This document shows, piece by piece, positions 1 through 36,816 of a stretch of DNA of 36,816 nt. Source of the DNA: an uncultured Bacteroidales bacterium (GTDB lineage Bacteria > Bacteroidota > Bacteroidia > Bacteroidales > Muribaculaceae). Numbering within the stretch: the first letter of the stretch is position 1; each line of letters opens with the position of its first letter. Below the pieces are notes generated by a model. It was not told the origin of the DNA, did no database searches, and saw only the letters and a list, made by a program, of their open reading frames with translations. The stretch spans positions 1-36,816 of the forward strand of contig CACYSG010000020.1 in NCBI GenBank assembly GCA_902776955.1. The letters run 5' to 3'. The translations under genes were made by a program, and so were the position numbers.

Positions 1-989
1 CCACCATAGACGTCCTGACGGATATATAAGGTGGAATCGGCGTTGGGATAGAGTTCGCGCCATTCCCACGAGGCATCCATGCCGTCACCCCAGCCGTGCT
101 TGAAGAACCAGCGCTGACCCGTTTCCTCCTGGGCCTCGCCCATGTTGCGAATGCTGATAGTTCCCGCCGCGGGGTTGAAAATGAATTCGCAAGAGTCACC
201 CACGTTGGGGTTGTTAATCAGTTCGATGTTCTCCAGAGGCACCCACGACGAGCCGCTGCCGTTGCTGTTGTTGGCAAAGTTGCAGCCGCTGCCGCCGAAG
301 ACGTCCTTGCGGCTGTAGAGTGTCGCATCCTCATTGGGGAAGACCTCGCGCCACTCCCATGAGCCACCGCTCCACGGGTGTTTCAGGTACCACCGCTGGG
401 TGGGAGTCGGCGGGGTGTCGCCGCCGCCAAAGTCGGGATTGGGCTTCAGACGAATGGCATAGGTATACCAGGAGCCAGACGAAACCATCGCCATGACGGT
501 TTCCTCGTTGCCGCCATACACGACATAGCCGTAGGAGGGATTGGAGCCTGTCGCCAGGTCAACATCGCCCCACGACACGCCGTTGTAGCCGCCGCTCTTG
601 AACGTGAGCGTGCGCGCCGACGACGAGGACGTGGAGTTACCCCACACCTCGATGGTGTCGCCAGGGCTAACGGTGAAATACAGCCAGCGGTAGGCCGTGC
701 TCGACTTGCCGTTAATCTTCAGACGCTGGGTAAAGGTCAGCGTCTCGGCACCATCGGCCGAGGTCCACGAGCGCTCTGAGCAACTCTGGAAGATGGGAAC
801 ACGGTCGGCCGACGAGCCGTCGGTGACAAAGGTCACACCATGAAGGGTGGTCGTTTCCCACAAGGTGTCGCTGGGAAACATCTCGACGTCGGAGAAGTTC
901 CAGAAGGTGACATCCTGGGCCGACATCAGCAGCGGCCATGCCAGCATCAAAGCCAGCAGCCTGCGCAACAATGATGATTGATTTTTCAT
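1..989 (-). CDS. Secreted protein with a duplicated module, C-terminus cut by window edge
   Basis: An uninterrupted minus-strand reading frame runs from an ATG at 989 off the left edge (about 329 codons visible). The N-terminus, MKNQSSLLRRLLALMLAWPL followed by LMSAQ, looks like a signal peptide cleaved near residue 25. A module opening QRWYLKHPWSGGSWEWREVF at about residue 197 recurs at about residue 292 (QRWFFKHGWGDGMDASWEWR). Both copies continue into a P-N-E/A-D-x-T-L-Y-x-R-x-D-V-x-G-G pattern, so this is a tandem repeat of roughly 95 residues. A Gly/Thr/Pro-rich linker (about residues 188-196) separates the modules from a Ser/Thr-rich region of about 160 residues. The modules may be surface glycan- or protein-binding domains, but I do not recognise the family. 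The gene lies downstream of the MATE gene on the same strand, about 200 bases away, with its own promoter candidate at 1040-1047. The coding frame is certain; the function is unknown. Confidence 0.8.
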   Translation of the reverse strand, partial: MKNQSSLLRRLLALMLAWPLLMSAQDVTFWNFSDVEMFPSDTLWETTTLHGVTFVTDGSSADRVPIFQSCSERSWTSADGAETLTFTQRLKINGKSSTAYRWLYFTVSPGDTIEVWGNSTSSSSARTLTFKSGGYNGVSWGDVDLATGSNPSYGYVVYGGNEETVMAMVSSGSWYTYAIRLKPNPDFGGGDTPPTPTQRWYLKHPWSGGSWEWREVFPNEDATLYSRKDVFGGSGCNFANNSNGSGSSWVPLENIELINNPNVGDSCEFIFNPAAGTISIRNMGEAQEETGQRWFFKHGWGDGMDASWEWRELYPNADSTLYIRQDVYG

Positions 990-1039
990 AAATTAATAGT
1001 TTATTTGGGGTTAATTAAAATGATGATGTCTCACGGTTA

Positions 1040-1047
1040 CAAATTTA
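1040..1047 (-). promoter_or_regulatory. -7 promoter box TAAATTTG
   Basis: The minus strand reads TAAATTTG, a full match to the Bacteroidota -7 consensus TAnnTTTG, about 50 bases upstream of the ATG at 989. I see no TTTG at the usual 19-21 base distance; the nearest is about 26 bases away, so the -33 element is weak. Confidence 0.5.
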
Positions 1048-1189
1048 CTAAATAATGTGGCGTTTTCCATCCACAAAGAATGATAAAGTAACCCCATAGA
1101 ACGCAGCAAACCGCTGGTTTACAGAGAGAATCAAACCATTGCTATGGCCTAAAAAGTAAACTGGAGATGAAGTCCGTTCCAAGCCGTTT

Positions 1190-2530
1190 TCAAGGCTTGC
1201 GGCGCAGGGAACGGAAGAAATGGATGGTCAAGGGGATGGCCAGGATAAAGGCCAGGATGTCGCACACGGCTTGGCAGATTTCCACGCCCTTCAAGCCCAT
1301 GTAATGCGGCAAAATCAAGATCAACGGGATGAAGAAGATGCCGTTGCGGGCGGCGGCAAGCACGTTGGCCGACAGGCTGCGCCCGCAAGTCTGCAGCGTC
1401 ATGTTGCACACGGTGACCACGGCAGCCATGGGCAGGGCCACCAGCTGCCAACGCAGGGCGACGGCTCCCACGGCAACGACTTCGGGGTCGTCACGCAGGA
1501 TATCCACCAGCTGCTCGGCGTACACATAGGCGGGTCCGCACATCAACAGCAGCACCGCCATGTCGAGCAGGATGGTGAAATAAAAACCGCGATGCAGGCG
1601 CCTGTACAGCCCAGCACCGTAGTTGAAGCCGCAGAAGGGCTGGTACCCCTGCCCCACTCCAATGATGATGGCAAAGATGATGAACGCGAGCCTCGACACG
1701 ATGGACATTCCCGCAATCGCGGCGTCGCCATAGGTGCCGGCGGCCACGTTGAGCATCAGCGTAGCGATGCTGGCAAGCGCCTGGCGCGTGAGCGACGGCG
1801 TGCCGCCCTTGAGGATTTCGGACTGGAAATGCCAGCGGCGGGAGGCCTGCGACAGATTGATGGGGATGTTTTCGCCCCGTCGCGACATCACCCACAGCAC
1901 GATGAAACCGGCCAACTGGCTCAAGACGGTGCCGATGGCCGTGCCCAGGATGCCCAACCCAAAGGTGAACATGAACAGCGGCACGAGCACCACATTGAGC
2001 ACAGCACCCGATATCATACCATACATGGCCTGGGTCGCATTGCCCTGGAAACGCATCTGGTTGTTGATGACCATCGAGGCGGTCATCAACGGCGCGCCCA
2101 GCAGGATGACGCCCATAAACTCCATCGTATAGGGCAAAATCGTGGGTGTCGAACCCAACGCTACCGACAAGGGTTTCAGGAAAATCAGGCCCAGCGCCGT
2201 GATGAGCAGGCCGCACACGATGCTGCCCACAAACGAGGTCGCTGCCATCTGACGGGCCTCGTCCAGCCGCTTTGCCCCCAGATGGCGCGCCATGTAGGTG
2301 CCGGAGCCCTGTCCGAACAGGAAGCCGATGGACTGGATAATCGCCATCACGGGAAACACCACACCCACAGCCGCCGTCGCCTGAGTGTTGAGCAGGCCCA
2401 CAAAATAGGTATCCACCAGATTATAGATGCTCGTGACGAGCATACTGATAATCGTGGGCACAGCCATCGCGGGAATCACGCGGCGGATGGGAGCCTGGGT
2501 CAGGAAGGTATGGTTGTCTTGCTTGCGCAT
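1190..2530 (-). CDS. MATE family multidrug/Na+ antiporter
   Basis: A 446-residue integral membrane protein of the MATE (multi antimicrobial extrusion) family, which exports drugs or metabolites in exchange for Na+ or H+. The length and about 12 hydrophobic segments are typical. Family-like stretches include the N-terminal P-x-x-x-x-M-L-V-T-S-I-Y-N-L-V-D-T-Y-F-V-G region and the GQGSGTYMARHLGAK loop after it. The frame is open to a TTG at 2545, but the -7 box at 2557-2564 would start transcription near 2550. That leaves almost no leader for the TTG, so I take the ATG at 2530 (MRKQDNHTFLT). The gene is probably monocistronic. A DinF/MepA-like subgroup is possible, but the substrate cannot be read from sequence. 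Confidence 0.93.
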   Translation of the reverse strand: MRKQDNHTFLTQAPIRRVIPAMAVPTIISMLVTSIYNLVDTYFVGLLNTQATAAVGVVFPVMAIIQSIGFLFGQGSGTYMARHLGAKRLDEARQMAATSFVGSIVCGLLITALGLIFLKPLSVALGSTPTILPYTMEFMGVILLGAPLMTASMVINNQMRFQGNATQAMYGMISGAVLNVVLVPLFMFTFGLGILGTAIGTVLSQLAGFIVLWVMSRRGENIPINLSQASRRWHFQSEILKGGTPSLTRQALASIATLMLNVAAGTYGDAAIAGMSIVSRLAFIIFAIIIGVGQGYQPFCGFNYGAGLYRRLHRGFYFTILLDMAVLLLMCGPAYVYAEQLVDILRDDPEVVAVGAVALRWQLVALPMAAVVTVCNMTLQTCGRSLSANVLAAARNGIFFIPLILILPHYMGLKGVEICQAVCDILAFILAIPLTIHFFRSLRRKP

Positions 2531-2556
2531 CAAGGCGGTCTTCAATTTTGAGGGTG

Positions 2557-2564
2557 CAAAATTA
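2557..2564 (-). promoter_or_regulatory. -7 promoter box TAATTTTG of the MATE gene
   Basis: The minus strand reads TAATTTTGCACCC, an exact TAnnTTTG box followed by CACC, 26 bases upstream of the ATG at 2530. No clear -33 TTTG. The box decides the start codon: it excludes the TTG at 2545. The TTTGCACC extension recurs at other promoters in this window. Confidence 0.6.
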
Positions 2565-2628
2565 CAAAAAAACTTGCCTCATACGCTGATTTGAAGACAA
2601 AAAAGAATCAATTTTTTCATGATAATTC

Positions 2629-2688
2629 CTATAGTCACTATAGTATCTATAGGAACTATAGGAACTATAAAAGCTATAGTATCTATAG
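2629..2688. repeat. CTATAG-type degenerate tandem repeat
   Basis: About 60 bases built from the palindromic hexamer CTATAG and variants (ACTATAG, TCTATAG, GAACTATAG). The 15-mer CTATAGTATCTATAG occurs twice, at 2638-2652 and 2674-2688. The tract begins 6 bases after the stop codon of the esterase gene (minus strand) and lies upstream of the MATE promoter. It is not coding: frames through it are low-complexity Tyr/Ser shadows. Confidence 0.85.
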
Positions 2689-2694
2689 TTTTCC

Positions 2695-3378
2695 TTATCT
2701 GGCTTGGAGCAGCCAGTTGATGCCCTTGGCGACACGCAAGGGTGGATTCTTGAAATGGTTACCGGGGTTGAGTTCAAACTTTGCGGGGATGCCACGCTCG
2801 GCCATCAGGGCAGCGACGGCCTGGGTGCGCTCGCCGACGGTGTGCAGCACGGCATTGCGCGACGTGCTCTCCAGCTCACCCACCGAGAGGTAGGCGCCCT
2901 GCAGGGGGGCTGCCAATTCATGTTCGCGGGCATACTCCAGCCAGCCGGGATACCACATCGACCCCGAGGCCGACAGGATGCGGGTGAACAGGTCGGTCTG
3001 GAAGGCGGTCCACACGGCAAACAGGCCCGCCATCGAGTATCCCGCCAGCATGCGCCATGACGGCGGCACGTCGAGCAAAGCCTCGACTTGGGGCACAACC
3101 TCGCCGGTGAGCAACTGCAGCCACTCGGCGGCCCCGCCCGCAAAATTGTCGTTCTTGGAAATGACCGTGTCGACAGGCCATGGCGACAATTCCTGGTTCC
3201 AATGCAGCCCGCTGATGGTCACGAGGTTAAAGCCACTACAGCCCACCTCACGGCAAGCCTCTATCAGCAATTGTCCATTCTCATGATAATCAATCGAATA
3301 GACCAACGGTGCGGCACCCTCGACCAAACGATATAAACAGACGCGCCGATGTCCAAATTGCAATTCCTGTACTTCCAT
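2695..3378 (-). CDS. Esterase D/IroE-like alpha/beta hydrolase
   Basis: A 227-residue protein resembling the putative esterase family (PF00756: esterase D, enterochelin esterase). The nucleophile elbow is GYSMAG with Ser115. His208 (in the NPGNHF context) and an upstream acid near Glu168 are candidates for the rest of the triad. No signal peptide is visible, so it is probably cytoplasmic. The frame extends upstream to an ATG at 3438, but the -7 box at 3384-3391 lies inside that extension, so I choose ATG 3378 (MEVQELQFGH). That places the predicted transcription start at or next to the ATG, so the mRNA could be leaderless. It is divergent from the CPBP protease gene. Substrate unknown. Confidence 0.8.
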   Translation of the reverse strand: MEVQELQFGHRRVCLYRLVEGAAPLVYSIDYHENGQLLIEACREVGCSGFNLVTISGLHWNQELSPWPVDTVISKNDNFAGGAAEWLQLLTGEVVPQVEALLDVPPSWRMLAGYSMAGLFAVWTAFQTDLFTRILSASGSMWYPGWLEYAREHELAAPLQGAYLSVGELESTSRNAVLHTVGERTQAVAALMAERGIPAKFELNPGNHFKNPPLRVAKGINWLLQAR

Positions 3379-3383
3379 AGGCA

Positions 3384-3391
3384 CAAAATTA
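3384..3391 (-). promoter_or_regulatory. -7 promoter box TAATTTTG, adjacent to the esterase start codon
   Basis: The minus strand reads TAATTTTG, with its last base 6 bases upstream of the ATG at 3378. The -33 region for this promoter would fall at about 3411-3415, beyond the divergent -7 box at 3403-3410. Confidence 0.55.
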
Positions 3392-3402
3392 CAAAAAATC
3401 CT

Positions 3403-3410
3403 TACCTTTG
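3403..3410 (+). promoter_or_regulatory. -7 promoter box TACCTTTG of the CPBP gene
   Basis: Exact TAnnTTTG match on the plus strand, 58 bases upstream of the ATG at 3469. It points away from the minus-strand box at 3384-3391, only 11 bases away, so the two promoters overlap and simultaneous polymerase binding is unlikely. No TTTG at the expected -33 position. Confidence 0.5.
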
Positions 3411-3468
3411 CCATGACGATCAAGCAAAGATTTGACAACCTCCCAATGTATCTCTAACAAGAATAACT

Positions 3469-4284
3469 ATGGCAACAACATCCATCAAGAAAATGCCCCT
3501 GTGGAAATGGGTCCTGCTCTTTATCGCAGCGTTGTTCCTGGCCATCAACGGCTACGGGACGACGATGGCCTCCTATGAGGTGGGGTCGCAATACGGGTAC
3601 CCCGGTTTCTCAATCCTGGGCTGTGCCATCGTTTTGGGCCTATACGCCCTGTGTGTCAAGTGGTTTGAGGGCCATTGGCCCAAAGACCTGAAAATCAAGC
3701 GCCTCGTCCCGCACACCTTGCTCGGCTTGCTGGTGGGACTGACCTATATGGCCATCGTCGTCAGCACGATATTGGCGTTGGGAGGTGGTGACGTCTCCTG
3801 GCAGGGCTTCTCGTGGCCGGTGCAGTGGGAGGCCATCATGCTGTTCCTGGCCGTGGCTGTGGGCGAGGAGTTGATTTGCCGCGGCGTGATCTTCCGATGG
3901 ATTGACGAGCGCTGGAACACTTGGGTGGCGTTCGTGGTGTCGGCACTCTTATTCGGCCTGGGACACCTGCCCAACTACAATGCCACCTGGTGGTCATCGA
4001 TAGCCATCGCCATCGAGGCGGGCCTGCTGCTCGCCGCCGCCTACAAGTGGTCGGGCACGCTGTGGGTCCCCATCGGCATCCATTGGGCATGGAACTATGT
4101 GCAGGGCAATGTGTTCGGCCTCGCAGTGTCGGGTAGCGATGCCGGCAATTCCATCCTCGTCACCACAACGAGCGGCCCCGACCTCATCACCGGTGGCGCC
4201 TTCGGCCCCGAGGCCTCGATCGTCGCCGTCACCTTCGGCATCATCATGACCCTCGTCTTCCTATACAACTGCCGCTGGAAATAG
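3469..4284 (+). CDS. CPBP family intramembrane glutamic endopeptidase
   Basis: A 271-residue polytopic membrane protein of the CPBP/Abi family (PF02517; Rce1-like). The conserved motifs are present in order: motif 1 G-E-E-L-I-C-R-G with Glu133, Glu134 and Arg138; motif 2 F-G-L-G-H with His166; motif 3 H-W-A-W-N with His205 and Asn209. These form the catalytic site of intramembrane glutamic proteases. About seven hydrophobic segments are visible. Bacterial members are often linked to peptide maturation or bacteriocin self-immunity, but no peptide gene is visible nearby, so the substrate is unknown. The gene has its own promoter and a 58-base leader and is followed by 156 bases with no recognisable gene. 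Confidence 0.9.
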   Translation: MATTSIKKMPLWKWVLLFIAALFLAINGYGTTMASYEVGSQYGYPGFSILGCAIVLGLYALCVKWFEGHWPKDLKIKRLVPHTLLGLLVGLTYMAIVVSTILALGGGDVSWQGFSWPVQWEAIMLFLAVAVGEELICRGVIFRWIDERWNTWVAFVVSALLFGLGHLPNYNATWWSSIAIAIEAGLLLAAAYKWSGTLWVPIGIHWAWNYVQGNVFGLAVSGSDAGNSILVTTTSGPDLITGGAFGPEASIVAVTFGIIMTLVFLYNCRWK

Positions 4285-4440
4285 ATTTCCCCTTGTTTCC
4301 TGAACGGGAGGATAAGGCTCGACGTGAAGAATGATTGCAAAATCTCGCAGTGACATTTACGGGCTTTACAATATCCTAAACACTGATTCGTTACTTATAC
4401 ACTATTAAATAACAACTGAATTCAATAAAAAACAAAGACA

Positions 4441-5235
4441 ATGAAGCAGATGAAGCAATGGTTGATGGTTGCCGCCGTGGTTGCGCTGTGCGGCACGATG
4501 ACGGGCTGCAAGGGCAATGCCCAGCGCCCTGTAAACGGAACGATGGAAGAGGCTGTCGCACCTGGCGAGGCGCCCCAAGCGGTCGTGGACCTGATGAAAA
4601 AAGTCAACCTCGACGAGCGTTACGAGACGCTGATGGAAGACAAGACGACGGGCGTGTCGGTCTATAGCCTGCTCAACTGCGGCGACACGGTGTCGAGCGA
4701 GGGTTATGGCATCGTCGTCGGCAAGGGTGACGTGAAGACCGCCCTGCCCAACCTGCGTCACGGCCGCATGCCCCGGGCTCGCTATGACGCCGCCACGGGC
4801 GACCTGTGGATTCTGGGCAGCGACATGGAGGGCACCGGCGTGAATGTCGAGCGTCCCTATCTGCTGCGTTTCGGCGATGACGGCTACGCCACAATCGTCA
4901 ACTCGATTGACCCCTACGAGATGCAGCAGGCCCTGTGCAAGGCGCTGACCTACAGCATCAACGGCAAGGAAATCACCTTCTATGCCGATGGCAAGGAACT
5001 CGCCAAGGCGACCAACACGATGGAAGACATGGGCGGCTTTATGGAGGATGCCATCTATGTGGGCGAGCAAATCAGCTACGGCATTGAGGGTCCCCTGCAG
5101 GTTCATGTTACCCCCGGTGTCAACTTTGTGGTCGGCAAGGTGCTGCAGTATGACGACATGCCCACCATCATCGCCAACGTCGCGCTGGACGAGAAAGGCG
5201 GCATCACGCTTAGCGACTTCAAGGCCGAGAAATAG
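4441..5235 (+). CDS. Lipoprotein of unknown function
   Basis: A 264-residue protein with a lipoprotein signal: MKQMKQWLMVAAVVALCGTM followed by TGC, with the lipidated Cys at residue 23. The first ATG at 4441 and the ATG four codons later are both usable starts. The mature part has a regular beta-rich appearance (G-I-V-V-G-K-G-D-V, G-D-L-W-I-L-G-S-D, P-Y-L-L-R-F-G-D-D-G-Y) with no motif I recognise. It ends in repeated short strands and a Lys-rich tail. No exact TAnnTTTG box lies in the 156-base gap upstream, so its promoter is unclear. It is probably transcribed alone; hairpins at 5265-5322 follow. A real gene by length, signal and codon use. Confidence 0.75.
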   Translation: MKQMKQWLMVAAVVALCGTMTGCKGNAQRPVNGTMEEAVAPGEAPQAVVDLMKKVNLDERYETLMEDKTTGVSVYSLLNCGDTVSSEGYGIVVGKGDVKTALPNLRHGRMPRARYDAATGDLWILGSDMEGTGVNVERPYLLRFGDDGYATIVNSIDPYEMQQALCKALTYSINGKEITFYADGKELAKATNTMEDMGGFMEDAIYVGEQISYGIEGPLQVHVTPGVNFVVGKVLQYDDMPTIIANVALDEKGGITLSDFKAEK

Positions 5236-5256
5236 CCCTGTAAATTAACGCCGCAC

Positions 5257-5280
5257 AAAAAAAATCGGCCCAACGGCCGA
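5257..5280 (-). terminator. Intrinsic terminator reading on the minus strand
   Basis: TCGGCC (5265-5270), loop CAAC, GGCCGA (5275-5280). On the minus strand the hairpin is followed by eight T, so it terminates leftward transcripts, most plausibly the sulfatase gene (3' end 5727) after it has crossed the tRNA gene in antisense. On the plus strand it is followed by A residues and is unlikely to act for the 4441 lipoprotein gene. Confidence 0.6.
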
Positions 5281-5287
5281 AAAAACT

Positions 5288-5322
5288 GCGAGAAGAGGAG
5301 TGTTGCGACACCCTCTTCTCGC
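5288..5322 (+). terminator. Long hairpin at the 3' side of the lipoprotein gene
   Basis: GCGAGAAGAGG (5288-5298) pairs exactly with CCTCTTCTCGC (5312-5322). Inside, GTGT pairs with ACAC around a TGCG loop with one bulged A, for 15 base pairs in all. No T run follows, so it is either a non-canonical terminator or an mRNA 3'-end stabiliser. Confidence 0.45.
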
Positions 5323-5395
5323 TATGTTGCACATAGGAATCAGGGGCTAAAAACGAAAAAAACGACAATTTCAATCATTTTTTTTGACAAAACGC

Positions 5396-5424
5396 TTGCA
5401 TATTAAAAAAAAGTAGTACCTTTG
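5396..5424 (+). promoter_or_regulatory. Promoter of tRNA-Leu
   Basis: TTG at 5396-5398, 18 bases, then TACCTTTG at 5417-5424, followed by CACC. Transcription would start near 5431, giving a pre-tRNA leader of about 33 bases. That leader contains a perfect 7 bp hairpin, CGCAAAA (5435-5441) with TTTTGCG (5445-5451). Confidence 0.7.
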
Positions 5425-5464
5425 CACCGCTAAACGCAAAACGTTTTTGCGCAAAGCCAAATAA

Positions 5465-5549
5465 GCCCAGGTGGCGGAATTGGTAGACGCGCACGTTTCA
5501 GGTGCGTGTGCCGCGAGGTGTGCGGGTTCGAGTCCCGCCCTGGGCACCA
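5465..5549 (+). tRNA. tRNA-Leu (anticodon CAG)
   Basis: An 85-base class II tRNA. The acceptor GCCCAGG pairs with CCTGGGC, then discriminator A and an encoded CCA at 5547-5549. The D arm has the Leu-type GGCGGAATTGGTAGACGCG. The anticodon stem CACGT/GCGTG frames the loop TTCAGGT with anticodon CAG at 5499-5501. A long variable arm and a T arm with GGTTCGAGTCC follow. It reads CUG codons. It has its own promoter and terminator. Confidence 0.97.
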
Positions 5550-5552
5550 AAG

Positions 5553-5592
5553 ACCCCCGACAGTCATTTGATTGCCGGGGGTTACTATTTTT
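5553..5592 (+). terminator. Intrinsic terminator of tRNA-Leu
   Basis: ACCCCCG (5553-5559) pairs with CGGGGGT (5576-5582), with further partial pairing inside around an ATTT loop. The T-rich TTACTATTTTTG follows. It begins 4 bases after the CCA end. Confidence 0.85.
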
Positions 5593-5726
5593 GTCACAAC
5601 GCCCTTCTCTCTAAACCACCTTAGCGGATAACCGCCGGTTTTAGCGAGGTGATAGCAGCGGGGGTGATGCATCATTGGAACGGTTCTTGTTGATGGCACC
5701 CGTGATGCCCGAAGCCCCTGTAATTC

Positions 5727-7688
5727 TTATGAATTGAATAACAGCCTGTTCTCGTTCATGCGAGACATGTATTGCTGGATAAGGGCCTTGATGAATTGTT
5801 CCATCGGTTGCTGCTCGGGCAGGCGGCCCACGAGGTTATTCTTGAGCAGCGGGTCGGTCTTGAAACGATAGACGGCGGTGGTCTTCGTGCCGTCGAATTG
5901 CAGCATCAGGTCGCCCTTGACGAGCTGGTAAATGCCCGCATTGTAGCTGAAGGCCCAGTAGTCGCCCCGGTCGCGCCCTTCATCCAGCAAGTCGTCGCCA
6001 AAGGCGAGATAGGGTTTGTCGTAACCCAGCAGGTGTAACAGCGTGGGCGTGATGTCAGTTTGTTGGGCGACGGTGACCTCGTCGGTCCTGGCTTCGAGTT
6101 GGCCGTCGGGCGTAAAGAAGATGATGGGGATGCTGTACAGGCCCAGGTCGGTCTTATAGACGTCGTGGCTGGTCTGGTTGGTGTGGTCGGCAACGAGGAC
6201 AAAGATGGTATTCCGGTACCATGGCTCACGGCTGGCACGCTCGAAGAAACGCCGCAGCGACAGATCGGTGTAGCGCACACACTTGTGGATGGGCTGGCCG
6301 CCCTCGTCGGTGAGCGAATCACGGTATTGCTCGGGAAGGCTGTAAGGGTGATGGGACGAGGCAGTGAACACGGTGGCCAGGAAAGGCTGCTTCATGTCGT
6401 GGATGTTGTCGAGGGTGAACTGCAGGAAGGGCTCGTCCCAGATGGCCCACTTGCCGTCAAAGTCGTCCATGCCGCCGTATTTAGGCGACTTGCAGTACTC
6501 GTCAAGGCCGTAGTAGCGCTCATAGCCGATGCTGTGGGCATAGGCGCTAAAGCCCATCGAGATGTTGTGCGCACCGTGGAAAAAGGCGGTGCTATACCCC
6601 TCGCGGCCCAGCATCGACGAGATGCCGTCCACGTCGTTGAGCGACGCGGGTGTGAGGAAGAACGGCTCGACCATCATGGGCAGTCCCGACAGTATCGACG
6701 GCATGGCATCCATGCTGATGCGGCCGTTGGCATAGCTGTACTTGTAGGTCAGCGACTGGGTGAGCAGCGAGTCGATAAAGGGCATATAGCCCTTGTAGCG
6801 GCCGCCGTCGAGCGAGCGGTTGAAGTAACCGATGTATTCCTTGCCCATGCTCTCGACGATGAGGATGACGACGTTCTTGCCCTTGTGGCCCCCATCGGTC
6901 ACGGGATGAGGATGGAGGGGGCTATAGGTGGCCTCCATCTGCTCGGGCGTCATGTAGTCGGGCGTGACAAAGGCTTTCTTGCCGATGCTGCGTATCATCG
7001 AGAAGGGCGTGTTCAGCACCACCGAGGACTCAACGGGGCGGTTGACAAACTGGTTGGCGTTGCTGATGGTGATGGGGCGCGTTCCTGCCGTGACGCTGCC
7101 GCGGATGCCCACAATGGCCAGCGGTGCCAGCACCAGCAGGGCGATGAGTTGCGAGAGGTAATAATGGTAACCGAAGCGGTACACCTCGAGGCGCGGCCGG
7201 GTGTAGCACCGCCACAGGATAAACACCATCACGATGAATGCCAACACCAGATACCAGTGATGGGCAAACTCGGTCAAGAGTATCGAGGTGATGTTGCCCT
7301 CGTTGGCAAACTCGCTGAACACCGACACCGTCGAACGGCGACCCGTGTACTGGAAATAGACCGAATCCATCAGGTTGCTCGCCACGGCCAGGGCGTTGGT
7401 CACGACAAACAGCCAGCGCAACCCGCGGTGGAAGCCCGCACGCTCCTTGAGGTGGAGCGGCAGCAGCATGAGCAACAGGTACAGGCTGTTGACATAGAGC
7501 AACGCCGACGTGTCAAACACCAGCGCTCCATGCAGCATGCTCTTGAACAACGACCAGGACATATAGGGCGCGAAGGTGGACCAGTTCTCCAGGAAGAATC
7601 CCACCCGCGACAGCATCCACACGAGGTAGGCCACCGCCATGTTGAGCAGCGCCGCCCCTATATTGCTATGTACAAGTCGTTTGAACAT
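5727..7688 (-). CDS. LtaS-like membrane-anchored sulfatase/alkaline phosphatase-fold transferase
   Basis: A 653-residue protein with about five N-terminal membrane segments (within residues 10-200) and a large sulfatase domain (PF00884), the layout of lipoteichoic acid synthase and phosphoethanolamine/phosphoglycerol transferases. Visible metal-site features are Glu279 in LIVESMG, the SSHHPY histidines near 446-447, and Asp501-His502 in VADHTN. Where LtaS has its catalytic Thr (G-K-T-S), this protein reads G-R-I-S (residues 322-325), so Ser325 is the nearest candidate nucleophile. A Gram-negative member probably modifies an envelope glycan or lipid in the periplasm; the substrate is unknown. 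It starts 145 bases after the GH3 stop on the same strand with only repeat sequence between, so the two may be cotranscribed. Confidence 0.88.
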   Translation of the reverse strand: MFKRLVHSNIGAALLNMAVAYLVWMLSRVGFFLENWSTFAPYMSWSLFKSMLHGALVFDTSALLYVNSLYLLLMLLPLHLKERAGFHRGLRWLFVVTNALAVASNLMDSVYFQYTGRRSTVSVFSEFANEGNITSILLTEFAHHWYLVLAFIVMVFILWRCYTRPRLEVYRFGYHYYLSQLIALLVLAPLAIVGIRGSVTAGTRPITISNANQFVNRPVESSVVLNTPFSMIRSIGKKAFVTPDYMTPEQMEATYSPLHPHPVTDGGHKGKNVVILIVESMGKEYIGYFNRSLDGGRYKGYMPFIDSLLTQSLTYKYSYANGRISMDAMPSILSGLPMMVEPFFLTPASLNDVDGISSMLGREGYSTAFFHGAHNISMGFSAYAHSIGYERYYGLDEYCKSPKYGGMDDFDGKWAIWDEPFLQFTLDNIHDMKQPFLATVFTASSHHPYSLPEQYRDSLTDEGGQPIHKCVRYTDLSLRRFFERASREPWYRNTIFVLVADHTNQTSHDVYKTDLGLYSIPIIFFTPDGQLEARTDEVTVAQQTDITPTLLHLLGYDKPYLAFGDDLLDEGRDRGDYWAFSYNAGIYQLVKGDLMLQFDGTKTTAVYRFKTDPLLKNNLVGRLPEQQPMEQFIKALIQQYMSRMNENRLLFNS

Positions 7689-7842
7689 TGTTTAGACCTT
7701 AGACGTTAGACTTTAGACTTTAGACGTTAAACCTTAGTTTTTAGTCCGTTACAATAATAACTATTATCTCTTATCTATTAACTCTTATCTATTATCTATT
7801 AACTCTTAACTTTTATCTTTTATCTTTTATCTCTTATCTCTC
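7689..7842 (-). repeat. Degenerate tandem repeats between the GH3 gene and the sulfatase gene
   Basis: Read on the minus strand, the tract starts at the GH3 stop codon (AGA TAA GAG). It runs as (GATAARAG)n, then TTAATAG/TTAAGAG units to about 7761, and after a short unique stretch as (GTCTAAA)n variants at 7690-7735, ending 6 bases before the sulfatase ATG. No exact TAnnTTTG box is present, which fits read-through from the GH3 gene. Confidence 0.85.
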
Positions 7843-9351
7843 CACCAGCTTCAGCATTTGCTCGATGAGGGTGCGGTTGTTGCTCAGGCGGGGGACCTTG
7901 CGCTGGCCGCCGAGTTTGCCAGTGGAGGCCAGCCAACGGTCGAACAGGCCCTCGGGAGCGATGACCAGCGACGGTGCGGCCAGGAAGATGTCGCCCGTGC
8001 GCTTGGCGTCATAGTCGCTGTTGACCTCGCGCAGGTGCTGGTCAAGCAGTTGCATGAAGCGGGCGGTGTCCGACGGCTCGCGGGCGAACTCGATGAGCCA
8101 CTGGTGATGGCCGCGCTCCCCGTCCCGGGCATAAACCGGGGCAGCGGTATAGTTGAGCACCTCGGCTCCGGTTTCCTGCTCGGCCAGTGCGATGGCATGG
8201 TCGGCATTGTGTACCATCAGTTCCTCGCCGAAGGCGTTGATGAAGCTGCGTGTGCGTCCCGCTATCTTGATTTTCACGGGATTGAGCTGCTCGATGGTGA
8301 CCGTGTCGCCCAGGCGGTAACGCCACAGGCCGTTGGCCCCGGTGATGATGAGTTCATAGGTGCGGCCAGGCTCGATTTCCCAGATGGGATAGACCTCGGG
8401 GGTCTCGCTGTCGCTCTCCTCGACGGGCAGGAACTCATAGAACACGCCCACGTCAAGCAACAGCAACATCGCCTCGCTCGACCAGTCGCTCTGGACGGCA
8501 AAGAAGCCCTCGCTTGCATTGTAGGTGTCCAGGAAACGCATCTTATCCATGTCACAGATGGCCTCGTACTGCTGCCTGTAGGGCTCAAAGGCGATGCCGC
8601 CGTGGAAGAACACCTCCAGGTTGGGCCACACCTCGTGGATGCAGCTCTTGCCGGTCTTCTTGAGCACCTCCTTGAGCACCGTCAGGAACCACGAGGGCAC
8701 ACCGCTCAGGTTGGTCACGTTCTGACCGATGGCGGCCTCGACCATCAACGGCAATTTCTCGGTCCAATCCTCTAGCAGGGCCACTCGTTTTGACGGGATG
8801 CGCGCGAGGTTGGCCAGCGGATTCATGTTCTCGATGAGGTTGGCGCTCAGGTCCCCCACCCTCACGCCAGGCTTGAGCTGCAGGTTGTTGGCGAAACTGC
8901 CGCCCAGAATCATCGCCTTGCCCGAGAAGATGCGGCTCGCGGGGTTCAGGTTCAGGTAGTGGGACACGACATCGCTGGCGCCCTGGTAATGGTTCCACTC
9001 AAAGGACTCGCGCGTGATGGGGATGTACTTGCTGCGCCCGTCGCTCGTTCCCGACGACTGGGCAAAATTCACGCAGCGGCCGGGCCACAGCTCGTCCCTA
9101 GCGCCGTTCACCATGCGCATGATCGAGGGACGCAGGTTCTCGTAGGAATACAGCGGCAAGGTCGAGGCAAACTGGCGGTAGGTCCTGATGGACGAGAAGT
9201 CGTATTTGCGCCCGATACGGGTCAGCGCCGCTTTCTCGATAAGACGCACCAACTCGCCCTGCTGCACGGCATCGGCATGGTCGATGAAGCGCGCATGCTG
9301 CTGCAAGCGCCCCAAGAAACGGCCTCGGACAAATGGTGTGAAGTCTATCAT
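7834..9351 (-). CDS. GH3 auxin-responsive promoter family acyl-adenylate ligase-like protein
   Basis: A 505-residue protein of the GH3 family (PF03321), the ANL-type adenylating fold that in plants conjugates amino acids to jasmonate or auxin. Bacterial homologues are common in Bacteroidota with no settled substrate. The three adenylate-binding motifs are visible: SSGTSDGRSKYIPIT, then YNASEGFF, then YRLGD. The C-terminal lid region follows GEELMVHNADHA. The frame is open upstream to 9492, but I chose ATG 9351 (MIDFTPFVRGRF) because a full promoter (9357-9386) sits directly before it. No signal peptide, so cytoplasmic. The promoter implies a leader of almost zero length. The last codons merge into a GATAAGAG repeat tract. 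Confidence 0.88.
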   Translation of the reverse strand: MIDFTPFVRGRFLGRLQQHARFIDHADAVQQGELVRLIEKAALTRIGRKYDFSSIRTYRQFASTLPLYSYENLRPSIMRMVNGARDELWPGRCVNFAQSSGTSDGRSKYIPITRESFEWNHYQGASDVVSHYLNLNPASRIFSGKAMILGGSFANNLQLKPGVRVGDLSANLIENMNPLANLARIPSKRVALLEDWTEKLPLMVEAAIGQNVTNLSGVPSWFLTVLKEVLKKTGKSCIHEVWPNLEVFFHGGIAFEPYRQQYEAICDMDKMRFLDTYNASEGFFAVQSDWSSEAMLLLLDVGVFYEFLPVEESDSETPEVYPIWEIEPGRTYELIITGANGLWRYRLGDTVTIEQLNPVKIKIAGRTRSFINAFGEELMVHNADHAIALAEQETGAEVLNYTAAPVYARDGERGHHQWLIEFAREPSDTARFMQLLDQHLREVNSDYDAKRTGDIFLAAPSLVIAPEGLFDRWLASTGKLGGQRKVPRLSNNRTLIEQMLKLVER

Positions 9352-9356
9352 ATCCA

Positions 9357-9386
9357 CAAAAGTACAAATAAACCCCGAAACACAAA
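9357..9386 (-). promoter_or_regulatory. Promoter of the GH3 gene, abutting its start codon
   Basis: On the minus strand: TTTG (9383-9386), 18 bases, TACTTTTG (9357-9364). The box ends 5 bases before the ATG at 9351, so transcription would begin at or inside the start codon. Confidence 0.65.
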
Positions 9387-9549
9387 GTTGTATACCCAGA
9401 AAAAATGGGGAAAAAGCCCGCATTGGTCTATAAAAAACCGACGCTGCACGGCATAAACGGCCCTTGAACGCCCACGGTTGCAAATGTGGCACATGATATG
9501 CAGATTAACGGGTGATTAGTCTATTATTTATGAATATTTGTCTAAAAAA

Positions 9550-9581
9550 TTTGCGATAATTACTCAAATAGGCTAATTTTG
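9550..9581 (+). promoter_or_regulatory. Promoter of the 9622 gene
   Basis: TTTG (9550-9553), 20 bases, TAATTTTG (9574-9581): a full match to the Bacteroidota sigma-ABfr consensus. The predicted start near 9588 gives a leader of about 34 bases. Confidence 0.75.
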
Positions 9582-9621
9582 ACGCAACAAACGTTTACAA
9601 ACTATTAAAAACATACGCACT

Positions 9622-10239
9622 ATGAAACGGTTTATCTTAACAATGGTGGCAGTGCTGACCCTCGGGGCAGCCGCCAACGCGATGAGTTACAAGCAGGCCC
9701 GCGACCAGGCGTTCTTCCTGACCGACAAGATGGCCTATGAACTCGCACTGAGTGACGACCAGTACAATGCCGTGTTCGAAATCAATATGGACTACATCAT
9801 GTGTCTGGACGTGTATGACGATATCTTCGGCACCTTCTGGGAGCGCAGGAACAACGAGCTGAGGTTTGTGCTCTCACCCGCACAATACCAGTACTACATG
9901 CAGCTGGAATACTTCTATCGCCCCGTGTCGTGGGAGAACAGGAAATTTGTCTTCTCCATCTACAACCGCTATCCCAAGAACCGCTACTTCCGCGCCGCGC
10001 CTCCCGGATACCAGGTCTATAAGGGCTCTAACCGCTACTTTGACCACAGTGCCTACCACGGACGCACCTTTGGCGCTCCCGACAGCAAGTCACAGCCCAA
10101 GCCCGGCAGCGGCGGCATGCAACCCGGAATGAGCGGCACTCCCAAGAGCCAGCCCGGCAGCAAGAGCCAGCCCGGCATGACCAAGAGGCAGGCCGTCAAC
10201 CAGGGCAAGCAAAGGATGAGCCAGCCCCCCCGCCGATAA
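9622..10239 (+). CDS. Small exported protein with a Pro/Gly/Gln-rich tail
   Basis: A 205-residue protein with a signal peptide (MKRFILTMVAVLTLGAAANA, cleavage near residue 20). The mature N-terminal part is rich in Tyr, Phe and Asn (LTDKMAYELALSDDQYNAVF), with an L-S-D-D-Q pattern loosely like the LTxxQ repeat of Spy/CpxP-type periplasmic proteins; that similarity is weak. From about residue 150 the sequence becomes a low-complexity tail of repeated SQPG/KPGSG units, ending in Arg-rich QPPRR. The basic, flexible tail could contact envelope polyanions, but that is a guess. It is monocistronic with a strong promoter. A purine-rich repeat starts right after the stop. Confidence 0.75.
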   Translation: MKRFILTMVAVLTLGAAANAMSYKQARDQAFFLTDKMAYELALSDDQYNAVFEINMDYIMCLDVYDDIFGTFWERRNNELRFVLSPAQYQYYMQLEYFYRPVSWENRKFVFSIYNRYPKNRYFRAAPPGYQVYKGSNRYFDHSAYHGRTFGAPDSKSQPKPGSGGMQPGMSGTPKSQPGSKSQPGMTKRQAVNQGKQRMSQPPRR

Positions 10240-10316
10240 AAAGAGAGAAGAGATAAGAGATAAGAGATAAGAGATAAGAGATAATAGTTAATAGTTAATA
10301 GTTAATAGTTAATAGT
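10240..10316 (+). repeat. (GATAAGA)n then (TAGTTAA)n tandem repeat after a stop codon
   Basis: Starting directly after the TAA of the 9622 gene, a purine-rich tract of about five GATAAGA units is followed by about five TAGTTAA units. The order and orientation relative to the gene match the tract after the GH3 gene. GGCATCCGCGTT follows at 10319-10330 and recurs inverted next to the tract at 19599. Confidence 0.85.
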
Positions 10317-10575
10317 TGGGCATCCGCGTTGAGTTTGGCGGGTGCTCAACTGCTTTTGGGATGGCGGGAGTCCAACCGGGGACGGGTCTTCTGTCGCAGG
10401 TGTGTAGGGCCTCGCCTTGGCGTGGCCGCCCATCACCTCAAAAACTACGAATTACGCCAATTAAACTAATTTTGGCATCCGCAGATATGCGGCCTCGCGT
10501 CCGCAGTTTAGAGGAGGCTCGCTGCCGCTCGCAGTTTAGAGTTTAGAGTTTAACGGGAAAGCGCAGGGGGTGGGG
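10317..10575. repeat. Non-coding gap made of dispersed GC-rich repeat modules
   Basis: This gap between convergent genes holds no supportable ORF. Module A, 10405-10428 (TAGGGCCTCGCC then TTGGCGTGGCCG), is an imperfect palindrome whose exact 24-base copy lies inverted at 15525-15548. Module B, 10517-10548 (GCTCGCTGCCGCTCGCAG then TTTAGAG twice), recurs inverted at 15563-15594 with one base fewer. The pieces ATCCGC and GCAGTTTAGAG also repeat locally. It could be a decayed intergenic repeat element; no transposase is visible. Confidence 0.75.
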
Positions 10576-11181
10576 TTATTTCTTGAGTTCGAAGCCTACC
10601 ATGACGTCCTCGTAGTGGTCCATGAGGAAGGAGAGGGCCTTGATGACGGAGTTGTCGGTGAACCTGCTGGCGAGGGTGAAGAGGCTGATGAGCTTGTCGG
10701 CATCGAAGGTGAGGTGCAGTTTCTTCTTGCCGCTGCGCGTGAGCCGCGCCGTCATGGGCACGCCGTGCCACTTGAAGGTGATTTTTTCCTGGCTGGGGTT
10801 GTAATTGTAGCTTCCCTTGAGGTTCACACCCAGCAGGCCGATGGTGCACGTGCCGTCCTCGTTGAACGTGAAACGTGGCCGCGCCTTGTCGAGCCCTATC
10901 TTCTTGAAGGCATTCTTGAGTTTCTTCTTGAGTTTGCCCTTGGCGATGGGCTTGCCGAGGCCCGACAAGAGGTCCTTGCCGCTGACGTCAACGCTGGGTC
11001 CGTTATAGGTCCACTCGCCGCTCAGGGTCTTATTGATGCGCTGGGTCTCGCGGGCTATATCCTCCTCGGTCATGGTGAACACCTCGTCGGGGTGGAGGTC
11101 ACGGCCGGTGCTGGCCTTTCTAGTCGATGCGCAGGATGTCAACAGCAACATTGCGCAGAAAATGGTCAATAATCGTCTCAT
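10576..11181 (-). CDS. DUF4923 family lipoprotein
   Basis: A 201-residue lipoprotein: signal MRRLLTIFCAMLLLTSC with lipobox LTSC and Cys17. The mature part matches my recollection of the Bacteroidales DUF4923 family: L-S-G-E-W-T-Y-N-G-P near residue 55, a basic segment KGKLKKKLKNAFKKIG, F-T-F-N-E-D-G-T-C-T, then T-F-D-A-D-K-L and a terminal G-F-E-L-K. The fold is probably lipocalin-like; the function is unknown. The frame stays open far upstream (to 12138) across the divergent glycosyltransferase gene, but the lipoprotein signal and the promoter at 11200-11207 fix the start at 11181. Convergent with the 9622 gene. Confidence 0.85.
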   Translation of the reverse strand: MRRLLTIFCAMLLLTSCASTRKASTGRDLHPDEVFTMTEEDIARETQRINKTLSGEWTYNGPSVDVSGKDLLSGLGKPIAKGKLKKKLKNAFKKIGLDKARPRFTFNEDGTCTIGLLGVNLKGSYNYNPSQEKITFKWHGVPMTARLTRSGKKKLHLTFDADKLISLFTLASRFTDNSVIKALSFLMDHYEDVMVGFELKK

Positions 11182-11199
11182 AATTACAGTATTTTGCAG

Positions 11200-11207
11200 C
11201 AAAGTTA
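11200..11207 (-). promoter_or_regulatory. -7 promoter box TAACTTTG of the DUF4923 gene
   Basis: Exact TAnnTTTG match on the minus strand, 18 bases upstream of the ATG at 11181. No clear -33 TTTG. Confidence 0.55.
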
Positions 11208-11260
11208 CGTCTTTTCCCCAAAAAGTCGGGTAAAAACACCGAGAGAAACAAAAAAAATAG

Positions 11261-11268
11261 TAATTTTG
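11261..11268 (+). promoter_or_regulatory. -7 promoter box TAATTTTG of the glycosyltransferase gene
   Basis: Exact TAnnTTTG match on the plus strand, 78 bases upstream of the ATG at 11347, divergent from the box at 11200-11207. The upstream 20 bases are A-rich and lack a TTTG. Confidence 0.55.
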
Positions 11269-11346
11269 CAGGTTGTCAGCTTTTGACAAAATGATTAGAA
11301 TAGATAGTAAACAACTACACAACAATAAAATAAAGAACTCACAATT

Positions 11347-12489
11347 ATGGTAGTAGGTTATGGTGGCCGCAAAATAATCATGGAGAATAATGATACGTCT
11401 TACTACGGACGCATCCTTATCAAGGCTTTGGCTACAAATTATCCCGACAACTATTATATCCTCTACTCCCCCGAAAACAAGCAGAACAAGCGCTTGACGG
11501 CCTTGTTCAACGAGGATAGCGTGCGCGTGAAATTCCCGCGCAACCACATCCATGACAAGATACGCTGGTACAAGCGCAACGGCATCGTCCGTTCGGCCAA
11601 GGCTCATGGCGTGAACACCTTCCACGGCATCGACGACGGCCTGGCATCGGGTTTCAACGGCAGTAACTTCCCCACGGTCTTCACCATGACCGACCCGCTG
11701 TACAAGTGCGCCGGCAGCTGGCTGGAGCGCATGCTCATGCAGCGCCGTGCCCGCAAGGCCTGCAAGTTTGCCAAGCGCGTCATCGCCCTCAACGAGGTGG
11801 ACCGCCAGATCATCATCGACCATTACCACGTGAACCCCGACAACGTCGAGGTGGTTTATCCGTGCTTCTTTGACGGTTGCGACGAATCGGTCCCCGAGAA
11901 CATGTACGACATCCTGCGCTCGAAGTACCACCTGCCCGAGAACTTCATCCTCTACAAGGGACGCCTCAATGCCGAGGATAACCTCAAGGAGGCGATGCAG
12001 CTGGTTCACGAGTTGCGCGACCGCAAGATATCGATCGTCATGCTCGGCTACCGCACCGACCACTTTGACCACGTCATCAAGGAGCAGGCCCATGACCTGC
12101 ACATCTTCCACCGCTTCAAGCAGGTGGACAAGGTGCACTATGCCGACCTCACCGCCGTGGCCCGCATGGCCAAGGCCGTGATCATCCCCAACACCGACCG
12201 CATGCGCGACCTCTACAAACTCATCAATGCCCAGCGCACGGGTGCGTTGGTCATCTGCAAGGACTCAGCCAAGGCCCGCGAGTTTGGCGGTGACGGCGTC
12301 ATCTATTACGATAACTTCCGCGAGGGTGCCGACCGTCTGAGCGATGTGCTTGAAGACGAGAGCAAGCGCCTTGAGCTGCTCAGGAACGGACAGATCAACA
12401 GTGAGCGCTTCACCGGCAAGGTCGTTGCCGACCACATGATTCACATCTACCGTTCGGTACTCACTCACCGCAGACTCTTCACCGAATAA
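11347..12489 (+). CDS. Glycosyltransferase family 4-like protein
   Basis: A 380-residue cytoplasmic protein with the two-Rossmann-domain layout of GT-B glycosyltransferases (GT4 group). The N-terminal half has G-R-I-L-I-K-A-L and F-H-G-I-D-D-G-L. The C-terminal half opens with the usual Y-P-C-F-F-D-G and P-E-N-F-I-L-Y-K-G-R-L-N-A-E-D-N-L region, where family members place the E/R-x-K-N nucleotide-sugar segment. There is then a late G-A-L-V-I-C-K-D stretch with E-F-G-G-D-G. It probably transfers a sugar from a nucleotide donor onto a cell-surface glycan. It stands alone rather than in a polysaccharide cluster, so the acceptor is unknown. Its 3' end faces the FadL-type gene. Confidence 0.85.
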   Translation: MVVGYGGRKIIMENNDTSYYGRILIKALATNYPDNYYILYSPENKQNKRLTALFNEDSVRVKFPRNHIHDKIRWYKRNGIVRSAKAHGVNTFHGIDDGLASGFNGSNFPTVFTMTDPLYKCAGSWLERMLMQRRARKACKFAKRVIALNEVDRQIIIDHYHVNPDNVEVVYPCFFDGCDESVPENMYDILRSKYHLPENFILYKGRLNAEDNLKEAMQLVHELRDRKISIVMLGYRTDHFDHVIKEQAHDLHIFHRFKQVDKVHYADLTAVARMAKAVIIPNTDRMRDLYKLINAQRTGALVICKDSAKAREFGGDGVIYYDNFREGADRLSDVLEDESKRLELLRNGQINSERFTGKVVADHMIHIYRSVLTHRRLFTE

Positions 12490-12538
12490 AAATCGACAGG
12501 GGTCATTCAGGCCCTGACAAGTCCTGATAGAAACATCA

Positions 12539-12573
12539 CGCCGCCGCCCGATTTCAATTTTCGGACGGCGGCG
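12539..12573 (+). terminator. GC-rich hairpin after the glycosyltransferase gene
   Basis: CGCCGCCG (12539-12546) pairs with CGGCGGCG (12566-12573), and CCGA with TCGG inside, separated by one mismatch; the loop is AT-rich. It lies 50 bases past the stop. No immediate T run, though AT-rich sequence follows within 15 bases. Confidence 0.6.
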
Positions 12574-12615
12574 CGCCATAGGATAAAGATTATTATTATT
12601 TCTTTGCTATTCCAC

Positions 12616-12678
12616 CCCTAAACCCTAAACCCTAAACTCTAAACTTCAACCAATAGAAGCGTGCTTCCATTGGTTGAA
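12616..12678 (-). terminator. TTCAA-hairpin plus TTTAGAG/TTTAGGG tail at the FadL gene 3' end
   Basis: Read on the minus strand, 3 bases after the stop codon: a 16-base inverted repeat (12645-12678) opening TTCAACCAAT and closing ATTGGTTGAA, with one mismatch and a 2-base loop. GTTTAGAGTTTAGGGTTTAG follows directly (down to 12616). The same design, with unrelated stem sequence, is found at 19487-19558 and 23638-23713. Confidence 0.7.
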
Positions 12679-12681
12679 TAA

Positions 12682-14145
12682 TCAGAACTTAAAGTCGATA
12701 CCGGCACCGAAGACCTTGTTGGTGCGGCTGTAGGTGTCCTTACCGGGCAGCGTGGTGTTGAAGTAATTCTCCTCGCTGCGGTCATACTTCTTGTAGGTGG
12801 TCCAGAAGTAGCCCACGTTGACCTTAATCTTCTCGGTCACGTTAACAGCACCGCCAAAGCCGATCGAGTAGCTGTCGCAGGAGAAGGAGGTGTGGGTCTG
12901 GTAAGCGTCGCTCAAGCCGTAGTCGGTGTTCTGGAAACCGCCGCTCACAGTGAACATCTTGTTGATGTCCCACTCCACGCCGGCAAGCACCTCGTGGGTA
13001 CCGTGGCGCAGGGCCTTCTGCTTGTCATGGGCCATCTCGGCGTGCTTGTCGTCATAGTAGTGGTACTCGACGGTGGCGCGCAGTTTGTCGGGGATGAACT
13101 CGTAACCCAGGGCGGTGTAGAGTACCGCGGGCAGGTCGTTGGGCGTGTTCACACCGTGCTTGTAGTCAGCCAGGGCTGCCTCAAAGGCGGCGGGCTCGGC
13201 AGTGGCGGTCTTGGTGTCGTTCTCGATGCTCAGGTTGGTCTTGAACTCATACTTGGCGGCCAGGGTAAAGCCCTTCCACACCAGGTCAACGCCGAGGATG
13301 GGGGTGACGCCCCAACCGGTCTGGGAGCAGTTGAGGTCGATGTTGGCCATCTCGCCGTTCTGGTTCACCAGCGTGTTCAAGGTCGGAGCCAGTGCGGGAT
13401 AAGCGATGGCGATCTGCTGAACGGCATTTGCCAACTCGGGCTTGGGCAGCACCTTAACAAAGCCGGTGTAGTTGCCGTCAAAGTAGTTCATGCGACCGCC
13501 AGCGTAAACGCTGAGCCAGTCAAGGGGCTTGTAGGTAGCACCGAGCTGCAGGCCGTAGATGTACTGGCGGCCCTTCATCGACGAGTTGATGTCATACTTG
13601 TCGGCGGTCAAGGGCAGCAGGCCCGAAATGCGCGGGTCGGCCAGGATGGGAGCCGTGGCGGGATTGTCGGCTAGGGTCTTCTTCAAGCCGGCGGTCTGGG
13701 CGTAGATACCGGCCATGATGCTGGCATCAAACACGGGCAGACCATTGTCAAACGAGCACTTGCCGCCACCACCGGTGAAGCCGAAGAAACCCGAGAAGGT
13801 CCAGCGGTCACGCTTGTAGGCGCCGTAGAGCGACGGAATCACGGGAGCCGATGCCTTGCCCTTGTACAGGCGGGTGTGGTCGGCCTCGGGGAAGAGGGCA
13901 AACGTCGTGAGGGCGTCACGCGACTGGGTGGCGCTCTGGATGTTCAGCGACAGGGTCCAGCCCTCGTGGTCCATAAAGGCCAGACCGGCGGGGTTGGTAT
14001 AAACACCGTCTATCTCGTGGCTGGCACCACGCGCCATCATGCGCATGAAGGCGATATGCTGGTTGGTGTTATGCAACAGACCACCGGCCCAGGAGGTAGA
14101 GCAGACGGCCACCAGAGAGAGTACTAATGTTGTAATTCTTTTCAT
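12682..14145 (-). CDS. FadL/OMPP1-type outer-membrane transport protein
   Basis: A 487-residue beta-barrel protein resembling the OMPP1/FadL/TodX family (PF03349), which moves hydrophobic molecules across the outer membrane. The signal peptide is MKRITTLVLSLVAVCSTSWA. The mature N-terminus GGLLHNTNQH and the NPAGLAF motif at residues 51-57 match the FadL hatch region. Alternating strands continue to a C-terminal Phe (FGAGIDFKF), as expected for barrel assembly. The frame extends to a GTG at 14154; I prefer ATG 14145, which starts the signal peptide cleanly. It is monocistronic and followed by a distinctive hairpin element. The ligand is unknown: Bacteroidota homologues are not tied to fatty-acid uptake. 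Confidence 0.88.
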   Translation of the reverse strand: MKRITTLVLSLVAVCSTSWAGGLLHNTNQHIAFMRMMARGASHEIDGVYTNPAGLAFMDHEGWTLSLNIQSATQSRDALTTFALFPEADHTRLYKGKASAPVIPSLYGAYKRDRWTFSGFFGFTGGGGKCSFDNGLPVFDASIMAGIYAQTAGLKKTLADNPATAPILADPRISGLLPLTADKYDINSSMKGRQYIYGLQLGATYKPLDWLSVYAGGRMNYFDGNYTGFVKVLPKPELANAVQQIAIAYPALAPTLNTLVNQNGEMANIDLNCSQTGWGVTPILGVDLVWKGFTLAAKYEFKTNLSIENDTKTATAEPAAFEAALADYKHGVNTPNDLPAVLYTALGYEFIPDKLRATVEYHYYDDKHAEMAHDKQKALRHGTHEVLAGVEWDINKMFTVSGGFQNTDYGLSDAYQTHTSFSCDSYSIGFGGAVNVTEKIKVNVGYFWTTYKKYDRSEENYFNTTLPGKDTYSRTNKVFGAGIDFKF

Positions 14146-14197
14146 TGCTATCACATTTATTGATTAAACAAACCTGAAAGTGGAGATTTTAGGGCTA

Positions 14198-14205
14198 CAA
14201 AATTA
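14198..14205 (-). promoter_or_regulatory. -7 promoter box TAATTTTG of the FadL-type gene
   Basis: Exact TAnnTTTG match on the minus strand, 52 bases upstream of ATG 14145. A TTTG lies 23 bases further upstream, slightly longer than the usual 19-21 spacing. Confidence 0.55.
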
Positions 14206-14333
14206 CTGACAAGGCGCAAAATACTGGACAAAAAGTAATAAAAAATGGCCGTTTTGCCCCATTTAGTCACATTATTACATTTTTTAACAATCCTAAATTG
14301 TTAAAATCGCACGAAAACATGGCGAATTATTGG

Positions 14334-14341
14334 TAATTTTG
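14334..14341 (+). promoter_or_regulatory. -7 promoter box TAATTTTG of the LOG-like gene
   Basis: Exact TAnnTTTG match on the plus strand, 33 bases upstream of the ATG at 14375. No -33 TTTG at standard spacing. Confidence 0.55.
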
Positions 14342-14374
14342 TGATTTAAGATCTTAACCCGCATACCTCTACAG

Positions 14375-15337
14375 ATGATTACCAACACAGGATACGAAGA
14401 GCTGAAGGATGTGATGGCCTACCTTGCCCAAGTGCCATTTGACGTGTCGCGCAAGTCGCTTTACCATCCCGCCGAACTATATGAAGGTTTCTGCCCCGAC
14501 GACGAGAGCAGTTACAGCCAGTGTTTTGACAGCATCATTTACCAGCGCTACACGTCGATGGGACAGCACACCAACAACGTGAATGAACTGCTGGCGCGCA
14601 CCTTGCACGACCACAGCATCCACACGGCACTGGCGCGCTTCTTCAAGACCTACGACCACCGCCGCTGCGTGGGCGTCATGGGCGGGCATGCCCTGCTCAG
14701 GACCGACAAGGCCTACCGCGACATCGCCTTGCTGAGCCAGCGGCTCACTCAGGAGGGATTCATCATGCTGAGCGGCGGCGGCCCCGGTGCGATGGAGGCG
14801 ACTCACCTGGGGGCATGGATGGCGGGGTTCTCGCGCCAGGACATGGATGATGCCTTCGAGACGATGATGCCCGCACCGTCGTTCAAGGATGCGGGATGGT
14901 TGCAGACAGCCTTCAGCGTCATCGACAAGTACCCCCAGCAAGAATACGTGAGCCTGGGCATTCCCACATGGCGCTACGGACACGAGCCGTCAACGCCGTT
15001 TGCCACACACGTTGCCAAATTCTTTGAGAACAGCATCCGCGAGGACAACATCTTGACCCTGGCCTTCGGCGGCATCATCTATACGCCGGGCAGCGCGGGC
15101 ACCCTGCAGGAAATCTTCCAGGAGGCGGTGCAGAACCACTACCTCACCTATGGCTTCGCCAGCCCGATGATCTTCCTGGGCAAGCACTTCTGGACCGAGG
15201 AAATCCCCGTTTATCCCCTAATCGAGCACCTGATGGAGACCGGCAAATACAGAAACCTGCTGATTACCCTCACCGACGACATCGACGAGGCAGTCGCCAC
15301 CCTGCAAGCCTTCAGCCGTCACGAATCAATGAGTTAG
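14375..15337 (+). CDS. LOG family-like nucleotide 5'-monophosphate nucleosidase
   Basis: A 320-residue protein with the Rossmann-like fold of the LOG/lysine-decarboxylase-like family (PF03641 or a relative), whose members cleave nucleoside monophosphates to base plus ribose 5-phosphate (cytokinin-activating LOG, PpnN). The two signature segments are GGGPGAMEA at residues 134-142 and PGSAGTLQEIFQE at 238-250. The second differs from the canonical P-G-G-x-G-T-x-x-E by one Ser, but the catalytic Glu is kept. The protein is longer than plain LOG enzymes (about 180-200 residues), with about 95 extra N-terminal residues, so a PpnN-like arrangement is possible. Probably cytoplasmic. Confidence 0.78.
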   Translation: MITNTGYEELKDVMAYLAQVPFDVSRKSLYHPAELYEGFCPDDESSYSQCFDSIIYQRYTSMGQHTNNVNELLARTLHDHSIHTALARFFKTYDHRRCVGVMGGHALLRTDKAYRDIALLSQRLTQEGFIMLSGGGPGAMEATHLGAWMAGFSRQDMDDAFETMMPAPSFKDAGWLQTAFSVIDKYPQQEYVSLGIPTWRYGHEPSTPFATHVAKFFENSIREDNILTLAFGGIIYTPGSAGTLQEIFQEAVQNHYLTYGFASPMIFLGKHFWTEEIPVYPLIEHLMETGKYRNLLITLTDDIDEAVATLQAFSRHESMS

Positions 15338-15423
15338 CCATCTGAGACCTGTACAGACGCAAAAATTTGCGACAAAATAATTAGGAAAACAAGAAAATAA
15401 AACAAGAATAAAAGGAAAACAAT

Positions 15424-15476
15424 AAGTACAATAAACACAATTTACTGATTATCAAGCGATTGTATTTATTGTACTT
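15424..15476. terminator. Long AT-rich inverted repeat between convergent genes
   Basis: The 18 bases at 15424-15441 (AAGTACAATAAA...) pair with those at 15459-15476 (...TTTATTGTACTT) with one G-T or mismatch position and a 17-base loop. T-rich sequence follows on either strand, so it could end transcription of both the LOG-like gene and pyrH. Confidence 0.6.
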
Positions 15477-15524
15477 GTTGTTGTTTTATATCCTTAGCGG
15501 CTTTGCGCCTTAGCGTGAGGTTTA

Positions 15525-15594
15525 CGGCCACGCCAAGGCGAGGCCCTACTGTGAGGATGCTTCCTCTAAACTCTAAACTGCGAGCGCAGCGAGC
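15525..15594 (-). repeat. Copies of the dispersed GC modules A and B at the pyrH 3' end
   Basis: Read on the minus strand, module B (15594 to 15563: GCTCGCTGCGCTCGCAG then TTTAGAGTTTAGAG) starts one base after the pyrH stop codon, and module A (15548 to 15525) follows. At 10405-10548 the order is A then B, so the modules are shuffled rather than copied as one block. Confidence 0.8.
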
Positions 15595-15595
15595 A

Positions 15596-16309
15596 TCACA
15601 GGGTGACGACGGTGCCGATGGGCTCGCCGCTCATCACCTTGCGGAGGTTGCCGACCACGTCCATGTTGAACACATGGATAGGCAGCTTGTTGTCGCGGGC
15701 CATCACGGTGGCGGTCATGTCCATGACCTTGAGGCCGCGGTTGTAGATCTCGTCATAGGTGATGCGGTCAAACTTGGTTGCCGTGGGGTCCTTCTCGGGG
15801 TCGGCGGTGTAGATGCCGTCCACGCGGGTACCCTTGAGCATGACGTCGGCCTCGACCTCGATGGCGCGCAGCGTGCTGCCCGTGTCGGTGGTGAAGAAGG
15901 GGCTGCCAGTACCGCAGGAGCAGATGGCGACCTTACCGGCCTGCATGGCCTCGATGGCGCGCCACTTGCTGTAAGGCTCACCGATGGGGAACATGCCGAT
16001 GGCGGTGAATACCTGTGCGGGCTGTCCGATGCCCTCAAGCGCCGATGAAAGCGCCAATGCGTTGATGACGGTGGCGAGCATACCCATCTGGTCGCCCTTG
16101 ACGCGGTCAAAGCCCTGGGCGGCACCCTTGAGGCCGCGGAAGATGTTACCGCCGCCCACGACGATGGCTACCTGTACGCCAGCGTCCACGATTTCCTTGA
16201 TCTGGGTGGCATAGTCGGCCACACGCTGCGGATCGATGCCGCTACTCTGTTCTGCTGCCAGCGACTCGCCGCTGAGCTTGAGCAATATGCGATGATAAAT
16301 AGGTTTCAT
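15596..16309 (-). CDS. pyrH: UMP kinase
   Basis: A 237-residue uridylate kinase of the amino-acid kinase fold, which phosphorylates UMP to UDP using ATP in pyrimidine biosynthesis. Family motifs are clear: KLSGES at residues 11-16 (phosphate loop), GGGNIFRG at 52-59, the UMP-site segment GTGSPFFTTDTGS at about 133-145, and TRVDGIYTADPEKDP. The bacterial enzyme is a hexamer controlled by GTP and UTP. The length is standard. It is preceded by a terminator-like hairpin (16337-16377), so it is separated from, or attenuated behind, the upstream TPR gene. frr and tsf, its usual neighbours in many bacteria, are not adjacent here. Confidence 0.97.
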   Translation of the reverse strand: MKPIYHRILLKLSGESLAAEQSSGIDPQRVADYATQIKEIVDAGVQVAIVVGGGNIFRGLKGAAQGFDRVKGDQMGMLATVINALALSSALEGIGQPAQVFTAIGMFPIGEPYSKWRAIEAMQAGKVAICSCGTGSPFFTTDTGSTLRAIEVEADVMLKGTRVDGIYTADPEKDPTATKFDRITYDEIYNRGLKVMDMTATVMARDNKLPIHVFNMDVVGNLRKVMSGEPIGTVVTL

Positions 16310-16336
16310 AGTTTCTTGGTTGATTATATTAGGATA

Positions 16337-16377
16337 TATAAAAAGAGTTGGTGCAAAACCAAGTTTTGACCAACTCT
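16337..16377 (-). terminator. Intrinsic terminator or attenuator in the pyrH leader
   Basis: On the minus strand AGAGTTGGT pairs with ACCAACTCT, and inside it CAAAAC pairs with GTTTTG around a TTG loop, one base bulged: about 15 base pairs followed directly by TTTTTATATA. It lies 33 bases after the TPR gene stop and 28 bases before the pyrH ATG. The stem contains TTGGTTTTGCACC, which resembles the local promoter core (TAnnTTTGCACC). Confidence 0.75.
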
Positions 16378-16410
16378 CTATTTTTGATGAATCATTGAGT
16401 TTCGGAGGAA

Positions 16411-17088
16411 TTACTTACCAGCAAGTGCATTAGCACGCTCCAAGTACTTGTCCACATTGAAACCGGTCTGCTGAGAATAAGCAGGATACTTGTCCTTGAT
16501 GGTCTGGTAGATGGCTGCCTCGTCGGCATACTTCTTCTGCTCATGCAGCACGGTAGCCTTCTTGAGCATGAAAGCCGGAGTATAAGCCTCGTTGTCACCC
16601 GACAGGCTGATGGCCTTGTCAAAGGCGCTCATTGCCTTGTCATACTTCTTGAGGTTCACGTAGCAGTCACCAAGCAGCGACTGGCTGGCCGGGCCGATCA
16701 GGTTACCGGCGGGATCAAAGTCCTCAAGGTGCTTTGCAGCCTTCTCATACTCACCCTTCTGGTACAGCAGGATGGCGGCGTTCAGGTGGGCGCGCTCGCC
16801 CGTCTTGTTGCCATACTCCTCGGCTACTTTCTCATATTCCTTCAGAGCCTCATCCTCGGTTCCAGTCATCAGGGCGATGTCGGCCTTGCCGATAGCTTCC
16901 TTGGCGTCGGCGATGCTCTTCTTGTGCAGGTAGATGTATCCTCCTGCCAGCAGGGCGATCAGCGCGATGGCGATCATTGCCCAACTAACGTACTTCTTGT
17001 TGTCCTCAATGCGTTGTGCCGCACTGGTGAGTGATTCGTTCACCTCTTCGAGCGTCGTGCGGGCACTTTGATTTTGTTTTTTTGCCAT
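16411..17088 (-). CDS. TPR-repeat inner-membrane protein (YfgM-like)
   Basis: A 225-residue protein with a short charged N-terminus, a single membrane helix at about residues 34-54 (WAMIAIALIALLAGGYIYLH) and a periplasmic part of tetratricopeptide repeats: A-L-K-E-Y-E-K-V-A-E-E-Y-G, Y-Q-K-G-E-Y-E-K-A-A-K-H-L, L-K-K-Y-D-K-A-M-S-A-F-D-K-A, H-E-Q-K-K-Y-A-D-E-A. The layout matches tetratricopeptide ancillary proteins such as YfgM, which assist secretion or envelope assembly. That role is by analogy only. It has its own promoter and a probable terminator before pyrH. Confidence 0.85.
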   Translation of the reverse strand: MAKKQNQSARTTLEEVNESLTSAAQRIEDNKKYVSWAMIAIALIALLAGGYIYLHKKSIADAKEAIGKADIALMTGTEDEALKEYEKVAEEYGNKTGERAHLNAAILLYQKGEYEKAAKHLEDFDPAGNLIGPASQSLLGDCYVNLKKYDKAMSAFDKAISLSGDNEAYTPAFMLKKATVLHEQKKYADEAAIYQTIKDKYPAYSQQTGFNVDKYLERANALAGK

Positions 17089-17129
17089 TTTATTGCGTTA
17101 ATTTAATGTTGTCTACAGTTTTGCGGGTG

Positions 17130-17137
17130 CAAAAGTA
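17130..17137 (-). promoter_or_regulatory. -7 promoter box TACTTTTG of the TPR gene
   Basis: The minus strand reads TACTTTTGCACCCGC, an exact TAnnTTTG followed by CACCC, 41 bases upstream of ATG 17088. Confidence 0.6.
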
Positions 17138-17468
17138 ATAGATATTCTTAACATTAAAAAACAAAAAGGCAACAATTTTTGATTTTTCAGCATTTTTGAT
17201 ACTTTCATTCGGGTTTTGCCACCATTCTCAATAGAATGTGCAGCCCAAGTTGAGTGGTTATTAATAAGCTGATTATTAGTATCTTAAGAAAGTTGCTTGT
17301 TAACAAATTGAATCCTTTATCAAAATGCCGTTCCATCTGACGAGCGATGGTTAAAAAATCTTAACCGATTGAAAATAAATAATTTATCGCCATCGATAGG
17401 CCTTGCGCGGCCTGCTCGTCGGCCTGAACGCTCAAGTCATGCGCCGCTGGACACTGATGCCTTTTTTT
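17138..17468. other. Gene-free intergenic region between divergent genes
   Basis: About 330 bases with no supportable ORF. It contains a small dyad, GGTTAA-6-TTAACC (17349-17366), a local GC-rich patch at 17400-17455 with no good hairpin and T run, and AT-rich flanks. I see no recognisable RNA family. A regulatory or small-RNA role cannot be excluded. Confidence 0.5.
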
Positions 17469-17500
17469 TTTGCAGTATTGAAAGCAATGATGTAACTTTG
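17469..17500 (+). promoter_or_regulatory. Promoter of the zinc-ribbon gene
   Basis: TTTG (17469-17472), 20 bases, TAACTTTG (17493-17500), followed by CACCC. Full consensus at ideal spacing; the leader is about 18 bases. Confidence 0.75.
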
Positions 17501-17524
17501 CACCCACATCTAGAATGATTTGAC

Positions 17525-18133
17525 ATGGAACTCAAGTGCCCACAATGCGGAAAATGGATGGCGGTATCACAAGAAGAACTTGTGCTACACGACTGTCAGA
17601 TTGTGTGTCCGCAATGCCTGGCAATCTGCCACTACGAGAACGGTGCGCTGGTCGTCAAGGATGACTCGGATGCGCCCTACCGGCACAACGCCAGCGTGAG
17701 CACCCAACCTGCCGACTCGACAAAGTACTGTCACAGCTGCGGGCGCAAGTTGCCCGAGGGCATCAGCTTCTGCCCCTACTGCGGCGTGGACCTGAAAACG
17801 CCGTTTGAAACCGAGCCTGAACCCGCTCCGGCTCCCGCAGTCAAGCACGAGGAACCCGTCCAGCAACCGGTTGCCCCCGCGCCCAGGCAAGAGGAGCGCG
17901 CCCCCGCCAGCCGCCCCGTGCAAGACCAGCCGATGCCGCAAACGTCCCAAGTCGAAGAGAAACTGCGCAACATCCCCCATCACTACAACGGGATGCCCTC
18001 CCGCATGCACATGAACGATGACCGGCCCAGCACGCCGTTCAAGGTCTTCGCCTATGCCATCATCGTCCTGCTGCTCATCCTGCTGGCCTACATCATCTAC
18101 TCGGGCCTCACCATCGAGCAACCCGCCATCTGA
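17525..18133 (+). CDS. Double zinc-ribbon protein with a C-terminal membrane anchor
   Basis: A 202-residue protein. An N-terminal ribbon (Cys5, Cys8, Cys28, Cys31, with extra Cys24 and Cys35) is followed by a second, canonical ribbon C-H-S-C ... C-P-Y-C (Cys69, 72, 83, 86). Residues 91-145 are a Pro/Ala/Glu-rich linker (PEPAPAPAVK). A membrane helix at about 174-193 (VFAYAIIVLLLILLAYIIY) lies near the C-terminus, so the ribbons probably face the cytoplasm as a tail-anchored protein. Zinc-ribbon anchors of this kind occur widely in Bacteroidota without known function. It lies 126 bases before obgE, which has its own promoter box, so coupling is uncertain. Confidence 0.82.
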   Translation: MELKCPQCGKWMAVSQEELVLHDCQIVCPQCLAICHYENGALVVKDDSDAPYRHNASVSTQPADSTKYCHSCGRKLPEGISFCPYCGVDLKTPFETEPEPAPAPAVKHEEPVQQPVAPAPRQEERAPASRPVQDQPMPQTSQVEEKLRNIPHHYNGMPSRMHMNDDRPSTPFKVFAYAIIVLLLILLAYIIYSGLTIEQPAI

Positions 18134-18232
18134 CGCGCGTTTCCCCACGCCGGCCACCCCACTAGCGGACTACTCTACCCCCCGTCAGGGAACAAGACTT
18201 ATCCATTGACCGCAATTATTGAAAAAAATCAT

Positions 18233-18240
18233 TATCTTTG
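18233..18240 (+). promoter_or_regulatory. -7 promoter box TATCTTTG of obgE
   Basis: Exact TAnnTTTG match 19 bases upstream of the ATG at 18260. It also decides the start: the frame is open from 18206, upstream of this box, and the extra residues do not belong to the Obg fold. Confidence 0.6.
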
Positions 18241-18259
18241 CAGAAAAATACAAACAGTC

Positions 18260-19483
18260 ATGGCAGAAAGCAATTTTATAGATTATGTGAAGATATTGTG
18301 CCGCAGCGGTAAGGGCGGCGCCGGTTCGGCGCATCTGCACCGCGCGAAGTATGTCCCCAAGGGCGGGCCCGACGGTGGCGACGGCGGTCGCGGCGGGCAC
18401 ATCTTCCTCAAGGGCAACCGCAACCTGTGGACACTCATTCACCTGAAGTATCAACGCCACGTGTTCGCCACCGACGGCCAGTCGGGCGGCGAGAACCAGT
18501 GTACCGGCAAGGATGGCGAGGACCGCACGATCGAGGTGCCCTGCGGAACGGCGGTCTATGACGCCGAGACGGGGCAGTTCCTGTGTGACGTGACCCAGGA
18601 CGGACAGGTCGTGCGCCTGCTGCGCGGCGGCCGCGGCGGACTGGGCAACCAGCACTTCAAGACCGCGACGCGCCAGACGCCGCGCTTTGCCCAGCCCGGC
18701 GAGAAAGGCGTGGAGAAGGCTGTCATCCTGGAGCTCAAGCTGCTGGCCGACGTGGGCCTCGTGGGCTTCCCCAATGCGGGAAAATCGACCCTGCTGAGCG
18801 TCATCAGCGCCGCCAAGCCCAAGATTGCCAACTACCCCTTCACGACGCTGGAGCCCAATCTGGGCATCGTCTCCTATCGCGGCCAGCAATCGTTTGTCAT
18901 GGCCGATATCCCCGGTATCATCGAGGGTGCCAGCGAGGGACGCGGCCTGGGCCTGCGCTTCCTGCGCCACATCGAGCGCAACGCCGTGCTGCTGTTCATG
19001 GTGCCTGCCGACAGCGACGACATCCGCAAGGAGTATGACATCCTGTGCCACGAGCTCGAGACCTTCAACCCCGACCTGGTAACAAAACCCCGCGTGCTCG
19101 CCATCACCAAGTGTGACATGCTCGACGAGGAACTCATCGAGCAGATGCGACCCGAGGTGCCCGACGACGTGCCCTGCGTGTTCATCTCCAGCGTGGCCCA
19201 GATGGGACTTACCGAACTCAAGGACCTGCTGTGGCGCACCATCAACGACGAGCGCAACCGCATCCCCGAGACACCAACAAACCGCGACCTTGACGAGCGC
19301 CACCGCGAGCAGGCCGAGGACAACTTCATCTTCGGCGCCGACGACCTGGAGGACGAGGCACCCGACGCCGGTGGCAAGATGGTCGATTCGGGCTCCAAGC
19401 AATGGAGCGAGGAATACTGGGAAAGCGACTACGAGGACGAGAACAAAGACTTCCAAGTCGTCAGCGACCCCGACGAAGAATAA
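18260..19483 (+). CDS. obgE: GTPase ObgE/CgtA
   Basis: A 407-residue Obg-family GTPase involved in late 50S ribosome assembly and growth control. The N-terminal Gly-rich Obg fold (residues 1-160) contains [13 protein letters not shown] near 35-47 and [15 protein letters not shown] near 121-134. The G domain has G1 GFPNAGKS at 169-176, G2 around [10 protein letters not shown]3 DIPG at 216-219 and G4 TKCD. The C-terminus is a long acidic tail (about 60 residues rich in Asp/Glu), common in Bacteroidota Obg proteins. The start is ATG 18260 ([12 protein letters not shown]). An exact 17 bp hairpin and TTTAGAG tail follow the stop. Confidence 0.97.
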
Positions 19484-19486
19484 GCA

Positions 19487-19558
19487 TTCAAGCTGATAAA
19501 AGCTCACTAGCGCTTTTATCAGCTTGAAGTTTAGAGTTTAGGGTTTAGAGTTTAGAGA
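19487..19558 (+). terminator. TTCAA-hairpin plus TTTAGAG tail at the obgE 3' end
   Basis: Three bases after the stop, TTCAAGCTGATAAAAGC (19487-19503) pairs perfectly with its complement at 19512-19528 around an 8-base loop. GTTTAGAGTTTAGGGTTTAG and more TTTAGAG follow directly. Same architecture as 12616-12678 and 23638-23713. Confidence 0.75.
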
Positions 19559-19584
19559 TAGCGTGATGTCGTTTTCCCGCTTGA

Positions 19585-19691
19585 TGAACGCGGATGCCTA
19601 TCTTTTATCTTTTATCTTTTATCTCTTATCTTTTATCTTTTATCTTTTATCTTTTATCTCTTATCTTTTATCTTTTATCTCTTATCTCTCT
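19585..19691 (-). repeat. (GATAAAAG/GATAAGAG)n tandem repeat after a stop codon
   Basis: Read on the minus strand, the tract begins 6 bases after the stop of the short kinase gene (19698) and contains about 12 units of GATAAAAG or GATAAGAG, ending in GGCATCCGCGTT (19598-19587). That 12-mer also follows the tract at 10240-10316. Confidence 0.85.
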
Positions 19692-19697
19692 CTTGCG

Positions 19698-20744
19698 TTA
19701 TTTTCCCTCGTTGGAGAGGAGGAAGCGGCGCTTGGGGGCGATGCGGTCAAAGTCTTCCTTGGTCAACGGGGCGATGCGGTTGAGCACGGCCGACAGGCGT
19801 TGAGCGATCTTGAACTCCACGGGCTCGCTCTCGGGCACCTCACACAGCAGCTGCGACACGCGTGACTTGATGGCCGAAAACTCAAACACCATCGAGGTGT
19901 TGAACCAGGCGTCAGCATGGCTGGCAAAGGGCAGGATCCACAGGTTCTCGCCGCGCAGCACGCCGGGCCACCACTGGAGGGTCTGCAGGGCACTGGCACC
20001 ACGGCTGTTATAGTCACGATAGATGCGGCGCAGCAGGCGGTTATCGTGTTCGTCAAGGCCGGTTTTCTCGCCATAGTAGATGGTCGCCTGGGCGGTGACA
20101 AAGAGGCGGAATTTCAGTTCCTCGGGGATGTCGGGGATGAGCAGGGGGTTGAGCGCGTGCAGGCCCTCGAGGAACAGGAGGCTGTTGCTCTCGAGCTTGA
20201 GGGTGTTGCCGCGGTAGGTGCGCTCGCCCTTGACGTAGTCATAGGTGGGCATCGACACCTGGTCACCGGCCAGCAGGCTGGACACATCGCGGCTCAACTG
20301 CTTCAGGTCCAGGCCGTAGAATGACTCGTAATCAATATCGCCGTTGGGGTCGAGGGGGCGCTGGTCGAGGTTGAGGAAATAGTTATCAAGCGAGACCACG
20401 CAGGGCTGGATGCCGTTGTCCCTGAGCATGTGGTTGAGAAAGCGCGAGGTGGTCGTCTTGCCCGAGCAGGAGGGGCCGGCGACAAGGACGATGCGCAGCT
20501 GCTCCTGATGGAAGCGGCGGGTGATCTCGGTTGTGATGCGCTCCAGGCGGCGGCTGTGCTGCACCTCGTCCTCGGCGATAAGGTCGGGTGCCATGCCCTG
20601 GGATATCACCTCGTTGAACAAGGCGATACCGTCCTGCCCCTGTGACTCCATGCGGCGGATGTCACCGCAGAATTCCTCCAGGGACAAGTGATGGCCATTG
20701 CCGTTATTTTCCTGTTGAGCGACGCTCGCTGTATTGTCAGTCAT
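19698..20744 (-). CDS. Uridine kinase-like nucleoside kinase, short paralogue
   Basis: A 348-residue P-loop kinase of the phosphoribulokinase/uridine kinase family (PF00485). Walker A is GPSCSGKTT at residues 90-98; the uridine-kinase type S-L-D-N-Y-F substrate segment and D-I-D-Y-E-S-F-Y-G follow. It is clearly homologous along its length to the C-terminal half of the next gene (20843-22534): both have LDNYF, a LLAGxxVxxPTYxx stretch, GNTLKL, and NRLLRRIxRDxxxRG. It lacks the N-terminal TGS-like region of that protein. The probable activity is phosphorylation of uridine/cytidine or another nucleoside. It lies in tandem with its paralogue, separated by a terminator. Confidence 0.87.
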   Translation of the reverse strand: MTDNTASVAQQENNGNGHHLSLEEFCGDIRRMESQGQDGIALFNEVISQGMAPDLIAEDEVQHSRRLERITTEITRRFHQEQLRIVLVAGPSCSGKTTTSRFLNHMLRDNGIQPCVVSLDNYFLNLDQRPLDPNGDIDYESFYGLDLKQLSRDVSSLLAGDQVSMPTYDYVKGERTYRGNTLKLESNSLLFLEGLHALNPLLIPDIPEELKFRLFVTAQATIYYGEKTGLDEHDNRLLRRIYRDYNSRGASALQTLQWWPGVLRGENLWILPFASHADAWFNTSMVFEFSAIKSRVSQLLCEVPESEPVEFKIAQRLSAVLNRIAPLTKEDFDRIAPKRRFLLSNEGK

Positions 20745-20799
20745 AACTTTCGGTGTTGATATAGTAATTATCGTATTAATGTGCTGTATATTAAAAGTT

Positions 20800-20834
20800 T
20801 GTGGGCCCTGTTGCGCATCACAACAGGGCCCACA
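20800..20834 (-). terminator. Intrinsic terminator between the two kinase genes
   Basis: TGTGGGCCCTGTTG (20800-20813) pairs perfectly with CAACAGGGCCCACA (20821-20834), a 14 bp GC-rich stem 8 bases after the long kinase stop. On the minus strand AACTTTTAATATA follows. It should separate the expression of the two kinases, although no exact TAnnTTTG box lies before the short one. Confidence 0.75.
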
Positions 20835-20842
20835 TGGTCTCG

Positions 20843-22534
20843 CTAGTAGTGGAAGCTGCTACCTCCCAGGAATTCACGCAGCAAGCTCGTACTGGGTATG
20901 TCTTTCTCATCCAGGGGCTCGAAGTAGCTGAGGAACTTCATTAAGCGCGAAGCCTCGGCATACTCGGGAGCGCTGGTGGGAACCTGCTGCAGGATGGGCA
21001 GCGCGTAGTTTTTCATCACCGCCAACTCAAACAGCAGTGATGAGTTGAACATCGCGTCGGCATTCTCGTGGAAGGGCATGATCCACTTGTCCTCGCCACG
21101 GCGCACACTGGGCCAGCGGCGGATGGTATCCCTGGCGTCGACACCACGATACTTGTGGTCGCGGATGATGCGGCGCAGCAAGCGGTTGTCGTAGGTGCCT
21201 ATCCAGTTGTGGTCGTCGATGTTGAGCGTGGTGAGCGCTGACACAAAGATGCGGAACTTCTGCTCATCGGGTATCGAGCGCGTGAGCTCGGGATTGAGGC
21301 CGTGAATGCCTTCCATGAGCAGGATATCGCCGTCTCCCAGCTTGAGGGTGTTGCCCAGGTACTCACGTTTCCCATCCTTGAAGTTATAGGTGGGCAGAGC
21401 CACCTCCTTGCCGGCAAGCAGGTCGGTCACGTCCTGGTTGAACTTATCAAGGTCGAGGGCGTAAAGCGACTCGTAGTCCTTTTCGTTCTTGTTGGTCTCG
21501 TCAAGGGGCGTATCATCACGATTGACGAAGTAGTTGTCCAGCTCGATGACCTTGGGCACAATGCAGTTGGCGACAAGCTGGATGGCAAGGCGCTTAGACG
21601 AGGTGGTCTTACCGCTCGACGACGGCCCGGCGATGAGCACCACGCGGGCACCGCCCTCGTGATAGCGGCGGGTGATCTCGTCGGCAATCTGGATGAAGTG
21701 CTTGTTGTGCAGCGCCTCAACGACGTTGATGAGCAAGGGCGCGAAGCCGGCCCTGATGGCGTGGTTGAGCTCGCCGACGTCACCCAGACGGATAATCTTG
21801 TTGAAGTTGATGTAGTCGGTGAAGGCCTGGAACAACTTGGGCTGAGGCTCCCAGGAGGCCACCCGGGTGATGTCCTTGCGGTCGGGTCCCAGCAGGAGCA
21901 TGCCTTTCTCATAGGGCACCAGGTCAAACACGCTTAAGATTCCCGTCGAGGGAACCAGCGGCCCGTAGAAACTGTCGACGATGTCGTCGAGCTTGTAATA
22001 GACGGTGTAGAGCTGGTTGATGCCCTCAAGCACGCGCACCTTGTCCTTGAGGCCCTGCTTGCGGAACATCTCGATGACATCGGTCGTCAAGCGCTCGCGG
22101 CGCAGGAAGGGCAGGTCGGCAGCGATAATCTCGCCCATGCGCTGCTTGAGCTGGGCGATGACCTCGGGGGTGACGAACTCCTCCTCGTGCTTGATCTGGC
22201 AGTAGTGGCCGTTGCTGATGCTGTGCTGGATGCACAGTCGCTTGCCGGGGTACAGGTCGTTCAGGGCCTTGTACAGCACCATGCACAACGACCGCGTGAA
22301 CACGCGGTAACCCGCATTGCTGGTGATATCGATGAACTCAACGTGCTTGGGGGAGAAAACAGGATAGTGCAAATCCTCGACCTTATTATTCACCAGCACA
22401 CACACAGCATCGCCTTGGAGGTCAAGCCGCCCCTTGATGGTCTCATAGAGGTCGATGAGCGCTTCGCCACCGTCGATGTTGATATACTCGTTGGTGTTCT
22501 TGCAGAACACTTTGAGTTCATCGTACTTTTTCAT
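20843..22534 (-). CDS. TGS-domain nucleoside kinase (uridine kinase-like)
   Basis: A 563-residue protein. The N-terminal part (about 1-70) resembles a TGS domain. It is followed by a segment like the second additional domain of threonyl-tRNA synthetase (IQHSISNGHYCQI near 102-114). The C-terminal half is a phosphoribulokinase/uridine kinase domain with Walker A GPSSSGKTT at 303-311 and I-E-L-D-N-Y-F-V-N. This architecture is widespread in Bacteroidota and Firmicutes as a 'nucleoside kinase'; the exact nucleoside is unsettled. The frame is open to a GTG at 22567, but the -7 box at 22567-22574 overlaps that codon, so the ATG at 22534 (MKKYDELKVFCKN) is the start. Confidence 0.9.
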   Translation of the reverse strand: MKKYDELKVFCKNTNEYINIDGGEALIDLYETIKGRLDLQGDAVCVLVNNKVEDLHYPVFSPKHVEFIDITSNAGYRVFTRSLCMVLYKALNDLYPGKRLCIQHSISNGHYCQIKHEEEFVTPEVIAQLKQRMGEIIAADLPFLRRERLTTDVIEMFRKQGLKDKVRVLEGINQLYTVYYKLDDIVDSFYGPLVPSTGILSVFDLVPYEKGMLLLGPDRKDITRVASWEPQPKLFQAFTDYINFNKIIRLGDVGELNHAIRAGFAPLLINVVEALHNKHFIQIADEITRRYHEGGARVVLIAGPSSSGKTTSSKRLAIQLVANCIVPKVIELDNYFVNRDDTPLDETNKNEKDYESLYALDLDKFNQDVTDLLAGKEVALPTYNFKDGKREYLGNTLKLGDGDILLMEGIHGLNPELTRSIPDEQKFRIFVSALTTLNIDDHNWIGTYDNRLLRRIIRDHKYRGVDARDTIRRWPSVRRGEDKWIMPFHENADAMFNSSLLFELAVMKNYALPILQQVPTSAPEYAEASRLMKFLSYFEPLDEKDIPSTSLLREFLGGSSFHY

Positions 22535-22566
22535 AAAATACGCAATGCTTACGGGTTTATAAGCCA

Positions 22567-22574
22567 CAAAGGTA
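22567..22574 (-). promoter_or_regulatory. -7 promoter box TACCTTTG of the long kinase gene
   Basis: Exact TAnnTTTG match on the minus strand, 32 bases upstream of ATG 22534. It rules out the GTG at 22567 as a start. Confidence 0.55.
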
Positions 22575-22680
22575 GTAATAATTCCTTAAAAACGGTAAGA
22601 TTTGGGCAAGAAACAAGACAAGAAAGGCCAAAAAAACATTATTTTTGGCATTACAACGGGCAGATTTGAATTGAATTGCT

Positions 22681-22688
22681 TACCTTTG
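22681..22688 (+). promoter_or_regulatory. -7 promoter box TACCTTTG of the UlaG-like gene
   Basis: Exact TAnnTTTG match 32 bases upstream of the ATG at 22721. It is divergent from the kinase promoter about 110 bases away. Confidence 0.55.
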
Positions 22689-22720
22689 GGCTCCAAGAAT
22701 AATATTGAAAATCCATCAAG

Positions 22721-23482
22721 ATGAAAGTAAATTTTTTAGTTATGGCAATGATGATTGTTGGAGCCATGTGCGGTTGCACGGCCCAAAACAGTGTTGAGAG
22801 TGTAGAAAAGGGGTGTGACGTTTTCAAGACCCAGAACGGCACGACAGTGAAGATGTACTGCATCAAGCACGGCAGCGTGAGGATGCAGGTGGGCGACAAG
22901 TGGATCTATGTGGACCCGGTGACCAAGGCCGTACAGCCCGTGACCGACTACACCACCCTACCCCAGGCCGATTACATCCTGGTGACGCACGAGCACTTTG
23001 ACCACCTGGACTCGGTGGCCATCAACCAGTTGAGCAAGGAGGGCACCGTACTCATCACCAACGCCCGCTGCCACGAGATCCTGGGCGGCAAGGGCGACGT
23101 GATGGCCAATGGCGACAGCCGCACCCTGGCCGAGGGCTGGACGGTGGATGCCGTGCCCGCCTACAACAATTCGCCCGAGAAGCTGCAGTTCCACCCCAAG
23201 GGGCGTGACAACGGCTTCGTGCTCACCATCGAGGGCATGCGCATCTACATCGCCGGCGACACCGAGGACATCCCCGAGATGGCCGACATCAAGGACATCG
23301 ACGTGGCCTTCCTGCCCTGCAACCTGCCCTACACGATGACGCCCGAGCAGTGTGCCCACGCCGCCACGATGATCAAGCCCACCGTGCTCTTCCCCTACCA
23401 CTACGGCCAGACCGACATCCAGCAGGTGGTCAAGCTCCTTGACGGCAGCGGCATCGACGTGAGAATCAGGGACTACCAGTAA
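22721..23482 (+). CDS. UlaG-like metallo-beta-lactamase fold hydrolase, lipoprotein
   Basis: A 253-residue protein with an apparent lipoprotein signal (MKVNFLVMAMMIVGAMCGC, lipid Cys at residue 19) and a metallo-beta-lactamase fold of the UlaG-like group. Metal ligands are visible: T-H-E-H-F-D-H-L-D gives His90, His92, Asp94 and His95; Asp180 in AGDTED; and His227 in FPYHYGQ. UlaG itself is an ascorbate-6-phosphate lactonase in the cytoplasm. An exported relative more likely hydrolyses an unknown periplasmic or surface substrate. A CTAGA repeat and then a terminator follow. Confidence 0.88.
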   Translation: MKVNFLVMAMMIVGAMCGCTAQNSVESVEKGCDVFKTQNGTTVKMYCIKHGSVRMQVGDKWIYVDPVTKAVQPVTDYTTLPQADYILVTHEHFDHLDSVAINQLSKEGTVLITNARCHEILGGKGDVMANGDSRTLAEGWTVDAVPAYNNSPEKLQFHPKGRDNGFVLTIEGMRIYIAGDTEDIPEMADIKDIDVAFLPCNLPYTMTPEQCAHAATMIKPTVLFPYHYGQTDIQQVVKLLDGSGIDVRIRDYQ

Positions 23483-23487
23483 ATTTT

Positions 23488-23557
23488 TCTAGATAGCCTA
23501 GAAAATCTAAATCAACTAGAACATCTAGATACTCTAGATCATCTAGAACTATTAGAG
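23488..23557 (+). repeat. CTAGA-type degenerate tandem repeat after a stop codon
   Basis: Starting 6 bases after the UlaG-like gene stop, about 70 bases are built from TCTAGA/CTAGAAxATC-like units. Several are the perfect palindrome TCTAGA. Confidence 0.85.
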
Positions 23558-23568
23558 ATAAGAAAGCA

Positions 23569-23610
23569 GGCTGCCGCCGTGTCGTGAGTGACGCGGCGGC
23601 AGCCGTTTTG
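23569..23610 (+). terminator. Intrinsic terminator of the UlaG-like gene
   Basis: GGCTGCCGCCG (23569-23579) pairs with CGGCGGCAGCC (23594-23604), followed by GTTTTG. It lies beyond the CTAGA repeat, so the repeat is part of the transcript. Confidence 0.7.
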
Positions 23611-23637
23611 GTTGCGGTGAGTTTAAGGAAGGAGAGG

Positions 23638-23713
23638 TCTCTAACCTCTAAACCCAAACCTCTAAACTCTAAACTTCAAGTGTATCAAGCGGCAACCGCT
23701 TGATACACTTGAA
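23638..23713 (-). terminator. TTCAA-hairpin plus TTTAGAG tail at the SusD1 3' end
   Basis: Read on the minus strand, 9 bases after the SusD stop: an 18 bp perfect inverted repeat (23675-23692 with 23696-23713) with a CAA loop, opening TTCAAGTGTATCAAGCGG. GTTTAGAGTTTAGAGGTTTG and further degenerate units follow directly. Confidence 0.75.
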
Positions 23714-23722
23714 TAAAAGGAT

Positions 23723-25438
23723 TTACCAACCGGGGTTCTGGCCAATCTGCGGATTCAGGTTGCGCTGATCGTCGGGAATGGGGAACAGGTTGTACTTGGG
23801 ATCCCACTTGCGGGGAGCACCGTTGTTCGAGCAGTTGATGTAACCATCGGGGTCAACATTGATCTCATCAAGGCTGATGGGAGCATATCCGAGAACGTAT
23901 GCACCACGGCACAGGTTGGGATTGTTGTCGGTGTCGAGCAACGAGAGCTGGTTCCAACGCAGCAGCGAGAAGTAGCGGTCGTTCATGCAGTACATCATCT
24001 CGACGCGGCGCTCACGGCGAACCTCCCAAATGATGGGGCTAACGCCCATGTTGTTGGCGGGATCGGCCTCAACGCTGGTCAGCAGGTGGGGCATGCTCAC
24101 GCGGTCACGCAGCAGGTTGATGGACTTGTCCAGGTCAGCCTGGGTGATGTTACCCAGCTCGGCGCAAGCCTCGGCATAGTTCAACAGGATCTCGGCATAC
24201 CAGAAGATGGGAGCGTCGGTCCAGTTACCATAGGTGCTCTGACGGTTGGTGTTGTCGATCAGGTTGGTATCGAACAGGAATACACCATAGCCCGTCGAAG
24301 CGGTGGACTGGGCACCGCCAAAGCGGGCGTAACCACTGCCGGGGAATTGGAGGATCTTGTCCACCTGAGCGCTCAGGCGCGGGTCGCGGTTAGCGAGCAC
24401 GTTGCTGATGTCGATGTGGGGAGCCTCGCCCAGACCCGAGTTGTCGTCGAGAGTGACAACAGTACCGTGGTCGGTCTTGTTCAGAGCGGTGGTAGCCAGG
24501 GGCTTACCATCCTTGAACAGGTAGCTGTCGAAGGCATCCTTGGTCATACCGTTAACCTGGGTAGAACCGCAGGTGTAGTCGATGGTACCGTGAGCAAAGG
24601 TGCTCTGGATGTACTTCTTGTACATGATCATCTCGGGGTTACCGGCCAGGTCAAGCGAGTTGAAATTGGCCTGATAGTTACTGTTCAGGCTGAACTTGCC
24701 CGAGTTCATGATCTGCTCACAAGCGTTCTTGGCCTCGGTGAGGAACTTGTTGGCGCGCTCATTGTTCTTGGTCACATACTTGCTGTAGTCGCCCTCATAG
24801 AGGCAAACCTCGGCCTTCATGGCCAGGGCAACCCACTTGTTGAATTCGGTGCGCGAGTTGTCATTGGCGGTGATGTTGGTGCAAGCGTAGTTCAGGTCCT
24901 CAAGCACCTTGTCCATCACGTTGTTGCGGGGCTGACGGGGACCATACAGGATATCCTCATCATTGGGGTCAAGCACCTTGTCCACCCAGTAGCAGTCACC
25001 ATAGCTGCGAACGAGCTTGTAGTGCTGCCATGCACGGTACAGGCGGCCGATACCCAGCCAGTTGGCCTTCTTGGCGTCGGTCAGCGTCGATACGGTGGGC
25101 ACGGCTTCAATAAGGGTATTGGCGCGACGGATCTCCACATAGGGGGTGTTCCATGCAGCGGCGCTACCGGGAACGTTCATAAAGGTCCACTTGGTGATAC
25201 CGGTCGATGCCTGGTCGTCGTTCAGCGTGTTGAAGTAGTAGTCACCACTACCGCTGCCATAACCCGTGAAGGTGTTATAGAAGTAGTTGGCGAACAGCTG
25301 GACGTTGGTCTCACTGGTAAAGTAGTTGTCCTTGGTAAACTGATCATAGGGTTCGGTGTCGAGGATATCATCGCACGAAGCCAACGAGAGCATGAAAACA
25401 CCCAGGCCAACCAGTATAATTGATTTGAAAAGTTTCAT
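23723..25438 (-). CDS. SusD/RagB family surface lipoprotein (SusD1)
   Basis: A 571-residue lipoprotein: MKLFKSIILVGLGVFMLSLA then SC, with lipid Cys22 followed by D-D-I-L-D-T-E-P, the usual SusD start. Typical SusD features are the N-terminal helical TPR-like region (RRANTLIEAV, RLYRAWQHYKLVRSYGD), a late I-W-E-V-R-R-E-R-R-V-E-M segment, and the conserved C-terminal end NLFPIPDDQRNLNPQIGQNP. SusD proteins cap the SusC barrel and bind the substrate outside the cell. The gene follows SusC1 by 115 bases and is probably cotranscribed with it. The first 18 bases after codon 3 are identical to those of SusD2. The ligand is unknown. Confidence 0.95.
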   Translation of the reverse strand: MKLFKSIILVGLGVFMLSLASCDDILDTEPYDQFTKDNYFTSETNVQLFANYFYNTFTGYGSGSGDYYFNTLNDDQASTGITKWTFMNVPGSAAAWNTPYVEIRRANTLIEAVPTVSTLTDAKKANWLGIGRLYRAWQHYKLVRSYGDCYWVDKVLDPNDEDILYGPRQPRNNVMDKVLEDLNYACTNITANDNSRTEFNKWVALAMKAEVCLYEGDYSKYVTKNNERANKFLTEAKNACEQIMNSGKFSLNSNYQANFNSLDLAGNPEMIMYKKYIQSTFAHGTIDYTCGSTQVNGMTKDAFDSYLFKDGKPLATTALNKTDHGTVVTLDDNSGLGEAPHIDISNVLANRDPRLSAQVDKILQFPGSGYARFGGAQSTASTGYGVFLFDTNLIDNTNRQSTYGNWTDAPIFWYAEILLNYAEACAELGNITQADLDKSINLLRDRVSMPHLLTSVEADPANNMGVSPIIWEVRRERRVEMMYCMNDRYFSLLRWNQLSLLDTDNNPNLCRGAYVLGYAPISLDEINVDPDGYINCSNNGAPRKWDPKYNLFPIPDDQRNLNPQIGQNPGW

Positions 25439-25504
25439 AATTATATCTGTTTTTTATTAGTTTTTAGTTTCTAGTTTCTGGTCCCTAGTCCCTAGTTTCT
25501 AGTC

Positions 25505-25571
25505 CCTAGTTGACAGGTTCCAGTTAGTAGAAAACTCTAAACTTGATTTATACTTACTTCACGATGATCTC
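25505..25571 (-). repeat. Exact 67-base inverted repeat, copy 1 (SusC1-SusD1 junction)
   Basis: Read on the minus strand, this stretch covers the last five codons and stop of SusC1 and the first 49 bases of the spacer (GTATAAATCAAGTTTAGAGT... to ...CCTGTCAACTAGG). It is identical, base for base, to 33622-33688 in the other orientation. By my alignment, 91 of the first 96 spacer bases match. The rest of the spacer is a (A)CTAGGGA/CTAAAAA-type tandem repeat. Confidence 0.9.
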
Positions 25572-28500
25572 ACAGATGGATACACGGTTCCAGCTCAGTT
25601 CATCAAACATGTCGCTGATGCCCTGACCCTGGGCGTTGATGCGCTTGGCATCGATACCATACTTCTTGACGAGCATATCCTTCACGCTGGCGGCACGGCC
25701 CTCAGCGAGCTTGATGTTGTGGTCGGCAGGACCGTCCTTGGAGGCATAGCCGTTGATGGTGCAGGTAGCCTCGGGGTGGCTCTTCATGTAAGCGGCGATG
25801 CGCTCCACGTTGGGCTGCTGGTCGGTGCTCACGGCCGTCTTGTTCACGGGGAAGTGAACCAGGATGGTCATGTACTGCAGCGACTTGTCAATCATGTTGG
25901 TCTTGCTCTTCTGGCAGTCGTTGAGGTCCTTCTGGAGCTGGTTAGCACGATTGTTGGCAGCGTTGAGCTGGTTCTGCAGATCGGCGATGCGGTTGTTGTA
26001 AGCGTTCTGGGCATCGGCGAGCTGGGCGCGCAGGTCATTGATCTGAGCGTTCAGGGCGCTGTTGTCGGCGGGAGCGGCAGCGGCAGAGCGGGTGTTGCTG
26101 CCGAAGGTGAGCTGCAGACCTACACTGTAGGTGCGCATGATGGGATCGGTACGACCCCAAACACCGTTACCATAGCTACCGACACCGGTGTTAATCTCGG
26201 GATCGAGACCGGTATGGTTGCTGTGGTTGATGATGTCGAACAGGTTGTCGGTCGAAGCATAGATGCGCAACTTCTCGATCAACGCCTTGCGGGTGATGTG
26301 CTGCGGCAGGGTGTAACCCACGGTGATGTTCTTCATGCGCAGGTAGCTCATGTTCACGAGATACTTGCTCTGGGGATAGAAGTTGAACTTACCCAGGTCG
26401 AGAATGTCGCTCGAAGCGGTACCACGGCCAGCGCCACCAGCCCACATGCGGGGGAACTCGGCGTTCTGGTCAATAAAATGATTGGCATAGTCAGCCTCGG
26501 TCACATAGCTGATCTGGTTGGTGTAGATAGCGTCGGCACCACGCATGAACGGCATCACGAATGCAGACTGGGTCCACATGTCGCGCTTGCCCACGCCCTG
26601 CAGGTAGAAGTCAACGTCGAAGCCCTTCCAGGCAGCGCCCAGACGCAGTGAGTACTGATAGCGCGGGGTGAAGTTACCGATGCGCTTCAGGTCACCGTGA
26701 TCCTCGGGAGTACCCTTACCCCAATCGATGACACCGTCACCGTTCAGGTCCTTGAACTTGATGTCACCAGGGCCATAAACGAAGCCATTGGACTGCAGCT
26801 TGGTCTGGTTGGCAACACCCTGCTTGTAGGTACCGTCGTCATTGAAGTCGTTGAAATCGAAGTAGCGGTCGGTCTCAAAGCCCCAGATTTCGCCATACTC
26901 CTTGCCAGAGTAGTTGGTGTTGATCATATTGTTGCTGTCCCACTTGGTAATCTTAGACTTGTAGTCATTCACGATGGCAGTAGCATAGAAATCAACATTG
27001 CCAAAGCGGTTGTGATAGTCAACCTGGACTTCCCAACCACGGGTGCGCAACGAACCAGCATTCTCAAAGGCAGCACTTGCACCGATGACCGAAGGCAGAG
27101 CCTTGCCGGGAGCGAGCATGTCCTTGTTGGTACGCTGGAACCAGTCGGCAGTCACGTTCAGGTGACCGTTGAAGAACGCCAGGTCAAGACCCACGTTGAG
27201 GGTCTGGATGGTCTCCCACGTCAGGGATTCAGAAACCATCTTGGGCAAGCCAAAGTAGTCATACATGGAGTTGCCAGTGCCAATCCAGTTTACACCGTTG
27301 GTCACCTTGCCCATGGTCTCGAGGAACATGTAGTTACCAACCCTGTCGTTACCGATTTCACCATAGGAAGCACGGAGCTTGGCATTGCTGATGGTATTCT
27401 TGATGGGTTTCCAGAAGGGCATCTCACTGATGCGCAAACCGAGTGATGCCGAGGGGAAGAACGCCCACTGGTCCTTCTTGGGGAACTTGCTCGAACCGTC
27501 GTAGCGGCCATTCAACTCGAGCAGGACAATGCCCTTGTAGTCATAGTTGATGCGGCCGAAGAAGCCTGCCGAGCCCCAGTGGTCGTGCTCGTGGCTGTAG
27601 CTATAGAACTGGTTGGTCAGAGCCAGCTCGGGCAGGTTCAGGTCCTGAAGACCGTGCTGCTCAAAGTAGAGGTACTCATACTCGTACTTCTCCATGTTGG
27701 CACCCACCTTCAAGTTGAAGTTGTGGGTATCCTTGATCGACTTGAAGAAGTCGAAGTAGCCGTTAGCTACGTGGCCGTTCCTGAAGCTGCGGTCGGTCTC
27801 GATGAAAGTCGAACCAGTGATGTCCACGGGACCCTGAGGATTCAGACCCCAAGTGTTGTAAACAACCGAGGGGAGACCAATGCCCTTGTAACGACCTTCC
27901 GTCTTGATGAAGGTGTAGTCGGCATTGAAGGTCAGGCCATGACTGAAGTCAATCTTGGCAAACGCGCCTAGACGGGTGTTATGCCTCTTGTAGTAGCAAT
28001 CGCCACCAGTGTTGCGGCCACCAATCATCGTGCGGGCGTCATACTGCTTGCCGTCGTTAGGATCTACAAAGTAGCCGTAGGGGCCGAAGAACGAACCCCA
28101 GCGCCACAGGTACTGGTAGGTACCGGCACCACGCTTGTAGGGGGTGTTATAGGTCCTGTCAACATAGCTGATGCGGGTACCGAGTTCCAACCAGTCGGTA
28201 GCACGTACCGACAGGTTAGCGGTAACATTGTAACGACGCAGCTTGTCAGGGTTGAAGTTCATCAACGACTGCTTCTGGTTGTAACCTACCGAGGTGTAGA
28301 AGTTGATGCGGCCCGAGCTGCCGGTTACACTCAGGGTGTGGCTCTGCGAGGGAGCGTGATTGTTGAAGATGATGCCGGGCACATCCCAGTTGGCATAGTA
28401 ACCGTTCTCGTCATAGTCGTCACCATAGACCATCTCACGATATTTTTCCTTGATGTCGCCATGCTTGCGGATCCAGTTGTTGATGCCGTTCTGGAAAGCT

Positions 28501-29387
28501 TCGCTGTCCATGTACATACCGAAGAGCTCCGATGCAACGCCCATGCGGTGGTTCACGTCGTTGAGGGCGGCAACCTGGGTGGGAACGTTGGGATAGTCGG
28601 GCAAGGTGGTAGCCTGGCTCCAAGCGAAGTTGTTGTTGTAGTTTACCTTGATGTTGTCCTTGACGCGGGCGGTCTTGGTGGTGACCATAATCACACCGAA
28701 GGCTGCTTGCGTACCGTAAATCGAGCTCGAAGCGGCGTCCTTCAAGACACTGATGTTCTCGATATCGGCGGTATTCAGGTCGCTCAGGCTACCGGGAACA
28801 CCGTCAATGATAACCAGCGGGCCTTGAGTGCCGTCGCCGGACAGCGTACCGATACCACGAATCACTACCGAAGCATCAGCGCTGATGTCACCGTTAGCGT
28901 TCAAAATGGTCAAGCCGGGGACGGTACCCTGCAGATTCTTGGCCACGTCGGTCTCGGACTTGGAACCGAGCACCTTGTCAACGTCCACAGTGCTCACAGC
29001 ACCGGTCAAGTTGGCCTTGCGCTGTGTACCGTAACCAACGACTACGACCTCATCGAGTTTAGCGTTATCCTCGGCGAGAACGACGCGCATGCCGCTGGCG
29101 GCACGCACGGTCTGCGTCTTGTAGCCGATAAACGAAACCTGAAGCTTAGCGTTGGGGCTAGCTTTGAACGAGAAGTTACCGTCCACATCGGTCGATGTGC
29201 CACGGGTCGTTCCAACCTCGACAATGCTGGCGCCGATGACGGGTTCACCCTGTTCATCGACAACGCGGCCTGTCACAATGCTGGTGGCGGACGTAGCCGA
29301 CACCTGGGGCGCGGGTGCTGCCTGGACCTGATAAGCAGGACCACATAGCATCAACAAGGCGCCCAAAAGAGCTAAATGTCTTTTCAT
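25554..29387 (-). CDS. SusC/RagA TonB-dependent transporter fused to coiled coil and OmpA domain (SusC1)
   Basis: A 1277-residue protein. In order: signal peptide (MKRHLALLGALLMLCGPAYQ, cleavage near 23); carboxypeptidase-regulatory-like domain (about 37-107, VTGRVVDEQGEPVIGAS); TonB-box-like LDEVVVVGYGTQ near 111; plug (about 123-235, VPGLTILN, VVIRGIGT, IDGVPGS, VLKDAASSSIYG); and a 22-strand type barrel ending YSVGLQLTFGSN near 1098. SusC proteins normally stop there. Here a coiled coil follows (about 1107-1163, LNAQINDLRAQLADAQ), then an OmpA C-terminal-like domain to the end (NVERIAAYMKSHPEA, GYASKDG, N-I-K-L-A-E-G-R-A, GQGISD). The Arg of the peptidoglycan-binding site is kept, but the usual GHTD Asp is Ser. 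The start is ATG 29387, not the GTG at 29393. SusD1 follows. The barrel end should be periplasmic, so the fusion could reach peptidoglycan. Confidence 0.95.
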   Translation of the reverse strand: MKRHLALLGALLMLCGPAYQVQAAPAPQVSATSATSIVTGRVVDEQGEPVIGASIVEVGTTRGTSTDVDGNFSFKASPNAKLQVSFIGYKTQTVRAASGMRVVLAEDNAKLDEVVVVGYGTQRKANLTGAVSTVDVDKVLGSKSETDVAKNLQGTVPGLTILNANGDISADASVVIRGIGTLSGDGTQGPLVIIDGVPGSLSDLNTADIENISVLKDAASSSIYGTQAAFGVIMVTTKTARVKDNIKVNYNNNFAWSQATTLPDYPNVPTQVAALNDVNHRMGVASELFGMYMDSEAFQNGINNWIRKHGDIKEKYREMVYGDDYDENGYYANWDVPGIIFNNHAPSQSHTLSVTGSSGRINFYTSVGYNQKQSLMNFNPDKLRRYNVTANLSVRATDWLELGTRISYVDRTYNTPYKRGAGTYQYLWRWGSFFGPYGYFVDPNDGKQYDARTMIGGRNTGGDCYYKRHNTRLGAFAKIDFSHGLTFNADYTFIKTEGRYKGIGLPSVVYNTWGLNPQGPVDITGSTFIETDRSFRNGHVANGYFDFFKSIKDTHNFNLKVGANMEKYEYEYLYFEQHGLQDLNLPELALTNQFYSYSHEHDHWGSAGFFGRINYDYKGIVLLELNGRYDGSSKFPKKDQWAFFPSASLGLRISEMPFWKPIKNTISNAKLRASYGEIGNDRVGNYMFLETMGKVTNGVNWIGTGNSMYDYFGLPKMVSESLTWETIQTLNVGLDLAFFNGHLNVTADWFQRTNKDMLAPGKALPSVIGASAAFENAGSLRTRGWEVQVDYHNRFGNVDFYATAIVNDYKSKITKWDSNNMINTNYSGKEYGEIWGFETDRYFDFNDFNDDGTYKQGVANQTKLQSNGFVYGPGDIKFKDLNGDGVIDWGKGTPEDHGDLKRIGNFTPRYQYSLRLGAAWKGFDVDFYLQGVGKRDMWTQSAFVMPFMRGADAIYTNQISYVTEADYANHFIDQNAEFPRMWAGGAGRGTASSDILDLGKFNFYPQSKYLVNMSYLRMKNITVGYTLPQHITRKALIEKLRIYASTDNLFDIINHSNHTGLDPEINTGVGSYGNGVWGRTDPIMRTYSVGLQLTFGSNTRSAAAAPADNSALNAQINDLRAQLADAQNAYNNRIADLQNQLNAANNRANQLQKDLNDCQKSKTNMIDKSLQYMTILVHFPVNKTAVSTDQQPNVERIAAYMKSHPEATCTINGYASKDGPADHNIKLAEGRAASVKDMLVKKYGIDAKRINAQGQGISDMFDELSWNRVSICEIIVK

Positions 29388-29931
29388 AAGCACGTTTTAA
29401 TTAGTTAATATAGTTGATAATTCAATTTAGTTTTTTCAGACTTTGCCACTAAGAATGCACGCGGGCGCGCATCTTATATTTTTTTAACGAGTTGCAAAAT
29501 TCTATAAAATTTTTGAAATAGCCAAAAAATCAAGGGAAATTTTACAAATGTAAATGTTAAAAATCACGAAAAAACGTACTTAATCCAAAAAATTCGGTCT
29601 TGACTTTTACTGTTTTCGGTAGGATTTTGGTATTTTTTCGTTCAATAATTTGGTCAAGTTAATTTTTGTTTGCAAATTTGCCTACTGGAATGCCTGCTAT
29701 AGCGATTTGCTCTTAGCTGAAAATTAGGTTTTTGCTCTTTTATAAGGTAGTTTTTGCTCAAGAAAACAGCAAAAATGTCATTTTTTCAACAAAATGCTTG
29801 TTTGGCTTAATCTTTTTTTGCACTTTTGCCTTTTGAAAGTCAATTATTGACCCTTAAAAAACGTTACTGACAATTAATCGATGAGATATTAACCAATTCA
29901 TTAACTTCAAATCAATTAAAGCAAAGTGCGT
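29388..29931. promoter_or_regulatory. AT-rich divergent control region between the two SusC genes
   Basis: A 544-base gene-free region, strongly AT-rich compared with the coding flanks. It holds a promoter for SusC1 (29495-29526). Three direct repeats of TTTGCTC on the plus strand lie at 29706-29712, 29731-29737 and 29753-29759 (periods 25 and 22), which could be operator half-sites. For SusC2 I find only imperfect boxes (TTTG at 29801-29804 with C/T-rich TTTTG sequence about 20 bases on). No anti-sigma/ECF pair or hybrid two-component regulator is encoded in the window. Confidence 0.6.
29495..29526 (-). promoter_or_regulatory. Promoter candidate for SusC1
   Basis: On the minus strand: TTTG (29523-29526), 20 bases, GAATTTTG (29495-29502), one or two bases off TAnnTTTG. 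The predicted leader is about 100 bases. Confidence 0.5.
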
Positions 29932-32900
29932 ATGAAAAAACAATTAGCACTGCTCTGCACACTGGCGATAGCCATGGGCATCCCTGCTGGACTGGCCCCG
30001 AGTCAGTACAACACGGGATTCACGGCTGTTGCCCAGAGCAACCGAGTTACAGGCGTCGTCAAGGACGCCAACGGAGAGCCGATGATTGGCGTTAATGTGA
30101 GGGTAAAAGGCACGAATACGGGTACGACCACCGACTTGGATGGCCGTTACTCGATTAAGGCCGACCCCAACCAGACGCTTGTCTTCTCCTTTGTGGGCTA
30201 TGACGCGATTGAGATTCCCGCGTCGCAAGCCGCCAACGTGCAGTTGACCGAAGGCGCCAACACCCTGCAGGATGTAGTGGTAACGGCTGAGTTCGGTATG
30301 AAACGTGTCGCCCGCACCGTGGGTTCCTCGGTGCAGAATGTGAAGGCCCAGGACATCATCGAGTCGGGCCGCACCGACTTTATCTCGGCCCTGCAAGGTC
30401 GTGTGTCGGGTATGAGCGTCGTTAGTTCGGGTGGTGCCCCTGGTGCATCGACTACGGTAGTGCTGCGCAGTGCCACGTCACTGAGTGGTAACAACCAGCC
30501 GCTGTATGTCATCGACGGTATCCCCATGAACAACACCTCGTTCAACCCCACGACCGGTCTGGCAGCTGCCGATGGTGGTATTGCCGGCCTGACGCCGCGC
30601 ACCACCGACTACTCGTCGCGTGGTAACGACTTCAACCCCGAGGACATCGAGTCAATGACCGTGCTGAAGGGTGCTGCCGCAGCCGCTCTGTACGGTAGTG
30701 ACGCCTCTAACGGTGCTATCATCATCACCACCAAGAAGGGCCGCTCGGGCCGCGCTCGCGTGACCTACAGCAACCAGATCACCTGGTCCAAGGCCTATGG
30801 CTGGCCCGAGGTTCAGGACAAGTACACCAATGGTGCCTATGGTGCTGCCAACTTCTACTTCACCCGTCGTTACGGTTCGCTGTATGACGGCTCGCTGCCT
30901 TATTATGACAACGCTGCCGCCGTGCTGCAGACCGGTTTCATGCACCGCCACAACCTGTCGCTGGAGACTGGTAACGAAAAGATGTCTTTGCGTGCATCGG
31001 CTTCCTACTTCGACCAGGACGGTGTCATCAAGACCACGTCGCTGACGCGTACCAACCTGTCGCTGGCCGGCCGTGCCGAGCTGACCAAGTGGTTATCGAT
31101 GGAAGGTAGCATGCAGTATGTGAACGCCAAGAACAACAAGGCCCCGCGTGGTTCCACCGGTCCCATCCGCAACAGCTATCGCTGGCCGAGCGTCGATGAC
31201 ATGAGCATCTATCTGGCCGAGGACGGTGCCCACATGAAGTATCCCGCATACTACACCGACACCGACCTGCTGAACCCGCTGTATGGCTTGAAGAAGAACC
31301 TGATGCACGATGAAACCGACCGTATCATCAGCGCTTTCTCGCTGAACTTCACGCCGATCCGTCACACTTACCTGCGCCTGCAGATGGGTTGGGACGTGAG
31401 CACTTCATCCTATGAGAACGGTATTCACCCCTACTATACCACCTCTGCTAACCAGAGTGTTGATGACTCCAACAACAGCGGTTCTTACCACATCACCAAG
31501 TACAACACGAGCGACCCGACGCTTAACGTCCTCGCCGGTTACAACAACAGCTGGCTTGACAACAAGTACTCGCTGGGTATCCAGGTGGGTTACCACCAGT
31601 TGGAGAACGGCGTGACGAGCCTGTCGTCCTATGGTACCAACTTCAAGGTGATTGACTTCTACAGCATCAACAACTGTACCGAGAGCACCGTAGTGAGCAA
31701 GAAACGCTCCACCAAGCGCCGCGTGCAGGCTATCTCGGGCCAGTTAGAGCTGGGTTACAACAACATGATCTTCTTGACCGGCCGCTTCCGTAACGACTGG
31801 TCCTCGACCCTGCCCAAGGACAATAACCACTACTTCTATCCCGCCGGTGAGCTTTCAATCGTGCTGAGCGAGATGGGCTTCATGAAGCATGTGGGCTTTA
31901 TCAATTACCTGAAACTGCGTGGCGCTATCGCCCAGGTCGGTAAGGATGCTCCCGTGCTCTCGATCGATCCCGAGCTCGAGCCCACCGGCCTGACCGGTGG
32001 CGGTTACAAGTATGGCTACACCGGTCCCAACCGCAGCCTCAAGCCTGAGATGACCACCTCCTACGAGGCTGGTGTTGAGGCCCGCTTCTGGAACGACCGC
32101 ATCAATGCCGACTTCACCTGGTTCCGCACCCATTGCGCCGACCAGATCGTGACCGGCTTCCGCATGAGTTACGCTACCGGTTTCGTGCTGAACAATATGA
32201 ACGTGGGTACGTTTAACACGTGGGGCTGGGAAGGCCACGTCGATGTTGACGTAGTCCGCACCCCCGACGTACGCTGGAACGTGGGCGTGAACCTCTCGCA
32301 CACCAACAGTGAGGTCGTTTACCTGCCCGAGAACCTGGTTGAGTTCTATAACGCCTACACCTGGAACTCAGGTAACATCCGCAACGGTGTGATGCGTGGA
32401 CATCCCATCAGCACCGTAACCGGTCTGGCCTACGAGCGCAACGATGCTGGCCAGATTCTGATTAACCCGACCACCGGTCTGCCCCGCACGAGGTCTGATT
32501 GGACTATCATGGGTAACCGTGAGCCCAAGCTGCGCTTCGGTCTCACCACCTCGTTGAGCGTGAAGAACTGGCGCCTGAGTGCCATGTTCCAGGGCCGCTA
32601 CCATGCCGACGTTGTCAACGCTACCATGCGTGACATGTACCAGGATGGTTTGAACTGGCTCTCGGTTGACATGCGTGAGAAGGGCTATGTAGTATTCGAC
32701 GGCGTGCTGTACGACGGCAAGCAGAATACTGATAATCCCACTAAGAACACCATCGCCGTCAACCTGGGCGAATATGGTCAGTATATCTATTACGGTGCCG
32801 ATGAGGACTGGATCCAGCACAATATCAACTACATCCGCTGCCAGGAATTGCGTCTGGCCTATATCATCCCGACGAACTGGCTGCGCCGCGTGACTCGCGG

Positions 32901-33639
32901 TGTGATGCAGAACGGTAGCATCTATGTGGCTGGTAACGACTTGTTCACCATCACCAACTACACTGGTACCGACGTTGCCGGTAACACCATGTCGGCTGCT
33001 GCCGGTGGTACTGGTGGTGAGGGTTACGACTGCTGGTCGCTGCCCACGCCACGCAGCTACTCTGTCGGCCTGAGCGTGACCTTCGGTTCCAACGACGAGA
33101 CCGCCAAGCCCGTTTATACCAACACCAGTGCGCTCAATGACCAGATCAACGACCTGCGTGCTCAGCTCGCCAACGCCGAGAACACCTTCAACGGCCGTCT
33201 GGCCCAGTTGCAGGCTGACCTCGATGCCGCTAACCGCGCTCTGGCCAACTGCCGCAACGACCTGAACGCTGCCAAGAATGTTGTTCCCGAGACCAAGATT
33301 GTGGACAACAGCAAGCAGTTCATGAACATCCTGGTTCACTATCCCGTGAACAAGACCGCCATCGGTGCTGACCAGCGTCCCAATGTGGAGCGCATCGCTT
33401 CCTACATGAAGAGCCATCCCGAGGCAACCTGCGTCATCAAGGGTTATGCTTCGCCCGAGGGCAATCAGGAGAACAACATCAAGCTCGCTAACGGCCGTGC
33501 CGCCAGCGTGAAGGACATGCTCGTTAACAAGTATGGTATCGCAGCCAACCGCATCAAAGCCGAGGGCCAGGGTATCAGCAACATGTTTGACGAATTGAGC
33601 TGGAACCGTGTTTCCCTCTGCGAGATCATCGTGAAGTAA
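29932..33639 (+). CDS. SusC/RagA TonB-dependent transporter fused to coiled coil and OmpA domain (SusC2)
   Basis: A 1235-residue paralogue of SusC1 with the same unusual layout: signal peptide (MKKQLALLCTLAIAMGIPAG...); carboxypeptidase-regulatory-like domain (VTGVVKDANGEPMIGVNV, about 39-105); TonB-box-like LQDVVVTAEFG near 112; plug with GRVSGMSVV, VIDGIPMNN and VLKGAAAAALYGSDAS; barrel ending YSVGLSVTFGSN near 1053; coiled coil (about 1065-1115, LNDQINDLRAQLANAE, LQADLDAANRALANC); and an OmpA-like domain (about 1130-1235, GYASPEG, N-I-K-L-A-N-G-R-A). The barrels of the two proteins are very different, while the fused C-terminal parts are close. The start is ATG 29932, not GTG 29926. SusD2 and a lipoprotein follow. 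The transported substrate is unknown; oligopeptides (as in RagAB) and glycans are both possible. Confidence 0.95.
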   Translation: MKKQLALLCTLAIAMGIPAGLAPSQYNTGFTAVAQSNRVTGVVKDANGEPMIGVNVRVKGTNTGTTTDLDGRYSIKADPNQTLVFSFVGYDAIEIPASQAANVQLTEGANTLQDVVVTAEFGMKRVARTVGSSVQNVKAQDIIESGRTDFISALQGRVSGMSVVSSGGAPGASTTVVLRSATSLSGNNQPLYVIDGIPMNNTSFNPTTGLAAADGGIAGLTPRTTDYSSRGNDFNPEDIESMTVLKGAAAAALYGSDASNGAIIITTKKGRSGRARVTYSNQITWSKAYGWPEVQDKYTNGAYGAANFYFTRRYGSLYDGSLPYYDNAAAVLQTGFMHRHNLSLETGNEKMSLRASASYFDQDGVIKTTSLTRTNLSLAGRAELTKWLSMEGSMQYVNAKNNKAPRGSTGPIRNSYRWPSVDDMSIYLAEDGAHMKYPAYYTDTDLLNPLYGLKKNLMHDETDRIISAFSLNFTPIRHTYLRLQMGWDVSTSSYENGIHPYYTTSANQSVDDSNNSGSYHITKYNTSDPTLNVLAGYNNSWLDNKYSLGIQVGYHQLENGVTSLSSYGTNFKVIDFYSINNCTESTVVSKKRSTKRRVQAISGQLELGYNNMIFLTGRFRNDWSSTLPKDNNHYFYPAGELSIVLSEMGFMKHVGFINYLKLRGAIAQVGKDAPVLSIDPELEPTGLTGGGYKYGYTGPNRSLKPEMTTSYEAGVEARFWNDRINADFTWFRTHCADQIVTGFRMSYATGFVLNNMNVGTFNTWGWEGHVDVDVVRTPDVRWNVGVNLSHTNSEVVYLPENLVEFYNAYTWNSGNIRNGVMRGHPISTVTGLAYERNDAGQILINPTTGLPRTRSDWTIMGNREPKLRFGLTTSLSVKNWRLSAMFQGRYHADVVNATMRDMYQDGLNWLSVDMREKGYVVFDGVLYDGKQNTDNPTKNTIAVNLGEYGQYIYYGADEDWIQHNINYIRCQELRLAYIIPTNWLRRVTRGVMQNGSIYVAGNDLFTITNYTGTDVAGNTMSAAAGGTGGEGYDCWSLPTPRSYSVGLSVTFGSNDETAKPVYTNTSALNDQINDLRAQLANAENTFNGRLAQLQADLDAANRALANCRNDLNAAKNVVPETKIVDNSKQFMNILVHYPVNKTAIGADQRPNVERIASYMKSHPEATCVIKGYASPEGNQENNIKLANGRAASVKDMLVNKYGIAANRIKAEGQGISNMFDELSWNRVSLCEIIVK

Positions 33640-33688
33640 GTATAAATCAAGTTTAGAGTTTTCTACTAACTGGAACCTGTCAACTAGG
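33622..33688 (+). repeat. Exact 67-base inverted repeat, copy 2 (SusC2-SusD2 junction)
   Basis: Covers the last five SusC2 codons with the stop plus 49 bases of spacer; identical to 25505-25571 in the opposite orientation. The spacer continues to 33753 as CTAGGGA/CTAGAAA/CTAAAAA units. Bases 5' of the repeat, inside the OmpA coding part, differ at many synonymous sites. Confidence 0.9.
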
Positions 33689-33753
33689 AACTAGAAACTA
33701 GGGACTAAGGACTAGGGACTAGAAACTAAAAACTAAAAACTAAGATATCTATT

Positions 33754-35640
33754 ATGAAATCATTCAAATCAATTATACTGTGTGCGCTGGCTTGCTTGGC
33801 TATGGGGCTGACATCCTGTGAAGACTACCTGGATGTGAACAAGAACACCGACGCCCCCGACTATGTGGAGGGTTACCTCTACCTGGCTGGTATCCAGCAG
33901 GCTTATCAGGGCATCTACTGGGACCTGCGCGGTATCGCCCCGCTCACCCAGATGATGGGTACCTCGAGTTACATCAACTTTGCCAATCACTACTATAATA
34001 AGAGTAATGATGCCTGTGGTGAGGCTTGGCGCATGGTTTACTGGAACCAGGGCATGAACCTGGAGAACATGATTAACCAGAGTGTCGAAGCCGAGAACTG
34101 GACATTGGCAGGTATCGGCTTGGCGATGAAGGCTTTCTCATGGGACCTGTTGACCAAGGTCAATGGTGAGGCCCCCATGAAGCAGGCCTATGAGGCTGGA
34201 CGTCTCGACCATCAGTATGACTACCAGTATGACATCTATCCCCAGGTGCGCGAGTGGGCTTACAAGGCTATCGAGTACCTGCAGAAGGAGGATAACTCGT
34301 CCTATGGTAACCGCATCAAGAACAATGACTTCATCTATGGCGGTGACAAGGACAAATGGGTGAAGTTCGCCTATGCAGTGATTGCCCGTAATTTGGTTTC
34401 GTTGACCAACAAGAAGGACTTCAAGGAGAAATACTACAATGAGTTCCTTGAGGCTGTCAGCAAGTCATTTGCCAGCAACGATGACAACGCTACCTTGAAG
34501 ATTGCCGGTGGTGGCGCTGATGCTGCCGAGAGTAGTTACAACAACTTCTGGGGCACCTATCGCGGCAACCTGGTTTACAGCTATTTCCAGCACGACTATC
34601 CTGTGCAGCTGTTCACGGGTACCATCCGCAAGTATGATGAGGAGGGTGAATTCATCGACACCGAGGACACCCTGGAGCTCAACAAGAAGCACTATCCCTA
34701 TCAGTTGCTTGACAAGCAGATTACCAGTGACACCCTGCCCGATGTCGGTCACTTCGACCCGCGCCGCCTCGTGAAGTTGGCGACTACCGACAGCAGCAAC
34801 TATGCTACCATCGCCGACCGTGAGGTGCTTCGCAGCCTCTACTATGTGGGTTCGGGCTTCACCGGTGCTGCCGGCCCCATCGCTACTGCTCCCTCGTTCT
34901 GGGGCCGCAATGCCACGTCCAACACCACCTATGATGGTGCTGGTCACTGGCTGTATCACGACGATGCTCCCTACATCATGACGACCTATGCCGAGCTGAT
35001 GTTCGACCTCGCTGAGGTACAGTTCAAGTATGGCAGCAAGAGCGATGCATTCGAGACCTGGAAGAAGGCCATGAAGGCCGATATGGACTTCACCGCCAGC
35101 TATATCGTTCCCGGTACCTTGAACGGCAACTACCGCCAGGGCGACCGTGTGACCAAGGCTACTTTCAACGCCCTGGCCGAGGAATACCTCAACGGTCCCT
35201 ACGTGGCTGGCCTGCCCCTGGGCGACTTCTCGCTCTCGCACATCATGATGCAGAAATACCTCGCCCTCTATCCTTGGGGCGCTATGGAAGTCTGGGTTGA
35301 CCTGCGCAAGTACTTCTATGATATTCAGTACACTGGCGAGTATCCCAAGTATGGCAATGGTTGGGACAAGACCACACTCGACCAGAAGCGCGACGAAGAT
35401 CCCACCAAGGTTTACAAGGGCTTCTATTTGCTGCCCGCTCAGGTTGAGGGCCGCCGTGGTACCTACAATGTGGATAACAACGGATCACCGTGCTTCCGCA
35501 TACGCCCGCGCTACAATTCCGAGTACATGTGGAACAAGGGCAATCTCGATGCACTCAAGCCCATCGGTGGTCAAGAACTTGATTACCAGTGCTCAATCAT
35601 GTGGTTCTGCTATCCTGGTGACATGCCCACTTCAAGATGA
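33754..35640 (+). CDS. SusD-like surface lipoprotein (SusD2)
   Basis: A 628-residue lipoprotein: MKSFKSIILCALACLAMGLT then SC, lipid Cys22, followed by E-D-Y-L-D-V-N-K-N-T-D-A-P, which is typical of the SusD/RagB-like_2 subgroup. Other family-like segments are G-T-S-S-Y-I-N-F, A-F-S-W-D-L-L-T, a middle Y-G-G-D-K-D-K-W-V-K-F-A-Y-A-V-I-A-R-N-L, and M-M-Q-K-Y-L-A-L-Y near the end. It caps SusC2 and should bind the imported ligand outside the cell. It starts 114 bases after SusC2 and is probably in the same operon as the next lipoprotein. SusD1 belongs to a different SusD subgroup, although its signal-peptide DNA is nearly identical. Confidence 0.93.
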   Translation: MKSFKSIILCALACLAMGLTSCEDYLDVNKNTDAPDYVEGYLYLAGIQQAYQGIYWDLRGIAPLTQMMGTSSYINFANHYYNKSNDACGEAWRMVYWNQGMNLENMINQSVEAENWTLAGIGLAMKAFSWDLLTKVNGEAPMKQAYEAGRLDHQYDYQYDIYPQVREWAYKAIEYLQKEDNSSYGNRIKNNDFIYGGDKDKWVKFAYAVIARNLVSLTNKKDFKEKYYNEFLEAVSKSFASNDDNATLKIAGGGADAAESSYNNFWGTYRGNLVYSYFQHDYPVQLFTGTIRKYDEEGEFIDTEDTLELNKKHYPYQLLDKQITSDTLPDVGHFDPRRLVKLATTDSSNYATIADREVLRSLYYVGSGFTGAAGPIATAPSFWGRNATSNTTYDGAGHWLYHDDAPYIMTTYAELMFDLAEVQFKYGSKSDAFETWKKAMKADMDFTASYIVPGTLNGNYRQGDRVTKATFNALAEEYLNGPYVAGLPLGDFSLSHIMMQKYLALYPWGAMEVWVDLRKYFYDIQYTGEYPKYGNGWDKTTLDQKRDEDPTKVYKGFYLLPAQVEGRRGTYNVDNNGSPCFRIRPRYNSEYMWNKGNLDALKPIGGQELDYQCSIMWFCYPGDMPTSR

Positions 35641-35672
35641 TGTTTTATTAATTGATCAAAAATTCAATGACT

Positions 35673-36509
35673 ATGAAATATTTCAAATATATAGCATTAT
35701 TGCTGCTGCTGGCAGTGACCATGGGCTCCTGTGAGAAGAAGGATGTCGGCTTTATGGCCGAGCCCGTTGACGAGGGCCAGATGGCATACGTGCAGATCTG
35801 CTACTATGCACCTATTTCTACTGTTGCCTCCAATAATATCTACTTTGTTGATCTCAATGGCGTGGAATATGGCAATGACGGTGCTTCCTTCTTGACCACT
35901 TACAACGCTGTTCCATCGGGCGGTGTAAACCTCTATTACGCTGTGAAGGCCGGTCCGCTCAACGTGAGGTTGCACAAGCGTGAGAGTGATGGTAATGGTG
36001 GTTACGTTTATCCCGTTGCCTATGACCAGAGTGTGAATATTGAGGCAGGTAAGCGCTATGGCCTGTTCATTCATGACATGAATAAGCCGCCCATTGCCAT
36101 TGAGATGCAGCCGGTTCCCAAGTTCGGTAAGGCGCTTGACACCGACTCGTTGTGCCGCGTGCAGTTTGTCAACGTGATCTATGAGAACGGTGAACCCATC
36201 AAGGACAAGGTACAGTATGGACTCCAGAACTTGGACACCAAGGAATATGAGCCTGTAGGTGAACCTGTTGCCTTCGGTGAGGTTACGTCATGGTTCATGC
36301 CTGTTGTGCGCAAGACTGTTTATAACAGTTCGGGTTCCCAGCGTCGTGACGTTTGCCTGTTCCGTGTAGATCCTCAGACCAACCAGATCAAGGAGAGGAT
36401 GTTTGATGACTGGTGGACTTGGTACATCGGCCGTGCCTATCGTCAGATTGGTGCTGGTAATGTAGGTGGCTCGCCCGCCCTCACTCTCAAGCAGTTTGTC
36501 ATCCAGTAA
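35673..36509 (+). CDS. Surface lipoprotein, DUF4397-like, third gene of the SusC2 operon
   Basis: A 278-residue lipoprotein: MKYFKYIALLLLLAVTMGSC with lipid Cys20. ATGs at 35667 and 35673 are both possible; I chose 35673 because it begins the signal peptide cleanly. The mature part looks beta-rich: Y-V-Q-I-C-Y-Y-A-P, Y-F-V-D-L-N-G-V-E-Y-G, then L-Y-Y-A-V-K-A-G-P-L-N-V-R-L, and V-N-I-E-A-G-K-R-Y-G-L-F-I-H-D. This pattern is reminiscent of DUF4397 proteins, but I hold that only loosely. It starts 32 bases after SusD2, so it is almost certainly cotranscribed and may be an accessory substrate-binding protein (SusE-like in position). A clear terminator follows. Confidence 0.82.
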   Translation: MKYFKYIALLLLLAVTMGSCEKKDVGFMAEPVDEGQMAYVQICYYAPISTVASNNIYFVDLNGVEYGNDGASFLTTYNAVPSGGVNLYYAVKAGPLNVRLHKRESDGNGGYVYPVAYDQSVNIEAGKRYGLFIHDMNKPPIAIEMQPVPKFGKALDTDSLCRVQFVNVIYENGEPIKDKVQYGLQNLDTKEYEPVGEPVAFGEVTSWFMPVVRKTVYNSSGSQRRDVCLFRVDPQTNQIKERMFDDWWTWYIGRAYRQIGAGNVGGSPALTLKQFVIQ

Positions 36510-36547
36510 AATAATGGGGTTACCCTACCCTATCCATGTAAAAACGA

Positions 36548-36581
36548 CCGCCGAGGCTTGTCTGCCCCGGCGGCGTTTTTT
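36548..36581 (+). terminator. Intrinsic terminator of the SusC2 operon
   Basis: CCGCCG (36548-36553) pairs with CGGCGG (36568-36573), GGC with GCC inside across one mismatch, loop TTGTCT, then CGTTTTTT. It lies 39 bases past the lipoprotein stop. Confidence 0.9.
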
Positions 36582-36659
36582 AAAGTTGAGTCCGAATTCA
36601 CAGAGTCTCTACATAGCGAATGGTTTGAACATCAATGCTTTATTTTCGTCGAACTCACG

Positions 36660-36816
36660 TTATTTATAGGCCTCATTTTGCTGGTCTGCAAGTGCAGGGT
36701 TGGCATTGATCTCGTCTTGATCGATGGGCAGAACGATTTTGCCGAACGTGCGGTCGATGGTTTTGGGCCGTCCGTTGACTGCAATGCCGCCAAAGTCATC
36801 GTTGAAGGTGATGGAA
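36660..36816 (-). CDS. SusD family lipoprotein, C-terminal fragment (SusD3), cut by window edge
   Basis: The minus strand is open from the right edge to a TAA at 36660-36662 (52 codons). The end reads KIVLPIDQDEINANPALADQ followed by QNEAYK, the typical C-terminus of RagB/SusD proteins (L-P-I-P-x-x-E-I-x-x-N-P-x-L-x-Q-N). It is therefore the 3' end of a third SusD gene, convergent with the SusC2 operon; its SusC partner should lie to the right. Confidence 0.85.
   Translation of the reverse strand, partial: SITFNDDFGGIAVNGRPKTIDRTFGKIVLPIDQDEINANPALADQQNEAYK

Follow-up and report, generated by a model that had tools for sequence, protein, structure and literature searches.

The window, that is, the whole analyzed stretch of 36,816 nucleotides, contains two divergently oriented susC genes, herein referred to as SusC1 and SusC2, each with an adjoining susD gene. 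The features of this locus are as follows:

25554..29387, minus strand: SusC1 gene, with a barrel of class 0, subtype 0a, and a C-terminal tail; ATG at 29387, the open frame extending to GTG at 29393
29040..29276, minus strand: CarboxypepD_reg-like N-terminal domain of SusC1, residues 40-118 (Pfam)
28692..29018, minus strand: plug domain of SusC1, residues 126-234; the DEVVVVGYG stretch just before the plug resembles a TonB box
26097..28691, minus strand: barrel of SusC1, ending in YSVGLQLTFGS; the TIGR04056 match runs to residue 1097, and tailless relatives end at the same strand
25902..26063, minus strand: predicted helix of SusC1, 54 residues, with coiled-coil core spacing
25557..25883, minus strand: OmpA-like domain of SusC1, residues 1171-1279 (Pfam OmpA at residues 1181-1262)
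25740..25742, minus strand: Ser 1218 of SusC1 (GYAS), opposite the Asp of GHTD in AbOmpA when aligned to 3td3; codon checked
25695..25697, minus strand: Arg 1233 of SusC1 (GRA), opposite the Arg of the AbOmpA site; codon checked
23723..25438, minus strand: SusD partner of SusC1 (SusD_RagB, SusD-like_3; Pfam)
29932..33639, plus strand: SusC2 gene, with a class 1 barrel and a tail of like kind, divergent from SusC1; ATG at 29932, the open frame starting from GTG at 29926
33100..33636, plus strand: tail of SusC2 (Pfam OmpA at 33346-33582)
33754..35640, plus strand: SusD partner of SusC2 (SusD-like_2; Pfam)
35673..36509, plus strand: putative lipoprotein after the second SusD, with a hydrophobic start ending in MGSC

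No Pfam match was found for the putative lipoprotein gene (35673..36509), and no glycoside hydrolase domain was found by Pfam search in any of the 23 predicted genes of the window. A match to the Pfam GH3 family is located at 7837-9492; we take this family to be an acyl-ligase family.

SusC1 matches the SusC/RagA profile TIGR04056 with 799.2 bits (cut-off 368.25) over positions 3-981 of 981, and the TIGR04057 signature with 56.5 bits (cut-off 46.2). With SusC/RagA proteins it shares the CarboxypepD-like N-terminal domain, the plug, the SusC signature, the barrel, and the adjoining SusD gene. The family profile stops at the last strand, whereas SusC1 has about 180 more residues in frame, comprising a linker, a helix, and an OmpA-like domain. 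An end at the last barrel strand is usual for SusC proteins, rather than demanded by the profile, and SusC1 departs from it. Since the tail is present while the plug, barrel, and SusD are complete, SusC1 can be considered a variant of the SusC/RagA type. The TIGR04056 match ends before the tail, bearing out the original prediction of an in-frame extension after a SusC barrel. The predicted OmpA C-terminal-like domain was likewise recovered: the tail exceeds the gathering score of Pfam OmpA (PF00691), and an OmpA fold is present in its predicted model. Among PDB chains, those of SusC/RagA type (8aa4, 5t3r, 6sli, and others; up to 1041 residues) gave the best match to the N-terminal domain, plug, and barrel, and OmpA-type chains matched only the tail. 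The small N-terminal barrel of OmpA is absent from SusC1, the barrel being of SusC type. A predicted model of the plug, barrel, and tail together, based on a 22-row alignment, had a pLDDT of 35.7, too low to indicate how these parts are placed relative to one another. The coiled coil proposed earlier agrees with the predicted 54-residue helix, whose conserved core spacing consists of 4-3 steps with one 4-4 step at tail positions 29, 33, and 37.

For analysis of the distribution of such tails, a profile of the SusC1 and SusC2 tails and the resident OmpA was run on 101 genomes of the genus (E 1e-15). Matches were found in 95 genomes, and six genomes had none. A single match was found in 57 genomes, being OmpA-sized among the matches listed (to E ~1.5e-57). 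At least two matches were found in 38 genomes, and in every one of these, one or more matches lie in a SusC gene or fragment. The 142 matches in these tail-bearing genomes include approximately 36 OmpA-sized genes or fragments and about a hundred SusC tails. The tails are clustered, with four within ~36 kb of one contig in one genome (G018) and four within ~29 kb in another (G054). The sets of barrel classes differ among the tail-bearing genomes: classes 0 and 1 adjoin each other in the window, and G054 has four classes. The tail-profile search found no tailed SusC in genome G009 (94% complete), although its OmpA is of the type seen in the tail-bearing group. In public records, 71 loci match the tail profile, overlapping in part with the genome set (judging by length, several are the same contigs). 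They belong to metagenome-assembled genomes labelled Muribaculaceae, Prevotellaceae, Porphyromonadaceae, or Bacteroidales, and the animals given in some of the record titles are goat, roe deer, water buffalo, and sheep.

These data bear on the alternative that the fusion is an artefact of assembly or annotation. No point supporting it was found. SusC2 has the same tail, and tailed genes of varied classes occur on varied contigs in 38 of the 101 genomes, often several per contig, as well as in public genomes from several animals and studies; the fusion is thus no assembly error, and the artefact explanation can practically be dismissed. The stop or frameshift between barrel and tail by which the original prediction could have been overturned is not upheld by these independent assemblies.

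Outside the genus, the fusion was searched for with a profile of the barrel end and tail (A3) in overlapping samples of 297 genomes of the family (40 of this genus), 393 of the order, and 395 of the phylum. Among the matches listed (to E ~1.6e-49 for the family, with cut-offs of 1e-42 for the order and 1e-32 for the phylum), rows spanning both the barrel end and OmpA were found in this genus only, the best six or four first-look candidates per genome being scored; fusions in which the barrel or the OmpA domain differs strongly could escape this profile. The clustering in one lineage that had been suggested as a check was therefore observed, as confinement to one genus in all three samples.

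Many species of the genus have no tail. In other species, SusC1 relatives with 66-69% and 50-51% identity end directly after the last strand (eight ends inspected). For SusC2, tailed full-length relatives are 89-98% identical, and relatives with 65-74% identity mostly end near SusC2 residues 1050-1060. In genome G008, a tailless pair of divergent, adjoining genes (contig C241, 6745-10125 on the minus strand and 10867-14052 on the plus strand) is arranged like the tailed pair of the window. The divergent gene pair thus exists without tails, making sister species natural controls.

The resident OmpA is encoded by a separate gene of 414 amino acids on contig C39 and has 55% identity to SusC1 residues 1114-1279. 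A careful tree was built from 40 tail rows, thinned at 88% identity, 21 of which are SusC tails. In this tree, all 21 fall into a single clade (100/99), next to four OmpAs that come from the genome itself, G112, G009, and G066; SusC tails and these four OmpAs are joined at 100/99 and nested within the OmpAs of the genus. By its sequence, the tail derives from an OmpA of the same subclade. To analyze the number of captures, alternatives were compared in which OmpA was united either with class-0-type tails or with the remaining tails; their AU p-values were 0.047 and 0.050. A quick tree of 104 rows gave no rejection of either alternative (p 0.53 and 0.61), and both exceeded the likelihood of the found tree, by 2.5 and 9.5 units.

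The length of the stalk is also informative. Between two landmarks, the 74 SusC tails have 22 residues (59 tails), 25 residues (14 tails), or 21 residues (one tail). Among the 20 OmpAs of the genus, this distance is 11 residues in 18 and 18 residues in one, the remaining one having no pattern match; in the nearest group it is 11 residues in all 11 OmpAs. For ten OmpAs outside the genus, distances of 11 (three), 12 (one), and 30 residues (one) were found, and five had no pattern match. The difference of 11 residues corresponds to one hendecad, and the SusC helix core has one 4-4 step. The longer stalk of all SusC tails favors a single capture; one capture from OmpA, rather than two, is likely, but not proven.

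The OmpA origin of the tail and its sharing among SusC classes go beyond what was seen in the original prediction. Four barrel classes were defined from 39 long tailed SusCs, with mean barrel identities between classes of 23-33%. Tail identities between classes have means of 65-80%, with single pairs at 60-86%. In a quick tree (with long branches at the root), the barrels of class 0, to which SusC1 belongs, split into two subtypes, and both contain one tailed group as well as tailless relatives; accordingly, this tree implies at least two changes of tail state in class 0. Two SusCs (L182 and L183) have a class 2 barrel with a class-0-type tail, and another (L162) has a class 0 barrel with a class-1-type tail. 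Monophyly of all class-0 tails and of all class-2 tails was rejected (p 0.006 and 0.018, respectively). These mismatched tails and rejected clades indicate that the tail acts as a cassette moved between transporter genes.

Such mobility, together with the existence of tailless relatives, would also be expected if a single fusion had spread to neighboring susC genes by gene conversion as a neutral hitch-hiker without strong function. We consider this highly improbable, given that tail dN/dS has medians of 0.15-0.19 across the four classes and that many positions do not vary among 48 tails. Judging by these substitution rates, the tail is under purifying selection. The barrel dN/dS values are 0.44 (class 0), 0.12 (class 1), 0.21 (class 2), and 0.17 (class 3); in class 1, the barrel is thus more constrained than the tail (0.12 vs. 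0.19).

What is conserved within the tail bears on a second alternative, in which the tail is an assembly device: coiled coils of SusC copies, of the same or other classes, or of OmpA, would zip together in the periplasm into clusters or mixed arrays, and wall binding would be secondary. The helix core spacing with its one 4-4 step is conserved, N, L, R, and Q positions of the helix are invariant or near-invariant in 48 aligned tails of four classes, and tails were swapped between classes, all in agreement with such a device. However, the OmpA domain is better conserved than the helix (0.87 vs. 0.72), and we regard an assembly role as rather unlikely.

The binding-site Arg (GRA) of the OmpA domain, which the original prediction described as kept in SusC1, is aligned with the Arg of AbOmpA (3td3) and is invariant in 48 of 48 aligned tails. 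The reported replacement of Asp by Ser (GYAS) was confirmed by alignment to 3td3 and at the codon level. In AbOmpA, this Asp contacts the peptide. Ser was found at this position in all 74 SusC tails and also in all 30 ordinary Bacteroidales OmpAs (20 of the genus and 10 of other Bacteroidales), which indicates that the site was inherited along with OmpA. The suggestion that binding is perhaps altered in SusC1 through this Ser was not supported as stated, and a SusC-specific altered binding site was ruled out, Ser being common to all 30 OmpAs checked. Because Ser replaces Asp in the tails and in all of these OmpAs, binding of peptidoglycan by the Ser-type OmpA itself is assumed here. We infer that the OmpA-like domain of the SusC1 tail binds peptidoglycan. 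The genome has eight matches to the OmpA domain in all; in one of them, a YiaD-like lipoprotein (L001), GHTD is kept.

From these features we propose, as the most likely function and a fairly probable one, that the fused OmpA part is a peptidoglycan anchor holding given SusCD transporters at the cell wall. SusC1 is a TonB-dependent importer of SusCD type in which the last strand is followed by the periplasmic half of the resident OmpA, made up of the helical stalk and a domain of peptidoglycan-binding type. The barrel would import together with SusD in the usual way. Because TonB-dependent barrels have both termini in the periplasm, the tail would hang towards the wall. A straight helix of 54 residues would be ~80 Å long (54 x 1.5 Å), reaching towards the cell wall; the helix of Lpp is close to 80 Å in length. 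Binding of the OmpA-like domain to peptidoglycan would then hold the transporter at the wall. The expected consequences would be a set place of the transporter relative to the Ton machinery, resistance to pull when TonB acts on the plug, and an added linkage between the outer membrane and the wall. Counted against the anchor are the Asp to Ser replacement, the GHTD kept in L001, the higher dN/dS of the tail than of the barrel in class 1, the low-confidence model of plug, barrel, and tail, the tailless species, and the mobility finding on OmpA described next.

According to the cited part of PMC3637615, deletion of the peptidoglycan-binding domain did not raise the mobility of Escherichia coli OmpA; for this reason, "couples mechanically" may be a more apt description than "fixes in place". 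Such wording agrees with PMC11648852, according to which E. coli OmpA connects the lattice of outer-membrane proteins with the wall and takes part of the mechanical load.

This load sharing also speaks for another alternative, in which abundant SusCs are load-bearing links joining the outer membrane to the wall for envelope strength, with transport independent of the tail. In line with this, the database work given in PMC12204202 revealed no Bacteroidetes pal genes, and other tethers are proposed there; in Flavobacterium johnsoniae, a SUS complex ranks among the two most abundant components of the outer membrane (PMC12611786, cited section). However, OmpA is still present in 36 of the 38 tail-bearing genomes, the genome studied has other OmpA-domain genes, including the YiaD-like lipoprotein with GHTD, and relatives manage without the fusion. 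This role appears distinctly unlikely.

Wall anchoring could also be part of a broader scheme, in which a captured OmpA tail first gained a longer stalk and was then recombined onto several SusC genes of one locus as a transferable anchor cassette. Four SusCD importers sharing the stalk might then form a mixed wall-anchored array, perhaps with OmpA, the make-up of which could be changed by barrel swaps. We put this forward as a speculative and unlikely extension.

Several known systems resemble the fusion in part. As in OmpA/OprF proteins (PF00691), SusC1 has a barrel, a stalk, and an OmpA-like domain in one chain, and its tail groups with the OmpA of its own genome. In contrast, the stalk of OmpA is shorter than that of SusC tails, and OmpA has a small 8-strand barrel without energised transport (PMC12611786, cited section). 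RmpM of Neisseria with TbpA, LbpA, and FrpB provides a precedent in trans (PMC8497027); RmpM is a separate protein, whereas the domain of SusC1 is fused in cis to given transporters. An OmpA-like domain tied to the outer membrane is also found in Pal and in PorE of Porphyromonas gingivalis, the latter binding peptidoglycan in vitro (PMC12204202, cited part). Unlike SusC1, both are lipid-anchored and are not transporters. The name Oar stands for OmpA-related. Oar of Myxococcus xanthus shares with SusC1 a TonB-dependent barrel and CarboxypepD_reg, and exceeds the usual length by 300-400 residues; the domain described in the cited part of PMC6434023 is an N-terminal extension, and a C-terminal OmpA domain is not mentioned there.

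Among the open-licence PMC papers listed in full-text searches, none was found to describe an OmpA domain at the C-terminus of SusC or of any other TonB-dependent transporter. The SusC and OmpA parts belong to known families. What is apparently new, and was new to us, is that they are joined, that the fusion is limited to one genus in the samples, and that several classes have it. Work on whether a TonB-dependent transporter benefits from a set place at the wall has so far dealt with separate proteins, RmpM being an example. Here the domain is fused in cis, and the tailless relatives in sister species are natural controls. The case also clearly illustrates modular evolution among beta-barrel proteins, with several transporter classes carrying a domain taken from the OmpA of the host itself.

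Two class-0 tailed SusCs, differing in barrel subtype and in type of tail, were found in the single MAG SRR12081292_bin.74. The first (L162) has a subtype 0a barrel with a class-1-type tail, and the second (L169) has a subtype 0b barrel with a class-0-type tail. In another class-0 tailed SusC (L178, ONOU01000038.1, 5616-6104), the frame of the OmpA tail is lost near the end, and the protein terminates in GQGISNIRLN; this departure is either a natural variant or a sequence error.

A YiaD-like OmpA-domain lipoprotein is encoded elsewhere in the window's own genome (L001, contig G000:C111, 1138-1854). The classical GHTD site is retained in this lipoprotein, whereas it is altered in OmpA and in the SusC tails. 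Additionally, in a genome from another genus of the family (L241, G121:C2, about 81062-82878), two different OmpA-type genes adjoin each other, with the tail matches located ~0.9 kb apart.

SusC1 and SusC2 are divergent, and the DNA separating their frames (window 29397-29925) has a G+C content of 29%, compared with 55% for the window; it probably contains the promoters of both genes.

The SusC1-SusD pair is adjoined in the window by three genes:
19701-20744, minus strand, PRK/uridine kinase domain gene
20846-22567, minus strand, PRK/uridine kinase domain gene
22721-23479, plus strand, metallo-beta-lactamase-fold gene

In G054, a genome of the same genus, these three domain types are likewise found next to the class-0 pair (L107:1925-5678 for the three domain types). 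Thus, the neighbourhood of the class-0 SusC-SusD pair is kept between the window and G054.
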